Shown: positions 1-64,000 of the stretch, in pieces
Layout of the letters: every line of letters begins with the position of its first letter
Position numbering within the stretch: the first letter of the stretch is position 1
Assembly: GCA_937941455.1 (NCBI GenBank)
Contig: CALDHM010000013.1
Coordinates: 1 to 64,000 of the forward strand
Source: an uncultured Pirellulaceae bacterium
GTDB lineage: Bacteria; Planctomycetota; Planctomycetia; Pirellulales; Pirellulaceae
Reading direction: 5' to 3'
Length of the DNA: 64,000 bases
Notes under the pieces: model-generated
What the model saw: the letters and a program-made list of their open reading frames with translations, nothing else
The model's database searches: none
Told to the model about the DNA's origin: nothing
Translations under genes and position numbers: made by a program

Positions 1-1
1 C

Positions 2-124
2 GAACCAATGACCTCAACGGAACTGGATTACCTGCTTCCCGACCATTGGCTAAAAGCTCATCCTCAGCACCGTTGGACCATCGATCACATCCGCCGCGAA
101 GAGCGCAAAAGCAAGTCCCTGTAG
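2..124 (+). CDS. C-terminal end of an unidentified protein (5' end outside window)
   Basis: An open frame enters from the left edge and stops at TAG (122-124), giving about 40 residues. They include LLPDHWLKAHPQHRW and a basic tail, RREERKSKSL. The aromatic and charged content looks like coding sequence rather than chance. I do not recognise the family. It runs towards the cytochrome gene on the other strand with only 12 bases between the stops. The fragment is too short to assign a function. Confidence 0.45.
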   Translation, partial: EPMTSTELDYLLPDHWLKAHPQHRWTIDHIRREERKSKSL

Positions 125-136
125 TTCACCGAACGC

Positions 137-1417
137 TCACCCTGAAACAAAAACTAACTGCGAATTCCGATCGTAGACTTTGACTTGAATCCAGGCTCGA
201 CGACTGGGATAAGCGGTAGGGAACTTGTGGCCCGTCAGATTGGTAACGGTGATCGGGACCCGCCAACAGCTCCCTTCCCGCTCGATCTGCCCGATATCGA
301 TCGTCGCGGTTTGTGCGCGTAGCATTCGGCGAATTTCTGCCAGCGACGCATCAAATGCCGTTCGTGGAACCTTGATTCCCAATTCTTGGGCGTTGTCTCG
401 CAGCAACTGAGTCATGAACGCGTTGCCGCCGACCAGGGTATGACGGCCAAATGGCTCACGCGGCTTGAGAAAGGGAAAATCGCGGCCACCTGGATTGTGG
501 GCAAGCATAGTCTTGATTGGGATTCCATCCTCATCGGTGGTCGGCAAGTGGCAGCTTTGGCAACTGCGAGCCGTCGGACGAGGCTGGTCCCGCTCGTCAT
601 TGAACTCGGAATTTCGCCACTCCAGATAAGGGGCTTGCTCGTGAAACGCATGGTCCGTTAGAGCCCCTTCGGCCGTGACGGCCTCGGTGATCACCGTATG
701 GCAGGTAGCACACAAGGCCGATTTTAGGATGTGCGGCGCATGGGTCGGTGTGTAGGCGACGTGCCGCTGCATGGGCATTGTGGTTGGCTGGGCATGTGGA
801 CCGTAGATCAGCGAGTCGGCATTGAGTTCGAAGCGGCCGGTAAACGATTCGGGCTGGCCTAAATTCTTGTCGGCAATTTGATGGCAGAGTGTGCAGGAAA
901 CGCCGTCCAACCCTAAGTGACTTCGCTGCGAATCTTTCTTCAGTAGAGCCAAAATTTCGCCATCAGGACTGGTGGGAAAGGGAGCCGCCATCGGGGTATG
1001 GCATCGCGTGCAAACGTCTTCCAAGTGGGCCTTCTGGTTCGGTGTTCTCTCGATTTCCGCCGACAAAACGGCCCGCCAATAAGGGTCGCGAGCCGATTGG
1101 GCCATCATCGAGGATTGCCACAAGTCGTAGGCCGCTACCGGCCGACCGGCGAGATCCTGTTGCGAACTGGAGCGGCTGGAATAGCTGTGGCAAAGAGCAC
1201 ACTTTTCGCCCAACTCGAAATGTGGCTTCAATTCGGACTTGCCGTCCAAGCGGATCGTGTTGGTTACTTTCGAGATGGTTTCCGTTGCCCGATCTGAAGA
1301 GGCCGTGGCCGTGGGTGGCGTGTCGGCGTTTGGACGAGGCCGCAAGACCATGGCCAGTCCGACAATCAAGGCTACGAAAACGATGATCCAAAGAACGTTT
1401 TGATGAGTCATGTTCAA
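137..1417 (-). CDS. Five-haem c-type cytochrome, membrane-anchored, possibly C-terminally truncated
   Basis: The 426-residue protein has one N-terminal membrane segment (about residues 9-25) followed by an exported domain. It has five CxxCH haem sites starting at residues 73, 136, 175, 236 and 286, so it should be exported and haem-loaded outside the cytoplasm. By family this is an electron-transfer multihaem cytochrome of the cytochrome c554-like type; the redox partner is unknown. After the haem region comes a beta-type segment containing NLTGHKFPTAYPSRRAW. In related planctomycete proteins, as I recall them, this opens a longer C-terminal domain. Here the frame stops a few residues later (VFVSG), 12 bases from the convergent gene, so the end may be truncated. 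Haem-binding is certain from the motifs; the exact role is not. Confidence 0.85.
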   Translation of the reverse strand: MNMTHQNVLWIIVFVALIVGLAMVLRPRPNADTPPTATASSDRATETISKVTNTIRLDGKSELKPHFELGEKCALCHSYSSRSSSQQDLAGRPVAAYDLWQSSMMAQSARDPYWRAVLSAEIERTPNQKAHLEDVCTRCHTPMAAPFPTSPDGEILALLKKDSQRSHLGLDGVSCTLCHQIADKNLGQPESFTGRFELNADSLIYGPHAQPTTMPMQRHVAYTPTHAPHILKSALCATCHTVITEAVTAEGALTDHAFHEQAPYLEWRNSEFNDERDQPRPTARSCQSCHLPTTDEDGIPIKTMLAHNPGGRDFPFLKPREPFGRHTLVGGNAFMTQLLRDNAQELGIKVPRTAFDASLAEIRRMLRAQTATIDIGQIEREGSCWRVPITVTNLTGHKFPTAYPSRRAWIQVKVYDRNSQLVFVSG

Positions 1418-1570
1418 ATGTTATTGATCCGAGTTGTTTGCTATCGATTGCCCGTACAGCACGAGCAAATCCACGGGAAAAATTTCGATTGCTTAGGCAC
1501 TTGCGGTGCCGTATCAAAATTTATTCCAGGACCAGTCTCGCGGCATTATTTTTTGGGGCATAACCGTTCC

Positions 1571-1646
1571 GCCGCAGGGAACTAGCCCGCAGTACTTGTA
1601 ACAACCGGACGCTGCCACAATCGGGCTCATGGTTTTGCGACAAATC
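1571..1646 (+). repeat. Palindromic intergenic element, degenerate copy (A')
   Basis: About 75 bases match the middle and right end of the family consensus (GCCGCAGGGAACTAGCCCGC, then AACAACCGGACGCT and GGCTCATGGTTTTG). The left end is missing. It lies about 25 bases before the fuller copy, so the two form a direct tandem. Confidence 0.6.
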
Positions 1647-1670
1647 CCGCAGCAGTTCGGCACGAAAACC

Positions 1671-1770
1671 AAGCTTTGTGCCAAAGCCCGTTAGCCGCTG
1701 GGGCACTAGCCCGCGGCTCTCGCAAAAACCGGACTCTAGCCCGTTTCGGCTCATCGTTTTGAAACAAAGC
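1671..1770 (+). repeat. Palindromic intergenic element, copy A
   Basis: The left end GCTTTGTGCCAAAGC pairs imperfectly with the right end GTTTTGAAACAAAGC. Inside, AGCCCGCGGCTCTCGC and AAAACCGG form a second hairpin-like core. The same design recurs near 10.8, 14.9, 17.7, 34.8, 42.6 and 51.8 kb, always between genes. Confidence 0.8.
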
Positions 1771-1838
1771 GGAAAACTAGCCAAGTCTAGGTTGTCTCGG
1801 TTTGTTCGAGAAACCCTACCACTTAATTTGATAATCCC

Positions 1839-2969
1839 CTAGGCCCGCTGGTCGAGTGGAACGAAGGGACGGGGCTCGGGGCCGATGTAGTCGGCATCCG
1901 GGCGGATCAATCGATTGTTGGCCCGCTGCTCGAAGACATGTGCAGCCCAACCCGAGATCCGTGACAGCACGAAAATCGGCGTGAACATCGGCGTTGGAAT
2001 TCCCATGAAGTGATAGGCCGAGGCGCTGTAGAAGTCCAGATTCGGAAACAGCTTTTTTTCGTTCCACATCACTTGCTCGATGCGCTCGGAGACCGGATAC
2101 AGAACGCGATCGCCGACGGACTCGGCGAGGCGCTTCGACCATTGTTTGATCACCCCGTTGCGCGGATCGGAGACGGAGTAAACGCGATGGCCAAATCCCA
2201 TAACCAGCTTTTTGGCCGCCAGCATTTCCCGCAAGCCTGCCTCGGCCTGATCGGTCGTTTGAAACTGTTCGATCAATTCCATCGCAGCTTCGTTGGCTCC
2301 GCCGTGCAACGGCCCACGAAGCGTGCCGATCGCTCCAGTGATTGCAGAGTAGATGTCGCTGAGCGTGGCCGTGCACACCCGAGCAGTGAACGTCGAAGCA
2401 TTGAACTCATGCTCGGCATACAGAATCAAGGAAACATCCATGGCGCGGACGTGCAAGGGATCGGGCGATTTCCCCAGCAGTTTCTCAAGGAAATAGCCGG
2501 CCAAATCGGGATGGTTCGATTGCTGGTTGATGCGCTCTTGAAAATGGCTGTAACGGTACCAGAAAGTCAACATCGAAGGGAAGGCACCGATCAAGCGCAA
2601 GGCTTTGTCGTATTGTTCGGCAAAGGAATGCTCCGGTTCGAGACAACCGAGCATCGAGCAGCCCGTGCGAAGCACATCCATGGGATGGGTTTGGGCGGGG
2701 ATCAATTCCAGCGTTGTTTTCAGCGCGTCGGGGAGGTGGCGTCGCGCGATTAGCTGAGCTTGGAATTCATCGCGCTGCTGACGATTCGGCAATTCGCCGT
2801 TGAGCAACAAGTAGGCAACCTCTTCGAACGTCGCGTGTGCGGCCAAATCCTCGATCGAGTAACCGCGATAGGTCAGGCCGACGCCTTGTTTACCGACGGT
2901 GGAAATGGCCGTCTGCCCTGCGGTGACACCAGCCAGCCCACCAGCTTTTTTGACTTTGGCTTCTGTCAT
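1839..2969 (-). CDS. prpC: 2-methylcitrate synthase / citrate synthase
   Basis: The 376-residue protein of the short citrate synthase family condenses propionyl-CoA (or acetyl-CoA) with oxaloacetate in the cytoplasm. The conserved [10 protein letters not shown] and [13 protein letters not shown] histidine motifs are present, and the length fits the 370-380 of PrpC-type enzymes. The start at 2969 is chosen because the homologous N-terminus begins at [14 protein letters not shown] and because its ATG overlaps the prpB stop as ATGA, which indicates translational coupling. A longer in-frame reading to 3587 runs across prpB in another frame and is not real. Pairing with prpB favours the methylcitrate role; a main citrate synthase role cannot be excluded by sequence alone. 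Confidence 0.9.
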
Positions 2970-3850
2970 TTCGAGTTGCCTTTCGAGAAGAGTTGATCGA
3001 GTTTTTGTTCGTAATCGTGGTAGTGCAAAATTTCGTATAGTCTGGCGCGGGTCTGCATGATCCCGAGCGCATCGACTTGCGTGCCTTTTTCGCGAATTGT
3101 TCGATAGACGTGCTCGGCTGCTGCATTCATCGCGCGGAAGGCGCTCAGCGGATAGAGGATCAATCCGACCCCCAGATCGGCGAGTTGGTTGCGGTCGAGA
3201 AGCGGCGTCTTGCCGAACTCGGTCATATTGGCCAGCACGGGAACCGGTAAGGCTTGGGTAAACGCCCGGTACTGTTCGGGCTCCGTTACCGCCTCGGCAA
3301 AAATCATGTCGGCACCGGCCTCGACATAGGCCTGGGCCCGCGCGATCGCCGCCTCCAATCCCTCGCTCGCCAGTGCGTCGGTCCGCGCCATGATGACAAA
3401 GTCCGGGTCCGTTTTCGCATCGACAGCCGCCCGAACGCGATCGCACATTTCGTCGACGTCCACCAGGGCCTTTCCCGGCCGATGTCCGCAACGTTTGGCG
3501 GCCAACTGGTCCTCCAAGTGCAAACCAGCTGCACCAGCCGCGATGAATGCCTTGACCGTCCGCGCGATATTGAAGGCATGCCCCCAACCGGTGTCGGCAT
3601 CCACCAGCAGCGGGAGTGACGTCACCGAGGTGATCCGCCGGATATCGGTCTCGACATCCGTCATCCCCGTCATCCCCAAATCGGGAACTCCATAGGAGGC
3701 ATTGGCGACTCCGGCCCCTGACAAATAAATCGCGCGGAATCCGATTTGTTCTGCCAGCAGCGCGGTGAGTGCGTTGATCGTCCCGACGACCTGTAACGGC
3801 CGCTCGGCGGCTAAAGCATCGCGAAATCGTTTACCGGCGTTGGCGGTCAT
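2966..3850 (-). CDS. prpB: 2-methylisocitrate lyase
   Basis: The 294-residue member of the isocitrate lyase/PEP mutase TIM-barrel family splits 2-methylisocitrate into pyruvate and succinate. It carries the catalytic-loop cysteine motif [11 protein letters not shown], the DADTGWG metal-binding segment and LHLEDQ. Length equals that of typical PrpB (about 295), which is much shorter than isocitrate lyase. It is the first gene of a two-gene operon with prpC (ATGA overlap at 2966-2969). On its coding strand an AT-rich AATATATT lies about 25 bases upstream of the ATG and could be a -10 region. No prpD or acnD/prpF is present, so the dehydration step must be encoded elsewhere. Confidence 0.93.
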
Positions 3851-4223
3851 GTCGGAGCACGAAAATATATTGGGGCTGTTGCGAGCGGACCATGCAGAAT
3901 TCCCATGATTATGCCAGAAATGTCGTCATTTGGGCAGTCCCAGCGGTTTTCAGTGGGCGTGACTTGCTCGCGGTTTCGCGGGATTGTGCCGGCGGACGAT
4001 CATCCCCGGCCGACGACGCGCCCGGACAGCGACAAACCGATCCCTGCCGTTTTTGCCGAACTTTCGACTTACATCTTTTTGGCCTTCCGGCTATTCTAAA
4101 TCCATGGGCCCTCGGTCGGATTTCTTGAAAACGAATGATTCCACCAGGTCGCGCGGATCGCAGTTGGCGACCTTCAAGGCCGAACCCACCTTGAATCAAT
4201 ACCCAAGTCAACAGGCTTTACTC
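3851..4223. other. Divergent promoter region between prpBC and pckA
   Basis: This 373-base space should contain promoters for both divergent units. A TATATT-like box lies near 3870-3880 for prpB, and TATTCTAAAT near 4092-4101 could serve pckA. Neither has a convincing -35 partner. A reading frame upstream of the chosen pckA start (from 3984) lacks homology-like content. No RNA gene is seen. Confidence 0.5.
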
Positions 4224-5822
<1,599 letters not shown>

Positions 5823-5838
5823 AGCTCCCATCGGAGCT
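5823..5838 (+). terminator. Hairpin just after the pckA stop
   Basis: A perfect 6-bp stem (AGCTCC/GGAGCT) with a 4-base loop begins one base after the TAA. No U-tract follows (the next bases are GGCGGCCGCC, itself palindromic), so it may be an RNA-end stabiliser rather than an intrinsic terminator. Confidence 0.3.
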
Positions 5839-5928
5839 GGCGGCCGCCAGTCGCGGCGGTATGAGATGTGCTGCCGAATGCTGCTCCTTGGCGTCTTGGC
5901 AAGTCATTTTTCATGGCTCGATTGATGG

Positions 5929-7413
5929 GTGCTCCGACTCGTGCTACACGGTGATCAACGCGACAAATGGCCGAGCAAGTCGAGTCTCGGGCCGTGGCTG
6001 ACGGCCGTTGCCCTGTTGTTGCTGGGGGCTACTACCTGGTACGCGCGACGAGGCGATAGCCGCCTGGCCGATCCGGATCAACTGCGGATGGCGGCCTCCC
6101 ACGATAATGTCGCTTGGAATTTGGCGAGCCATCGCAGCTACGCAATCGATTTCGGCGATCCGGCGTGGCAGGCAGCGGTCGGCTTCACGCCAAGCGAACA
6201 AAAACTGCTTGCCAAATGGGATGCAGCCCAGCGCGGCGCGACCACGCGAGTTGCTCCCTTGTTTGCCTTTATTAGCGCGGCGGTCGATCGGACCATCGGC
6301 AGGCGCACGGTTGTCGTGCTATGGCTGCAAACCGCCTTCAATGCCGCAGCGGTCGCCGTCCTAGTCTGCCATGCCTTGGGCTCGACAAGAAAACGGCGTT
6401 GGCTGCTCGTGGCCTGTGCGGCCATGGCCGCCGATCCGGTCCTGTGGTGGAATTCGCCGCGACTGGTTGCCAATGATCTGTCGATCGGGATTTTAGCCCT
6501 CGCAGTCGTCGCGATCTCCCGCGGGCTGGCCACAGGTTACGAACCGAGCCGCAGTGCGTTTCGCCACGGAGGCTGGGATGGAGAGCAACCGCTGAGCACG
6601 CGAATGAGGAATGCCTTACGGGAACCTTGGTTCGCTATTGGGGCCTTGTTCGGACTAGAGTTCTTGAACCGCACCAGCAGTACCTGGTGGCTCATGTGGC
6701 TCGTCGGCAGCTGGCCTTTCTTCTTCATCAGTTGGTTGATTTCGGGCCGTTCTTTCCGCGCCTACCTGCGCGGCAGCAGCTTGATTGCCGCGGGGTTTTT
6801 GATCGTGGCCAGCCCGTGGCTGACCTTCAACGCCGCGCGGATTGGCTGGCTGGCGCCGGGCGGCGCCGAACCGTACATCCGTTTGAGCTCCGGCTATCAA
6901 ACCTGCGTGATCAACCAACTCGGAAGACACCATCCGCCGCTCACAAACAGCTTGGAACGCCTGATGGCCCGCGCCGAGGAATACCGCGGTCTCGACAACT
7001 TGCATCGAGAGGCCATCATGGCGGAGCTGAGCCTCTCCTATGCGATCGCCTGGCAGTCGCGGCACGTCGACCAGCTTCCGCGGCTAGCGATTTTGAAATG
7101 GCTCGATCACTTCCAACTCATCAATCAAGACGGCTTTGGGAGAGTTCTGCTGCATGGAGCCATCTTTGCCTTGGCTTGTATCGGGTGTTGGCAAGAGCGA
7201 CATCGCATCGGTGGTGCGATCCTAGTCGTCGTGTTGCTCAGCGGCTTGACGGCGGCATTGACCTGGTCCGATGGACCGTATTCCTCGCTCCCCTTGCGAC
7301 CATTGCTGATTACGGCCGCGGTGCTGGGAGCGCGAGAACTGACCGCCAAATGGCGGACGAAGAAGACCACAAGCAGAACGGAGCCCTCGCACGTCGAGGC
7401 CAATGCGGTCTGA
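5929..7413 (+). CDS. Polytopic membrane protein, possible GT-C-type glycosyltransferase
   Basis: The 494-residue protein starts at GTG 5929, preceded in frame by a stop at 5923. It has roughly ten hydrophobic segments, the first at about residues 23-38, with a periplasmic-type loop (about 40-110) between the first and second. The C-terminus is a short basic tail. The arrangement of one membrane segment, a sizeable soluble loop and then clustered helices resembles dolichyl-phosphate-mannose-type GT-C enzymes, but I see no diagnostic acidic motif I can vouch for. It converges on the NtrC-type gene with 9 bases between stops. Membrane location is sure; the enzymatic role is a guess. Confidence 0.65.
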   Translation: MLRLVLHGDQRDKWPSKSSLGPWLTAVALLLLGATTWYARRGDSRLADPDQLRMAASHDNVAWNLASHRSYAIDFGDPAWQAAVGFTPSEQKLLAKWDAAQRGATTRVAPLFAFISAAVDRTIGRRTVVVLWLQTAFNAAAVAVLVCHALGSTRKRRWLLVACAAMAADPVLWWNSPRLVANDLSIGILALAVVAISRGLATGYEPSRSAFRHGGWDGEQPLSTRMRNALREPWFAIGALFGLEFLNRTSSTWWLMWLVGSWPFFFISWLISGRSFRAYLRGSSLIAAGFLIVASPWLTFNAARIGWLAPGGAEPYIRLSSGYQTCVINQLGRHHPPLTNSLERLMARAEEYRGLDNLHREAIMAELSLSYAIAWQSRHVDQLPRLAILKWLDHFQLINQDGFGRVLLHGAIFALACIGCWQERHRIGGAILVVVLLSGLTAALTWSDGPYSSLPLRPLLITAAVLGARELTAKWRTKKTTSRTEPSHVEANAV

Positions 7414-7422
7414 TCTGGGGGC

Positions 7423-8832
7423 CTAATCTTGGTAGACGAAGGCTGGCGTCTCCAACCCCAGCTTGCGCATTTTTTTGTAGAGCGTTGTACGATTGATTCC
7501 CAACTGTTCGGCCGTCGCATTGCGGCTCCAGTTGTTCTCGCGGAGTGTTTGCAAGATGATTTTCCGCTCAGGGCCTTCGAGCGCTTCCTTCAACGTCAAC
7601 CGCCGCCCCGAGTCAGGACGAGAGGACGTAACGATCGGCATCTGACCTTGCAGGAAATGGCTGGGAAGATCTTCCAAACCGATCTGCGGTCGTTTGCCCA
7701 ACAGGACAGCTCGTTCGATGATGTTCTGCAATTCGCGCACATTCCCCGGCCAAGCATAAGTTCGCAGGGCCGCCATCGCTTCCGGTGTGAATCCCGAAAA
7801 ATGCTTGCCGAGCTCGCGGCAGCAATTCTTCAGAAAGTGCTCCGCCAAACTCGGAATGTCGTCTGTCCGCTCGCGGAGGGGCGGCAACTGCAGATGAATC
7901 ACATTGATCCGATAGTACAAGTCTTGGCGGAATCGGCCCGCGGCTACGGCGGCCGCCAGATCGTCGTTGGTTGCCAGGATGACGCGGGTATCTACCTTGA
8001 GGGTTTTGGTGCCACCCACCTGCTCGAATTCCAGTTCTTGCAGCACGCGCAGTAACTTGACTTGGAGTGCAGGGGAGGCCGTCCCGATTTCATCCAAAAA
8101 AATCGTCCCGCCATCGGCCAACTTGAACTTGCCGTCCCGATTGGTTGTCGCCCCCGTAAAGGCTCCCGCCACATGACCGAATAGCTCACTTTCGAGCAAG
8201 CTTTCGGGAAGGGCCCCGCAGGCGATCTCGATAAACGGTCCGTTCCGCCGCGCACTGCGGCGGTGAATCGCCCGGGCCAGCAGACTTTTACCCGTACCGC
8301 TTTGACCGGTAATCAGAATCGTCGCCCGCGTGTCAGCCACGCTCTCGATGATTTCAAACGAACGCTGCATCCGTGGATCATGGCCGATGATGTGCTCCAA
8401 ACCGTATCGGTTGTCCAATTGGCTCTGCAAGCGCCGATTTTCTTCGATCACATCGTGCTGCGCCAGCGCGCGGCTGATCGCCAACAGCAACTCATCATCG
8501 ATCAATGGCTTGGTAAGCAGATCGAACGCACCCCCTCGCAGTGCCTCGACTCCCATCTCGATGCTACCATAGCCCGTCATCATGATCACCGAAACTTGAG
8601 GCTGTTCGCGGTGGCAATGCCGCAGCAACTCAAAGCCATCATCATCGCCCAACCGAACATCCACCAGCGCAATGTCGATCCGCTCGCGTTGCAGAATACT
8701 CTGAGCTTCCCGAGGATTAGTTGCCAGATACGTGACGAATCCCTGGGTCTTCAACCACTCGCTCATCGATTCCATCAGATAACGATCGTCGTCGACCAGC
8801 AAGAGGTGGGCGGGAGAATGAGAAGATTTCAT
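7423..8832 (-). CDS. NtrC-family sigma-54-dependent response regulator
   Basis: The 469-residue protein has three domains. A receiver (about 9-120) carries the phosphate-accepting Asp in IALVDVRLGDDDG. An AAA+ sigma-54 activation domain (about 145-380) has Walker A GQSGTGKS, an intact GAFTGA loop that contacts sigma-54, and GGTIFLDEIG. A C-terminal Fis-type helix-turn-helix contains NATAEQLGINRTTLYKKMR. The start at 8832 (MKSSHS) places the receiver at the usual distance; an in-frame extension to 8892 adds 20 unrelated residues. No sensor kinase lies beside it, so it is an orphan here and its signal and targets are unknown. I found no convincing -24/-12 promoter in the window. Confidence 0.93.
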   Translation of the reverse strand: MKSSHSPAHLLLVDDDRYLMESMSEWLKTQGFVTYLATNPREAQSILQRERIDIALVDVRLGDDDGFELLRHCHREQPQVSVIMMTGYGSIEMGVEALRGGAFDLLTKPLIDDELLLAISRALAQHDVIEENRRLQSQLDNRYGLEHIIGHDPRMQRSFEIIESVADTRATILITGQSGTGKSLLARAIHRRSARRNGPFIEIACGALPESLLESELFGHVAGAFTGATTNRDGKFKLADGGTIFLDEIGTASPALQVKLLRVLQELEFEQVGGTKTLKVDTRVILATNDDLAAAVAAGRFRQDLYYRINVIHLQLPPLRERTDDIPSLAEHFLKNCCRELGKHFSGFTPEAMAALRTYAWPGNVRELQNIIERAVLLGKRPQIGLEDLPSHFLQGQMPIVTSSRPDSGRRLTLKEALEGPERKIILQTLRENNWSRNATAEQLGINRTTLYKKMRKLGLETPAFVYQD

Positions 8833-9468
8833 AGCGGTGACTGCGCGGTCTTGGGTCAGTGACAAGAGGCAACCGTCGATGGCGAAAAGCAACGGTTCAT
8901 TTATCTACGTTGCGTTTTTGCATCAGTCAAATTTTGACGGTGCTTCAGCCCGCGGAAACGTCACTTCCAGCCGACAGGCTCAATTTCCGATAAGATTTGC
9001 AGCCCGTTGAGTCCGGTTGTAATGAAAAAACCTAAACTAACGCTTCGAGTCGAACGGGGTAAAATCCAACGTGTCCTTTCCGCTGCACACCACCAATTCC
9101 ACAACCCCGCCCAACAGGCCGTACCAGCTCTTTGGGCGTCGGACTTCAACATCAAATGTGCCAGCTAGCACAGAATTCAGCCATCCTCTCGCCGAGAGGG
9201 TCGGGGCTGCGCGCAGCGCGGCTGAGGGGAGGCGAGCTTACCACGACGTCCAACGAGTCGAAGCAACAGTCGAGAAGGACTATCCCCCACCTGAATAGAA
9301 ATCAGTACTCGTGCAAAATCCGTTGCAACGCTCGAGCCGAGAAACGGTACCACCGTGCTCGAAGGAGGAAACTCGCCACCGTGCTTTTACTTCCGCGTCT
9401 TGAGTCAACGACGAAGTTCGGACGGTTGCAGATTTTCGTTACTGTTTGCCGTCAGTAGCGTGGCAGTC
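8833..9468. other. 636-base intergenic region with small palindromes
   Basis: No credible gene on either strand: the open frames lack ribosome sites and look like shadow translation. Three small inverted repeats are visible: TGTGC-CAGCTA-GCACA (9157-9172), CCTCTC-GCC-GAGAGG (9185-9199) and GCTGCGCGCAGC (9206-9217). They could be operator or REP-like remnants. It lies upstream of the NtrC-type gene and downstream of the cyclase gene. Confidence 0.5.
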
Positions 9469-10437
9469 TCACCAACGGACGCAGTTCTTCCCCGCGGCCT
9501 TGGCGCGATAGAGAGCCGCGTCGGCGTAGGTGGTCAGACGATGCGGGTCGGCCCCATCGTGCGGATAAACGGCAAGGCCGATGCTGATCGTCGGCCGCAG
9601 GGGAATCCCCTCGTAGGAAAACGCGGCAGATTCCACACCCCGTCGGATCGTTTCCCCTAGGGTTTGGGCAGCCCGATGATCACAATCGGTGATGAAGGCG
9701 CAAAATTCATCGCCGCCGAAGCGACATGCCTGGCCGCGATTCCCCACCCAACCGGCAATCAACCGCCCCGTTTCGCCAATGACATGGGCTCCGAAAAGAT
9801 GTCCATGCGTGTCGTTGATTTGCTTCACCCCATCCATATCCATCATCAGCAATGCCAGAGGTTGCTGGGTCTGTTGAGCGTATTCCAGAGAGAATTTCAA
9901 CGCTTGATCGAAGCGTTCTTTCGTGGGTAGTCCCGTCAATGCGTCGAGGTTGGCCCGGTGCGCGACCTCGGCATGGAATCGCGATTCGATGTCATCGGCC
10001 AGCGTGAATCTGAGCAACGTATCGCCGACCAGGATTTGATCGCCATTTTGCAAGATCCGAGCACCGGTTACCAACTCGCCGTTGACGTAGGTTCCGTTGG
10101 TGGACTCGAGATCGGTCAGGAGATAATGCCCGTCCGTCTGTATCGTGATTTGAGCGTGGCGGCGCGAGGCTCGGAAATCGTGCAGCGCCAGATGGCAAGT
10201 TGCATCTCGCCCGAGCGTCGTCGTTCCGCTGACAAAGGTATACGCGCCCAGATCGACCCCGCTGCGAATGACGTGGATCAGTGCCCGGTTCTCGCTGGAT
10301 CGGCTTTTAGGAAATGAGTGCTGCTCGGCTCGCAAAGTTCTGGCCGCTGGCAATGGAATCGCGTTCATGTCCTTACCGCTTGGTTTAGGCTCGCTGGATG
10401 ATAATGGGTTCGATACAGAATCTCGGTCGTGGGCCAT
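9469..10437 (-). CDS. FHA-GGDEF protein, diguanylate cyclase
   Basis: The 322-residue cytoplasmic protein has a forkhead-associated domain (about residues 65-140) that includes GRDATCHLALHDFRASRRHA and STNGTYVNG. These are the residues that bind phosphothreonine peptides. A GGDEF domain follows (about 160-320) with an intact FGGDEF active site, so it should make cyclic-di-GMP from GTP. The product-inhibition RxxD site normally just before GGDEF reads GNRG, so feedback inhibition is probably lost. The first 50 residues are polar and probably disordered. The design implies cyclase activity controlled by a Ser/Thr kinase. It is monocistronic. Confidence 0.92.
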   Translation of the reverse strand: MAHDRDSVSNPLSSSEPKPSGKDMNAIPLPAARTLRAEQHSFPKSRSSENRALIHVIRSGVDLGAYTFVSGTTTLGRDATCHLALHDFRASRRHAQITIQTDGHYLLTDLESTNGTYVNGELVTGARILQNGDQILVGDTLLRFTLADDIESRFHAEVAHRANLDALTGLPTKERFDQALKFSLEYAQQTQQPLALLMMDMDGVKQINDTHGHLFGAHVIGETGRLIAGWVGNRGQACRFGGDEFCAFITDCDHRAAQTLGETIRRGVESAAFSYEGIPLRPTISIGLAVYPHDGADPHRLTTYADAALYRAKAAGKNCVRW

Positions 10438-10765
10438 AAGATTCAGCTCAGAGAGAAAGCCGGATGGACGATACGCAGCTGGTATCTCATCGGTTCACAC
10501 CATTTCGGTCAACCTCAGCGGCGACTTGCTAGCATGAAGACGCAAACTTTTGCGGTCGACGAGAACAGGGCTGCGCGACGCTTGCCGGCAGGTTGAGCGG
10601 GAAAGATATCGTTGCGCCTTGACACGCTCGCTCTGGGAAGGTCGCGGCGCAAGCCGCAGGGAAGGAGCCGCGCGAGGGACGCGAGGCGGGAACATCGCGA
10701 AGCGGCGGTGTGGATCGGCGGTTCGCGATGGGCAATCATCGCAACTCCCCCGCCGCAGCCTCTCG

Positions 10766-10861
10766 GCTTAGTTTCGAAACCTGTCAAGCGCCAGTTACCA
10801 GCCCGCGGCTCGCGCGAAAGCCGGACGCCAGGGCGTTGCGGCTGATCGTTTTGCAACAAAG
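10766..10861 (+). repeat. Palindromic intergenic element, copy B
   Basis: It matches copy A through TCGAAACCTGTC, AGCCCGCGGCTCGCGC, AAAGCCGGACGCCAGGGCG and GGCTGATCGTTTTGCAACAA. Ends are inverted as in the other copies. It sits downstream of the M14 operon. Confidence 0.75.
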
Positions 10862-10890
10862 GCGACCATCGATCTCTCGCTCCGGCCCTG

Positions 10891-10940
10891 GCGGGCCGAC
10901 GCTCTCCATTGGCCTTGGCGCGACGACGCTCGCGGAGGGA
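10891..10940 (+). repeat. Second dispersed repeat, shortened copy
   Basis: The 34 bases at 10907-10940 (CATTGGCCTTGGCGCGACG and onward) match the reverse strand at 63056-63089 at 32 of 34 positions. A second shared block (GCGGGCCGAC) lies just upstream here but about 40 bases further away in the other copy. Confidence 0.65.
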
Positions 10941-11044
10941 AAGCAGCCCCCTCCTGGCCTATTCCTCGCGGGTCAATGCCTTTAGAAGGAAAGTTCGAGG
11001 CCGTGTATTCGCGGCGCGGTGCAGCGATGCGATGAGCTGCGATT

Positions 11045-12832
11045 TTATTCGAGGACGCCTTGATAGGAGGCTTGTCCGCCTTTGACTGTGTCCACCGTAA
11101 TAGTGAACGGCCCTTTGCCACTGACGATCCACCGCACATAAGTCAAGCTCTTGCCGGGAAAATTCGCCAAGCGGACTTCGTGAGGATCCTGTTCATGAAC
11201 TTTGGCTTCGCGGAACAATACGTCGGTCGACGAACGAGCGAGGGCGACATTGACGTTCTCTCCGGCGATCGTGATCAAGTTCGGCCGAGTGATTTTCTGC
11301 TGCAGGTCGACTGCAGAGTGCGTCGGGATGACTTTGGGGTTTTCGATCGAGGCAGTGACTTCGAACACGCCATCGGCAAGCCGTTTCCATTCGACTGATT
11401 TGATGGCGACCAGGGGCATTTGGTCGGCGTGATAGAGCGTGAAGGCCATGTTGCGATGGCATTCCTCCTGGAGCATGAAGCTCGGCGGTTGCCGCCCCCA
11501 ATTCTTTTTCATGCCCCCCACTTCGACCTTGCCGTATTTCGGATGATCAACTTCGGTCCACGGGACTAAGCCATCTCCGAACAGAAGATACTGCTCGAAC
11601 ATCGCCTGCCGTTCACGGTTACCGCCGAACCCTCCAGCGTCTTGGGAGTGGAACAGGAGGTAGTTCGTGAACAGTTCGTTGGTGAACGTGAAGACTCCGA
11701 GGCTTTGATGAAACCAATCGACTTCGCCGCCGAACACTTCGTATAGGTCTTCGGCGATGTTCATGTAGCGGTATCCGGGCAGAAGCTGTTCCCCGTGCTT
11801 GCCGATCACGTCGTAGACTTGGAGATCAGCCGGCTGGTAGCGGTCGGTGGTGGAGCCCGGTCCGCGCAGCAGCATGCCCCCAGTGTTGTGGTAGCTCTGG
11901 GCTCCCGCGAGATTGGGCCGCTGCATGACGAATTCGGCCATCAGGCGATTTTCCAGAATCGAGAGTGGATAACGGTGGGCGCCGCTCTGTACATACTTGG
12001 GTTGCCAATTCCATGGCCAGTCGCGATTGGGATCGTAATATCCGGGTCCATCTTCGGAGATGTCTCCGTCTTCGTCATTGTCGAGCCCTTCGAACCCAAG
12101 CAAGGTAAATTCTCCCTTTTCTCCGTCCTCGACGGGGATCATCAGCTGCGGATACTTCGGATGCGCCTTCCAGCGTCCATTGGGATCGCGGATGCGCATT
12201 TGCGTCAAATGTCCGTCGCCGTTGAGGTCGTCGGCTTGATCTTCGTCGATGAATCCATCGCGATCATCGTCGACGGGGCGCAATCCGGAACGTGGGCTAC
12301 TGGTGGTGTTGGGCTGGTAAAAATGGTGATCGCGCGAATCAGGACTCATGATCGGCAGGATGTAGAACACACGCTCCCGCAGCAATCGCTGAATGAACGA
12401 GTTTTCGTTGTGCATCTCCAACAAGAACCAAGCCGTGTACATCGCCACTTCGGTCGCTTGGATCTCATTTGCATGAATCGAGCCATCGATCCAGAAGCCC
12501 GGTTTCTTGAGCTCCTCTCCGTGTTGGAAGTTGGTGATGGTGATCACCCACATTTCGCGATCCCCGTAGGATTTGCCGAGCGACTGGAGCCGGGCCAGGT
12601 TCGGAAAGGCTGCGGCGAGCCGTTTCAGGGTGTCGGTGGTTTGAGCGTAATCGTAGTAGCGATTCCAATGGACGGAGACGCGCGGCGCGGTAGGTCCCCC
12701 GATGGCCTTGTAGATTTGGCGCACCGGCTCGTCTTGCGCGGTCAGGGCGGAGTTGTTGACGACAAAGGTCAGACTGACAGCGACTAGCCCCAAAATCCGG
12801 GCGGAGTAACGATGCGATGGACGAACGAGCAT
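11045..12832 (-). CDS. Secreted M14-family zinc carboxypeptidase
   Basis: The 595-residue protein has a signal peptide (about 1-32), then a carboxypeptidase A-like domain. The zinc ligands are intact: H120 and E123 in DGSIHANEIQATE, and H315 in AQSYHNTGG. So is the catalytic glutamate, E386 in FTFTNELF; the substrate-carboxylate motif DPNRDW is at about 267-272. An acidic insert (about 187-265) has calcium-loop-like DDDRDGFIDED, DLNGDGHL and DNDEDGDISEDG. A C-terminal beta domain follows. It has a good ribosome site (GAGGAAA). It is the second gene of a pair, 50 bases after a diverged paralogue, and should trim peptides outside the cytoplasm. Confidence 0.9.
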   Translation of the reverse strand: MLVRPSHRYSARILGLVAVSLTFVVNNSALTAQDEPVRQIYKAIGGPTAPRVSVHWNRYYDYAQTTDTLKRLAAAFPNLARLQSLGKSYGDREMWVITITNFQHGEELKKPGFWIDGSIHANEIQATEVAMYTAWFLLEMHNENSFIQRLLRERVFYILPIMSPDSRDHHFYQPNTTSSPRSGLRPVDDDRDGFIDEDQADDLNGDGHLTQMRIRDPNGRWKAHPKYPQLMIPVEDGEKGEFTLLGFEGLDNDEDGDISEDGPGYYDPNRDWPWNWQPKYVQSGAHRYPLSILENRLMAEFVMQRPNLAGAQSYHNTGGMLLRGPGSTTDRYQPADLQVYDVIGKHGEQLLPGYRYMNIAEDLYEVFGGEVDWFHQSLGVFTFTNELFTNYLLFHSQDAGGFGGNRERQAMFEQYLLFGDGLVPWTEVDHPKYGKVEVGGMKKNWGRQPPSFMLQEECHRNMAFTLYHADQMPLVAIKSVEWKRLADGVFEVTASIENPKVIPTHSAVDLQQKITRPNLITIAGENVNVALARSSTDVLFREAKVHEQDPHEVRLANFPGKSLTYVRWIVSGKGPFTITVDTVKGGQASYQGVLE

Positions 12833-12882
12833 GGTTCAGTTTCCTCTTTTTCAATCAACGACAAATGGGCGGGAAGTAGCGA

Positions 12883-14862
12883 TCACTTGAGTTCAATGAC
12901 CGTTTCGACCGCTGCGATGGTCGGGCCGAAGGCGACGAGTCGGCCAGAGACCGCTGTGTTGTCCGGAGCGCGAACGATCCAGACCTGTTCCGAATTGCCG
13001 CCGCGGCCGTCCAAGCGTCCGATCGAGCGGCGAGAAGCGCCTTCGATGAATTCTAGTTTGGCTCCTGCAGGCCCCAGCAGCGCGACCTGTAGCGGATAGC
13101 CTTCGCGGTTGATCCGTGCCATCTCGGGCATTGTCGGCAAGTACCCTGTGTTCGTGACCTTGCAAGTCACTCGGTACAAGTTGGCACCGAGCGATTCGAC
13201 TTTGGGCTCGCGGAGTTCGATCGTCGGCCACAAGTCACCGACTTCCAGCAACCAGCTGACATGCGGCTTGACGATTTCCGGCAAAAGGCTGGCGGGAGGA
13301 TTCAATCGGTAGAATGGTAAGAATCCACCCACCTCGACCGTCCGCCCGGGAAAGTCGGGATGTTCGACTTGGGTCCATGGCACGAAGCCGTCGATCTGCT
13401 GGCTGACGAACCAGTAGAGGGCATTCAGATCTTGAGCCGCGTCGGCTCCCATGTTTCCCGGAGCTGCCGCATCGGCGTTGGCCGAACTAAGAGTCACGTC
13501 ACTGCCCGAGGGAGGTCCGCCGCGGCGTCCTGCTCCACCCCCCCCTGCAGCGCCTCGTCGCCCGCCGGGTTGTGGGTCTTGATCTGTAAAGCGGCCGACG
13601 GTCGGCCCATGGCCTGGGAGCTGGTCGCCGGACGAATCATCTTGCTTGGGGTTCGTTGGGCTTTCGTCGCCAGTTTTCGCTTCCGCGGGGGGGGCCGTCT
13701 TGGGAATCCACCAGCCGCGAGAGGCGAAGGACCAACGGCCGTAGTGATAGTAGGCCCATTCGACGAACGATCCCTCCCCTTTCGGGCTGTCAGGCGCGTC
13801 CTTGCCACCATGCAAATTGCGGAAACGTTCGGCGAGGAAATCGGCGTACGGTGCGTCGGCCGCCAAGATCGACGTTTTGATTCGTTCCCGTTCGGCCTGA
13901 GCGTTCGCCTTCCACGGCTTGAACAGGTTGTCTTCTGGAGAAAACGACAACACCAGGGCGATGTTGGGATGATCGAAGGCAAAGTCGACGACGGCCCGAG
14001 TTTCGGCCTCGGAAACTTGATGCGGCCCAGCGCCCCGGCTGAAGAATTTGTAGTTGAAGGTGTGGTTGCGATTGAAATCGACGCCGTCGCCGGCATCTTC
14101 GCCAAAAGCTTTGTCTTGATCCAGGTCTCGCGACTCGACGTACAGTCGGAACGCCCCCCGCTCATTTTTTTTGGGATTGATCGGAACTAGGATACGCGGA
14201 TCTTGATCGTGTGCCTTGTAGGTTCCCAGTTCGTCATGGACCCGCATCATGGTGATCCAGCCATCGCCATTGAGGTCTTGTGGCGGATCCTCGCCCGTTT
14301 TGAAATCGCGGTCGTCATCGGTGGGGCGGCTGTTTCCCGTAAACTCGCGGCGGGGGGCCGATGAAAAATTTTTCTCGGTGGCATCGGGCGTGGGTGAGGG
14401 GATAACGTAGACCGTGTGCCGCGTGAGAAATCGCGTAACCGCTTCGTCGCCAGCCGCCGCGCGGCTGGCAAGGTCCTCGGCGATTCTCAGAGCGATTTCA
14501 CAACCCGCGACATGGGGCGCGTGAACGTTGCCGACGACCAAGATGGCCGGACGGTCCTGATAGGAGAGCCGCAACCGGTCATCGGCCAGTGGCGAGGTGA
14601 CTGGCGGGGCCTCAGGGGAGGAAAGCGTGACAAGCCAAATGTCTCGACCGCCGACCGTTTGTCCGAGGGAACGCGTCGAGGCCCACGGCGATTGATCGAG
14701 CGCCTGAACGCGCCGTGTGACCTGGTCGTAGTTGGCGTAATCTCGGAGCGCTGGATTCAGGGCTGGCGCGACAGGTTCTTGGGCCTGGCCCCACATTCCT
14801 GTGGCAACCGCCAACCACCCGATCATGAGCGAACGACCAATAACAATGCGGATTCGATTCAT
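12883..14862 (-). CDS. Exported M14-like protein lacking the zinc and catalytic residues
   Basis: The 659-residue paralogue of the neighbouring peptidase keeps its fold markers: a signal peptide (about 1-26), acidic DDDRDFKTGED and DLNGDG loops, DFNRN, and a similar C-terminal domain. All three key positions differ. The HxxE zinc site reads HAPH (H114, H117 in place of Glu), the third zinc ligand is S308 (VLSFSPEDN), and the catalytic Glu is R382 (WSFASRGWW). It also has a low-complexity Gly/Arg/Pro insert (about 425-480). The start at 14862 has the ribosome site AGGAAG; an upstream in-frame start at 14967 adds 35 residues that break the signal peptide. It is probably a pseudo-enzyme, perhaps a binding partner of the active peptidase. 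Confidence 0.88.
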   Translation of the reverse strand: MNRIRIVIGRSLMIGWLAVATGMWGQAQEPVAPALNPALRDYANYDQVTRRVQALDQSPWASTRSLGQTVGGRDIWLVTLSSPEAPPVTSPLADDRLRLSYQDRPAILVVGNVHAPHVAGCEIALRIAEDLASRAAAGDEAVTRFLTRHTVYVIPSPTPDATEKNFSSAPRREFTGNSRPTDDDRDFKTGEDPPQDLNGDGWITMMRVHDELGTYKAHDQDPRILVPINPKKNERGAFRLYVESRDLDQDKAFGEDAGDGVDFNRNHTFNYKFFSRGAGPHQVSEAETRAVVDFAFDHPNIALVLSFSPEDNLFKPWKANAQAERERIKTSILAADAPYADFLAERFRNLHGGKDAPDSPKGEGSFVEWAYYHYGRWSFASRGWWIPKTAPPAEAKTGDESPTNPKQDDSSGDQLPGHGPTVGRFTDQDPQPGGRRGAAGGGGAGRRGGPPSGSDVTLSSANADAAAPGNMGADAAQDLNALYWFVSQQIDGFVPWTQVEHPDFPGRTVEVGGFLPFYRLNPPASLLPEIVKPHVSWLLEVGDLWPTIELREPKVESLGANLYRVTCKVTNTGYLPTMPEMARINREGYPLQVALLGPAGAKLEFIEGASRRSIGRLDGRGGNSEQVWIVRAPDNTAVSGRLVAFGPTIAAVETVIELK

Positions 14863-15194
14863 GCAAACTTCCTCGAGCCAAAAGCGACGGCGGCCAATCC
14901 ACCTGACAACATGAGATTTGACCTGGGCTATGTCCCAAGATGCATCAGCCGCCGAGCACGAGCCCATGGTTCTTGCGAAAACCGGACGCTCACGCAGGTC
15001 GGCGATTGATGTGGGAAAACCGCTAGTTTAGTTGGAGTAGTTGGCCAATGCCAGCGCAAGGCCTTCGATTCCCTCCCTTTCGATTGAACCTGAACCTCCC
15101 AGGCGTTAAGATCAGACAATCGTTTATATTCGTTCAACGCTTCGCGCTGCCTGTTCCGCAGGCGTCGAGCTCACAGTTTTCGAGAAACAAACAG
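14863..15194. other. Divergent intergenic region with a degenerate repeat copy
   Basis: This 332-base spacer between the M14 pair and the isomerase gene holds a degenerate palindromic element (copy C). The remainder has no gene-like frame or clear promoter. Confidence 0.5.
14921..15025 (+). repeat. Palindromic intergenic element, degenerate copy C
   Basis: Recognised by the ordered blocks CATCAGCCGCCGAGCACGAG, CCCATGGTTCTTGCGAAAAC and CGGACGCTCACGC, which follow the consensus with scattered changes. The inverted ends are eroded. Confidence 0.55.
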
Positions 15195-16145
15195 ATGATG
15201 ATCAATCGACGAGAATGGTTAAGCGGAACGTTGGCCGCTGGAGCGGCGGCATCCGCTGCGAGACAAATTACGCCAGCCGCCGGGGGTGGGTCGACGATGG
15301 CCCCAGCGGTGCGCCGCAATCGAATCGCCGTATCGACCTATTCGTTCTGGCGTTATCGCGACGAAACCAAATTGCCGATCGAGAAGTGCATCGATCTAGC
15401 GGCCGAGATGGGATTCGATGGCGTCGAGATCTTGCATCGGCAAATGACGGATGAATCGCCGGGAACGCTGCAAAAACTCAAGCGGCAAGCGTTTTTGTTG
15501 GGGCTCGATCTGTGCGGCTTCTCCACCCACCAAGGCTTTGTCTCGCCAGACCCTGACGTGCGTCAGAAGAACATTAACGACACGATTCACCAAATCGAAT
15601 TGGCCTATCAGATGGGCATCCCGACGATGCGCGTCAATACGGGGCGGTGGGGCACGATCCCCGACTTCAATGAGCTGATGGCCAATAAAGGAATCGAGCC
15701 GAAATTGGAGGGTTATTCAGAGGATGAGGGTTTCGCTTGGGTGATCTCCAGCCTAGAAAAATGCCTTCCCACGGCGGAGAAGTGCGGCGTAACGTTGGGA
15801 TTGGAGAATCATTGGGGGCTGGGCCGCACGGCCGAAGGCGTGATGCGGATCGTAGGGGCGATCGATTCGCCTTGGTTGCAAGTCACGCTGGACACCGGAA
15901 ACTTTTTCGAGAATCCTCTCGAGCAGTTCCGTCGCATGGCCCCCAAGACGGTCTACGTGCAAGCCAAAACCTATTTTGGTGGCGGGACTTGGTACACGTT
16001 GGACATCGATTATCCGGCCATCGCAGCGATTCTCCGCGAGCATCGTTTTACTGGCTATATCTCTCTTGAGTTCGAGGGGCAGGAAGATTTTCAGACGGCG
16101 GTCCCCAAGAGCTTGGAGCTACTCCGCGCGACTTTCGGCGGGTAA
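15195..16145 (+). CDS. Tat-exported sugar phosphate isomerase/epimerase-like TIM-barrel protein
   Basis: The 316-residue xylose-isomerase-like TIM barrel starts at tandem ATGs (15195/15198). It begins MMINRREWLSGTLAAGAAAS, a twin-arginine signal, so it is exported folded. Barrel metal-site segments are visible: TLGLENHWG, VTLDTGNFFEN and a late SLEFEG. The usual His-x-Lys strand reads VYVQAKTYFG, with Gln where His is common. Family members isomerise or epimerise sugars or inositols; the substrate here cannot be told. An in-frame reading to 15048 precedes the RR motif by 50 residues and is unlikely. Confidence 0.85.
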   Translation: MMINRREWLSGTLAAGAAASAARQITPAAGGGSTMAPAVRRNRIAVSTYSFWRYRDETKLPIEKCIDLAAEMGFDGVEILHRQMTDESPGTLQKLKRQAFLLGLDLCGFSTHQGFVSPDPDVRQKNINDTIHQIELAYQMGIPTMRVNTGRWGTIPDFNELMANKGIEPKLEGYSEDEGFAWVISSLEKCLPTAEKCGVTLGLENHWGLGRTAEGVMRIVGAIDSPWLQVTLDTGNFFENPLEQFRRMAPKTVYVQAKTYFGGGTWYTLDIDYPAIAAILREHRFTGYISLEFEGQEDFQTAVPKSLELLRATFGG

Positions 16146-16189
16146 CGTTCGATAGTTTTCCTTGATCGCCCGAATCAGGAGCAGCCTCG

Positions 16190-16726
16190 ATGGAGTGGTT
16201 GAAGCAATGCGGCAAGGCGGTAGTTGTCGCCTTCCTGGTTTTTCACTTAATGGCTACGCTCGTCAATCTGATTCCGGAGAAATCTTGGCTGCGGCGAGCG
16301 ATCCAACCACTTTTCTGGCATTACCAATGTGCCAGTGGGTTGCAGCAGCGGTGGGATATGTTCGACGTGATCGCCAACCATCGCACCAGCCAGGTCGAGT
16401 TGGTCGTGCATCGCGCTGGTGACGGGGGTGAAATTACAGTGGGGGCGATGTTGCCCGAGCTGAAACCTTTCGATTTTCGCCGCACGTTTCGCCATCACAC
16501 GATGATGGGAAGGACTTGGTTTTTTGAATCGCCGAAATTCCTCGAGGCACTCGGGCCGAAGTACCGCCAAGCCTTGGAGAGGATCGGGCCGACCCCACTG
16601 GGGGACGTGAGGTCCCTCGAGTTGAAATTCGACTACGAACAGATCAATCCTCTTGTGTTTATGCGGGCGGGTGGGGATCCAGGCTTTCCGCACTCCTTGC
16701 GGCGGGAATTGTGGACGGCGGAATGA
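16190..16726 (+). CDS. Small membrane-anchored protein coupled to the HTTM gene
   Basis: The 178-residue protein has one N-terminal membrane segment (about 9-30), then a soluble domain with WHYQCASGLQQRWDMF and a Trp/His-rich middle. I do not know a named domain for it. Its TGA overlaps the ATG of the next gene (ATGA at 16723-16726), so the two products are made together. Similar small partners beside HTTM genes are familiar in this kind of genome. It probably forms a membrane complex with the HTTM protein; this is inferred from context only. Confidence 0.75.
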   Translation: MEWLKQCGKAVVVAFLVFHLMATLVNLIPEKSWLRRAIQPLFWHYQCASGLQQRWDMFDVIANHRTSQVELVVHRAGDGGEITVGAMLPELKPFDFRRTFRHHTMMGRTWFFESPKFLEALGPKYRQALERIGPTPLGDVRSLELKFDYEQINPLVFMRAGGDPGFPHSLRRELWTAE

Positions 16727-17631
16727 TGATGAAGGCCTGGCAGCGAATCGTCGATGGATTCTTCGCCCCGACCGATCCGCGTCCGTATGCTCTCGTGCGC
16801 ATCGCCTTCGCGGTGACCGCACTGCTGAACCTAATCGATTTGTGGCCGGATCGTTTGACCTTTTTTTCGAGCGCTGGGATGATCGAACGCGAGGTGTTGC
16901 GCGAGGCCTATCCCGGGCCCTATGTTTCGTTGTTTTATTGGCGAGATGATCCCGAATTCGTCACTGCGGTCTTCGTGGTGGCGGCCTGCGCTCTGGTCTG
17001 CCTCGGATTGGGGATCGGCACGCGGTTCGCGGCCGGCATCGTCTGGCTGTTTGTGTCGTCGTACATCGCGCGCGGTTTTCCGGCGATTCATGGCTGGGAT
17101 ATTTTGCAGCGGATCATCGCGTTTGTCTTGATGATTTCGCCGACCGATCGCTGCTGGAGTGTATCAGCGTGGTGGCGAGGTGCCCGGGGCGAGGCACCTG
17201 CCAAGGTTCCCCGTTACGGTTTGTTGCTGCTGCAAGTCCAAGTCGCGGTGGTCTACTGGCAAACGGTGTGGTTCAAGGTCAAAGACGAAGCCTGGCGCAG
17301 CGGAGAATTCATCGCCTACTTTCTCCGTTCGATGTACTCGCGGTTTCCCGATTGGCCATGGGAACGCTGGGAGTTGCTCAGCAATTTACTGACGTACGGC
17401 ACGCTGGTGGTGGAAACAATCCTGCCGCTTCTGTTGTGGAGCCGCCGCTGGCGCTGGTGGGGAATTGCATTGGGGTTCGCACTCCACTTAGGGATCTGGG
17501 CCTCATCGAGCCTGTGGTTGTTTTCGCTGGTGATGCTGGTGCCTTATGCGGCTTTTTTGGAGCGGCACGACTTGGAGCGGTTGCGAAGGGTCTTTGGCCG
17601 CGAGTGTGACGGCCGAGTCGTCGGCCCCTAG
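16723..17631 (+). CDS. HTTM-domain membrane protein (gamma-carboxylase-like)
   Basis: The 302-residue protein has about six to seven membrane helices and the horizontally transferred transmembrane (HTTM) pattern shared with vitamin K-dependent gamma-glutamyl carboxylase: DPRPYALVRIAFA at the start, then FPAIHGWDILQR, QVQVAVVYWQTVWFKVK and HLGIWASSSLWLFS. Animal relatives carboxylate glutamate, but bacterial members are largely uncharacterised. The start at 16723 was chosen from the overlap with the upstream stop; a GTG at 16711 is also possible. It forms an operon with the small membrane gene before it. Confidence 0.85.
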   Translation: MMMKAWQRIVDGFFAPTDPRPYALVRIAFAVTALLNLIDLWPDRLTFFSSAGMIEREVLREAYPGPYVSLFYWRDDPEFVTAVFVVAACALVCLGLGIGTRFAAGIVWLFVSSYIARGFPAIHGWDILQRIIAFVLMISPTDRCWSVSAWWRGARGEAPAKVPRYGLLLLQVQVAVVYWQTVWFKVKDEAWRSGEFIAYFLRSMYSRFPDWPWERWELLSNLLTYGTLVVETILPLLLWSRRWRWWGIALGFALHLGIWASSSLWLFSLVMLVPYAAFLERHDLERLRRVFGRECDGRVVGP

Positions 17632-17650
17632 CGTGGCGATGGATACGGCA

Positions 17651-17759
17651 CTAGGTTTTGTGCCAAAACCCGTCAGCCGCAGGGCGCCCGGCCAGGTTTC
17701 TCTCGAAAACTGGAGGCCAGAGCGTTCCGGCTCATGGTTTGGGGACAACCTTAGGTTTT
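17651..17759 (+). repeat. Palindromic intergenic element, copy D
   Basis: A well-conserved copy. The left end CTAGGTTTTGTGCCAAAACC pairs with the right end GGTTTGGGGACAACCTTAGG. The inner blocks GTCAGCCGCAGGGC and GAGCGTTCCGGCTCATGG match the other copies. It lies between the HTTM and Gfo/Idh genes. Confidence 0.8.
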
Positions 17760-17804
17760 CAGGGTGACAACAGGGAAGATGGATCAATTCCGCAGGAGGT
17801 CAAC

Positions 17805-18923
17805 ATGGAAAAGCAATTGGGCGTAGCGGTCGTCGGTTTACACGAAGGGCGAACGTTGCTCGTCGCCCTGAATCATCCGATTCCGGCCGTGGTCGGCATT
17901 GCCAAAGAGCAGCGTCGGCGAGTGAGCGCGGCCCGCGCGGTGGCGGGGTGCGACCTCGATCCGCGGAAGATCGAGTCAGCGCGCGCCGCCTGTCCCGATC
18001 TGTTCTATACATCGAACTACGAGGAACTGCTACGGCGGTCCGATGTCGACATCGTGGCGATTTACACTCCCGACGCGCATCATGGGCGGCACATCGAAAT
18101 GGCGATGGCCGCAGGGAAGCATGTGATCTGCACGAAACCGCTGGTTAATTCGGTCGACGACGCGCGGCGGATCTGGCAAGCCGCTCAAAAATTCGGCCGA
18201 AAACTACTGGTTGGGCAAAGCACCCGTTTTTTCGAATCGTTTCGTCGGCAACGCAGCGCCTTCGAACGGGGAGAACTCGGCACGATCGAGCTGGCCGACG
18301 CCCATTACGTGCACCGCATGGACTGGTTTTACGAGAAGAGCCCTTGGGCCGCATCCGAGACCGATTGGGTATTCCTCGGACTGAGCCATCCGATCGATTT
18401 GATTCGCTGGTATCTCGGACCGATCGAGCGCGTGCAGGCCGTGGCGAGCCGTTCGGCCGTCGCGCGGGAGTACGGCTGCCAAGCCCCTGATATCTACTGC
18501 GTGAATTTGATCGCTGCCGATGGACGAATCGGTCGTGTCATGGGGCACTACGGCTTGCACGAATTGCCATCGGCGCGGAACGCCATCGAATTGGTCCTGT
18601 ATGGTTCGCAGGCGACCAGCATGGCGCAGTACCACGATATGCGTTACTTTCAATCGGCCCCCGATGGCACCGAAATGCAACATGACATGCTGTACCAGCA
18701 ACGGGCTTATTATTTCAACAACGAAGTTCACGGGATGCATTACGGGGAGTTTGCGAATTACACGCAGTATTTTGCCGAGGCGCTTCTCCACGATCGTGTG
18801 TACAGCCCGAATCTGGCCGAAGGTCTCGAAACGTTTGCCCTCATGGAGGCCGTCCGCCGCAGCGCTGTGGCGGGGGAGCCGCAGGCAGTTCGTCCCCTGC
18901 TTGATGAGATCGGTCTGCCGTGA
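17805..18923 (+). CDS. Gfo/Idh/MocA-family oxidoreductase
   Basis: The 372-residue NAD(P)-dependent oxidoreductase starts at ATG 17805 behind a strong ribosome site (GCAGGAGG). The N-terminal Rossmann half (about 1-130) has VVGLHEGRTL, DVDIVAIYTPDAHHG and the family's catalytic-lysine motif GKHVICTKPL (usually EKP, here TKP). The C-terminal half carries GLSHPIDLIRWYLG with the usual active-site His. The dinucleotide loop is unusual: GLHEGR in place of GxGxxG, followed by an insertion before CDLDPRKI. No signal peptide, so cytoplasmic. The substrate is a sugar or related polyol, not identifiable from sequence. Confidence 0.88.
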   Translation: MEKQLGVAVVGLHEGRTLLVALNHPIPAVVGIAKEQRRRVSAARAVAGCDLDPRKIESARAACPDLFYTSNYEELLRRSDVDIVAIYTPDAHHGRHIEMAMAAGKHVICTKPLVNSVDDARRIWQAAQKFGRKLLVGQSTRFFESFRRQRSAFERGELGTIELADAHYVHRMDWFYEKSPWAASETDWVFLGLSHPIDLIRWYLGPIERVQAVASRSAVAREYGCQAPDIYCVNLIAADGRIGRVMGHYGLHELPSARNAIELVLYGSQATSMAQYHDMRYFQSAPDGTEMQHDMLYQQRAYYFNNEVHGMHYGEFANYTQYFAEALLHDRVYSPNLAEGLETFALMEAVRRSAVAGEPQAVRPLLDEIGLP

Positions 18924-19332
18924 GTCGCCGCGGGGTGGTTCAGTTCGCGAAGCGCCCTCGCCACAACAGGTAAAATCGGCACGTTCGGAGTGGTATTTCG
19001 CGATTGCCAACAAATGCACGGCGCTCTTTCGGCCGGGCTGAACTTTCGTCTGGCGATCCTTCGATGTTATGCTTGACAGCACAGGGTTAGTCGGCTGTGG
19101 AAGCCAACGCAGAACCGGTTCGCATGTAAAGGCGAAGCTGCATGCCTTCGCGGACGCTCGTTGGAGTTGCATTACTGCGGTTGGCACGCGGAAAATCGCA
19201 ACCTGAAGCTTCCGCGAGGGAGGCATGGCATAAGGCGGGGGCTTGATCGAAGCTTCCTCTTGCTAACGCTGCCGGTTGCTAAAACCAAGCCTTTGTGGCT
19301 GTTTCAAAGTATCGAAGAGGCCGAGACACTCC
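18924..19332. other. Intergenic region upstream of the BON-like gene
   Basis: This 409-base gap has no supported gene. A TTGACA at 19073-19078 is followed 17 bases later by TGTGGA, a poor -10, so any promoter here is tentative. The leader to the ATG at 19333 would be over 200 bases. Confidence 0.4.
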
Positions 19333-19947
19333 ATGCGTCGCTTGATTCTTATTGTCGCAGTTGCGATTGTTGGTTCAGCAGTCGTTGCCGAAGCCCAGAT
19401 GTTTGGCGCGCGAACCGTTGGGCAGCCTCTGCGTCGACAAAATGCTGTGGGGCGGTTGCCCGCCGAGAATAATCCGCTCGAGTCGCGGCGATTTGTGCGT
19501 GAAAGTCGCGGGAGTAACGAGTTCGTCGGTCGCGATAATCAGGATACGGGCTTCGTCGGCAATGTCGGGGCGAGCGACGCGACAGCGGTGGTGAATCCGG
19601 CCACTTCGGTGATCCAGCGCCAGGATATAGCGCCTGTGATCAATCGCCCTGTCCGCGTACGGCGGCCGAATTCTTTGCTGGATCCGCCGTTGGCTCTCGG
19701 TTTTCAACTTTCTCCTGAAACCATTGCTCGGCGCGACGAGAGAGCGACGAAGTCGATTGCGAGGGTACTATCCTCTCGTTTCGAAAACCAGATCTCGGTG
19801 TCGGTGGTAGACCAGACTGCCATCCTCCGGGGATGGGCTCGCGACGAGGAACAGAAACGTTTGGCGGAGATTCTGGCCGAGTTGGAGCCGGGTATTGTGC
19901 AGGTTCAAAACGAGATCGTGGTGCTTCCATCGGAGTGGAGTCGTTGA
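19333..19947 (+). CDS. Exported protein with C-terminal BON-like domain
   Basis: The 204-residue protein has a signal peptide (about 1-21, ending AVVAEAQ), a polar Arg/Asn-rich linker (about 22-130) and a BON-like alpha/beta domain (about 138-200: SIARVLSSRF, ISVSVVDQTAILRGWARDEE, VQVQNEIVVLP). BON domains bind membranes or proteins in the periplasm, and a similar fold occurs in secretin N-domains, which suits its place beside the secretin genes. Its last 308 bases lie antisense to the 3' end of the lipoprotein gene; its domain is the better conserved of the two. An upstream in-frame start at 19276 would spoil the signal peptide. Confidence 0.8.
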   Translation: MRRLILIVAVAIVGSAVVAEAQMFGARTVGQPLRRQNAVGRLPAENNPLESRRFVRESRGSNEFVGRDNQDTGFVGNVGASDATAVVNPATSVIQRQDIAPVINRPVRVRRPNSLLDPPLALGFQLSPETIARRDERATKSIARVLSSRFENQISVSVVDQTAILRGWARDEEQKRLAEILAELEPGIVQVQNEIVVLPSEWSR

Positions 19948-20704
19948 TCGGGACGGTCTCCGATTTCGTCGACATTGGTCGTGAGCTTGACTCGAAAGGG
20001 CGGTCGGTTTGATTTTCCGGCGTGGCCCCTTTTTGCAAGTGCCGTGAAAAATTGGGGGGGAGATCGATGGTTTCTGTCCGCAAACGATCGACCAGTTCAT
20101 TGAGACTTTCGTTGTCGAGATAGGAAACCTGTTGCACCTCCGAGCGCTTGGGTTTGGCCTTCGTCACCTCCGCATCGCGCTCGGCTTGAGGTCCGGAGCC
20201 AACCATCACCTTTCGTGTCAGGCTGGACAGGACCGTTTCACCATTCTTGCCGTCGAAGCGGGCAATCAGACTATAGTGGCGTGTCGGCGTGTTTGCCGGT
20301 GCTAGGGGGATCCAAAAACTGTAGGAGTGTCCCAGATCCGATTTGCTGTAGTGCTTTTCCAGCGTATCGGCAGGGAACACGAATTTGTATTTGGCGGCTG
20401 GATTGTCGAAATTCTGGTCCTGATCGTCAAACACGAAAATGGTCACCTTGCCCTCGACCTGGAGCGGCTTTTCTTTGTTGTCGTAGAAAATCAGCCGGCC
20501 GCCAAAGCCACGTTCGCTCGGTTTTCCTGGTTGTTGATGCACCGCTTCAGTCCAAACCGCCATGACATGGTCCGGGGTCGGTGGCTGGTTGTTCTTTTTG
20601 GACCAAGGCAGAGGAAACGGCGCCGACGTGTCAATCGTTTGACAACCGCCTGCGGCAGCAACCGCCAATGCGATAACCGTAGTCCAGATCGTGCGCGGGA
20701 TCAT
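19640..20704 (-). CDS. Lipoprotein translationally coupled to the secretin, possible pilotin-like partner
   Basis: The 354-residue protein begins with a lipoprotein signal (about 1-21) ending AVAAAGGC, so the Cys is probably lipidated. A beta-rich domain (about 48-165) contains RGFGGRLIFYDNKEK and VEGKVTIFVFDDQ, then comes a long Ser/Pro/Arg-rich tail. I recognise it only as a protein type seen in planctomycetes. The ATG (20704) overlaps the secretin TGA, so it is made from the same message straight after the secretin, the position expected for a pilotin or secretin-associated lipoprotein. The tail (last about 100 residues) overlaps the convergent BON-like gene by 308 bases, which is unusually long; the stop may have been lost and replaced downstream. 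Confidence 0.78.
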   Translation of the reverse strand: MIPRTIWTTVIALAVAAAGGCQTIDTSAPFPLPWSKKNNQPPTPDHVMAVWTEAVHQQPGKPSERGFGGRLIFYDNKEKPLQVEGKVTIFVFDDQDQNFDNPAAKYKFVFPADTLEKHYSKSDLGHSYSFWIPLAPANTPTRHYSLIARFDGKNGETVLSSLTRKVMVGSGPQAERDAEVTKAKPKRSEVQQVSYLDNESLNELVDRLRTETIDLPPNFSRHLQKGATPENQTDRPFESSSRPMSTKSETVPINDSTPMEAPRSRFEPAQYPAPTRPESPPNVSVPRREPIPGGWQSGLPPTPRSGFRNERIVPSQSTSSLSRRAEQWFQEKVENREPTADPAKNSAAVRGQGD

Positions 20705-23700
20705 GGGAATCTCTGATCGTATTGATTCGCGGGAGGAGCAAGTTGCGCCGGTGGCTCAAGTGGTGCGGTTTCGGTGACGGGTGATTCACCCGGCAGGTAT
20801 TGTTGAGTTTGCGGAGATTCCAGGTCCATCATCCACGGCGAGACCGAGCCGTCCAAACTACCGTGAATTTCTTCCACCTCGCACAGGCACCAGTTCATGC
20901 GAGCAAATTCCATTTGTTGCATCCGCAATTCGTCTTGGCGGTCTCGAATGACGTAGGGGGTTAAGACAATCAGCAATTCGGTCCGTTTGACGAACTCGCT
21001 GTCGAAGCGGAACAATCGTCCCAGGACAGGAATATCGCCCAGGCCTGGCACCTTTCGTTCGATCGTTGCGGCTTTCTTGGTAATCAAGCCACCCAGGATG
21101 ATCGTTTCGCCGGAGGCGGCGCTTACGGTTGCCTGCGCGGTGGTCGTATCCACACGCGGCGAACGGATGATTTCGCCTGTCGGTGAGACGGAAACGGGTA
21201 CCCCTTCGGATTCAGGACCGAGACCGGACCGTTCGGCATCGACCTCCATGACGACGGTTCCATCGGGGCTGATGCGCGGAGTCACGCCGAGAATCAAGCC
21301 TACGTTTTCGAGAACCACGCTATTCGATTGTCCGGCCTGGTTCACGGTCGAGCCAATGATACGAGGGACGCGTTGACCGACCTGGATGAACGCCGGTTGA
21401 TTGTCGAGCGTGCGAATTTGAGGACGGCTCAAGATTTCCAAGCGGCGGCATTCCTGCAAGGCCCGCAGCAAGGCACTGACGCTTTCGCTGCTGGCCGACA
21501 GTACGAGGCCGCCGAAGCCCAGTTCGTTGTTGATCCGGCCCACGGCGAAATTGCTGAGGCCCTGGGAACCAATCACATTGGAGCGCCTGAGCGCCCTATT
21601 GCTGCCGCTGTTTCCTAAAGGCTGGTTGTTGAAATCGAAGCCGGGGGTGTTGGTTGCAGCTTGAATGACTTGTTCCGTGACGGTCACCACGCCGGCAGCC
21701 GTCGAAGTCTGGGTTGTCTGCGTCGTCGTAAGCAAATTGCCCAGCAGGCTGCGGTCGAAGAGAACCGAGTCTTGCAGGCCCAATTCGATGCCGAATTCAC
21801 GCCCGGAGTCGAGCGTGATTTCGGCAATCATGACTTGAATCATGACCTGCGGTGGCGGCTCGTCGAGTTGTTTGATCAGGGTTTCGATTTCTGTAAAGAA
21901 TCGTGGCGTGGCACTGAGAATCAACCGGTTGCCGATCGGTTCGGGCACGACAATGACCTCGCGCTCGAGCTGCTCGAAGGGGCTAACGGCGCCTAAACCC
22001 GCTTGTTGGACCAACTTTTCGGAGCGCAGGAAGCTGTTGATAGAATTGGCCACATCGATCGCCGGGGCGTTCTTCAGTCGGTAGACCATGTTGCGCCGCT
22101 CGGAGAATTCTTTTTCATCGAGCCGCAACAGCAAGGCATGGATGATGCGCAAGTCCCCCTCGGACCCGGTGGCGATGATGGAGTTCGTCCGCGTATCGAC
22201 CGAGAAGCGGAGGGGTGCCAGCGACGGCTCCTCTGCTTCGTTCGACAGCTTCAGGGCGGGTCGGTCTATGGACTGCTCCGGCAGGAGGCTGCGCAGCATC
22301 TGCACGAGGGTCGCAGCATCGCCGTATTCGATACGGAAGATCTTGAGTTGGGCCGTCGCTCCACTCACGTCGAGTTGGCGGATCAAGGCCTCGACCAAAT
22401 CGACACTTTGCGGCGGCCCGGCCAGAATCAGCGTGTTATTCACCGGATTCGCCGTGATCTGGACATCGTCCAACAGCCCGGCTTGCAGCAGCGGCCTGCC
22501 ACTGGCATCGCTCCCCATCAACTCCCACAGCGGGCGGGGTTGCCCGGCCCCCCCTTGCGAGGCGCGAATGGCGCTTTGTATCGTCGCCGCCAACTCGCTG
22601 GCCACGGCGTTCTGGACGCGGACCACCCGCGCCTGTTGCTTGCGGGCGTAGCCCTCGACGTCGAGTTGTTGAACGAATCGGCGCACTTCGTCGAGGTCGC
22701 GCGGAGAGCCGAAAACGACAATCGAATTGGTCCGCGCATCGGCAACCGTCTGCACGCGAGTCCCCAAGCCATCTCGATTTTGAAAAAACGATTGCAACGA
22801 AGATTGCAACTCCGTGGCGATTGCATGCTGCAGGCGATGTACCTCGAATTGCGAATTCGGCGATACTGGTTGATCGAGCTTCTTGATCAGGTCGACGACG
22901 GCCGCGACGGCATCGCCCCAACCGATCAGCAACAACGCATTCGGCTTGCCCAACGCCGTAACCGACACTCGCCCCGTGCGCCCCGAGATCAAGTCGGCAC
23001 TGGTCGTTTGCAAGATTTTTTGCACAGCATCGCTGCGACTATGCTCCAGCGCGATGATTTGTATTTCCGGTTGTGTTTCGGCGCTCAGTCGCTCCAGTTC
23101 CTGTATAATCCGGCGCAATTCTTGAACTTCTTTGTCGCGGCCGCGCAAGATAATGATACCCAAGTCAGGCAAAGTCTCGATTTGCACGGACTCGTTGAGT
23201 TGCCTCATCAAATCGGCACGACGCCGCTCGTCCTCTCGTTCTGCGGGCAGTTTGTCTTCTTGGAGATTTGGTCGCGCCGCTTGCGTCGAGGAGGTGCCTG
23301 GGAGTACGGGCAAGGCATTTTCCACATCTTGGGCAAAGCTTCGACCGCCGGTTGAAACCGCTTGCCGGTCCGTTTGCGTCGAGGTCCATACGTTCACGAA
23401 TCGTTGGACTGATCGAGCGGTAGCCTTGCGGTAAGTCACGATCTCAGGCTGGTTGTTCAACGAGGGACGCTCGTCAATCTTTCTCACGAAGGTAGCGAAC
23501 TGTTGGACCAAATTTTCTGGACCGCTCACATTGACGGTCGCTTGATTCCACAGCCATCCGAATTGCAGGGAGCCATCTTGGGACGAGGCCAGCTCATACA
23601 GGATCCCGTTATTGATTTGCGTCGAGTTCAATTGGCTTGCAAATGAATCGTGAACTGCAGCTTGGAATTGATGCAAATTCAGATGTTGCAAAGGAATCTC

Positions 23701-24150
23701 GTGCCACTGGGCTGCTGGTTTCACCGTGGGGGCTCGAACCGTTTGGTCGGAAGTTGGCGAGCACTGGCGAACGGCTGGTGCAGCATCCGTCCGATTCAAC
23801 GGTTCCGGCGGACGATCCAGTTCGGCCAGGAAGCGATCGCAGTATTGCAGCACAGAAGTGTCCGCGAAGACGACGAGTTCTCGCGGCGAATCAGAATTGG
23901 AAAAAATCTGGTAAACGTATTGAGCGCCTAGTCGACCGCGCAGGTAAACCTCGGCCGCACTGGCCGTCACATGCATCAACTGATAGCGACGGTATTCTCT
24001 TACTGGGTCGCCAGCAGCGAAGGCCTGCTGGGGCTGGGGCGGATTGGGCCGGTTATACGAGTCTTGCTGCCATGCCTTGCCAATGTGCGTCAGGGCGCAC
24101 CAGGCAACGACAATTTGGATTGTCGCTCGACAGCCGTTAAAGTGGTTCAT
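20701..24150 (-). CDS. gspD: Enlarged type II secretion secretin (GspD-like)
   Basis: The 1149-residue protein forms the outer-membrane gate of a type II secretion system. It has a signal sequence (about 1-27) and some seven to eight N-domain-like units over about 35-765, recognisable by repeating endings such as TNSIVVFGSPRDLDEVRRFV, NTLILAGPPQSVDLVEALI and TNSIIATGSEGDLRIIHALL. The secretin barrel region (about 770-1050) starts VMIQVMIAEITLDSGREFG and has the signature VPGLGDIPVLGRLFR near 1033. A Pro/Gln-rich tail ends it. Standard GspD is 650-700 residues, so the excess is almost all extra N-domains. The start at 24150 gives a signal peptide; a TTG at 24186 is possible. It is followed by the lipoprotein (ATGA) and is divergent from the giant N-domain gene. 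Confidence 0.93.
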   Translation of the reverse strand: MNHFNGCRATIQIVVAWCALTHIGKAWQQDSYNRPNPPQPQQAFAAGDPVREYRRYQLMHVTASAAEVYLRGRLGAQYVYQIFSNSDSPRELVVFADTSVLQYCDRFLAELDRPPEPLNRTDAAPAVRQCSPTSDQTVRAPTVKPAAQWHEIPLQHLNLHQFQAAVHDSFASQLNSTQINNGILYELASSQDGSLQFGWLWNQATVNVSGPENLVQQFATFVRKIDERPSLNNQPEIVTYRKATARSVQRFVNVWTSTQTDRQAVSTGGRSFAQDVENALPVLPGTSSTQAARPNLQEDKLPAEREDERRRADLMRQLNESVQIETLPDLGIIILRGRDKEVQELRRIIQELERLSAETQPEIQIIALEHSRSDAVQKILQTTSADLISGRTGRVSVTALGKPNALLLIGWGDAVAAVVDLIKKLDQPVSPNSQFEVHRLQHAIATELQSSLQSFFQNRDGLGTRVQTVADARTNSIVVFGSPRDLDEVRRFVQQLDVEGYARKQQARVVRVQNAVASELAATIQSAIRASQGGAGQPRPLWELMGSDASGRPLLQAGLLDDVQITANPVNNTLILAGPPQSVDLVEALIRQLDVSGATAQLKIFRIEYGDAATLVQMLRSLLPEQSIDRPALKLSNEAEEPSLAPLRFSVDTRTNSIIATGSEGDLRIIHALLLRLDEKEFSERRNMVYRLKNAPAIDVANSINSFLRSEKLVQQAGLGAVSPFEQLEREVIVVPEPIGNRLILSATPRFFTEIETLIKQLDEPPPQVMIQVMIAEITLDSGREFGIELGLQDSVLFDRSLLGNLLTTTQTTQTSTAAGVVTVTEQVIQAATNTPGFDFNNQPLGNSGSNRALRRSNVIGSQGLSNFAVGRINNELGFGGLVLSASSESVSALLRALQECRRLEILSRPQIRTLDNQPAFIQVGQRVPRIIGSTVNQAGQSNSVVLENVGLILGVTPRISPDGTVVMEVDAERSGLGPESEGVPVSVSPTGEIIRSPRVDTTTAQATVSAASGETIILGGLITKKAATIERKVPGLGDIPVLGRLFRFDSEFVKRTELLIVLTPYVIRDRQDELRMQQMEFARMNWCLCEVEEIHGSLDGSVSPWMMDLESPQTQQYLPGESPVTETAPLEPPAQLAPPANQYDQRFP

Positions 24151-24212
24151 TGAGTGAATTACCCGCCTAATTGGTTTAACACGCAAGAGGAGAAAAGTTG
24201 TGTCAACGAATG

Positions 24213-24225
24213 ACGGTATAACCGT
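24213..24225. promoter_or_regulatory. Inverted repeat in the secretin leader
   Basis: ACGGT-ATA-ACCGT is a perfect 5-bp inverted repeat with a 3-base centre, about 50 bases downstream of the predicted secretin -10 box. It could bind a regulator or be chance. Confidence 0.25.
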
Positions 24226-24276
24226 GCCTTTCAGCCAGCTGCTTGGTCGAGTGTCTTGCCACGAACGGCGGGCCGA

Positions 24277-24305
24277 TATTTAAAAGACGACGTGGATAGT
24301 GTCAA
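24277..24305 (-). promoter_or_regulatory. Candidate sigma-70-type promoter for the secretin-lipoprotein operon
   Basis: On the minus strand there is an exact TTGACA (plus-strand TGTCAA at 24300-24305), a 17-base spacer, and TAAATA (24277-24282). The -35 and spacing are ideal; the -10 is weak. The leader to the ATG at 24150 is about 120 bases. Confidence 0.4.
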
Positions 24306-24346
24306 GTGCATTTTCGGGAAGCGCGGGGGATACACTCTTTAATTTT

Positions 24347-24378
24347 TTGCGGTTTTCCGCGGTCGCTCGTGCTATACT
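24347..24378 (+). promoter_or_regulatory. Candidate promoter for the giant N-domain gene
   Basis: TATACT at 24373-24378 is preceded by TGC, giving an extended -10. TTGCGG at 24347-24352 is a possible -35, but the spacer is 20 bases. A GCGG-TTTT-CCGC inverted repeat lies at the -35. Confidence 0.35.
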
Positions 24379-24547
24379 GGAGGTTCGTTACGTTAGTCGG
24401 TTTGCTGGCCCGTTCGGCAGCAAGCATCATCAAACCTAATACGCTTCGGTGAAGGCAATCCGAACTCGCCCACGCGTCGTGGCCGGTTCACCGTGATCGT
24501 GAATGCGGCGCAGCGGCTGTCTCTTCTTGTTTGAGGTTATCTCTATC

Positions 24548-27500
24548 GTGAGTAGACTGCGATTCCTTCTGTTTTCCCTTTTTTACATCGCTGCTCTGAT
24601 CGGAGGCAGTTCGGCTCCGGCTCAAGATCAAGATGTGGTGCCAGATTTTGACTTCTTCCGCTTGGTGCATCCCGAGATCGCAGATTTTTTGGAGCTGAGC
24701 GACCAGCAACGCGTGGAAATCGCTAGCGTCGTTTCCGAAGCCTCCGCGGCTATCGCTGCAGCAACTCCCGAAGCCCGCGGCCAAATCACGGCTGACTTCC
24801 AAGCCCGCATTCGTGGCCTGATCACTGCGGAGCAACGCGAGCGTCTGCGCCAACTCCCGGAACTCCGCAAGCTGCGATTTAATTTCAGCAGCCCCAAATG
24901 GGAAGATGTGCTGCGATGGTTCGCGCGCCAATCCGATTTGTCGCTGGTCATGGGAAACGTTCCCCCGGGAGATTTCAACTACTCGGATAATCGCGAGTAC
25001 ACGCCGGCTCAGGCGATCGATTTGCTGAATAGTATCTTGCTGACCAAGGGGTTTACGCTGGTTCGCCGGGACAAACTGCTGATCCTGGTCGAAATCAAAG
25101 ATGGCATCCCCGACGACATTGTCCCACGTGTGAGTTTTGAGGAACTCGCCAAAAGGGGCATTTACGAAATCGTCACGGTGGCGTTCTCACTGGGCGATAA
25201 ACCGGTGGACGCTGTACAAGCCGAAATCCGTCCCGTTTTGGGTAGCTATGGCAAAATGTCGTTGTTACCCAATTCGCGGCAACTGCTCGTAACCGAAACC
25301 GTGGGGAAGCTTCGCGCGATCAGCCTGTTGATCGAATCGGTTCCATCTCCCGCAAAACCGCCTGCGCAACCCCCCGAAAAACCCCCTGAGCCCTCCGAGG
25401 TCCGTTCTTATCCTCTGGGGAAATTGGAGCCAACAGGCACCCTAGCCGCGCTCAAGCAACTTGCTCCGAGCACCATTATCAGTGCCGATTCGACCGCAGG
25501 ACGAATCGTCGTGTATGGCCCCATTTCTCAATTGGAGTTGGTAAAAGCCTACCTGGCACAGCTGGAGGTCGCCCCCGATCAAGCTCCCGACTTGCCACGA
25601 GTTCAGTCTTACGAATTGAAGGGAAAATTCAGCGAGCAGCGGCTGCTCGAACAACTAGCCATCGCGGTGCCGCAAGCCAAGTATTCTTTCGATGCCGCTA
25701 GCGGGCGACTTGTCGCACTAGCGACGAACAGCCAGCAAGACGCGATTCGCGACGCGCTGGAGCAGATGGAGTTGGTCGTCGATCAAGACCGCGGCAAATC
25801 CGTGCAAGTTTTCGCGCTGCGCCGTGCCAGTCCCTCCGCAGTCGCCGAAATCGTTTCGGCCGTTTCGCCCGCAGCCTCCGTCCGCGCGGACCCGGCGACC
25901 TCCACCGTCGTCGTGCGAGCCAACGAGAACGAGTTGGCCATCATCGGTCAACTGATCCAACAATTGGAGGCCAGTGGATCGCGCGGCGAGGAGCAACTCA
26001 CGCTTCGTTCCTTCCCGTTTGAACGGCTGCCGCCACCCGAATTTATCGCTGAGCTGCAGAAGCTCGTCCCGCAGTCGAAGTTGCAAACCGACAACATCAA
26101 CCGCACCGTTTTGTTCATCGGACTCGCTGACGACCTGGCCAAGGTCGAGATGGCTCTACAGCGATTGGCATCGGCAGAATTGCCACAACCTGCGAAGCAA
26201 CTAATTGAATACGACCTTTCGCCGGCCCAGATCAAATTGCTGGAAAGTCTCTGGTTCCAGTTGGACCCCGCAGCCGGCCCCTTGCCGAAGCTGGCCGATG
26301 CCGCACCCGACCGCTTGGTCGTCTGGGTCTCGCCCGAGCAAGACAAGAAGCTGGCAGAATTAGTCGAACAGATCAAACAACTGCAAGTGTCCGAGACTGA
26401 AGCAGAGATCAAACGTTACAGCATCAAAGGGATCAATCCAACAACGATCCTGCAAGTCCTACAAACACAAGTTCCTCAAGCGCAGATCACCCCTGATCCG
26501 CTGGGCGAGTCGATCACGGTGCTTGCCGCACCCGACAAACAGACAAAAATCGCCACCCTCGTCGATCGGCTGAAGAAGGAAACAGAGAGCCTCGATCCGA
26601 CCAAAGTCGAGTTTTACACACTCGACCCACGCTGGGCCACAACAGCGAAAGATATGCTCGCTCAACTGGTCCCGTCCGCCAAGGCGACTTGGAATGCTTC
26701 GACGAATCAATTCACAGTCATCGCCTCCGAGACGGATCACCGTCGCGTGGCTGAGTTGTTGGACAAGTTGCGGACGAATCTTACCCGGCCTGAGGTCCCT
26801 CGGCTGGTCGTCTATTCGCTTGCTGCCGAACTGCGACCTCGATTCGCGGCGATTCTCACGGCTTATGCCAATGAACTACCGAATGTTCAGGTCATTGCCG
26901 ACCAGCGGCCAGGAGAGTTGGCGATACTTGCCAGCGAGGCTGAGCATGAAATCGTCGCGCGAATCATCACGCAGATTTCGCAGCCCGTCGTCGGGGCCGA
27001 GGCCTACGTGATCGCCAGTTATCCTTTGGGAGCGGCCGACGGCGAAAAACTCGTCGAGCTGCTGCGGAAGGTCTATCCTGATATCCAGATTGTCATCGAC
27101 GAACCTGGGGCACGTTTATTGATTTGGGCTCCCGCGAAGGTTCACGAAAAAATCACAACGACCTTGCAAGAGCTCAATGTCGCGCCCAGTGGAAATCGAG
27201 GCGCTCGAATCCTTCGGTCCTATCGCCTCAACACCGACCGCGCGGCCACCATTTTACCCCTGCTGCAAAAGTTTCTGCCGCGTATGCAGATCACCGCAGG
27301 AGACAACCAATCCCTGTTGGTCGCCTGGGGATTTGAGGCCGATCATGACTTGCTCAAGCAAGTCGTGATCCAAATCAATACGCCGGATGATCCCAGCCGA
27401 TTGTCCGTCGAATTTTACGAACTCGGTGATCTGGCGCCCCAGCAAGCATCGTTGATGCTTACCAAATTATTCCCGACCGCCGTCGTCGTTCCGCATCAGG

Positions 27501-30500
27501 CTGCAGGATTGTTGACCGTTCTCGCTCGCAATGACCAGCAAGTCATGATCCGCAGCGCGATCGATCGTTTGCGGTCGACGGCCACGCCCGATGGAGCGCC
27601 CACCGTCGCCGTCTATCGCGTGGATCGCGTCGGCAGCGCCGCCGCCGTGGCGGCCCTCAGTCGCTTGGTGCCCGAGGCTCAAGTCGTGCCCGGAGCGAAC
27701 CCGGCTCAAGTGATCGCTTTTGCCAATGCGACCGAGCACCAACGTATACAAGAATTGCTGCGCTTGCTCGACACGGATCTCTCCGACATTGACGGACTTT
27801 CGCTCAAAACTTATCAGCTCCGCCAAGATCTAGCGGCGCAAGTTCGGCCGCTACTACAGGCCGCTCTGCCGTCCCTCAAAATGTTGGGTACCGATCCAAA
27901 CTTTTTCGCCGTGTGGGCCCGTGATGATGAGCATGAGCGACTGCGGGCTCTGATCGCCGACGCGGAGCAACAATTCGCAGCCAGCGCAAAAACGTATCAC
28001 TCATACCCGCTCGACCAATTGACACCGGCCCAAGCCCGCTCGGCGCTGTTGGCCCAGATTCCCTCCTTGGCGTTCGTCGAACACGGCGATCAACGTTCAC
28101 TCACAGTGCTCGCGACGGCGGCGGAGCACGCGCGGACGGAAAAGATTTTGGCAGAACTGGCAGCAACAGTCCCCCAAGAAATCGAAAAAACCATCCAAAC
28201 CTACGCGCTGCCTGAAACCTCATTAAATCTCTTGGTCGAGTCGCTGCCCGAAAACATCAAGCGTCAATCCAACATCCGTCAGGATCTGGAATCTCAAGCA
28301 CTGATCATCACCGCCCAGCCAGCAGTGCATGAACAACTGGCTGGTTTGATCCCAGAATTGGCGAGCAAGTTGCCGAAGCTCGAACGACCGTTGGCCAAGA
28401 TCTACCCAATGGGGGCGATCGCGGCACGCGATTGGCAAGCACTGGTCGCGCAGCTTGCGCCGACGGCTTCCGTTGCCGTTGACCCCAATTCTGGCAGCGT
28501 CGTCATCACCGCCAAGCCTGACATCCACGAACGAATGGCACAGTTGGTCGCCGAATTTCGCGACAGCATCACGGTTTCGAAAGCGGCGATTGCCTTGCGA
28601 GTATCCCGCGCGGACCTGAAGTCGGTGGCGACCGCCCTGTCGGCCTTGCTGCCCAATTGCCAAATCACGCCTGACCCCACCACGAAATGCCTGGTGGTCG
28701 TCGGTACCGATGCCGATTTGAAAGTAGCTCGCACAACGATCGAGCAAATCGATTTGCACGCCCCCAACGAAACCGTTTCCCAGGTCTACCCCGTACCCAG
28801 CGGCGACGCCACGACGCTCGCCACAGCGCTCAAATCGTTGGTGCCTAGCGGCGTGTTCGTGGCTGACCCTTCGGGCAAGGCGGTTCTAGTACTGGCTACC
28901 GCCGAGGAACAAACGAAAATCGCCGCTACCGTGAACCAATGGGCTAGCGATCCGAACCGGGCCTTGGTCTCACGGGCGTATCCCCTGCAATCGATCGATG
29001 CTCAAGCGGCATTAACGGTGATCCGCACGCTCGTCCCCGGAGCGACTGCGGCAATCGATCCGAATTCCCAAACGTTGGTCGCTACCGCCACGATCCCACA
29101 GCACGAGTTGATCGCGCAGGCAGTCGCAGAACTGGACCGCGAGACCACCGGTCAGCTTTCCAAAATCTATCCTGCCTTGGGTGTGCCGGCGCGCGAGTGG
29201 CAAGCCGTCATCAAGCAGATGGCTCCCAATTCCATCGTCGTTGCCGACCCGAATTCCAACAGCTTGATGGTTACGGCTCCGGCGAAAACACATCGTCTGC
29301 TCGAACAACTCGAAGTCGAGTTTCGCCAATTCACGGCCGTTGACAAATCGGTACGCTCCTATCCGTTGCTCAGTATCGATGTAACTGCGGCGGCGGAATC
29401 TTTGGCGGCATTGCTGCCCGACAGCAAAGTCGTCGCGGATAAAACGGCCAAGGCTCTGATCGTGCTGGCCAGCCCGGCCGATCATCAGCGCGTCGAAGAG
29501 ACGATCAAACAAATCGATCAGCGGGGCAGCGATGTCGAGTTGCGAAGTTACTTGACCGCAGCAACACCGGCGGAATCGATGGCCCGCGCTTTGCGCGAAC
29601 TCTTTCGGAATGATCCGCAGGTCAACGTGGTCGCGGAGCGTGATTCCCGGACGCTGATCGCCGTCGCCCGCCCAGCCCAGCACGAAATGATCGCGGCTAT
29701 GATCGCCGATGCCGAACGGCAGGCCACCGCTCCTGATCGCTCTCGAACCTTACGAACTTGGCCGGTGACCCGCTCCGATGGGCGCACCCTCGCCGATTCA
29801 CTCAATCGTTTGTTCGAAAAGGAAAAATTGCCCCCACTGGTAAGCTTCGATTTAGGGGGCAAACGACTGTTGGCCTTGGCGACACCCGAGCAGCATGACG
29901 TGATCGATCGCACGGTGCGGCAGTTGTCGTCGGAGGAACAGCAATTCCGTGTCTTCAAAATCCAAACCATCGACGCTAACGTCGCGATGACAGCGCTCAA
30001 CAATTTTTTCCGCGATGAACCCGTCAGCTCGGCCCCCGTACTTGATATGGACTTCGATTCACAGTCCCTGATGGTGCGCGGTACGGAATTCCAGATGACG
30101 CAAATTCAGAACGTCTTGCAGCAATTGGGAGAGACCAGCGTCGTCTCCGATCTGGAGGCGCGTCTGGGTAACAGTGTCCGCGTCCTGAACGGCCCGCGCG
30201 ACTGGAGCGAGATCTTAGAACAAGTTCGCCAACTTTGGCCCCAAATCAGCCCCCACCGACTCCGCATCGTCAATCCGCCGGGCACCGCACCTACCCGCCC
30301 CTCCGCGGCAGACACTTCGCCGCCACCCGTGGCGCCTCAGGGACGTGAGGGAGCGCTAAACCTGCGGGACTCTCAACGACCGGGCGTGCCCGTGTTTGAG
30401 CTGACCTCGACCAAGCAGGGGAGGGCATCAACCCGCGACGTGCCCCCAGGACAACCGGTTCAAGACGACCAACTCCTGCCACCACCCATCCAGCAACCCG

Positions 30501-31309
30501 GTGAACCTGCCGAGATCGTGGTTGTCGCTCAACCGGATCGACTGGTGCTGGCTTCGGCCGACGAGGCTGCTTTGAACAAATTGCAGGACTTGATCACCTT
30601 GCTCGTTCGCTCCTCCGGGGGGCGCGACCCGCGCGGGCCGCTGGCCGGGACCCGTAACTTCGACGTCTTTCCGCTAAAAAACGCCGGGGCCGAAGCCGTA
30701 GCGACCCAACTCAGGCAAATGTTTCGGGAATTAGCCACCGCCCGCCGCGGTTCCACCGCAACCGGTGGCGGAACCACACCTGTCGTTTTTGCCGCTGACG
30801 ATCGATTGAATATGCTCATCGTCCACGGCAGTCGAGCGGATCGCGAAGTTGTGGGCGAATTGCTGAAAATTCTCGATTCGGCAGACGTTCCTAACGCAGC
30901 ACTGTTGAATCAGCCCACGATCGTCCCGGTCCGCAATACGCAGGCCAGCCGAGTGCTCACGATCCTCAACAGCCTGTATCGCACGCAACTGACTTCGGGG
31001 GGGGGACGCAAGCAGATTTCGATTCCCGAGGGGATTTCGCCGGAAGTGGCCACCGTGTTGCAACAAGTCAACGCGGCCACAGCTGGTCCCGTGTTGACCT
31101 TGGGGGTCGATGAGATCACGAACTCCATCATCGTCATGGCCCCGCAACAACTGCGGGACCAGGTGCGCGAGGTGATCGAGCAATTGGACTCCGCAGTCGA
31201 AACATTGCCTGGCGAAGGAATCGAGATCATCAAATTCGAAAATTCTAGCCCCGAGCGGATTCAGAAGGCCTTGGATCTGCTGATGAAAAAACGGGGCGCA
31301 GGTCGCTAG
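24548..31309 (+). CDS. Giant exported protein of about 24 tandem secretin-N-like units, without a secretin barrel
   Basis: The 2253-residue protein is the largest in the window. The order is: signal peptide (about 1-26, ending SSAPAQ); a helical segment with LELSDQQRVEIASVVSEA; an STN-like domain (about 107-180, ending DKLLILVE); a Pro-rich linker (about 265-284); about 24 tandem units of 63-70 residues (about 284-1865); a second Pro-rich linker (about 1905-1985); and two longer secretin-N-like domains to the end. No secretin barrel, no membrane anchor and no lipobox is visible. GTG 24548 is preferred (GAGG 11 bases upstream, clean signal peptide); ATG 24503 is the alternative. It is divergent from gspD and precedes gspE, so it is probably periplasmic and tied to the T2SS. 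Function unknown. Confidence 0.88.
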   Translation: MSRLRFLLFSLFYIAALIGGSSAPAQDQDVVPDFDFFRLVHPEIADFLELSDQQRVEIASVVSEASAAIAAATPEARGQITADFQARIRGLITAEQRERLRQLPELRKLRFNFSSPKWEDVLRWFARQSDLSLVMGNVPPGDFNYSDNREYTPAQAIDLLNSILLTKGFTLVRRDKLLILVEIKDGIPDDIVPRVSFEELAKRGIYEIVTVAFSLGDKPVDAVQAEIRPVLGSYGKMSLLPNSRQLLVTETVGKLRAISLLIESVPSPAKPPAQPPEKPPEPSEVRSYPLGKLEPTGTLAALKQLAPSTIISADSTAGRIVVYGPISQLELVKAYLAQLEVAPDQAPDLPRVQSYELKGKFSEQRLLEQLAIAVPQAKYSFDAASGRLVALATNSQQDAIRDALEQMELVVDQDRGKSVQVFALRRASPSAVAEIVSAVSPAASVRADPATSTVVVRANENELAIIGQLIQQLEASGSRGEEQLTLRSFPFERLPPPEFIAELQKLVPQSKLQTDNINRTVLFIGLADDLAKVEMALQRLASAELPQPAKQLIEYDLSPAQIKLLESLWFQLDPAAGPLPKLADAAPDRLVVWVSPEQDKKLAELVEQIKQLQVSETEAEIKRYSIKGINPTTILQVLQTQVPQAQITPDPLGESITVLAAPDKQTKIATLVDRLKKETESLDPTKVEFYTLDPRWATTAKDMLAQLVPSAKATWNASTNQFTVIASETDHRRVAELLDKLRTNLTRPEVPRLVVYSLAAELRPRFAAILTAYANELPNVQVIADQRPGELAILASEAEHEIVARIITQISQPVVGAEAYVIASYPLGAADGEKLVELLRKVYPDIQIVIDEPGARLLIWAPAKVHEKITTTLQELNVAPSGNRGARILRSYRLNTDRAATILPLLQKFLPRMQITAGDNQSLLVAWGFEADHDLLKQVVIQINTPDDPSRLSVEFYELGDLAPQQASLMLTKLFPTAVVVPHQAAGLLTVLARNDQQVMIRSAIDRLRSTATPDGAPTVAVYRVDRVGSAAAVAALSRLVPEAQVVPGANPAQVIAFANATEHQRIQELLRLLDTDLSDIDGLSLKTYQLRQDLAAQVRPLLQAALPSLKMLGTDPNFFAVWARDDEHERLRALIADAEQQFAASAKTYHSYPLDQLTPAQARSALLAQIPSLAFVEHGDQRSLTVLATAAEHARTEKILAELAATVPQEIEKTIQTYALPETSLNLLVESLPENIKRQSNIRQDLESQALIITAQPAVHEQLAGLIPELASKLPKLERPLAKIYPMGAIAARDWQALVAQLAPTASVAVDPNSGSVVITAKPDIHERMAQLVAEFRDSITVSKAAIALRVSRADLKSVATALSALLPNCQITPDPTTKCLVVVGTDADLKVARTTIEQIDLHAPNETVSQVYPVPSGDATTLATALKSLVPSGVFVADPSGKAVLVLATAEEQTKIAATVNQWASDPNRALVSRAYPLQSIDAQAALTVIRTLVPGATAAIDPNSQTLVATATIPQHELIAQAVAELDRETTGQLSKIYPALGVPAREWQAVIKQMAPNSIVVADPNSNSLMVTAPAKTHRLLEQLEVEFRQFTAVDKSVRSYPLLSIDVTAAAESLAALLPDSKVVADKTAKALIVLASPADHQRVEETIKQIDQRGSDVELRSYLTAATPAESMARALRELFRNDPQVNVVAERDSRTLIAVARPAQHEMIAAMIADAERQATAPDRSRTLRTWPVTRSDGRTLADSLNRLFEKEKLPPLVSFDLGGKRLLALATPEQHDVIDRTVRQLSSEEQQFRVFKIQTIDANVAMTALNNFFRDEPVSSAPVLDMDFDSQSLMVRGTEFQMTQIQNVLQQLGETSVVSDLEARLGNSVRVLNGPRDWSEILEQVRQLWPQISPHRLRIVNPPGTAPTRPSAADTSPPPVAPQGREGALNLRDSQRPGVPVFELTSTKQGRASTRDVPPGQPVQDDQLLPPPIQQPGEPAEIVVVAQPDRLVLASADEAALNKLQDLITLLVRSSGGRDPRGPLAGTRNFDVFPLKNAGAEAVATQLRQMFRELATARRGSTATGGGTTPVVFAADDRLNMLIVHGSRADREVVGELLKILDSADVPNAALLNQPTIVPVRNTQASRVLTILNSLYRTQLTSGGGRKQISIPEGISPEVATVLQQVNAATAGPVLTLGVDEITNSIIVMAPQQLRDQVREVIEQLDSAVETLPGEGIEIIKFENSSPERIQKALDLLMKKRGAGR
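25400..30150 (+). repeat. About 24 tandem coding units of ~195-210 bases within the giant gene
   Basis: Each unit encodes the pattern [K/R/Q]xYpl, a helix with L..LvP, then a DP-type turn, a hydrophobic strand such as LVVLAT, and xxHxxIxxxIxxL. DNA identity between units is low, so the repeat is old. Units starting near 28396 and 29163 (KIYPMGAIAARDWQALVAQL and KIYPALGVPAREWQAVIKQM) are closer to each other than to their neighbours, which implies a later duplication of a four-unit block. Confidence 0.8.
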
Positions 31310-31807
31310 TGCTCTCGGCGTAGAGTCGGCCTGCCATTGGGCTGAAACAAGCCTGATTCTTGCGAATGAATTCCCGTGCCGCGGGGCATGCGCCCCAAAA
31401 AATTTCTGTTGAGCAGCTTGGCTGTTGCAATTCAACGGCTCGGCAGGTTGCCGTTTGACAATTCACTGCTAGGGCGGAGGGCGACCGGCAGGCTTTTGGT
31501 CGGGCCCGCGCGCCTCAGGGTTCGTTCTACGCAGAATGTGATCCCTAAAAAATTTTCAAAAAATGTCCGAAAAAAAATTTTTTGCGAAACCTTTTCGAAT
31601 TTCAAAAATCTCGAAAATCGCCGTGCTTGCGGGACAACCGGTTGTCGTTTTAGTACAATCGTAGGTATGAATAACGAAGTGGAGTCAGTGGACCTGGCTT
31701 TGCAGCAAAACTTGAGACTAACAGTGTTTTAGCTATGGGAGTTTCCCTGGGCCTGCGATCGAAAAATTTGCGTCAACGCGGTTTTTGAGCAGGCCTCACG
31801 TTAAATC
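31310..31807. other. Intergenic region upstream of the gspE operon
   Basis: This 498-base region holds a strongly AT-rich run with repeated A- and T-tracts (about 31548-31620, likely bent DNA), the palindrome and -10-like box listed below, and a possible 21-codon leader frame at 31667-31732 (MNNEVESVDLALQQ...). GspE translation begins 75 bases after that frame. No stable RNA gene is recognised. Confidence 0.55.
31627..31659 (+). promoter_or_regulatory. Candidate promoter and palindromic operator of the gspE operon
   Basis: TTGCGG (31627-31632) and TACAAT (31654-31659) frame a perfect 14-base palindrome, GACAACCGGTTGTC (31633-31646). The spacer of 21 bases is long for sigma-70. A repressor or activator bound to the palindrome would sit directly on the promoter. 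The same TTGCGG-N20-TATACT arrangement occurs before the giant gene. Confidence 0.4.
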
Positions 31808-33508
31808 ATGAATGGCGATATTTTGCTGGATAAGCTCGACGCATCTCTGATGCAGGTCGCTAAAGATTCGCAAATTCGCGATGGAAACCTGGAGCGGTTC
31901 GCTAGTGACGCCGGCTTTGCGTCCGTCAACGATGCGTTGCGGGCAATTGCCAACACACTGCAAATTGGGGTGGCCGATTTAGCCGAACGCCCTCCCGATT
32001 TGACGTGCCTGAACGGATTTCCCGCGAAAATCATCTATCGGCACAATGTTTTCCCCCTGTATCGCGAGGGAGAATCGATCGTTTTGGGGATCTCTAATCC
32101 CTTCGATTTGCAGGCGATCGACGCGGCCGGGGCAGCCTTGGCGATGCCTGTTGTTCCCGCCATTGTTTTCCCCGATGAACTGAATCGGCTGATCAAGACC
32201 CACCTTGGCCTAGGCGCCGAAACCATCGAGGGGCTGATCGCCTTGCAGCCCGAGAGCTCCACCGGCATCGAAATGCTCGAGGAAATCAGCGATGACGGTT
32301 CCGAGGATGCGGAGCAGGCCAAGCAGGCATCGGTGGTCCGACTGGTCAATGAGATTTTGTCGGAAGCTGTCGAGGCCCGTACCAGTGACGTCCATATCGA
32401 GGTCCACCAGACCGGCATCAAACTGCGTTACCGCATCGATGGAGTCCTGCAGCGTCAGCCGACTCCACCTGAAATCGATCGTTTTCGCAACGCAATCATC
32501 AGCCGGCTCAAGATTCTGGCGAAAATGAACATCGCCGAGAAGCGCGTACCGCAAGACGGCCGGATCAAACTCCGCGTGGGTGGACGCGAGGTGGATGTCC
32601 GCGTGTCGGTCATCCCCATGTTGTTTGGCGAAGGTATCGTGCTGCGGATCCTCGATAAATCCAAAATGGATTTTTCCTTGAGTGGCGTGGGTCTGTCCGA
32701 CGATTTGTATCGCGACTTTAAGCGGTTGATTCACCTGCCCCACGGCATCGTGTTGGTCACGGGCCCGACCGGCTCCGGTAAAACCACGACCTTGTACAGC
32801 GCGCTCAATGAAATCAAAAGCGAAGAAACAAAAATTATCACCACCGAAGACCCCATCGAGTATCATCTCGACGGGATCAACCAAATCCAAGTCAATCATA
32901 AGGTCGGTCTGACCTTCGCGGCGTGTCTGCGTAGTATTTTGCGGCACGACCCGGATGTGATCCTGGTCGGCGAAATTCGCGACTTAGAAACCGCTGAGAA
33001 CGCTACTCAGGCCTCCCTCACCGGTCATATGGTATTCAGCACACTGCACACGAACGACTCGGCCGGGGCGTTCATGAGGTTGAAGGATATGGGGGTCGAG
33101 CCGTTTCTGGTGGCGAGCACGCTGGAGGGGGTTTTGGCGCAGCGATTGATTCGTCGGCTATGCCCTGATTGCCGCGAGCCGCATCTACCGATTCGGGAGG
33201 ATATTCCGGAGGATTTTCCGTGGGAGCAGTATGAAGCGCACCGGCCAACGCTGTATCGCGCGGTCGGTTGCCGAGAATGCCGTGGGACGGGATATCGCGG
33301 CCGCATGGGCATCTTCGAACTGTTACTGGTCAACGAAGAAATTCGGCATCTTGCCTCCGAACGAGCTGCCACCAGTGAAATTCAAAAAGCCGCTATGCGC
33401 AATGGCATGCGGACACTCCGGCAAGACGGTTGGCGCAAGGTGCTGGAGGGCACGTCAACAGTCGAAGAGGTGCTGCGCGTAACAAAGTTTGACCATGTCG
33501 TGTCTTGA
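31808..33508 (+). CDS. gspE: Type II secretion assembly ATPase GspE
   Basis: The 566-residue cytoplasmic ATPase powers pseudopilus extension. The N-terminal N1E-like part (about 1-150) precedes the motor. Walker A GPTGSGKTTT is at about 318-327, the Asp box EDPIEYHLDG follows, Walker B is DPDVILVGEIRD (about 380-390), and the His box is FSTLHTNDS. The zinc site CPDC (about 452) plus CREC (about 488) marks the GspE/PilB group. Length matches the family. It is the first gene of the platform-pseudopilin operon and is 23 bases before gspF. The ribosome site at the ATG is weak. Confidence 0.96.
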   Translation: MNGDILLDKLDASLMQVAKDSQIRDGNLERFASDAGFASVNDALRAIANTLQIGVADLAERPPDLTCLNGFPAKIIYRHNVFPLYREGESIVLGISNPFDLQAIDAAGAALAMPVVPAIVFPDELNRLIKTHLGLGAETIEGLIALQPESSTGIEMLEEISDDGSEDAEQAKQASVVRLVNEILSEAVEARTSDVHIEVHQTGIKLRYRIDGVLQRQPTPPEIDRFRNAIISRLKILAKMNIAEKRVPQDGRIKLRVGGREVDVRVSVIPMLFGEGIVLRILDKSKMDFSLSGVGLSDDLYRDFKRLIHLPHGIVLVTGPTGSGKTTTLYSALNEIKSEETKIITTEDPIEYHLDGINQIQVNHKVGLTFAACLRSILRHDPDVILVGEIRDLETAENATQASLTGHMVFSTLHTNDSAGAFMRLKDMGVEPFLVASTLEGVLAQRLIRRLCPDCREPHLPIREDIPEDFPWEQYEAHRPTLYRAVGCRECRGTGYRGRMGIFELLLVNEEIRHLASERAATSEIQKAAMRNGMRTLRQDGWRKVLEGTSTVEEVLRVTKFDHVVS

Positions 33509-33531
33509 TGGCGGTGAAACGAGGATAGATC

Positions 33532-34752
33532 ATGCCCGAGTATGCCTTTGTTGCCCGATCCATTGATGGCAAAACGACCCGCGGTTCCATCACGGCGGAC
33601 TCGCGGAATGAAGCCATCAGCGAACTGCGGCAGCGCTCTTTGTATCCTCTGACGATCCGCGATGCCCAGGCCTCGCGCAGGTCGGGACTGGATTGGCTCC
33701 AGCAACACAAGGTGAGTGCCGAAGTACTCGCGGCTCACCTGTCGCAGTTGGCTGATTTGCTGGAAAACGGGGTCGCCTTGCTGGAGGCCCTCGATGTCCT
33801 CGCGCGTGAATCAACTCATGCGCGAATGGCGAAGACGTTTGGCGAGATCAAGGCGTTGGTCGCTGAAGGGGTTGCTTTTGAGGACGCTCTAGCGCGGTTT
33901 CCCACTCAATTTCCCGCGATGTGTATCAGCATTGTCAAAGCGGGCTCCGAAGGGGGCTTTCTCGAGGACGCCTTGCGACGCGTCGCCGAGTACCTGGAAT
34001 TACAAGCGGAGTTGAAGGGCCGCATCACGTCGGCTATGGCCTATCCGGCCTTCCTACTAGTAGCCGGTTTTCTTGTGACCCTATTTTTGATGTTGTTTAT
34101 CGTGCCGAGGTTTCAACAACTCTTCGATCGTCTGGAGGATAGCGGTGCGGGATTGCCCTTAATCACGCAAATCTTGTTGACGACGCGACTTATTATTCTC
34201 GAACAAGGCTGGTTGATTCTGTTGGCACTGGGAGGTATCGCTTTTGGTGCCCAGCAAGCCGCCAGTTCGGATTGGGGTAAGGCGCTGATCGACCGCTGGG
34301 TTTTGAAGTTACCGGTTCTAGGTGAGATCGTTCGGCAAGGCGCAGTTTCGCGATTTTGCCGGATCTTGGGAACGCTGCTGAAAAACGGCGTGCCGATGTT
34401 GCGGGCTCTCGAAATCAGCAGCAGGTCCACGGGCAATCAGCTTCTCGAGCAAGCGGTTACGAATTCAGCCAAGAGCGTTTCCTCGGGTGAGTCGTTGTCC
34501 AAGCCCCTGGGGACGAGTGGACTGATTCCGCCGTCGACGATGGCCATGATTCGCATCGCGGAGGAATCGAACACGCTCGACCGCGTCCTGCTCAAAATCG
34601 CGGATTCTATCGATAAAAAAATTCAACGCCAGCTCGACATTCTGGTACGGATGATCGAGCCGATCATGTTGCTGCTGATCGCTGCGGCGGTCTTGTTCAT
34701 TTTGTTGGGATTGCTGTTGCCGGTCTACGACATGAGCGATGCAATCGGTTAG
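33532..34752 (+). CDS. gspF: Type II secretion inner-membrane platform protein GspF
   Basis: The 406-residue protein starts MPEYAFVARSIDGKTTRG and has two T2SSF domains (about 65-190 and 268-392) and three membrane segments (about 168-190, 222-240, 375-400), the standard GspF/PilC layout. It connects the GspE motor to pseudopilin assembly. A GAGG ribosome site precedes the ATG. It is followed by 149 bases that carry an inverted copy of the palindromic element before gspG. Confidence 0.95.
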   Translation: MPEYAFVARSIDGKTTRGSITADSRNEAISELRQRSLYPLTIRDAQASRRSGLDWLQQHKVSAEVLAAHLSQLADLLENGVALLEALDVLARESTHARMAKTFGEIKALVAEGVAFEDALARFPTQFPAMCISIVKAGSEGGFLEDALRRVAEYLELQAELKGRITSAMAYPAFLLVAGFLVTLFLMLFIVPRFQQLFDRLEDSGAGLPLITQILLTTRLIILEQGWLILLALGGIAFGAQQAASSDWGKALIDRWVLKLPVLGEIVRQGAVSRFCRILGTLLKNGVPMLRALEISSRSTGNQLLEQAVTNSAKSVSSGESLSKPLGTSGLIPPSTMAMIRIAEESNTLDRVLLKIADSIDKKIQRQLDILVRMIEPIMLLLIAAAVLFILLGLLLPVYDMSDAIG

Positions 34753-34769
34753 AGGTTTTTACTTAAAGA

Positions 34770-34875
34770 CCAGGCTTTGTTCTAAAACGATGAACCAGAA
34801 CGCTTAGCATCCGGTTTTCGTGGAAACCGCAGGCTAGTGCCCTGCGTTTGACGGGTTTCGAAACAAAGGCTAGGA
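34770..34875 (-). repeat. Palindromic intergenic element, copy E, inside the T2SS operon
   Basis: A complete copy in the opposite orientation to A-D. Its outer ends are CCAGGCTTTGTTCTAAAACG and CGGGTTTCGAAACAAAGGCT. It fills the gspF-gspG spacer, so its transcript would fold as a long hairpin just before the major pseudopilin gene. Confidence 0.8.
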
Positions 34876-34901
34876 CACCCTGAAGACAGGAGAACTTACT
34901 T

Positions 34902-35366
34902 ATGAAACGTGCAGGTATGAGTTTGTTGGAAATCTTGATTGTGCTGTCGATTTTGGCAGTACTCATCGCGATCGTGGCTCCGCGGATTCTCGGGTCGCAA
35001 AAGAAGGCGGATATCAAGTCCACCAAGCTGCAAATCGCGAACATCGAAGAAGCGCTCAAATTGTACGCCGCGGACAATCGCACCTTCCCCACAACCGAAG
35101 AAGGCCTGAAAGGCTTGATTTCCAAACCCGACGACGAAAAACGTGCTCGCAGTTGGGATGGGCCCTATTTTGACGGCGAAGATGTCCCGGTGGATCCGTG
35201 GGGCAATGAGTTCCGCTACGAGTACCCCCCCACGAAGAACCAACGCGATTTCCCGGATCTGTGGTCGCTAGGACCCGATGGCATGGAAAACACTGATGAT
35301 GATATCGGAAATTTCTCGACGAGTAAGGACGGCGAGTCGGAAACGAAAACTAAATCAAACGATTGA
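34902..35366 (+). CDS. gspG: Major pseudopilin GspG
   Basis: The 154-residue protein has a very short leader MKRAG, then MSLLEILIVLSILAVLIAIV, the prepilin-peptidase site with Glu at +5 and the hydrophobic helix. The C-terminal domain has the GspG hallmarks TFPTTEEGLKGL, DGPYF, PVDPWGNEFRYEYP and an acidic LGPDGMENTDDDIGNF calcium loop. A polar tail (about 15 residues) extends past the normal end. It forms the pseudopilus shaft. A ribosome site (AGGAGAA) precedes the ATG. No prepilin peptidase gene lies in the window. Confidence 0.96.
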   Translation: MKRAGMSLLEILIVLSILAVLIAIVAPRILGSQKKADIKSTKLQIANIEEALKLYAADNRTFPTTEEGLKGLISKPDDEKRARSWDGPYFDGEDVPVDPWGNEFRYEYPPTKNQRDFPDLWSLGPDGMENTDDDIGNFSTSKDGESETKTKSND

Positions 35367-35388
35367 GCTTGCGACGCGTCGGCTGCAG

Positions 35389-36294
35389 ATGCCCTGCGAT
35401 GACGCGACGGGCTCTACCGATCAAAAGAGTCGGAACCCGAACATCGTTTCCATGATTGCCAAGTTCAGCGTGGCGACCCCTGCTTTTGGTGCCGAGGCTG
35501 CTGCGGCTGCCGGTTTGAATTCGTTCGCTGCCGTTCGAACGGAAATACGGCAAGTTCGCCAGGGGGAAAGAATTCCGGCGACGAACCATTGGCGGAGCGC
35601 TATCCCGCGGCTAGGGATATCCTTGATCGAGCTGTTGCTCGTCGTGGCCATCCTTTCGGTCGTGGTGGCGATCGCTTGGCCGTCGCTCCGTCGTCCGATC
35701 AGCAGAAACCATATCGAAACTGCGGCACGACAAGTGCAAGCGGATTTGCTCAAGGCACGATCGCTCGCCATGCGACAACGCGAGATGTTCGTGTTTTTCT
35801 ACCGCTATGATGCGGATCAGTATGTGATCAGCTCGCTGCGATCATGGCAGAAATCGGGGGTGCCGTCCGCGCTGGACTCGATCGAGGATGAGCGGACCGC
35901 TGAGTCAGCTACCGATCGCATCCGCGGCCTACTACCGGAAGGGATTCGGTTTGCGCGACAAGACAAATCGACGGCTGAGCTACAGCGTGAAGGAGTCCCG
36001 CAAGATTCCAATCGCGTCGATCGCGCAGAGTCGACCTCTGGCGATACCGAAAACAGGGCGTGGTCTGAGATGATTTTGTTCTTTCCGAGTGGTGGTCTGC
36101 AATCGAAGGTAGTGCAACTGGCCAGCGATCAAGGCTATCTCATCGAACTCCGACTCGATGGTTTTGGCGGGCGCATCCGAATCGAGAATTTGCGGCGCGA
36201 GTCGAGCGACGGGGAGACGCAACAGACAGCCGAGCGGCCACATACGCATTCTCCCGCCGATAAATCGAAACGCAAACCGGTCGAGGAGGAGTGA
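35389..36294 (+). CDS. gspH: GspH-like minor pseudopilin with an unusually long leader
   Basis: The prepilin motif RLG/ISLIELLLVVAILSVVVA and a GspH-like beta domain (LLKARSLAMRQREMF, MILFFPSGG, LELRLDGFGG-like) identify the pseudopilin. The start is uncertain. ATG 35389, 22 bases after gspG, places the cleavage glycine at residue 76 of 301, and ATG 35452 gives a 55-residue leader, while normal leaders are 5-25. A non-standard start closer to the motif (after GGGGAAAG near 35570) is possible. A reading from 35278 overlaps gspG and is unlikely. The C-terminal 40 residues are charged and probably disordered. TGA is followed at once by the next gene's GTG. Confidence 0.85.
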   Translation: MPCDDATGSTDQKSRNPNIVSMIAKFSVATPAFGAEAAAAAGLNSFAAVRTEIRQVRQGERIPATNHWRSAIPRLGISLIELLLVVAILSVVVAIAWPSLRRPISRNHIETAARQVQADLLKARSLAMRQREMFVFFYRYDADQYVISSLRSWQKSGVPSALDSIEDERTAESATDRIRGLLPEGIRFARQDKSTAELQREGVPQDSNRVDRAESTSGDTENRAWSEMILFFPSGGLQSKVVQLASDQGYLIELRLDGFGGRIRIENLRRESSDGETQQTAERPHTHSPADKSKRKPVEEE

Positions 36295-36885
36295 GTGGTG
36301 TCTCGGATACCCCAGTACGGTGAGCGTCCGCGCCGGCCGGGCTTTTCGATGTTCGAAGTCCTGGTGGCCATGGTGGTTTGTGTTTCGGGCATCGCGCTGA
36401 TCGTCGGTATCATCCAAAGTGCAGAAAATCTCTCGAAGAGAACGCAGACGAGGTTGATGCAACAACGTTTGTGCCAAAACCTGCTGAATCAAATCTTGTT
36501 GGGGATCACGGAACCTCGAGAAATTCAGCGGGAGGAATGTCCAGAAAACGACGAGTTTTGGTTTAGCGTCAAGGTCGATCGCTATCCCTATCTACCGCTG
36601 AACCGAATCGAGGTCGCTGTTTGGCCGAAAGGCAACGAGACGCCGGTTCCTCGCGCTCCACTTGCTCGCTCTGAAGGTGTCGCAGGGAGTACGGAAATCA
36701 AGTCTAGCGCACCAGAGAGCGAAATCAAGAAGTTCGTTTTGGTAAGTTTACTGCCGATCTCCGCAGGTGATCTCAAACACCAACTACCTGCCGCAGAAGG
36801 ACAAACGGGTAACGCGGAATCTCCCGCGAATCGCCGAAGTGATACGGCGGGTCCGCCAACGAAGTCGGGGGGACGAACTCAATGA
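36295..36885 (+). CDS. gspI: GspI-like minor pseudopilin
   Basis: The 196-residue protein starts at GTG 36295 directly after the gspH stop, with GAGGAGG upstream. The leader is cleaved at RRPG/FSMFEVLVAMVVCVSGIAL, with Glu at +5. GspI caps the pseudopilus tip with GspJ and GspK. The central part (about 75-115) is the small beta domain; the rest is polar and poorly conserved, with a Ser/Pro-rich tail. The assignment rests on the motif and on its order between gspH and gspJ. Confidence 0.85.
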   Translation: MVSRIPQYGERPRRPGFSMFEVLVAMVVCVSGIALIVGIIQSAENLSKRTQTRLMQQRLCQNLLNQILLGITEPREIQREECPENDEFWFSVKVDRYPYLPLNRIEVAVWPKGNETPVPRAPLARSEGVAGSTEIKSSAPESEIKKFVLVSLLPISAGDLKHQLPAAEGQTGNAESPANRRSDTAGPPTKSGGRTQ

Positions 36886-38054
36886 TTCGTTGTATCTACC
36901 GACTGAATTTGGCCGGTGTTGATTGTCGATCGATACAGCAGTCTCGGAGCGGCGTATCCTTGCTCGAAATAATCGTCGCGATCACCCTGGCGATGGTGAT
37001 GCTTGGAGCCGTCTGGTCCTTGGCGAGTCTTTTATCGAAACGTTACGACGCCCAACTTCGTCTCGCCGAGCAGAATCAAATCACGCGATCGATTCAGCAG
37101 CGGTTGTTGCAAGATTTGAATTCCATCGTTTACTTGAATCAGGAACCAACGTGGTCAACGGAAACGAGCCGTAAAGACGTCAACAACTTCTTCCCGCTGC
37201 CGAATTTGTTTTGGCCTGAACGACTGTTGGAGAGCGACTTGTCCAAACCGTCGATGGCCCCAGCTGTGACGGGCAATGAGACTGAGTTGACCTTTTCGAT
37301 CCATACCGACAGCTGGGAAATCGCCTGGAATGAATATCAGAGACAAACTCGCACGCTTGCTGGCGATTCATCAGAGATGTTTCTTTCGCCGGCGCCTTCG
37401 TTGGTCCGTCGCGTTCGCTATGCACTCGTGCGAGCAGAGCCATCGCCGGAATCGCCGGCTGCAGGGCTGGACGACGCCGATCCGAATGAAGGGGAGGATG
37501 ACCCGCCGCTGATCGGACTTACGCGTGAGGAATGGGAGGAGACGGCCAACGCTGCGACCTGGAATCGTGATAGCACAGGGGATGACGATCGAGCTTTGGT
37601 AGAAACGGAGACGTCTCGCAGTAAAACAGCCGTAGGTGAAGCAAATCGCCAGATCGAACGACCAGCGATTCATCGCCTGGAGCGGATCGAAGAAATTGCA
37701 AATCTGCGATTTCGATACTTTGATGGAGAGCGGTGGCATCGCAGTTGGGATAGCCTCCAAGAGGGGCGCTTACCCTGTGCGATTTTGTTTCAATTCAGCT
37801 TCGTTCCCAAAAAGTCCAAGTCATTAAAAGAGACGCCGGACGAACAATTGGAATCGGTGACATTCCCTCCTGAGCTTGAGCCTGAATCCGAGCTCGAGGA
37901 ACCGGAGCTTGCCGCATTGCTTGCGGATGAGCGATTTGAATTCGACTTTTTGTTCAGGCTGCAAACACCGGCTCGGGTTCTGCAAGCGAACAAGAGTTCG
38001 CTGGATCAGCGTGACGACGTTCGTCCACAAGGTCCGCAGGAGGCTCCACGATGA
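36882..38054 (+). CDS. gspJ: GspJ-like minor pseudopilin
   Basis: The 390-residue protein has a leader cleaved at SRSG/VSLLEIIVAITLAMVMLGA (Gly 24, Glu at +5). It overlaps gspI (ATGA at 36882-36885). The typical GspJ is about 200 residues; the extra length is acidic, low-complexity insertions (about 185-260 and 325-350, e.g. PPELEPESELEEPELAALL). The conserved fragment LERIEEIANLRFRYFDGERW is the GspJ-like strand pair. It should be part of the tip complex with I and K. Confidence 0.85.
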   Translation: MIRCIYRLNLAGVDCRSIQQSRSGVSLLEIIVAITLAMVMLGAVWSLASLLSKRYDAQLRLAEQNQITRSIQQRLLQDLNSIVYLNQEPTWSTETSRKDVNNFFPLPNLFWPERLLESDLSKPSMAPAVTGNETELTFSIHTDSWEIAWNEYQRQTRTLAGDSSEMFLSPAPSLVRRVRYALVRAEPSPESPAAGLDDADPNEGEDDPPLIGLTREEWEETANAATWNRDSTGDDDRALVETETSRSKTAVGEANRQIERPAIHRLERIEEIANLRFRYFDGERWHRSWDSLQEGRLPCAILFQFSFVPKKSKSLKETPDEQLESVTFPPELEPESELEEPELAALLADERFEFDFLFRLQTPARVLQANKSSLDQRDDVRPQGPQEAPR

Positions 38055-39547
38055 GGTGTCAGCGGCGGGGAGCCGTCTTATTATTGGTGACGCTGTTGCT
38101 GTTGTTTTTCAGCTCCGTCGCGATCGCTTTAATCACTTATTCCCGCTCGGAGTGGCGGGCCGTGTCGGTTCATCATGACGAGTTAGTTTTGGACAACCTC
38201 CTGGTTGCCGGAGAAAACATTTTGTTGACAGTGGGCAGCAGCAGTCGCCAGGACCTTAAACAATTGGGAAATCCTACGACCAGTCCCGAATTTTACGGTC
38301 CGCAGAGTTTGCATTGGGATGAACAAGCAAGCGATTTTCGCTTGATGATTCTGCCGGTCAAGCAATTCCTGAAAGACGAGCCCTTGCTTTTCGACTGGAC
38401 GAACGAATCAGCAAAAATCAATCTCAACAAACTGATTGAATGGGAACGAAAATATCCCGGGCATGCTCTGCGGGTCCTGAGCGAGTTGCCGGGAATGACC
38501 CCAGAGGTCGCTGAGAGTCTCCTGCACCGATTGGGTGTTGAAGTCGCCACGACACCGACGCTGAATGCGAATTCCCCAAAGAATATTGCCGAACTATCCT
38601 CGCAAGCCGGCCCAAAGCCGCAGCAATTGGAAGATTTGGTTGGTATTGGCAATTCCACTTACAAGGATTGGTTCGGCAGCCTGGATGTGGTGGCTGACCA
38701 GCGCGGCGACGAAGCGAATAAGCCCACTTCGGACCATCAGCCCTGGTCTGAATTGCTGACCTTGCATAGTCGCGAGCGAAACGAATCGGCCAACGGTACG
38801 CCCCGCATCAACTTGAACCAATCGGATTTAGTCTCGTTGCACCGGCAGCTGAGCGAACGCTTAGGTCGCTCAATGGCCGATTTCGTCGTCCTGTTTCGCC
38901 AATTCGGCGCTGGTCGAGTTGGGCGGCGGACCTCAGCTGCACAGCTCTCTATCGACTTTAGTGTACCACCGCGATTTCAGTTCCAATCGGAATTGGACTT
39001 AATCGGAGCGACGGTTGCCTTCGATAGCCGGAATGGTGGCCGGCAATTGGTTACCAGCCCGTTGCCCAACGATCGCGCGGCCTGGGCTGGACAACTCGAA
39101 TCGGTCATGGATCAGTTGACGGTTCACCCGCAGCCGGTGATCGAGGGCAGGATCAACATCGAAAAGGCTCCCCGCGAAGTGCTGATGGCGGTTCCCGGTA
39201 TGGACGCGCTGACAGCCGATCAGATCATTTCGATTCGTTATGCGTTGACGGCGGATCGGATGCCGTGGATCCATCCGGTGTGGTTGCTCGAAAAAGGGAT
39301 TTTGGACTTGCCAGCCATGAAAAAATTGTTGCCTCATATGACGGTGGGCGGGAATGTTTTGCAAGCGGATTTGTTGGCTTTTGACCGTCAGCGAGGGGTC
39401 TATCTCAGAAAAATCGTGGCAATTGACGCAACTTCCCCAGAAGAAGGCAAATTGTTCACGAAAGACTTTCGAAATTTGCCTTTACCTCCGGCCTTTGATC
39501 AACTATTGATAGGGAGGGCGGGGGAGAAAGTGCTCGCCGGACAGTGA
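38051..39547 (+). CDS. gspK: GspK-like pseudopilin
   Basis: The 498-residue protein overlaps gspJ by ATGA. A short leader ends RRG/AVLLLVTLLLLFFSSVAIAL, and position +5 is Leu rather than Glu, as is normal for GspK, which sits at the extreme tip. The large periplasmic part contains SAKINLNKL, two helix-hairpin-helix-like stretches (LSELPGMTPEVAESLL and LMAVPGMDALTADQIISI) and INIEKAPREVL, as in GspK's alpha domain. Length is above the usual 320-ish residues. It closes the pseudopilin block. Confidence 0.9.
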   Translation: MRCQRRGAVLLLVTLLLLFFSSVAIALITYSRSEWRAVSVHHDELVLDNLLVAGENILLTVGSSSRQDLKQLGNPTTSPEFYGPQSLHWDEQASDFRLMILPVKQFLKDEPLLFDWTNESAKINLNKLIEWERKYPGHALRVLSELPGMTPEVAESLLHRLGVEVATTPTLNANSPKNIAELSSQAGPKPQQLEDLVGIGNSTYKDWFGSLDVVADQRGDEANKPTSDHQPWSELLTLHSRERNESANGTPRINLNQSDLVSLHRQLSERLGRSMADFVVLFRQFGAGRVGRRTSAAQLSIDFSVPPRFQFQSELDLIGATVAFDSRNGGRQLVTSPLPNDRAAWAGQLESVMDQLTVHPQPVIEGRINIEKAPREVLMAVPGMDALTADQIISIRYALTADRMPWIHPVWLLEKGILDLPAMKKLLPHMTVGGNVLQADLLAFDRQRGVYLRKIVAIDATSPEEGKLFTKDFRNLPLPPAFDQLLIGRAGEKVLAGQ

Positions 39548-39610
39548 ATGAAGTTCAACGATTGTGGAGTTTCGACCTCGCTGTTGACACCGTAAACAGG
39601 AATGCTCTTG

Positions 39611-41284
39611 ATGTTGCCCAAAAGTAGAAACTGTCTCGTTGTCGAATGGGATCGGCAACAGGCTCGATACGCTTGGGTTCAAGCGGTCGGTGCTCGGAAT
39701 ACCCTGCGGGCGATTGGCACGGTCCTAGCTGCCGATGGGGAATCGGCCCCGCAACTCGAATCCCACTTGGCGGACATCAAAGCCTTACTCCGGATCAAGA
39801 ACCCCGAGTTGATCCTCCTTGTATCCCGCCGCGAAATCGAGGAATGCGATACCAACCTGCCCTTGGCCAAGGGAGATGAACTCGCGCAATTAGTCGAACA
39901 TCAGGCCCACGAACAATGGCCCGGTATCTCGGACCAGGCGATCATCGATTACTACCAGATGAATCAAGGCGCTGATGGCATGGTACATATTTCCATCGCC
40001 GCCCTCGTCAAGGACAGACAAGCCTATTTCGAGGCGGCAGCCAAATCGGTTGGCTGGCGTCTGCAGGGGATCAAACTGAGACATCTTGCAAGCATCCAAC
40101 TACTGCAGCGGCAGGTGGCACTGGCTGCCTCGCCGCGCAGCGTGATGCTGAGCGTCAGCGGCAAGGACGCCGATTTGGTCGTCTTTTCTCAGGGACAAGT
40201 TGTGTTCGTTCGCACCATTCCACTGGCAGCTGAATCGGACGCTCCGCTGCTCGCCGAAAAACTGAAACTAGAAATTCAACGAAGTCTGCTCGTCGCGACC
40301 CCTCCACCCAATGAAACCGAAAATACCGAATCACCGATTTTTATCTTAGGCAACGATGTCGAGTTGAACGAATTGGTCCGTACGCTCGACATGGAATGGC
40401 CGGGGCAGATTCGCGTTGTCGATCCTTTCGTTAGTTTTCATCGAATTGGCAACCAGTCGCTCGAGAGTGCCAGTCAATACGCGGCTGTCTTGGGCGCTGC
40501 GCTCGAGAGCAATCCGGCGACGACGATTGATTTCCGTAAGCCCAAGTGTGGCCAAAAAAATTGGTCTGGCTATCGGCGGGTGGCCGTTTATGCTGTCCTG
40601 GGCTGTCTGGTGTTGGCCGGCCTGATCGGCAGTGCTTGGCAACAAGTCAACGAGGCGCGGCAGCAAAACGCTGAGTTGAAGCGCGAATTGGCGGATGTCG
40701 AGGAACAAATCGCTAGTTTGAAAAAACGAACCGCGATCGTCGATTATGTATCCCAGTGGCAGCGCGACGACATCAATTGGTTGGAGGAATTCCGCGGTCT
40801 CAGCTTACGCATGCCCAGTCGTAGTCAAACTCAAGTTCGGTCCATGAGCATGTCGACGAGTACGGGCCGCAAAGGCTTGATCACCATGAATTTGCGGGCG
40901 AGCAGCGAGGCCGCCATTGCCGAATTTGAAAAATCGGTTCGGGATGAATTCCACCAAGTGCGGACTAACCAACTCAGCCAAACAGCCCAAGAAACCGATT
41001 TTCCGTGGCAATTCGGAGCAGCGATTACCGTCACTCCCCGCGACCGCCAGCAATTGGCCGAAGACCGACTTCTGGCCGATCGCAATGCGATGCCGCCACG
41101 GGCGATCCTGCCGCCCGTTTCCTCACAGAACCAGCCGCAACCCTCCGTACCAGAACCTCCGATCAGCGATGGTGAGATGGACAATCGCCAACAACCGCCC
41201 GAGCAAGGCAGCGTGAATGACCAAGTACAGCAAGGTGGCGACGGCTTCGATGCCAACGAAAGAAACCTAGGAGGGGGACAATGA
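39611..41284 (+). CDS. gspL: GspL-like platform protein: PilM-like and PilN-like parts fused
   Basis: The 557-residue protein has an actin-like cytoplasmic half (about 1-315) resembling PilM/GspL (CLVVEWDRQQARYAWVQ, a phosphate-type loop around SVMLSVSGKDADLVVF). A membrane helix follows (about 325-345, VAVYAVLGCLVLAGLIGSAW), then a coiled coil, a PilN/GspL-like periplasmic ferredoxin-fold part (about 400-475) and a Pro/Gln-rich tail. It anchors the GspE motor to the membrane. ATG 39611 has AGGA nine bases upstream; ATG 39602 has none. It overlaps the next gene by ATGA. Confidence 0.85.
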   Translation: MLPKSRNCLVVEWDRQQARYAWVQAVGARNTLRAIGTVLAADGESAPQLESHLADIKALLRIKNPELILLVSRREIEECDTNLPLAKGDELAQLVEHQAHEQWPGISDQAIIDYYQMNQGADGMVHISIAALVKDRQAYFEAAAKSVGWRLQGIKLRHLASIQLLQRQVALAASPRSVMLSVSGKDADLVVFSQGQVVFVRTIPLAAESDAPLLAEKLKLEIQRSLLVATPPPNETENTESPIFILGNDVELNELVRTLDMEWPGQIRVVDPFVSFHRIGNQSLESASQYAAVLGAALESNPATTIDFRKPKCGQKNWSGYRRVAVYAVLGCLVLAGLIGSAWQQVNEARQQNAELKRELADVEEQIASLKKRTAIVDYVSQWQRDDINWLEEFRGLSLRMPSRSQTQVRSMSMSTSTGRKGLITMNLRASSEAAIAEFEKSVRDEFHQVRTNQLSQTAQETDFPWQFGAAITVTPRDRQQLAEDRLLADRNAMPPRAILPPVSSQNQPQPSVPEPPISDGEMDNRQQPPEQGSVNDQVQQGGDGFDANERNLGGGQ

Positions 41285-42219
41285 ACACGACTCGCCGTAA
41301 AGTGTTAATCTCGCTGTTCGCCATCGCGGTCGGCGGATACTTCGCCAACGATTTGGCAGAGCGGTTTTATTTCAGGCCGCTCGCGCAGGAAGAGCGACAA
41401 ATGCCCGTGTTGGAGAAGCGATTGCGAGAGGCCAAGCTCCAATTGCAAAAGCTCGAAAATAAATTGTCGCTTCGCGAGCAGTTCGAACAGCGGTCTTTGC
41501 CCCCCAATCCCGAGATTGCTTCCTCGATCTATCAGGCTTGGTTATTGAATACGGTCGCACAGATCGGCATCGCCAATCCTCTTGTCGATTCGACGAGCCC
41601 CGTTGACGAAGGAGACGCCACGCGGTTGTCGTTCAATCTCAAAGGGAAGGCAAACTTGCGGCAATTGGCACAATTCCTGTTCGAATTTTACCGGGCAGGC
41701 CATTTGCAACGGATCAATCAGATCACGTTGACACCGACTGCCAGCGGCGAACGATTAGACGTGCAGGTCGGCATCGAAGCGTTATCGCTCAAGCGATCAA
41801 AAAATGAGAATCAATTACCGCAATTGACTTCCGAGCGATTGGTTCATGATGCGTTGGATCCATACCTCGTCATCTCGCAACGCAACTTATTCAGTGAGGG
41901 TTCGGCGCCGCAAATCCTCAAGACGACACGTTTGACCGCCATCACCCAGGATCGCTTCGGCAAGAACGAAGCTTGGTTTTATGTAGAAAAGCTGCGCAAA
42001 ACGCATATTCTTGCGGTGGGCGACGTTTTAGATCTGGAGATGATCTCCATCAAACTGTTGGCGATTGACACCGATTTTGTAACGCTCGAACTCGAGGGCC
42101 AAAAAGGTCGCTTGGACTTGGGCAAGACACTCAGCGAGTTTCGCCCGCAAGGGGCGACCCAGCCACAGTTGTCTTATCTTTGGCCCACCGCCTTGCTCCG
42201 CAGTCTGGTGAAGCCGTAA
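41281..42219 (+). CDS. GspM/PilO-like protein with a C-terminal PilP/GspC-like domain
   Basis: The 312-residue protein has an N-terminal membrane helix (about 7-24), a coiled coil (about 38-75), a PilO/GspM-like ferredoxin-fold domain (about 80-180), then a linker with YLVISQRNLFSEG and a small beta domain (about 205-290: LTAITQDRFGKNEAWFY, HILAVGDVLDLEMISIKLL). The last part resembles PilP or the GspC HR domain, which contacts the secretin N-domains. No separate gspC is present, so this gene may supply both M and C roles. It is the last gene of the operon, coupled to gspL by ATGA. Confidence 0.82.
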   Translation: MNTTRRKVLISLFAIAVGGYFANDLAERFYFRPLAQEERQMPVLEKRLREAKLQLQKLENKLSLREQFEQRSLPPNPEIASSIYQAWLLNTVAQIGIANPLVDSTSPVDEGDATRLSFNLKGKANLRQLAQFLFEFYRAGHLQRINQITLTPTASGERLDVQVGIEALSLKRSKNENQLPQLTSERLVHDALDPYLVISQRNLFSEGSAPQILKTTRLTAITQDRFGKNEAWFYVEKLRKTHILAVGDVLDLEMISIKLLAIDTDFVTLELEGQKGRLDLGKTLSEFRPQGATQPQLSYLWPTALLRSLVKP

Positions 42220-42750
42220 CGTGACCCTCGTTTCCCAGGTGGGTTTATTCTGGCGGGAAACGCAAATGCAGGTTGCTCACCTACTTGCTCGCTCCGTCGA
42301 GGCAAAATTCTGGGGCTTGAGGTGGTGAATTAAGATCGCTCCCAACCTAAAATCCCTAGGAGAACAAAGCATTCTCGGAAAAAAAGACATTCGCCGCATG
42401 CTCCTCCTAGTCTGCCTTGGAGCGATCGCGTCGCGTCGCTCGGTCAGGGTTATCGCCGGACGAAATATGGGCTGATATGTTATCGAGCAAGTTCATATTC
42501 TGTAACGACTGGATCATTAAGATCAGCCCACGGCACTAACTTGTGGGCTGAAACTCGTCAGCTGCGGGGCATTAGCCCGCGGTTCTTGAAAGAACTGGAG
42601 GCTGGCGCTTTCCGGCTACTAGTTTTGGCGCGAAACCTAGTTGCGGTCGAGTTCGGGATACAACTTGGGCATGTGCCCCGTGGAAATTTCGGTCGACGCG
42701 AGTGCGCAAGTCGGCCGAGGCCTTAGTGGACTATCGAGCGGAGAGACCGA
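42220..42750. other. Intergenic region after the T2SS operon
   Basis: This 531-base spacer holds copy F of the palindromic element (42534-42640). Nothing else gene-like is seen; the region before the copy is of ordinary composition and has no obvious terminator with a U-tract. Confidence 0.55.
42534..42640 (+). repeat. Palindromic intergenic element, copy F
   Basis: The ordered blocks AAACTCGTCAGCTGCGGGGC, ATTAGCCCGCGGTTCTTG, GAACTGGAGGCTGGCGCT and TAGTTTTGGCGCGAAACCTA match the family. The outer ends CACTAACTTG and CCTAGTTG are inverted. Confidence 0.75.
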
Positions 42751-44529
42751 GTGACATTGCACGTGATCGATTTGGCGATCATCGCCATTTACTTTTTGGC
42801 CGTGATTGTGGCAGGGTTTGCCATCAAGCGTTGGGCGACACAGGGTATCGAATTTTATTTCCTTGCCAATCGGAGCTTACCTTGGTGGGTGTTGGGACTG
42901 GCCGGGTGTTCGAGTTATATCGACATTGGCGGCACAATGTCGATGGTCGGTTTGATGTACTATACCGGGCTGAAATCCATTTGGATCTCGCACGTTTTTT
43001 GGGGATGGCTGATCATTTGCTTCTACATGGCCTTTCAAGCAAAATGGATTCGCCGATCCGGAGTGATGACCTTTGCGGAATGGAATCGGACGCGGTTTGG
43101 TGAAGGGCGGGATGCCGAAATGGCGCGGGTGGCCGCCGCGTTGTTTCTGTTAGTGTTGATGATTTGCAACCTGGCCTTCATCGCGGTGGGTATCGGCAAG
43201 TTCGCGGAAGAGTTTTTGCCTTTCGCTCGTTGGCTCTCCACATTGATCGTGTTTGCGGCGGTGGGATTCTACGTGACTCTGGGTGGCTTTTTCGGTGTCG
43301 TGCTTACTGACATCTTTCAGACGATCTTGATCGCGATCGGCGCGGTCCTGATGACGGTGCTGGTGTTCACGACGACCGATCCCTCGGCCTTGGCCGCCGG
43401 TCAACCGCCGGCCTGGATGTCGCTGGAACCGACGTGGACGATGTGGAATGGCTTCACGACGGCAGTGCCCGCGGCGTACCAGCATTTCGACTTGCTGGGA
43501 CCATTGTTGCTGGCAGGTGCCTTTTGGCTGATTTTTCGTGTCGCTGCCGGGCCGAATGTTTGGGATTTTCAATTCTTTTTGACCGCTCGCAGTTCCCGAG
43601 ACGCTGCGGTCGCCGGCGGTGTGTGGACAGTGGCCTATTCCCTGCGTTGGATATTGGGGAGCGCGTTTCTGGTGCTCGGTTTGCACTACTTTGGTTCAAC
43701 GGCAGGGGCCGATGCCGAGAAAATCATGCCCAAGGTGTTGCAAGCGCTACCCGTTGGTTTGTCCGGTCTGTTCATTGCGGTGCTACTCGCCGCGCTGATG
43801 TCGACGCTGGATGCGATGATCAATGTCACCAGCAGTGTCGTCGTGAACGATTTTCTGAAGCGCTATGGAGCGCAGTCGTTGGGGGAACGCCGCCTGGTGC
43901 AGGCTGGTCAAGTGGCGTCGTTGGCGGCGTTGGGTTTGGGATTCGCGTTCAGCATGTTCGTTGAGAATATCATTCAAATCTGGGAGGTGATGGTCCATGT
44001 GGTCGTAACGATGATTTTGGTCCCGGCGACATTTCGTTGGCACTGGTGGCGGTTCGGCCCCCGAGCGTTCGTGTATGGTATGCTCAGCTCGGCCGTGCTG
44101 CTAGCGCTGCGGGTTGCCTTTCTGCCCGATCTGCCGCGATATGCGACATTGTCATTGGATACCTTCAATTGCTTGGTGGTCACCCTGATCGCTGGGTGGA
44201 CCTGCCCAGCGGCGCCCCGGGACGTGCTGGTCGATTTCTACGCGCGGGTCCGTCCGTTCGGCGTGTGGGGACCGATTCGCCGCGAGGCGATCCAGCGCGG
44301 ACTGTTGTCGACGGCCGCACAACGTGAGCCGTGGTTGGATCTGATCAATGGTGGTTTATCGATCGTCCTGCAAGTATCATTGGCCATCATCACTTTTTAT
44401 GGCATGCTGCAGAGGTGGACGCCGATGCTATGGGGGCTGTGTGTGGCCTGCGGCGTAGGGATCGTTCTGATGTTTACCTGGTATCGCCAACTTCCGGCTC
44501 GGGATGAAAACGTGGCGATACAGGACTAG
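42751..44529 (+). CDS. Sodium:solute symporter (SSS family)
   Basis: The 592-residue membrane protein starts at GTG 42751 behind GGAGAG. It has about 14 hydrophobic helices and SSS-type landmarks: a first helix VIDLAIIAIYFLAVIVAGFA, EFYFLANRSLPWWVLGLAGC, AALMSTLDAMINVTSSVVVND (the sodium-site helix) and a late VMVHVVVTMILVPATFRWHW. It uses the sodium gradient to import a small solute. Since a GH38 mannosidase starts 51 bases downstream, a sugar or glycoside is the likely substrate; this is inference from context. Confidence 0.9.
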   Translation: MTLHVIDLAIIAIYFLAVIVAGFAIKRWATQGIEFYFLANRSLPWWVLGLAGCSSYIDIGGTMSMVGLMYYTGLKSIWISHVFWGWLIICFYMAFQAKWIRRSGVMTFAEWNRTRFGEGRDAEMARVAAALFLLVLMICNLAFIAVGIGKFAEEFLPFARWLSTLIVFAAVGFYVTLGGFFGVVLTDIFQTILIAIGAVLMTVLVFTTTDPSALAAGQPPAWMSLEPTWTMWNGFTTAVPAAYQHFDLLGPLLLAGAFWLIFRVAAGPNVWDFQFFLTARSSRDAAVAGGVWTVAYSLRWILGSAFLVLGLHYFGSTAGADAEKIMPKVLQALPVGLSGLFIAVLLAALMSTLDAMINVTSSVVVNDFLKRYGAQSLGERRLVQAGQVASLAALGLGFAFSMFVENIIQIWEVMVHVVVTMILVPATFRWHWWRFGPRAFVYGMLSSAVLLALRVAFLPDLPRYATLSLDTFNCLVVTLIAGWTCPAAPRDVLVDFYARVRPFGVWGPIRREAIQRGLLSTAAQREPWLDLINGGLSIVLQVSLAIITFYGMLQRWTPMLWGLCVACGVGIVLMFTWYRQLPARDENVAIQD

Positions 44530-44580
44530 CGGCTGACGAAGACCGATGTCGATAGCACAACAGGAAAAGGAGTTGTCACG

Positions 44581-47043
44581 ATGACAAAACCGACACTTCA
44601 TTTGATCTGCAATGCGCATCTCGATCCGGTATGGCAATGGCGCTGGGAAGAAGGTTGTGCGGAGGCCTTGTCGACATTTGGCACGGCCGTGGATTTGCTG
44701 GCTGAGCATCCCAGCTTGATCTTCAATCACAATGAGTCGGTTTTATATCGCTGGGTCGAGCACCACGATCCGCAGTTGTTCGCGGAGATTCGCCGCTGGG
44801 TGGCGGCGGGACGTTGGTCGATTGCGGGGGGATGGTACTTGCAGCCGGACGCGAATTTGCCGGGGCTGGAAGCGTTCGTGCGGCACATCGCCGAAGGGCG
44901 GCAATATTTTTGGCAGCGATTCGGTGTGCGTCCGCGGGTGGCTTACAACTTCGATTCGTTCGGCCATCACGGAGGATTGCCGCAGCTGTTGCGCTTGGCC
45001 GGCTATGAGATGTACGTCCACATGCGACCGGATGTCAACGATTTGACGCTGCCATCCGACGTTTATCGATGGCAAGGAGTGGACGGGTCGGAAATTTTAG
45101 CGTTACGGATCGCGGTGGGGCTGTACCACACCGAGCGGGACAACATCGGGCAACGACTGGCGGAAGGCCGCGCGTTGGCTTTGCGGCTCGGGCGCGATGT
45201 TCCCGTATTCTGGGGCTTGGGTAATCACGGCGGAGGAGCCACGCGGGAAGACCTGCGGATCATCGACGACTTCATGCGCTCACAGACCGATGTTCAGGTC
45301 GTCCATAGTACCTTGGAGCAAGTGCTCGACAGTCTGCAGCCATGGGCAGCGACCGCGCCGCTCGTGCAAGGCGATTTGCAACGGGTCTTCACCGGTTGTT
45401 ACACGTCCCTGTCGCGAATCAAGCGACGAGCGCGGACGAGTCTGGCTGGGCTCGTGCAGTGCGAAGCGCTGTGCACGGCGGCCTGGTGGCAAGGGCAACA
45501 GGCGTATCCCGCGGCGACGCTGGACAGCCTGTGGCGCGATCACCTTTTCAATGACTTCCATGATATTCTGCCGGGGACTTGTACCGAGCCTGCTGAGCAG
45601 GACGCGCTCGATGCCTACGGCCGCGTGTCGCACACACTGCGGCAATTGCGATTGGCGGCAGTGACGGACTTGTTCGTCGGAGAGCCGCAACAATGCGACT
45701 TGCCAGTGCTTGTGGCCCATACGAATCTGGCACTGGATAACGTGCCCATCGAGATCGAATTCATGGTCGATCATCGGCCTTTGTGGACTGGGCTGTGGCA
45801 CACCCGTTTGTACGCGGCCGGTGGTGAGGAAATTCCGGCTCAAGAGGAGCAGCCGGCCGCGCGACTTCCTTTCAATGATTGGCGACGAAAACTTGTGGCG
45901 ATGGTCGAACCTCCCGCCCTCGGGCTGCAGCCGTTGGAAATCAAGCGGTTCGCGGGGTTACAAGAAAGCAATCCCGCCGTCCCGACGCTGCGGCACCAGT
46001 TCGATGAGCGGCTGGGCCTGGTGAACGAGCTCTACACCAGTGCAGGAGCCCAATGTCTGACCGGACCTTTGCTCGCGCCGTTGGTCGTCAGCGATGAGGG
46101 TGATTCCTGGGGGACCGGATATTGGGAGTACAACGAGGTCACCGGTCACTTCGAACTTGAGCAGCCGCCGCGGCTGCTCTTCGCCGGCCCCATCCGTACT
46201 GTCTGGGAATCCCAGTTCGCCTTTCGATCGAGTCGACTGATGTTACAGACGATCGCTTACAGCCAGTGGCCAGTTCTCGAATTTCGATTTCTAGTGCATT
46301 GGAACGAGCCTCGGCAACGGCTCAAACTACAGGTGCCAACCATTTTCCGCGATACCTTGCCGCAATGTGAGATTCCTGGCGGAATGATCGAGCGGCCCAA
46401 CGATGGTGGGCACCATGTTCATGGACGCTGGTTGATGATGTGCGGTGAGACAGCCCAGGGTCCTGGGGCAGTCGGCATTGTCAACAGCGGCCAACATGGC
46501 ATCGATTGCCAAAACGGGAACGTCCAGCTATCGGTGCTCCGCAGTGCCGGTTACTGTCACGAGCGCGGCCAACCGCTCGATCGTGGTCCGGCATTTCGCT
46601 TTATGGATTTGGGGGAACATGAATTTCGCTTGTTGATTACCGCCGGCAGCCCCGACGAGGTACTGCAACGCTTGTCGGGCCTGGCCGATTGGCTTGACGC
46701 GCCTCCCGTGGTTTATGCCCACCTGCGGCCGCGACGCGCGGGCAAGCGTACCGAGTCGGAAGGGCCAGCGAACGCCGGAAGCCTTTCAACCATCCAACCG
46801 CTGCGTGATTTCGTGTCGGTCGAGCCTGCAACAGTTCGCCTGGTCGCCTGCAAAAAGGCGTTCGCCGCCGAGGCGCTGGTGCTGCGCCTCCACGAAACGA
46901 TTGGCAGAAGTTGTTCCGCCCGCATCAAGGTCGCCGGCTTATCGGATAAAATCGAGGTATCGTTCCGTCCGTTCGAATTGAGGACGCTGCGCGTCGAACG
47001 AAACGGCCAAGTCAGCGCGGTGAATCTGATCGACGAAGTCTAG
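44581..47043 (+). CDS. GH38-family alpha-mannosidase-like glycoside hydrolase
   Basis: The 820-residue protein starts with LHLICNAHLDPVWQWRWEEG, the zinc-binding His and Asp of GH38. It has the nucleophile-bearing NFDSFGHHGGLPQLL (about 121-135) and the second zinc His in GLGNHGGGATRED. A helical middle domain (about 265-370, with DHLFNDFHDILPGTCTEP) and a beta-sandwich C-terminal half follow. GH38 enzymes cut alpha-mannosides with retention. There is no signal peptide, so it acts in the cytoplasm on imported oligosaccharides, matching the symporter upstream. It is followed after 8 bases by the PhyH gene. Confidence 0.92.
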   Translation: MTKPTLHLICNAHLDPVWQWRWEEGCAEALSTFGTAVDLLAEHPSLIFNHNESVLYRWVEHHDPQLFAEIRRWVAAGRWSIAGGWYLQPDANLPGLEAFVRHIAEGRQYFWQRFGVRPRVAYNFDSFGHHGGLPQLLRLAGYEMYVHMRPDVNDLTLPSDVYRWQGVDGSEILALRIAVGLYHTERDNIGQRLAEGRALALRLGRDVPVFWGLGNHGGGATREDLRIIDDFMRSQTDVQVVHSTLEQVLDSLQPWAATAPLVQGDLQRVFTGCYTSLSRIKRRARTSLAGLVQCEALCTAAWWQGQQAYPAATLDSLWRDHLFNDFHDILPGTCTEPAEQDALDAYGRVSHTLRQLRLAAVTDLFVGEPQQCDLPVLVAHTNLALDNVPIEIEFMVDHRPLWTGLWHTRLYAAGGEEIPAQEEQPAARLPFNDWRRKLVAMVEPPALGLQPLEIKRFAGLQESNPAVPTLRHQFDERLGLVNELYTSAGAQCLTGPLLAPLVVSDEGDSWGTGYWEYNEVTGHFELEQPPRLLFAGPIRTVWESQFAFRSSRLMLQTIAYSQWPVLEFRFLVHWNEPRQRLKLQVPTIFRDTLPQCEIPGGMIERPNDGGHHVHGRWLMMCGETAQGPGAVGIVNSGQHGIDCQNGNVQLSVLRSAGYCHERGQPLDRGPAFRFMDLGEHEFRLLITAGSPDEVLQRLSGLADWLDAPPVVYAHLRPRRAGKRTESEGPANAGSLSTIQPLRDFVSVEPATVRLVACKKAFAAEALVLRLHETIGRSCSARIKVAGLSDKIEVSFRPFELRTLRVERNGQVSAVNLIDEV

Positions 47044-47051
47044 ATAACGCT

Positions 47052-47861
47052 ATGCACACCACCACGTTTTCGCCACAATCACTTTCGGAAGCTCGGCAAC
47101 AATACGAGCGCGATGGCTATGCGATCTTTCGCAATGTCTTGGATGCCAATTTGATCGCCGAGGCGCGGGATCATGTCGAGTGGCTGATGCGAAAAAATCC
47201 CCATCTGCGCCCAGAACAATTTCATCATCCGCTGATGCGCAACGATCCCTTCTGGGTGCGGCTCATCAGCGATGACCGCTTGCTGGACGTCGCCGAGCAG
47301 TTCATCGGCCCGCACATCGCGCTCTTTTCGTCCCATTACATTTGCAAGCCACCGCGCGATGGCCAAGCTGTCCTTTGGCACCAAGATGGCTCCTACTGGC
47401 CATTGGACCCCATGGAAGTGATCACGCTCTGGCTAGCGGTCGACGACTCGACCACCGAAAACGGATGCCTGCGCGTGATTCCCGGGACACAACATCTCAG
47501 TTTGCAACCGATGCAGGCGCGTCAGGATATGGCTAATGTGCTGGAGTCGGAAATCGATCCTGCTCTGGTGGACGAGAGCAAGGCGATCGATGTCGAATTG
47601 CAGGCTGGCGACGTTTCGGTACATCATCCGAATGTTATCCATGGCTCTAACGCCAACACATCCGAACGGCGACGCTGCGGTCTGACGATCCGCTATATTC
47701 CCACGACGACGCGCGTGACCAATGCGGACTTTTTCGAGAATCTGTTTTTGCTCCGGGGCAATCCTGTGCCAGGCATCAACTCCTATCGGCCGTTTCCGCC
47801 TTACCGGGCCGGTGAGCACATGGAGTTTCGCGGCTGCACAACATGGCCTCAGCGCGGATAG
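47052..47861 (+). CDS. Phytanoyl-CoA dioxygenase (PhyH) family Fe(II)/2-oxoglutarate oxygenase
   Basis: The 269-residue cytoplasmic protein has the iron-binding His-x-Asp in VLWHQDGSYWPLDP, TTENGCLRVIPGTQHLS, and the distal His in HHPNVIHGSNANTSERRR with a 2-oxoglutarate-binding Arg after it. These are the full catalytic set of the family. The substrate is unknown; bacterial members hydroxylate diverse small molecules. It lies between the mannosidase (8 bases) and the ribokinase, so it belongs to the same unit and may modify the sugar-derived substrate. Confidence 0.9.
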   Translation: MHTTTFSPQSLSEARQQYERDGYAIFRNVLDANLIAEARDHVEWLMRKNPHLRPEQFHHPLMRNDPFWVRLISDDRLLDVAEQFIGPHIALFSSHYICKPPRDGQAVLWHQDGSYWPLDPMEVITLWLAVDDSTTENGCLRVIPGTQHLSLQPMQARQDMANVLESEIDPALVDESKAIDVELQAGDVSVHHPNVIHGSNANTSERRRCGLTIRYIPTTTRVTNADFFENLFLLRGNPVPGINSYRPFPPYRAGEHMEFRGCTTWPQRG

Positions 47862-47867
47862 GTGGAC

Positions 47868-48836
47868 ATGGGAAAGGTCGTGGTGTTCGGCAGCGCCAAC
47901 ACCGATCTGGTGCTGAGGGTGGACGAGTTGCCTCAGCCGGGCGCAACGGTGCTTGGCCAGCAATTCTTTCAAGCGGCTGGAGGTAAGGGCGCCAATCAAG
48001 CCGTCGCGGCGGCTCGTGCTGCTCGTCGTGAATGTGCAACGTCTGGCAACTTGGTCCACTCGGTAGTCTTCGTCAGTGCCGTTGGAAACGACGCCTATGG
48101 CCAGCGGACACGAGACGAACTGGCCCGCGAGTCGATCGAGCTGCATCACCTCCGAGTCGTTCCGGACTTGCCATCGGGAGTTGCCCTGATCATGGTTGAT
48201 TGCCAGGGACACAATATGATCGGTGTCGCTCCTGGAGCGAATGAACGCGTTGATCAAGACTTCGTCGCGTCATTGCCCGATGCCTTATTTCAAGAGTCCC
48301 GCGTGGTGTTGGCCCAGCTGGAAATCCCGATTCCGGCAGTCCAAGCAGCCTTGCGTCGCGGCCGCGCGGCGGGAGCCATCACCCTACTCAATCCCGCCCC
48401 CCCCGATCCTCGTGTCGTCGAAAGCGGCCTGTTGGCCGATGTGGATCTGCTCGTCCTGAACGAGCACGAAGCGGCAGTGTTGGGTGGCCAAGTGACGCAG
48501 CCGCACGACGATTGGGGCGCGGTCGCTGATCGCTTTCACCAGTGGGGGGTGTCGAGCGTGGTGATCACCTTGGGGCGAGACGGCTTTTTTCTGAGCACGG
48601 CAGACCAGCGTTACGCTGAGGTGGGTTTGCCGGTCGAGGCGGTCGATACCGTGGCGGCAGGCGATACTTTTGTCGGGGTCATGGCTTGCCGACTGGCAGA
48701 GGGTGCTGGTGTGCGCGAAGCGGCATGCTGGGGCAATGTCGCCGCAGCAATCTCAGTCACCCGCCCCGGGGCTCAACCCTCGATTCCGCATCGATACGAA
48801 ATCGAAGCCATGCTTTCTCGCCTCGGCCACAAGTGA
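47868..48836 (+). CDS. rbsK: Ribokinase-like PfkB-family sugar kinase
   Basis: The 322-residue PfkB-family kinase has VVVFGSANTDLVLRVDELPQ at the start, the sugar-binding AAGGKGANQAVAAARA, and the ATP/catalytic motif VDTVAAGDTFVGVMA with the general-base Asp. Ribokinases phosphorylate ribose or related sugars with ATP. ATG 47868 gives the family-standard N-terminus; GTG 47862, which directly follows the previous stop, would add two residues. It ends the symporter-GH38-PhyH-kinase unit. Exact sugar specificity cannot be told, so the symbol is by similarity. Confidence 0.85.
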   Translation: MGKVVVFGSANTDLVLRVDELPQPGATVLGQQFFQAAGGKGANQAVAAARAARRECATSGNLVHSVVFVSAVGNDAYGQRTRDELARESIELHHLRVVPDLPSGVALIMVDCQGHNMIGVAPGANERVDQDFVASLPDALFQESRVVLAQLEIPIPAVQAALRRGRAAGAITLLNPAPPDPRVVESGLLADVDLLVLNEHEAAVLGGQVTQPHDDWGAVADRFHQWGVSSVVITLGRDGFFLSTADQRYAEVGLPVEAVDTVAAGDTFVGVMACRLAEGAGVREAACWGNVAAAISVTRPGAQPSIPHRYEIEAMLSRLGHK

Positions 48837-48924
48837 TGGTCAAGGGTTTTCGGAAAGGGTTTGATCGGTGTGAACTCGCCTCGTGACCTATGGCCCCTGA
48901 GCTAACTTCAACAGCGAGCATTGT

Positions 48925-51750
48925 TTGCAAAAGCCAAAGTCCAATCCGAAGCAACCCTCCGAACTACGCGATGTCATTGCCCTGCGCGGCGTGCGGGTGC
49001 ACAACCTTCAAGCGATCGACGTCGACCTGCCCCACGGGGAAATCATCGTGGTGACGGGCCCGAGCGGTTGTGGCAAGAGCTCTTTGGCCATCGATACGGT
49101 TTTCGCCGAAGGCCAGCGGCAATATATCGAGACCCTCTCAGCCTTTACCCGCCAGTATCTCGATCAAATGCCGGCAGCCGATGTGGATGCCATCACCGGT
49201 CTGCTGCCGACGGTCAAAATCGATCAACATTCGACGGCCGTAGGACCGCGCAGTACCGTTGGCACGATTACGGAGATTCATGATTTCTTGCGTGTTCTTT
49301 TTGCCCGTGTCGGCGAAGTATCTTGTTATCGCTGCGGTGCCGCCATCGGGCAACAGACCAGCGCCGACATCCAACGCTGGATCCAGCGACAGCCCGAGGG
49401 AACCAAGCTGATGGTGCTGGCCCCTCTGGTGCGGGGGCGGAAAGGAAAACACTTGGAGGTCCTGGAACAGATTCGCGCCGAACGCCTGGTACGCGTTCGC
49501 ATCGATGGTGAGTTGTTCGATATCGAAAATGTTCCCCCGCTCGATTCGCGGCGGGCTCACACGATCGAGGCGGTCACCGATCGCATCATCGTTCGTCCAG
49601 GAAACGATGATCGCCTCCGCGAATCGATTGATTTGGCGATTCGCCTGACGGGACGCTTGGTCGGGGTTTCATATCAGACCTCGTCCGGTGGCCAGGAATG
49701 GGCAGAGCGATTGTTCAGCACCGAACTTGCCTGCCCCACCTGCGAGATCAGCTATCCGGAGATCGAGCCGCGAACATTCAGCTTCAACAGTCCCCACGGC
49801 GCATGCGCGACTTGCCAAGGTTTGGGAGTCACCGAGCAATTTGACCCCGATCGGTTGATCCCGGAACGCCACAAGTCGTTGGCTGGCGGTGCCGTATCGG
49901 CCTGGCGAATCTTAGATCGGAAACAACTGGCAAAGCGTCTGGACAACCTGGCGCCGCTGCTAAAAAAACTGTCGATTGCCCCTGAAACATCGCTCGCCGA
50001 TCTCTCCGCTAAATCCTGGCAGGCCTTGTGGGATGGGACAGGTAAAGAGCCCGGATTGATGCGAGCGATCGAGGCGGAGTGGGCCACGGCGATCGATCCG
50101 CGCGTCTATGAGACTTTGGAGCAGGCGCGGGTGTCCCTTCCTTGTGGTGCTTGCGATGGAACGCGACTTGGTCCGACCGCGCGCGCCGTCCGGATCGCCG
50201 GTCTTACTATTGGCGATGTGGCGAAACTCCCACTGACCGACGCCGCGGGGTGGCTCGAGGGTCTACTGTCGGATCTGCGCGAACAACCGCAGGCGCAATT
50301 GGTAATTCGCGAAATCGTTCATCGCTTGCAATTTCTGGATCACGTTGGCGTTTCTTACTTGACTCTCGATCGAGCCGGCTCGACCCTCAGCGGTGGAGAA
50401 TTGCAACGCGTACGATTGGCCAGCGCGATCGGCACCGGTCTGACGAATGTTTGCTTTGTGCTCGACGAACCGTCGATCGGCTTGCACGCTCGCGACAATG
50501 ATCGGTTGATCACCGCCATCGCTGCGCTGCGCGACGCTGGAAACACGATTCTGGTGGTCGAGCACGATGAAGCGGTCATGCGAGCGGCCGATCGTATTGT
50601 CGACCTCGGCCCTGGTGCCGGAGCCCAAGGTGGGCGAATCGTCGCGCAGGGCGCCCCCCGCAGCGTCGAACGGTCTGCCTCGCTGACCGCGGACTATTTG
50701 TCTGGTCGGCACGAGATCGCGCTCCCCAGTCGGCGCCGCGAGCCCACCGAGCGGCGAATACGTCTGACGGGCTGCCGCGGTCACAATCTCAAACACGTCG
50801 ATGTCGAAATCCCTTTGGGCCTGTTGGTGGCGGTAACCGGCGTGAGCGGTTCCGGCAAAAGTACGCTGATCAACCAAACCTTGGCCCCCGCTCTGACCAA
50901 TGAGCTGTACCACGCTCGTCGTCCTTGCGAACCGTTCGATACGCTGACTGGCGTTGAGTGGCTCGACAAATTCGTCGAAGTGGATCAACGTCCCATCGGT
51001 CGCAATTCACGAAGTTGCCCGGCGACCTACACGGGAGTGTTCGATGAAATCCGGCAAGTGTTCGCGTGGACGAAGCGGGCGAAGCAAGCGGGGTTCGGCC
51101 CAGGCCGCTTCAGCTTCAATAGTGGTCCGGGCCGTTGCAGCGAATGCCAAGGCTTGGGAGTGCGCAAACTGACTATGAAGTTTTTGCCCGATGTCACCGT
51201 CGTCTGCGGCACCTGCGATGGACACCGCTACAACGATCAAACGTTGAGCATTCGTTACCGGGATTTTTCGATTGCCGATGTCTTGGAAATGCCGATCAGC
51301 CAGGCCGCCGAGGTCTTTGCCGAATTTCCCCGCGTGCAGCGCGTGCTGCAAACGTTGGAACAAGTCGGTTTGGGCTATCTCTCCCTCGGTCAATCGGCGA
51401 CGACCCTTTCCGGTGGCGAAGCGCAACGTGTAAAGCTGGCGACAGAACTCAGTAGCCGTGAGACCGGCGCGGGACTGTATTTACTCGACGAGCCGACCAC
51501 GGGATTGCATTTCGAGGATGTGCGGCGACTTCTCGAAATTTTGCAGCAGCTCGTTGATCGTGGAAACACGGTGGTCGTCATCGAGCATCACCTCGATGTC
51601 ATCAAGACTGCCGATTGGATCATCGATCTTGGACCCGAAGGAGGCGCAGCGGGGGGGCAAATCATCGCCAACGGTCCACCCGAACAGGTCATGAATGTCG
51701 CCGAATCTCGGACCGGACAGTTTCTGCGAAAATATTTAATGAGGAAGTGA
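48925..51750 (+). CDS. uvrA: Excinuclease ABC subunit UvrA
   Basis: The 941-residue DNA-damage sensor ATPase of nucleotide excision repair has two ABC modules: P-loops GPSGCGKSS (about 48-56) and GVSGSGKST (about 640-650), signatures LSGGELQRVRLASA and LSGGEAQRVKLATE, and D-loop segments VLDEPSIGLHARD and LLDEPTTGLHFED. Zinc modules are CPTC...CATC and CSEC...CGTC, and RVRIDGELF lies in the UvrB-binding insertion. Length is normal. The only sensible start is TTG 48925, 88 bases after the kinase; no ATG occurs before the conserved LRGVRVHNL. No SOS box was recognised upstream. Confidence 0.96.
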   Translation: MQKPKSNPKQPSELRDVIALRGVRVHNLQAIDVDLPHGEIIVVTGPSGCGKSSLAIDTVFAEGQRQYIETLSAFTRQYLDQMPAADVDAITGLLPTVKIDQHSTAVGPRSTVGTITEIHDFLRVLFARVGEVSCYRCGAAIGQQTSADIQRWIQRQPEGTKLMVLAPLVRGRKGKHLEVLEQIRAERLVRVRIDGELFDIENVPPLDSRRAHTIEAVTDRIIVRPGNDDRLRESIDLAIRLTGRLVGVSYQTSSGGQEWAERLFSTELACPTCEISYPEIEPRTFSFNSPHGACATCQGLGVTEQFDPDRLIPERHKSLAGGAVSAWRILDRKQLAKRLDNLAPLLKKLSIAPETSLADLSAKSWQALWDGTGKEPGLMRAIEAEWATAIDPRVYETLEQARVSLPCGACDGTRLGPTARAVRIAGLTIGDVAKLPLTDAAGWLEGLLSDLREQPQAQLVIREIVHRLQFLDHVGVSYLTLDRAGSTLSGGELQRVRLASAIGTGLTNVCFVLDEPSIGLHARDNDRLITAIAALRDAGNTILVVEHDEAVMRAADRIVDLGPGAGAQGGRIVAQGAPRSVERSASLTADYLSGRHEIALPSRRREPTERRIRLTGCRGHNLKHVDVEIPLGLLVAVTGVSGSGKSTLINQTLAPALTNELYHARRPCEPFDTLTGVEWLDKFVEVDQRPIGRNSRSCPATYTGVFDEIRQVFAWTKRAKQAGFGPGRFSFNSGPGRCSECQGLGVRKLTMKFLPDVTVVCGTCDGHRYNDQTLSIRYRDFSIADVLEMPISQAAEVFAEFPRVQRVLQTLEQVGLGYLSLGQSATTLSGGEAQRVKLATELSSRETGAGLYLLDEPTTGLHFEDVRRLLEILQQLVDRGNTVVVIEHHLDVIKTADWIIDLGPEGGAAGGQIIANGPPEQVMNVAESRTGQFLRKYLMRK

Positions 51751-51791
51751 TTTATCGAATCGTCTGTCTAGGCATTGATCCACCACTGATA

Positions 51792-51861
51792 GACTAAAGC
51801 GTTAGCTCCCAGTGATGACAAGAACCGCGGGCCAACGCCCGGCGGCAGGCGGGATTTCGGG
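51792..51861 (-). repeat. Palindromic intergenic element, degenerate copy G
   Basis: On the minus strand it shows CCCGCCTGCCGCCGGGCG, TTGGCCCGCGGTTCTTG and GGGAGCTAACGCTTT in the family order. Outer ends are not preserved. It lies between the convergent uvrA and glycosyltransferase genes. Confidence 0.55.
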
Positions 51862-52013
51862 TAATGACCAGTTGCGTAGGCCGCGTGCGGAGGGAGGTCC
51901 CTCGAACATTCTCGAATTGGTCCGGCCGACAGCGCGAAATCATTTCTCTGGAAATACGTGGCCGCCTTTGGTGCTGCCGCGACCATGGATAACGCAACGG
52001 CGGTCACTGACCG

Positions 52014-53123
52014 CTACGCTGCTCGACGCAGCCTCGCGCGTTGCGATGCTAAAAGTCGTTCGTAGGTTTGTTCCACCATCCGCGTTAACACCTCGGGGGC
52101 GAACCTTTCCTGTACCGTCTGCCGCGCATGAGTTGCCATTTGAGCGCGTCGCTCGGCATCATACGCTGCCGCGATGACCGCTGCGGCCAAAGCCGACGGG
52201 TTATCCGGCGGAACCAACCAACCCGTTTTGTCGTGATCCACGATCTCCGTCAAACCGCCTACCGCGCTGGCGACAACGGGAATCCCAGCCGCTTGAGATT
52301 CGATAGCCACCAAGCCTAGAGGTTCTTTGAGGCTGGGGATGACGGTTAAATCCAGCGCTTGCAGGTATTCGTTGACATTGTTGCGAATGCCGAGCCATTT
52401 GATCCGCCGCATGAGGCGGTGCCGCAGAATAAACCGGCGGATCCGTTTGACATAACTTTCATCACGATGGAAACGGCCAATGAATGCTACTCGCGCATGC
52501 GGGACCTCCTCGAGAATCTGCGGCAGGGCGTGGACCAGCACCTCCTGACCCTTCCGCGGAATAACGCCCCCGATGACTCCCACCAAAAACTCATGCGCGC
52601 CGTCATCCACATGCAATTCCCGCCGCAACCGCAGTCGGTGACGGGGATCCGTATTCAAGAATCGCTCTAGGTCGACGAAGCAGTGAATGGTCTCCAAACG
52701 ACGACTCGGCACGCGGATCGTGTAACGCAAAAAATCGTGCGTCGCAGCGGAGTTGGCAATCACCAAATCGTGAAAATGCCATTGCGGGTGCAATCGCGGC
52801 GCATGGCAAGTGGCGATGGTCGGCACCCGCGTGAGTAGCCTGAGGAACACGCCAAAGTGATTCGCTCGGCTCATGTGCGTGTGCACGATGTCAAAGCGTT
52901 CCCGCTGAATCATGCGGGCCGTCCGCAGCAAGTCGGTAGGAGGTAGCCGATTCATGTTGGAGCAGATCAAGGGCACCGTAAGCGGTTGCCGCTCGAGCCA
53001 GGACTCCCGGCGCGCCATCAGGGTGACGTCATGCCCCTCCCTGCGCAGCCGCTCCGCCAGGGCCTTGGCGTACACCAAGGCCCCATTCACTTCGCGACCA
53101 GATACGATTTGCAGGATTTTCAC
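52014..53123 (-). CDS. GT4-family glycosyltransferase
   Basis: The 369-residue GT-B glycosyltransferase starts at GTG 53123, which gives the classic MKILQIVSGREVNGALVYA; a TTG at 53192 would add 23 residues with no family likeness. The N-terminal acceptor half has IVHTHMSRANHFGVFLR. The C-terminal half has VGVIGGVIPRKGQEVLVHAL and the nucleotide-sugar EX7E motif in PSLKEPLGLVAIESQAAGIP. It adds a sugar to a lipid or polysaccharide at the cytoplasmic face; donor and acceptor are unknown. It stands alone, without a visible glycan cluster. Confidence 0.9.
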   Translation of the reverse strand: MKILQIVSGREVNGALVYAKALAERLRREGHDVTLMARRESWLERQPLTVPLICSNMNRLPPTDLLRTARMIQRERFDIVHTHMSRANHFGVFLRLLTRVPTIATCHAPRLHPQWHFHDLVIANSAATHDFLRYTIRVPSRRLETIHCFVDLERFLNTDPRHRLRLRRELHVDDGAHEFLVGVIGGVIPRKGQEVLVHALPQILEEVPHARVAFIGRFHRDESYVKRIRRFILRHRLMRRIKWLGIRNNVNEYLQALDLTVIPSLKEPLGLVAIESQAAGIPVVASAVGGLTEIVDHDKTGWLVPPDNPSALAAAVIAAAYDAERRAQMATHARQTVQERFAPEVLTRMVEQTYERLLASQRARLRRAA

Positions 53124-53447
53124 GCTTCGAAAAATGGGTCCGGGAGGGGCTTGCAAGTGCCTAATAGCAGCAAAATCGCTGGCCTCAGTCAAGGTCAGTC
53201 TTGGAAACCGTTTCGTTTCGGGTGGTCTCCCGACCAGGACGATTTGGACTTTGAGCCTATCCCAGAACTGTCAGCCGCCCAAGCCGATAGGAAAAGCTTT
53301 GAAGTTGCGATCTGGCAGACTTCTTGTGGAAATTTTAACTCGAAGCCTCAGCGAGGGACCGTTCCTCGCTGATGCTGCGGGCTGGCGAGATGCTGCGGGC
53401 TGGCGAAGGTAAATAATGATCCGCGGCTTGCCTTAACCACGCCGTGG
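53124..53447. other. Intergenic region between glycosyltransferase and pseudo-trypsin genes
   Basis: It contains a CAGCGAGG/CCTCGCTG hairpin (about 53349-53371) and the 18-base tandem duplication listed next. A stretch near 53248-53290 faintly recalls the palindromic element but is too eroded to list. No gene is seen. Confidence 0.4.
53371..53406. repeat. Perfect 18-base tandem duplication
   Basis: GATGCTGCGGGCTGGCGA occurs twice head to tail with no change, so the duplication is recent. It lies in non-coding sequence downstream of the pseudo-trypsin gene. Confidence 0.8.
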
Positions 53448-55472
53448 CTACTTCGGCATTAGCAAGGCCGCGGAAATGATGGCAGGATTAACCGTGATTT
53501 GTTCTCGGCCAAAATCAACGTTGGTGCGGCCGCGCTCGACCTCCTCGATCAAGACCAGCCATCGTGTGCCCCGACCCATCACGTAGCGTTCAGGCTCAAC
53601 CGGAATCGCAAAGGCCTGTGTGCCTTCGATCAGACGGATATAGTGCTTCGTCTGACCAAGTGTCGCGGCATGGACGACCTCGACGTAGGCAAGGCAAGGT
53701 GTTTCGGGGAGTAAGCCAGGAACCCCCAAACTTCGCAGCGCATGGATATTGTTGATGAACGATAGGCCGGGTTCGGCGACAAGCGATTTGATCTCGGTTT
53801 GCCAGTGCTTGATCTGTTGGTTGAGCGTCAGTTGATCCTCAAGCGGCATCGAATCTCGCTCGTTTCGCAAGATGTCTTTGGCGGTTTGCCAAGCGCGCAA
53901 CAACTCGACGATCTGCAGCACTTCATCTGCCTTGTTGGGACGCCAGTCGAAAATCATGCAACGCCGCCCGCTCAGATTCAAATTACGGCTCAATTCGAAA
54001 TGAGGGCTGCTGGGAGACAGCTCTTTCACGTGCGGAGCTGGAGGCAGGTCCGCGTCGTCAGCAGCAACTCCGCTGGAAATCGATGCGTCGCGATTCCGCC
54101 GTTGAGCTAGTGGCTGAGCTTCGACCTTGCCGACCTGCTTCACCAAATTGCGGATTTCGGCGCCGGAGATCACGAAGGCTGTTTCTGCTAGTGTTCCCCG
54201 AGTCACGACCCCTTGCAATTCGCCATCGATGGAAAAAATGGATGAGCCAAGCACGAGCGGGACCGCCGGTTCGAGCACAAGCCAATTCCGCTCGATATCC
54301 AATTTCTCGCTGAGCAAGGCTTGCCGCTGGCTGTCGGCCAGCTGATTACTGTACGATTCGCCGATGAGTTTACCCTCGCTCAGCCAGGCGACCGACGTCG
54401 TGTCGGGCGGAGTCGCCGCCAACAGGTAAACACCGATGACCGGGGGGTTTTCTGCTATTTTTAGGGTCGATATCACCTCCACCATCTTGCGATTGATCTG
54501 CAAAATCGCCAGGTCGAGCGATTCGTCGGCGGCGAGGATCGATTTGCAAGTATCGACCATCCCCGATGGATTGAAATTGTAAATCATTTGGTTGGGAGCG
54601 AGTCGACAGGTGACTTGATCGGCCCCGTATACCGCCGAATAGCTAGTGACGATCCAACCGCGCGAGTCGATAAGCGTGCCCGTGGTTTTTGTGATTTTGC
54701 CCTCTCTCAAAACCTGCAACTCCAAGATCGATGGATAGATTTTCGGCCACAGCTCGCTCGCCTCGCGGGGGGTGTGAAAGCGAAATTTGGCTGGAGAAAA
54801 CGTCCGTGCCACTTCCTCGGATCTAGCGGTGATGTTTGCCGTGGAGCTGGTCGCGCCGGGGCCAGTTGTATCGGCAGTCGCTACGGGTGGCTGCGATTTT
54901 GATTTCCCCGCCGATTCGGTTGCCGTTTGGTTGGTCGATGCGGTTTCAGCCTTACCGGACAACGTCACTTGTGCAGAAGATTCGACTTGCTGCCGTACTC
55001 TCCAGAAGACCATCATGGCGACCAGCAAGCTGATCGCTACGGCGCTAATAAAGTACACGATCCGATTGCGGCGCCGACGTCTTTGGCGGTCGAAATATCG
55101 CGCGACGTCTCGCGGAGCGGAAGCGATCGCCGGGGTTTCCTTCGCGGTGTTCAAATGATCAGCATTCGGTGGAGTTAAATTAGTCTCCGTATCCGCGACG
55201 GGTACACTGTGGGCAAAAGGAAAATAATCCGGACTGAGCCGCTTGAAAAGTGGCGGCAAGGGGGGGGGAACCGGGAGTTCGGAAAGTGGCGTCGGAGATG
55301 GTTCGTCAGCCGCGAGCTTGTCATCAGCCAGAGGGTCTGCCGTTGTTTCGATTAAAGGCATGGTTTCCGGAGTGAAGCGATGCTGGCAGCGAGCGCAAAC
55401 CACAATTTGGTCCGTCTCCGACAAGGTCACCCAAGACTCGCAAACCGGACACTCTACGCGAAAATTGCTCAC
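53448..55472 (-). CDS. Zinc-ribbon, single-span membrane protein with a degenerate trypsin-like domain
   Basis: The 674-residue protein has an N-terminal MJ0042-like zinc ribbon with Cys 8, 11, 26 and 29, a Pro-rich linker (about 55-120), a membrane helix after a basic run (about 138-160, RIVYFISAVAISLLVAMMVF), and an extracytoplasmic domain of HtrA/trypsin type (about 245-440). The fold signals remain: GTLIDSRGWIVTSYSAV, ESLDLAILQI and LGSSIFSIDGELQGVVTRG. But the His expected in the GWIVTxxH position is absent and the GNSGG serine loop is altered, so it is probably not a protease. The C-terminal 200 residues are unassigned. It could be a sensor or scaffold. Confidence 0.82.
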   Translation of the reverse strand: MSNFRVECPVCESWVTLSETDQIVVCARCQHRFTPETMPLIETTADPLADDKLAADEPSPTPLSELPVPPPLPPLFKRLSPDYFPFAHSVPVADTETNLTPPNADHLNTAKETPAIASAPRDVARYFDRQRRRRRNRIVYFISAVAISLLVAMMVFWRVRQQVESSAQVTLSGKAETASTNQTATESAGKSKSQPPVATADTTGPGATSSTANITARSEEVARTFSPAKFRFHTPREASELWPKIYPSILELQVLREGKITKTTGTLIDSRGWIVTSYSAVYGADQVTCRLAPNQMIYNFNPSGMVDTCKSILAADESLDLAILQINRKMVEVISTLKIAENPPVIGVYLLAATPPDTTSVAWLSEGKLIGESYSNQLADSQRQALLSEKLDIERNWLVLEPAVPLVLGSSIFSIDGELQGVVTRGTLAETAFVISGAEIRNLVKQVGKVEAQPLAQRRNRDASISSGVAADDADLPPAPHVKELSPSSPHFELSRNLNLSGRRCMIFDWRPNKADEVLQIVELLRAWQTAKDILRNERDSMPLEDQLTLNQQIKHWQTEIKSLVAEPGLSFINNIHALRSLGVPGLLPETPCLAYVEVVHAATLGQTKHYIRLIEGTQAFAIPVEPERYVMGRGTRWLVLIEEVERGRTNVDFGREQITVNPAIISAALLMPK

Positions 55473-55650
55473 AAATAGCCCCTCTGCACTTCTCCCTTTC
55501 CTTTATTTTTCGGAAAGTTGTCCCATTATTGCTAAGCTATGGTCGATCGACCATCAAATTTTAAGGGCAATCGGCAAATCTGACTCGTTGGGAATCGCAT
55601 CGCTCCCCGGGAGGACGAGCGACTGCTGGCCCGCATCCTTTCGGTTCCAG

Positions 55651-56799
55651 CTACTCTGCAGCCGAATCGAACGCGACCGTCGACAGATCGACCCCAAGGC
55701 ACTGACGGGCGATGGACCTCAACGCTTCGACGTCCCCCACGAGGTGGATCGTCCGATGTCGATGTTCGTAGTGTTCCAGCGGCGCGAGGGCGAGGGCCGG
55801 TGACAGCGTTTCCAATTCGTAGAAGGGGCCGAGCGGCTCAGCGTCCGCTTGCGGGCCGTCGTTATAAGCGTTCACGACATCCCCCCGCCACGGGTGCTCC
55901 TGCCATTTCCAAAGATTGTTGGTGTAGCCCAGATCGGTTGTCGGCAAGCTGAACTCCACCAGCGTCAAGACTCCACGCTGCGGGTCCCAACTCCCCAGCC
56001 GAGATCGCGCGCGAGGATAGGCGACCCCAATTTTGCTCCGATACTTTCCGTCGCCACGAAACAAGATGACATGGTGCCGCTGGTCGATTCGCAGGCGGGA
56101 TTCATCCAGCGGCCCAAAATAATCAGTGGTGACCACTGGCCCCAATTCTTGCTCCGGACCCGGTCGAAACGGGACGATCATGACCGCCGCGTCCGACGGC
56201 TGAAACATCCCCAGAATCCACAAGGCGGGGAGTCCTGTCGCGTGCGTCCAGGGCAGGTCACCAACGTTGGCAAGCGTCGTTCGGCTCTCGTGGGCAACCA
56301 GTCGCAACGAGTTGTTCAGCGATACGCCGAGAGCCGAGGCCACTTCCTCGCGCTCCAGCAAGATCAACGTCCGATGTAACTCCATTTCGAACCAATGACC
56401 GCTGTGATTTTGCACGCGGGATCGGCCGGTACAGTGCACATGATGATCGTTTACCTCAGTCAGAGAAAACGGCAAGGTATCGATCAATGCCGGGCAACGC
56501 CAGTGTTCGAATCGAAACGGGTGCCCCGGTGGAAAATAGAATGAAAATTGGCCCCCCTCCGGTGCAATCCAGGCTCGATCCTCGCCGCCGTAGAGATTCG
56601 CTTGAGGATGCTCGTGCTGCGTTTCGATCAGTTTACGGTTGATCCAGCCAAAACCTGGGCTGTCGCTGGAAGTCGCCGACGTGACGATCCGCCCTTGCCA
56701 CTGCGGGACGATGGCCGACGTGGCCCCCTCGCGATTCTGCAGGCAGATCACGTCGACGAATTGGGCGAGGAAGTCGAGATCATCTTGAAAACGAGTCAC
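55651..56799 (-). CDS. Conserved hypothetical protein, DUF6786-like
   Basis: The 382-residue protein begins at GTG 56799. It has a beta-rich composition with no signal peptide or membrane segment. Recognisable stretches are NLYGGEDRAWIAPEGGQFSF and ESRTTLANVGDLPWTHATGL, which I associate from memory with the DUF6786 family. The fold may be mutarotase-like, judging by EGGQFSF and the many beta strands, but no catalytic site is identified. It is 31 bases downstream of the PQQ-propeller gene on the same strand, so the two probably share a message. Confidence 0.7.
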   Translation of the reverse strand: MTRFQDDLDFLAQFVDVICLQNREGATSAIVPQWQGRIVTSATSSDSPGFGWINRKLIETQHEHPQANLYGGEDRAWIAPEGGQFSFYFPPGHPFRFEHWRCPALIDTLPFSLTEVNDHHVHCTGRSRVQNHSGHWFEMELHRTLILLEREEVASALGVSLNNSLRLVAHESRTTLANVGDLPWTHATGLPALWILGMFQPSDAAVMIVPFRPGPEQELGPVVTTDYFGPLDESRLRIDQRHHVILFRGDGKYRSKIGVAYPRARSRLGSWDPQRGVLTLVEFSLPTTDLGYTNNLWKWQEHPWRGDVVNAYNDGPQADAEPLGPFYELETLSPALALAPLEHYEHRHRTIHLVGDVEALRSIARQCLGVDLSTVAFDSAAE

Positions 56800-56830
56800 T
56801 GCTGGGTTGGTTGGTTGTCGTGAGCCGTGA

Positions 56831-58174
56831 TTATTTTGGTTCCCGCAGGTCGACGCAGATCATTTCTTTATCATTGCGCCAAAAGAGATGGCCGTTCGCG
56901 AATGCCGGATGACACCACAGCACCTTGCCACCAAACTCGGGATGAGTCGGTTCGAGCAGTTTCACGCTCGAAATTTTAGTGTACGACTCGGGGGTCAGTC
57001 GTGCGATCGCTAACTCTCCCGTTTGGCCAGCAATGAAATAAACATCACCGTTTTTGACCAGGAAACCCGTACCGCTGTTGCGGGGACGTTCCCCGGTCGT
57101 CGGTTCGGTCGTGCCCCAAACGCGTTCGCCCGTTTCCAAGTGCAAACACCGCAACGTCCCGTCCCGATCGACCCCGAAAATGTGCCCAAGTTCGATGACG
57201 AACGGGCTGTGGACTGGATGGAAGCCTTTGCCGCTCCATATCGTTTCCGCCGCTGGCCGATCCTCGGCAAGTTTGACGAGCAAGCTGGCCGTACCAATCC
57301 CTGCGATCAAAACCTTGTCTTCGTAGTGGTAGGGGGCCACGATCGACATGCCGTATTGCGGCACGCAAGGAACAGACCAATAAACTTCACCTGTTTCCGG
57401 ATCCAATGAATTCAGCTTCTCAGGATCCCAGATCAGCAGCTGTTCGTGGCCGCCATATTCGATCAGGGTGGGGGGGCAATAACCAGGAGACTCGGCCGCA
57501 ACACTGTGCCAGATTTCGCGACCGGTTTGTTTATCAAAACAGACGGCCGTCGCTGGCCGGCCATCGTCGCCCACCCCACCGACAATGCAATACAAGTGAT
57601 CCCCGTGAACTAAGGGATGAGCGGCATAGCCCCAGATGGGGATTTCCCCGACGCGATAGTCCTTCGGCAAATCGCGTTCCCACACAACCTCCCCATCGCT
57701 CAATCGCAAACACATCAGCCGACCCATGGCCCCTAAACAAAAGACGAAGTCGTCGGAAATCGTCGGGGTACATCGGGGTCCGGCCGGATACGAAATCCGA
57801 TAATCGCAGCGGTACTCGCGCTTCCACAAGGGCTTCCCAGTGGCGGCCTCGAAACATAAGACCCGTTCCGTTCCTGTCAACTCATTCCGCAAACTGGGGT
57901 TCGGTGTGGGGTCCCCCGATTCCAGCACGTAGTCCATCACGACCACCTTCCCCGCCGAAACAGCAGGACCTGCGTAACCGCCGGCGATCGGGACGTGCCA
58001 AACCACGGGCGGGCCTCCGGCGGGAAACGATCGTACGATACCCGCCTCGTTCCAAGTGCTATTTCGCCTCGGACCGAGCCATTGCGGCCAGTCCTCTTGG
58101 GCAACCAAACAAGCAAGACTGCTCCACAGCATCAACACGAGGCTGAAACTCGGGACAAACCGTCGCACTAACAT
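56831..58174 (-). CDS. Secreted PQQ-like beta-propeller protein
   Basis: The 447-residue protein starts at ATG 58174, eight bases after GGGAGG, and has a signal peptide (about 1-26). Seven to eight propeller blades follow, with repeated Trp-docking-like phrases: DWPQWLGPRRNSTW, AATGKPLWKREY, LSDGEVVWERDL, KQTGREIWHSVA, PETGEVYWSVPC, LETGERVWGTTE. PQQ-binding enzyme residues are not evident, so it is more likely a WD/PQQ-fold binding protein, a kind abundant in planctomycetes. It acts outside the cytoplasm; partner unknown. Confidence 0.9.
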   Translation of the reverse strand: MLVRRFVPSFSLVLMLWSSLACLVAQEDWPQWLGPRRNSTWNEAGIVRSFPAGGPPVVWHVPIAGGYAGPAVSAGKVVVMDYVLESGDPTPNPSLRNELTGTERVLCFEAATGKPLWKREYRCDYRISYPAGPRCTPTISDDFVFCLGAMGRLMCLRLSDGEVVWERDLPKDYRVGEIPIWGYAAHPLVHGDHLYCIVGGVGDDGRPATAVCFDKQTGREIWHSVAAESPGYCPPTLIEYGGHEQLLIWDPEKLNSLDPETGEVYWSVPCVPQYGMSIVAPYHYEDKVLIAGIGTASLLVKLAEDRPAAETIWSGKGFHPVHSPFVIELGHIFGVDRDGTLRCLHLETGERVWGTTEPTTGERPRNSGTGFLVKNGDVYFIAGQTGELAIARLTPESYTKISSVKLLEPTHPEFGGKVLWCHPAFANGHLFWRNDKEMICVDLREPK

Positions 58175-58439
58175 CAGACCGACCTCCCCTGGAACAACCA
58201 TGATCTTTCTCGACAACCTCCGCAGCGGTCACGCCACGCCCGACTGCATTGTAGCCGACGCGCTGGCTGGCAACTATCTTCGGTCAGCGACAATCCTCGC
58301 AGCCCCAACGAGACGGTAACCTGTCGCTGTGGGGGAGCGTAGCCAGTTGCCCAGAACGGCCGCCATCTGGCATAATGCCTTGCCGCGAAGAAACTTCAGA
58401 AAAACCACAACGACAACTATAAATTTCGAGGAAAAACCG

Positions 58440-59939
58440 ATGTCCGATACCGCGATCGCGAAAGTTTCGACCACTACCGCCAATACCTCCGGGAAAGTTC
58501 CCATCACGGTCGCGCGCGGCGACGGGATCGGTCCTGAAATCATGGACGCGACGTTGCGGATTTTAGAGGCGGCAGGAGCCCGATTGGCCATCGAAGAAAT
58601 CGAAATCGGCGAACAAGTCTATGCTCGCGGCAACTCCGCCGGCATCGAGCCGCAGGCCTGGGAAAGTCTGCGGCGAACCAAGGTGTTTCTCAAGGCCCCG
58701 ATCACGACCCCGCAGGGCGGCGGGGTGAAATCCCTCAACGTGACGACCCGCAAGGCTCTCGGGTTGTACGCCAACATTCGGCCCTGCGTTTCCTATGCCC
58801 CGTATATCGAAACGAAGCACCCCCAGATGGACGTCGTGATCGTCCGCGAAAACGAGGAAGATCTCTACGCCGGCATCGAGCACCAACAATCCGACGAGGT
58901 CGTGCAATGCCTCAAGGTAATTTCGCGACCAGGTTGCGAGAAGATCATCCGCTACGCCTTCGAATATGCCGTGCAGAATAACCGCCACAAGGTAACCTGC
59001 TTCACAAAAGATAACATCATGAAGCTTACCGATGGGCTGTTCCACAAGGTCTTCGATGAGATCGGCGTTGAATACCCGAACATCGAAAAGGAACACTGGA
59101 TCATCGACATCGGCGCCGCTAAACTCGCTGATAGCCCTGAAGCCTTTGACGTGGTGGTCATGCCGAATTTATATGGTGACATCTTGTCGGACGTCGCTGC
59201 CCAAATCGCGGGCAGCGTGGGACTTGCGGGCTCGGCCAACATCGGCGCCCAATGCGCGATGTTCGAGGCGATCCACGGATCTGCTCCGCGCCGGGCCAAT
59301 CAAAATCTAGCCAATCCCTCCGGTTTGCTCCTCGGGAGCGTGATGATGCTGGTCCATATCGGTCAGTCCGATATCGCCGAAAAGGTCCATAACGCTTGGC
59401 TGCGCACCATCGAGGACGGGATCCACACCTATGACATCTTCCAAGAGGGAATCAGCTCGCAGAAGGTCGGCACGCGCGAATTCGCCGATGCGGTCATCGC
59501 TCGGCTGGGCCAGCGCCCCGAGTCGCTGAAAGCGGTTAAGTACAACGCCTCCAGGTCACTAGCTTCGGTCAGCCAGGCGCGTCCGCCGGCTCGCAAACAA
59601 TTGCTGGGAGTCGACATCTTCTTCCATTGGAACGAAGATGACCGCAACCCGAACGTTTTGGGGAAGAAATTAGAGCAAGTAACCGGCACCGTAGCCAATA
59701 CGCAGCTGAAAATGATCAGCAATCGCGGCGTTAAAGTCTATCCGGACGGTTTCCCGGAAACCTTCTGCACCGACCACTGGCGCTGCCGCTTCCTGAAGAC
59801 CGACGGCTCCGACATGACCCACACCGAGGTGATCGAATTGCTCAAGGCTGTGCAGGCCGCCGGGCTCGATTTCATCAAGACCGAACACCTGTGCGCGTTT
59901 GACGGCGTCAAAAGCTATTCCCTCGGCCAGGGCGAATAA
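58440..59939 (+). CDS. icd: Isocitrate dehydrogenase, Thermus-type long form
   Basis: The 499-residue decarboxylating dehydrogenase converts isocitrate to 2-oxoglutarate in the TCA cycle. It has GDGIGPEIMDATLRIL, KAPITTPQGGGVKSLNVT and ALGLYANIRPCVSYAP (substrate Arg and Ser), NLYGDILSD (metal) and HGSAPRRANQNLANPSGLLL. The C-terminal extension of about 150 residues (GVDIFFHWNEDDRNPNVLG, CTDHWRCRFLKTDGSD) marks the long form known from Thermus and related bacteria. The start at 58440 follows CGAGGAAAA; an in-frame extension to 58329 lacks this. NADP or NAD preference is not decided from sequence. Confidence 0.94.
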   Translation: MSDTAIAKVSTTTANTSGKVPITVARGDGIGPEIMDATLRILEAAGARLAIEEIEIGEQVYARGNSAGIEPQAWESLRRTKVFLKAPITTPQGGGVKSLNVTTRKALGLYANIRPCVSYAPYIETKHPQMDVVIVRENEEDLYAGIEHQQSDEVVQCLKVISRPGCEKIIRYAFEYAVQNNRHKVTCFTKDNIMKLTDGLFHKVFDEIGVEYPNIEKEHWIIDIGAAKLADSPEAFDVVVMPNLYGDILSDVAAQIAGSVGLAGSANIGAQCAMFEAIHGSAPRRANQNLANPSGLLLGSVMMLVHIGQSDIAEKVHNAWLRTIEDGIHTYDIFQEGISSQKVGTREFADAVIARLGQRPESLKAVKYNASRSLASVSQARPPARKQLLGVDIFFHWNEDDRNPNVLGKKLEQVTGTVANTQLKMISNRGVKVYPDGFPETFCTDHWRCRFLKTDGSDMTHTEVIELLKAVQAAGLDFIKTEHLCAFDGVKSYSLGQGE

Positions 59940-60038
59940 CGTCTTGTTCCGAAAATATCACTGCGGGCGGCCGGAATTATAACAACCGGCTGGCATCGTC
60001 TCCCCGTCTGTAAATCGCGCGTTGCCGACAGTTGCCAG

Positions 60039-62738
60039 CTACCGATCGGCGTAGACGCGCGTGCTCTCTTGCTTCGTCAAGTTGACGTCACGCTCGCGCG
60101 TGTGCAAGTTTGCCGAGACACGATGTTCCCCAGCAGCCGTCCCCACGGCCTCGATATCCACCACAAGCTCTTCCCCGGGATTGATGCTGGTGATCGGCAC
60201 GAACTTGACTGCCTGACCTTGAATGTCGTGACGCAGCTCCCCATCGACACGAACCGGCCGTAAGCCGTCGGCCATCTGCACCTCGAGGCAAACCTCCGTC
60301 GCGGGCTTCGTCCCCTGATTCACGATTCGGATGCGATAACTGGTGTTTTCGCCGACCTCGATCGGGTCTGTCGTGTCCCGAATGTCGAAAAACACATCGA
60401 CCAGATGCTCGATCGTCAGCCCCTGGCGGTAGCTGATATTCTGCTTCAGATCCGCCGAAGTACGAAATTCGATTTCATGATTGCCGGTCTCGATCGGCAA
60501 GGTGGTTAACGCGACGCTGGCCGATTGTCCGGGCGACAGTTCCGCCAAGCTCCAATACACGCTGTGGGATCCGGGATCATACTGTCCTCGGTTGTTCGCC
60601 GATACGAACTGCACGCCGCGGGGCAGCCTTGCCACGATATCGACGTTGGTTGCAGGGGCGGTTCCGGAATTGCCGACCGAGTAGGTATGGGCTGCCTCAC
60701 GTTTCAGAAAACGTCGCGATGGTCCAGTGATTTGACCGTCCAGCTTCGGGGCGACGACCTCCATCTCGATGCGATGCCGGGCCTCCAATCCCCCCCCACC
60801 CGTGACCATCACCACATTCTCGAACTTGCCCGCTTCGATCGCCGTCAAGCTGAGGCTGATTTCCTTAGACTTGCCCGGCGGAATGGTGCCGATCGGATAT
60901 TCCAAATCCCGAAACTCGTCGTTGAACTTGAGCTGTTTCGGGACGCGCTCCAACAGCAACACGTCTGTGGCCGGCCCATCGCCGCGGTTGTGGACCGCGA
61001 ACCGCAGGGTCACTTGATTGCCGATCAAAACTTTGGCAGGGCCAAAGTGCTCGACCGACAGCTCCGGGCGCGTGACTCGGGTGCGGGCCGAAGCCTGTGT
61101 CGAAAACGTTACCTGAGCCACAGAGCCAATCTCGCCCGGGCGAATCGGCCGTAACTCGAGCTCTAGCGAACGTTCTTCGCCGGGAGCCAGCTGCCCGAGG
61201 ACCCACTGTACCTTACCATCGGATGTGCGGTGAGTCGCTGCCGGAGTGGCGTTGACGAATTCGGCGCCGGCCGGAATCTGATCCGTGACGACGACCTCCG
61301 ATGCTGCAGCCTGACCGACGTTACGTACTACCAGCTTGAATTTCGCATTTTGGTGGACTTGGATTTCTGCCGGAGCGACCTTTTCGATGGTCAGCGATGG
61401 TCGTTGCAAGCCTTCTAAGGCCGCCTCGCCAGGAGTGCCCCGGGTCGCGGCGGGCAGTAGATTGATCGCCGGACGGGTCTCCAAACTGGACGTGGCCGGA
61501 ATCACGGGTAGACTCGCCCCAATTTCGCTCCGAGGGGGGGGAACCAGCGGGGCAGATCGCAACGCAGGCTCGCTCGCAGTCGGCTGGCTAGTCGCAGCGA
61601 AACCGCTTCCACCAACGTCTTTGGTTTGAGGAATTTGGGTCGGGTACTGAATCTGCGGTGCCGCAGACGGGTCGGCGTTTGAAGGGGTCGAGCTGACTGC
61701 GTCGCCGAAACGTTTACCGTCAAAGGAGCCCCCAAGAGATGAATTCATAGTTCCGGCGGGCGGTAAGGGTACCTGGGGCGGCAAGGAAGATCCTCCTTGT
61801 GAGACGCCTACCCTCGCCGGAGACGCGGCCGCGTTGTCGCCGATCGACACGGGGGTTTGAGTCGTGCCGGTTTTGCCGGGTGGACTCGCTTGATCTTTGT
61901 CCTTGAGCAGTGTCTGCTCTTTGTCTGCAGGTGATTCCTGAGGGGACGTGAACGTCTTGACTGGCGGTAGCACCGGAGTCGCCGTCGGTGGACTTGTTCC
62001 GCTCTCTGTGGGCTGAGCCAACTGCGGTGCGGAGACGGTGAGCGGCGGCAGGCTTCGCGGAGTTTTTACCGCAAGATTCTCTTGGGTGGTTGTTTCGAGC
62101 CCGAATTTTCGAGGTGGCGGAGGTTCAAAGCCCCCACCGGCGGGCAGGTTGGGAGCCGAGCCACTTGATGGATTGGGCTGGACCGTCGGGGCAGGCGAAC
62201 CGCTGGAGAACGATTCTTCGCCGCTTGGAGCGGCTCTCAGCCGATTGTCGGCGATATTCGCAACGGACGAGCTTGGCACCTGATCCTCAGCCTGCGACTT
62301 GGATCCTGTTTCTGCAGGTGGTCCATTACCTCCGGACGTTTTTCCGGATGCGTTGATGATTGGATTTTTAGTCGGGCTGCTAGTTTCTTGGGATGATCCA
62401 TCGGTAGCAGGCGAGACTGCACTGGCCCTGATGATCGGGACCGAACCACCCGCTTGGACGGACTCGAAGTTCGATGAAGCCATCGGGGTGGGGGCTGCGT
62501 TGGTAGGAATGTTAGCGACCGCTGCCGAATCATTATCGGAGGACTCGACAAGCTTTTGAGCTTCACCGTCTTGCACTTCCGCAGTGTCGTGGCGAGCAAG
62601 AATTTTCGGCCTGCTGAGGGAATGAGTTACCGCAAAGGTACCGACGGAAACAAATAGCCCCAGCGCTATCACGCGGCCCAGAAATCCACGGCTCATGCCC
62701 ATGGTTTTCGTTTCGTCGAGGTTTTGTTGGGAAGTCAT
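60039..62738 (-). CDS. Large exported/anchored protein with DUF11-type repeats
   Basis: The 899-residue protein has an N-terminal membrane helix or uncleaved signal (about 18-38, FLGRVIALGLFVSVGTFAV), then a Ser/Pro/Thr-rich low-complexity region (about 45-450), then at least four DUF11-like Ig-fold repeats (about 455-890). The repeats show paired phrases: LVVRNVGQAAASEVVVTDQI, RFAVHNRGDGPATDVLLLER, YSVGNSGTAPATNVDIVARL, YRIRIVNQGTKPATEVCLEV. Such proteins are cell-surface structural or adhesion components. ATG 62738 has GAGGA just upstream; an in-frame start at 62822 adds 28 residues. It is monocistronic. Confidence 0.9.
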   Translation of the reverse strand: MTSQQNLDETKTMGMSRGFLGRVIALGLFVSVGTFAVTHSLSRPKILARHDTAEVQDGEAQKLVESSDNDSAAVANIPTNAAPTPMASSNFESVQAGGSVPIIRASAVSPATDGSSQETSSPTKNPIINASGKTSGGNGPPAETGSKSQAEDQVPSSSVANIADNRLRAAPSGEESFSSGSPAPTVQPNPSSGSAPNLPAGGGFEPPPPRKFGLETTTQENLAVKTPRSLPPLTVSAPQLAQPTESGTSPPTATPVLPPVKTFTSPQESPADKEQTLLKDKDQASPPGKTGTTQTPVSIGDNAAASPARVGVSQGGSSLPPQVPLPPAGTMNSSLGGSFDGKRFGDAVSSTPSNADPSAAPQIQYPTQIPQTKDVGGSGFAATSQPTASEPALRSAPLVPPPRSEIGASLPVIPATSSLETRPAINLLPAATRGTPGEAALEGLQRPSLTIEKVAPAEIQVHQNAKFKLVVRNVGQAAASEVVVTDQIPAGAEFVNATPAATHRTSDGKVQWVLGQLAPGEERSLELELRPIRPGEIGSVAQVTFSTQASARTRVTRPELSVEHFGPAKVLIGNQVTLRFAVHNRGDGPATDVLLLERVPKQLKFNDEFRDLEYPIGTIPPGKSKEISLSLTAIEAGKFENVVMVTGGGGLEARHRIEMEVVAPKLDGQITGPSRRFLKREAAHTYSVGNSGTAPATNVDIVARLPRGVQFVSANNRGQYDPGSHSVYWSLAELSPGQSASVALTTLPIETGNHEIEFRTSADLKQNISYRQGLTIEHLVDVFFDIRDTTDPIEVGENTSYRIRIVNQGTKPATEVCLEVQMADGLRPVRVDGELRHDIQGQAVKFVPITSINPGEELVVDIEAVGTAAGEHRVSANLHTRERDVNLTKQESTRVYADR

Positions 62739-63135
62739 CGTCCTCGTTCCTTCGAGTCCCCCAATCGCCGTTCCTGGCGCATTTTCGCTCCGCGTCTCAA
62801 TCACACGAAAAAACGCGGTCAATCATGGTGGTAGAAAACATCAAAAGCTAACAAAACAAGGGCATTTTTCCCAGACCAACGAAACCGGTGATAGCACTCG
62901 TAACCGGGACGGTTTTCAACTCCATTTTCCCCAATCGAATCGACCAGGTGGGATCGGCCGGAACAAGCTTGGTGTGTTCCCCCACACTCTCTCCGAAAGA
63001 GTGGAATTGGCAATTTCTGACACCGTTTGAAAACGACCTTGGACTTTCTTCCCTCTCCCTCCTCGAGCGGCGTCGCGCCAAGGCCAATGAGGAGAATCTG
63101 TTTCACTCCCCTCTCCCTCGGTGAGAGTCGGCCCG
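62739..63135. other. Intergenic region between DUF11 gene and DHS-like gene
   Basis: This 397-base region contains the fuller copy of the second dispersed repeat at its right end. No gene or stable RNA is seen; the open frames on both strands translate the repeat. Confidence 0.5.
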
Positions 63136-63136
63136 C
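63056..63136 (-). repeat. Second dispersed repeat, fuller copy
   Basis: The reverse strand of 63056-63089 matches 10907-10940 at 32 of 34 positions. The block GCGGGCCGAC at the other end (63127-63136) also recurs, but with about 40 bases between the blocks that are missing in the other copy. It reaches the DHS-like stop codon. Confidence 0.65.
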
Positions 63137-64000
63137 TAGGGCCCGAACAGGGAATTATGGGCCGACTTGTCTTTGAATTTGGCGATGACTTTATTGGCCT
63201 CTTTCGGATAGCGGCGGCACTCCAGCAGGGCTGAAAGAATCAGTGGAGCGACGATCGTGGCGTCGGATTCGATCACGAACATCGGGGTTTTTTCGGTCAA
63301 CTTGTCCCAAGTAATTTTCTCATTGGGTGTCGCCCCAGAGTACGAACCGTAGGAAGTTGTGGAGTCGGAGATTTGGCAAAAATAGGCCCATGGTTTGGCT
63401 TTTTTCTGCAAATCATATTTGATTGAGGGGACGACACAGATCGGGAAATCTCCGGCGATTCCACCCCCGATTTGGAAGAAACCGCAGCCAGCCCCTTGCG
63501 ACAGTGTTTCATACTGATCGTAGAAGTCGGCCATGTATTCGATTCCCGATTTGACGATCGACGCCGAGCATTCACCGAGCTTGACATGGGACGCAAAGAT
63601 GTTGCCGAACGTCGAATCCTCATAGCCGGGCACGACGATTGGCAGGTTGGCTTGGGCAGCCGCCAGCAGCCAAGACTCCTCGGCCTTCCCCTCGTGCATT
63701 TTTTTGGGAAGCTTCAATACCAGCTCGTAAAAATACTCGTGCCAGAATCGTCGGGTGCCGTCCCGCGTGGCCGCCTCCCACATCGGCACAATCAAATGCT
63801 CGACAGCCCGGAAGGCTTCGTCCTCAGGAATGCTGGTGTCGGTGACGCGGCGATGACGCTCCTTGAGGATTTTCGTGTCGTCGGATTTTTTGAAGTAACG
63901 ATAATCGGGAAAGTCACGATAGCTGTGGTGCGCGACCAAGCGGAACAGAGATTCTTCCAGGTTCGCGCCTGTCGCCGAGATGCCATGCACTAGCCCCTCG
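63136..64000 (-). CDS. Deoxyhypusine synthase-like protein (5' end outside window)
   Basis: At least 288 residues are visible; the frame stays open to the right edge (EGLVHGISATGANLEES), so the N-terminus is cut off. It has the family's GANLEE, PIVVPGYEDSTFGN, GGGIAGDFPICVVPSI and SGATPNEKITWDKL, the last holding the Lys that forms the enzyme-substrate imine in eukaryotic deoxyhypusine synthase. Then comes VIESDATIVAPLILSALLE. Bacteria lack eIF5A, so the product is more likely a polyamine, such as homospermidine, or another spermidine-derived compound. Active-site retention suggests a working enzyme. Confidence 0.88.
   Translation of the reverse strand, partial: EGLVHGISATGANLEESLFRLVAHHSYRDFPDYRYFKKSDDTKILKERHRRVTDTSIPEDEAFRAVEHLIVPMWEAATRDGTRRFWHEYFYELVLKLPKKMHEGKAEESWLLAAAQANLPIVVPGYEDSTFGNIFASHVKLGECSASIVKSGIEYMADFYDQYETLSQGAGCGFFQIGGGIAGDFPICVVPSIKYDLQKKAKPWAYFCQISDSTTSYGSYSGATPNEKITWDKLTEKTPMFVIESDATIVAPLILSALLECRRYPKEANKVIAKFKDKSAHNSLFGP

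Follow-up and report, generated by a model that had tools for sequence, protein, structure and literature searches.

Within a type II secretion system (T2SS) locus, an uncultured Pirellulaceae bacterium encodes a 2253-residue protein made up of one N0 domain and a long array of secretin N domains, with no secretin barrel, beside a GspD that has no N0 of its own. This giant is probably a periplasmic module of the T2SS secretin that has become detached and expanded, with its rings stacked in series under the N0-less GspD. The stretch of DNA that was analyzed, hereafter the window, comprises 64,000 nucleotides (GenBank assembly GCA_937941455.1, contig CALDHM010000013.1, positions 1 to 64,000).

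Locus and domain architecture of the giant protein

The gene is flanked by a divergent gspD on one side and by gspE-F-G on the other (Table 1), as the initial annotation had placed it between a secretin operon and gspE. Several of the T2SS assignments in the window are made from weak matches, position and recurrence only. The 354-residue protein with a lipobox-like N terminus is a candidate pilotin or secretin partner, and relatives of it stand beside long GspDs in loci such as L076, L082, L089, L102, L115 and L129, and also beside GspD in L157, L168 and L171.

Table 1. Features of the T2SS locus and of the giant protein (window coordinates).
Feature	Position	Strand	Basis or remark
354-aa protein, lipobox-like N terminus	19640..20704	-	adjoins GspD in relatives; no Pfam match
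GspD secretin without N0, N units and barrel	20701..24186	-	1161 aa from TTG, 1149 from next ATG
Giant barrel-less N0 and N-domain protein	24548..31309	+	2253 aa from GTG
Signal-peptide-like N terminus	24548..24625	+	by eye from translation
N0 domain (GspD-type, STN-like)	24863..25102	+	PDB profile match, PF21305 in family, 4jtm model match
25 tandem Secretin_N units, period about 66 residues	25199..30184	+	Pfam, unit profile, model
Low-confidence linker	30284..30493	+	model, pLDDT mostly < 50
C-terminal N-like domains with inserts	30494..31243	+	family profile, model
Terminal strand and helix, like the start of a further N domain; protein ends there	31229..31306	+	alignment, profile; helix alone modelled
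GspE ATPase	31808..33508	+	PF00437 457.8 bits; TIGR02533 609.5 bits vs cut-off 630.25
GspF	33532..34752	+	Pfam, NCBIfam
GspG major pseudopilin	34902..35366	+	PF08334 102.1 bits
GspH-like pseudopilin (weak)	35278..36294	+	N_methyl and sub-threshold GspH
GspI-like pseudopilin (by position)	36295..36885	+	sub-threshold N_methyl
GspJ-like pseudopilin (weak)	36882..38054	+	sub-threshold T2SSJ and N_methyl
GspK-like (weak, by position)	38051..39547	+	sub-threshold NF037980
L-like component	39602..41284	+	position, recurrence in relatives' operons; no informative Pfam match
M-like component	41281..42219	+	position, recurrence; no Pfam match

The reading frame (24503-31309, forward strand) is open for 2268 codons, and a start at ATG 24503 would give 2268 residues. 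GTG 24548, the start chosen initially, has GAGG eleven bases before it and a signal-peptide-like stretch directly after it, and looks to be the better start; the length given at the outset, about 2250 residues, agrees with the 2253 counted from there. Read from its sequence, the protein appears to be secreted and to have no anchor. The segment ahead of N0 (24626-24862) gives an LTXXQ-like match that is weak and falls below the cut-off (E 0.083).

The nearest relative (L036) is 75% identical over 2203 aligned residues, with identity peaking in N0 (0.98, residues 133-198) and high toward the C terminus (0.94, residues 2113-2178), and Ka/Ks between the two is about 0.06, a ratio that is only rough because Ks (2.8) is saturated. 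The low Ka/Ks, together with homologues in many genomes, rules out a chance frame or a frame artefact. Loss of the barrel through a local frameshift is likewise rejected, since L036 has the same end, 28 relatives have a comparable C terminus that can be aligned (L123, L133 and L142 only in part) and a separate barrel-bearing GspD is encoded next door.

Pfam recognizes Secretin_N in the window protein at 386 bits, with 14 individually significant stretches, and finds neither the secretin barrel (PF00263), which the initial annotation had also reported missing, nor the GspC domain (PF11356) at E <= 1. The best NCBIfam model is GspD, below its cut-off. With a unit profile built from the protein's own family, 27 N units are found at E < 1e-3 in addition to one degenerate unit; 25 of them follow one another without a break over residues 236-1879 with a period of about 66, and two more lie near the end. 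The array first described as about 24 tandem and two terminal units is thus borne out as an array, and its tandem count becomes 25, with the degenerate unit added. The units diverged long ago, their pairwise identities averaging 23% and reaching 41% at most, and the window protein contains no recent near-identical copies.

The best conserved part of the family is residues 121-284. A profile of 40 relatives matches GspD N0-N1 structures in the PDB (5mp2, E 3.4e-5; profile positions 7-166 against 5wln 19-170, E 4e-4), and among the 40 members taken singly the GspD N0 family PF21305 matches 31 and Secretin_N 36 at E <= 1; for the window protein itself the PF21305 match to N0 is weak (E 0.025, below cut-off). 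An AlphaFold2 model of residues 112-645 from 51 sequences (pLDDT 86.4) has N0 and then N units in series, the units being beta-alpha-beta-beta-alpha, and its pTM of 0.46 means that the arrangement of the units is not fixed by the model. The best 20 Foldseek rows obtained with the window model are all T2SS secretin entries. Similarly, VIA-align gave Z 14.3 against PulD (6hcg; 278 aligned, rmsd 20.5 across several domains, flexible), Z 11.9 for N0 alone against 4jtm (rmsd 2.0 over 80) and Z 10.8 for a single unit against Vibrio cholerae GspD (9k8v; rmsd 1.2 over 58), rows with Z below about 8, for example KH-type proteins, being counted as a common arrangement. The domain originally called STN-like is accordingly a GspD-type N0, and the units adopt the secretin N fold and not an unrelated one. 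A separate model of the C-terminal 584 residues (pLDDT 74.3) shows N-like domains along with a disordered stretch, and it lacks a barrel.

Secretin N domains are ring builders, and the secretins known so far have a handful of N rings. The window protein shares with the periplasmic N0-N3 of GspD, PulD and XcpQ (6hcg, 4jtm, 5mp2, 5wln) an N0 followed by beta-alpha-beta-beta-alpha N domains, a T2SS locus and the top structural matches, but it has no barrel and 27-28 N domains against about three. A ring-building domain without a secretin barrel is also found in proteins of the SpoIIIAG kind, which belong to a sporulation channel and have few domains.

Giant and compact relatives

A whole-protein search matched 51 of 60 relatives, ordinary secretin N-domain matches included. 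From these matches 40 regions were selected manually, the window's own genome contributing two. An N0-N1 profile scan of genome contigs yielded 91 relatives, 80 of which were kept; 79 of these are named as members of planctomycete groups, and one is labelled 'bacterium' only. The window and loci L036-L155 together hold 121 N0-N1 proteins (109 non-redundant), and none of the 121 has a barrel detectable with a profile from the barrel of the window GspD. After 28 cut sequences among the 109 were set aside, the 81 complete frames were classed as giants (36, with 16-48 units and 1614-3749 aa), compact companions (40, of 925-1495 aa, exactly six units in 34 of them) and broken or odd frames (5). On the N0-N1 tree the giant and compact labels need four changes, compared with about 32 when shuffled, and the two compact-labelled rows within the window's giant group are both broken frames (L037, L081).

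In L037 (genome G002), L081 and L112, all from draft genomes, giant genes are interrupted into several frames. Members of the compact clade (e.g., L061, L055 and L111) have N-terminal extensions of very different length. The window's own genome encodes a second barrel-less N0 protein (1004 aa; contig C5, L071 8186-11200, reverse strand) with three to four Secretin_N matches and no T2SS genes recognized within about 8 kb, as well as a second long GspD-type secretin without N0 (1169 aa; contig C7, L072 6285-9794, forward strand).

Giants are not usually far from T2SS genes: any T2SS gene lies within 4 kb in 17 of the 20 giants having at least 4 kb on both sides (the exceptions being L045, L047 and L113). 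Of the 32 complete giants with 2.5 kb or more of sequence downstream, 20 are followed by a same-strand gspE no further than 4 kb away. From the 4-14 T2SSE-family matches per genome, counted in 20 genomes, chance proximity to gspE would be under about 1%. For compact companions the corresponding counts are 8 of 36 for gspE and 11 of 31 for any T2SS gene, 20 of the 31 having none within 4 kb.

Several giants carry near-identical units one to four positions apart (units 23 and 24 at 97% in L084, units 7 and 10 at 98% in L082, and units 23 and 27 at 96% in L108), so the number of units is still changing by block duplication. A ruler of fixed length is unsupported, the unit number ranging from 16 to 48 in complete frames and reaching 49 in two cut ones.

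The N0 domain is distributed unevenly between companions and secretins. None of the 16 long GspDs (1094-1400 aa) from the first loci examined has it, nor do two shorter secretins, and 108 of the 109 non-redundant companions contain exactly one N0 over 10 bits. Neither the lack of N0 in the co-encoded GspD nor the existence of a compact paralogue figured in the initial annotation. Searched genome-wide in 36 relatives at E <= 1e-3, the Pfam N0 model, which is not fully sensitive and misses the window's own N0 at this threshold, gave 12 hits, none of them in a long GspD: nine fall in frames of 523-869 aa (eight with a barrel) and three in companions.

Ordinary, split and one-piece secretins across the phylum

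Run against 148 genomes across the phylum, the N0-N1 profile found matches at 1e-6 in 41, counting those to secretins, and 17 regions were read, then 17 more. Four states can be told apart. In the first, an ordinary GspD of 698-934 aa has N0, three to four units and a barrel (L165, L166, L167 and L169); no N0-N1 match at 1e-6 lies outside a barrel-bearing frame in these four genomes, in one of which (G204) a second match is also in a barrel-bearing frame, and the stretch upstream of gspE is out of view at these loci (697 bases in L167). In the second, found in family f21, GspD has N0, four to five units and a barrel, and a compact companion stands just upstream of gspE (L156, L157/L158 and L170; such GspDs also occur in L168 and L171). 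The f21 GspD keeps its own N0 in all five cases read, and a giant is present in one genome of this family (L159). Transfer of N0 from GspD to its companion is therefore no general rule, f21 having N0 in both, and the proposal that N0 simply moved is weakened. The third state is that of the window and its relatives, an N0-less GspD with a giant companion.

In the fourth state, found in other classes of the phylum, N0, 26-45 units and a barrel form a single chain of 3103-5073 aa (19 proteins; L160-L163, L172, L174-L183 and L186-L189). K-L-(M)-like genes precede these fused secretins wherever that stretch is in view, and Pfam counts 48, 38 and 35 Secretin_N stretches in three of them, each with a barrel. 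The 5073-residue frame, in L160, has an uncertain start, its N0 beginning only at residue 530. At least 33 of 61 genomes around G129 have a barrel in a frame of at least 2400 aa, and G129 is a single contig, so the fused giant secretin is no assembly artefact. They share with the window protein the N0, the long N-domain array and, where in view, a T2SS-type operon, but differ in carrying the barrel in the same chain and in belonging to other classes of the phylum.

A natural split occurs in L173, where a gene of 1698 aa (N0 and 15 units) is followed 39 bases on by one of 2418 aa (21 units and a barrel); each has a signal-peptide-like start by eye, and the first protein's N0 clusters with those of fused secretins. 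In L184 (2167-18225, reverse strand) three overlapping open frames of 2191, 1696 and 1495 aa are probably one broken giant-secretin gene.

Since its distant relatives have both parts in one protein, the window protein looks like a detached and lengthened half of a secretin, and the one-piece proteins in other classes strengthen the early suggestion that it extends the secretin channel. A profile of the giants' last 273 residues matches, among the matches listed, N domains of long GspDs about 140 residues before the barrel; on the window GspD it covers residues 432-638 (56 bits), with the barrel from 781, and the giant's terminal strand and helix coincide, again among the matches listed, with the start of the next GspD unit. 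For the same profile the matches listed in fused proteins include positions about 190-240 residues before the barrel (L187, L178 and L181, 64-67 bits) and others elsewhere in the array that score as well or better (L176, L173 and L183). Because several places in the fused arrays match, the profile is a sign of kinship, and a precise breakpoint is not claimed.

The lengths of giants and their co-encoded GspDs, compared by eye in 12 pairs, show no clear relation. Adding up their units gives 28-42 in 11 pairs; the remaining pair, whose giant is cut, gives 15, and two of the other giants are cut as well. The overlap of these sums with the fused range (26-45) is no more than suggestive.

Arrangement in the envelope and competing explanations

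For the window protein we infer oligomeric rings, their serial order, orientation and length, and a role in secretion. Its gene, which encodes no barrel, would descend from a secretin N module (N0 and N domains) and would have grown by repeated unit duplication. The protein would be secreted to the periplasm, where copies would stack as rings beneath those of the N0-less GspD, with the N0 of the window protein facing the inner-membrane platform, and the stack would join the platform to the outer-membrane pore across the wide planctomycete periplasm. A precedent is described in parts of PMC5745081, according to which Thermus thermophilus PilQ, with six rings (N0-N5), has a length of 350 Angstrom and reaches across most of a wide periplasm. 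PilQ and the window protein alike have more N domains than usual; PilQ is a single protein that includes its barrel and serves a type IV pilus and DNA uptake, and its six rings compare with some 28 N domains in the window protein, and the fused relatives have 26-45 units, or as many as 48 when Pfam stretches are counted. Rough scaling from PilQ would put 28 rings at something like 100 nm, and the stack, supposing that all units are stacked, would measure very roughly 80-100 nm.

Some observations count against this explanation. Compact proteins often lack nearby T2SS genes, as do a few giants, and the f21 GspD with its own N0 breaks the simplest version of the split-secretin account. Moreover, the linker before the last domains, disordered in the model, seems ill suited to a stack that is rigid throughout. 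That linker, if flexible, and the low pTM would better suit a monomeric or low-order strut, arranged as beads on a string, in which N domains serve as spacers and N0 tethers the platform to GspD or to peptidoglycan outside the channel; the variable unit number and recent block duplications also suit a spacer, and the N0 retained by the f21 GspD points the same way. We regard the strut as unlikely, although better placed than the other rivals, because in other classes a comparable array runs into the barrel within a single chain and would naturally be stacked beneath it, and because N domains are generally known as ring builders (see also the parts of PMC5745081 on PilQ).

The distance of many compact paralogues from T2SS genes suggests that some members may act outside the machine, and GspD N domains contact substrates. 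Both would fit a periplasmic scaffold for substrate handling, in which N domains bind cargo or the pseudopilus and concentrate it near the secretin, yet this leaves the barrel fusion and the single conserved N0 unexplained, and we think it very improbable.

GspC is often hard to detect outside proteobacteria, so its absence is only suggestive here: none of 40 relatives has a PF11356 match above the cut-off, one match falls below it, and E. coli and Caulobacter controls are positive. That result, and the binding of the GspC HR to the N0 of GspD in known T2SS as described in parts of PMC3169554, would favor an N0-bearing protein that replaces GspC as connector of platform and secretin, with length secondary, which we find slightly less credible still, given that N0 is the receptor for GspC and not GspC itself, that the window protein has no PF11356 match and that GspC may be too divergent to detect.

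Passages of PMC4793230 give T2SS predictions outside Proteobacteria as very few in 2016, and PMC5177795, in the parts seen, reports plentiful giant genes in planctomycetes with the word 'secretion' absent from its main text. Among the papers listed from the open-licence PMC literature, none concerns a planctomycete giant secretin or N-domain array; the initial annotation, too, knew of no described T2SS component of this architecture. As to the envelope, sections of PMC5394234 describe a wide and variable planctomycete periplasm with 'press stud-like' crateriform contacts between the membranes, extrapolated to 104 per cell in Planctopirus limnophila; the contact proteins are not named there, and 'secretin' and 'type II' are absent from its main text. 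Linking the stack to these contacts is speculation. It would make the planctomycete T2SS conduit, as a giant or a split pair, a stack of about 30-45 rings, tens to about 100 nm long and tuned by duplication, that is itself the crateriform press-stud pinning the membranes together, and we consider this improbable as a whole.

Taken together, a separate protein with about 28 N domains and one-piece relatives with 26-45 occur in a phylum whose periplasm is unusually wide and variable. The natural series from ordinary secretin to one-piece giant, two adjacent genes and separate pair bears on how secretins are built, and allows one to ask whether ring number tracks periplasm width. The case also bears on how a T2SS works without a recognizable GspC, and the family of the window protein is a concrete candidate for the contact sites between the inner and outer membranes of planctomycetes.
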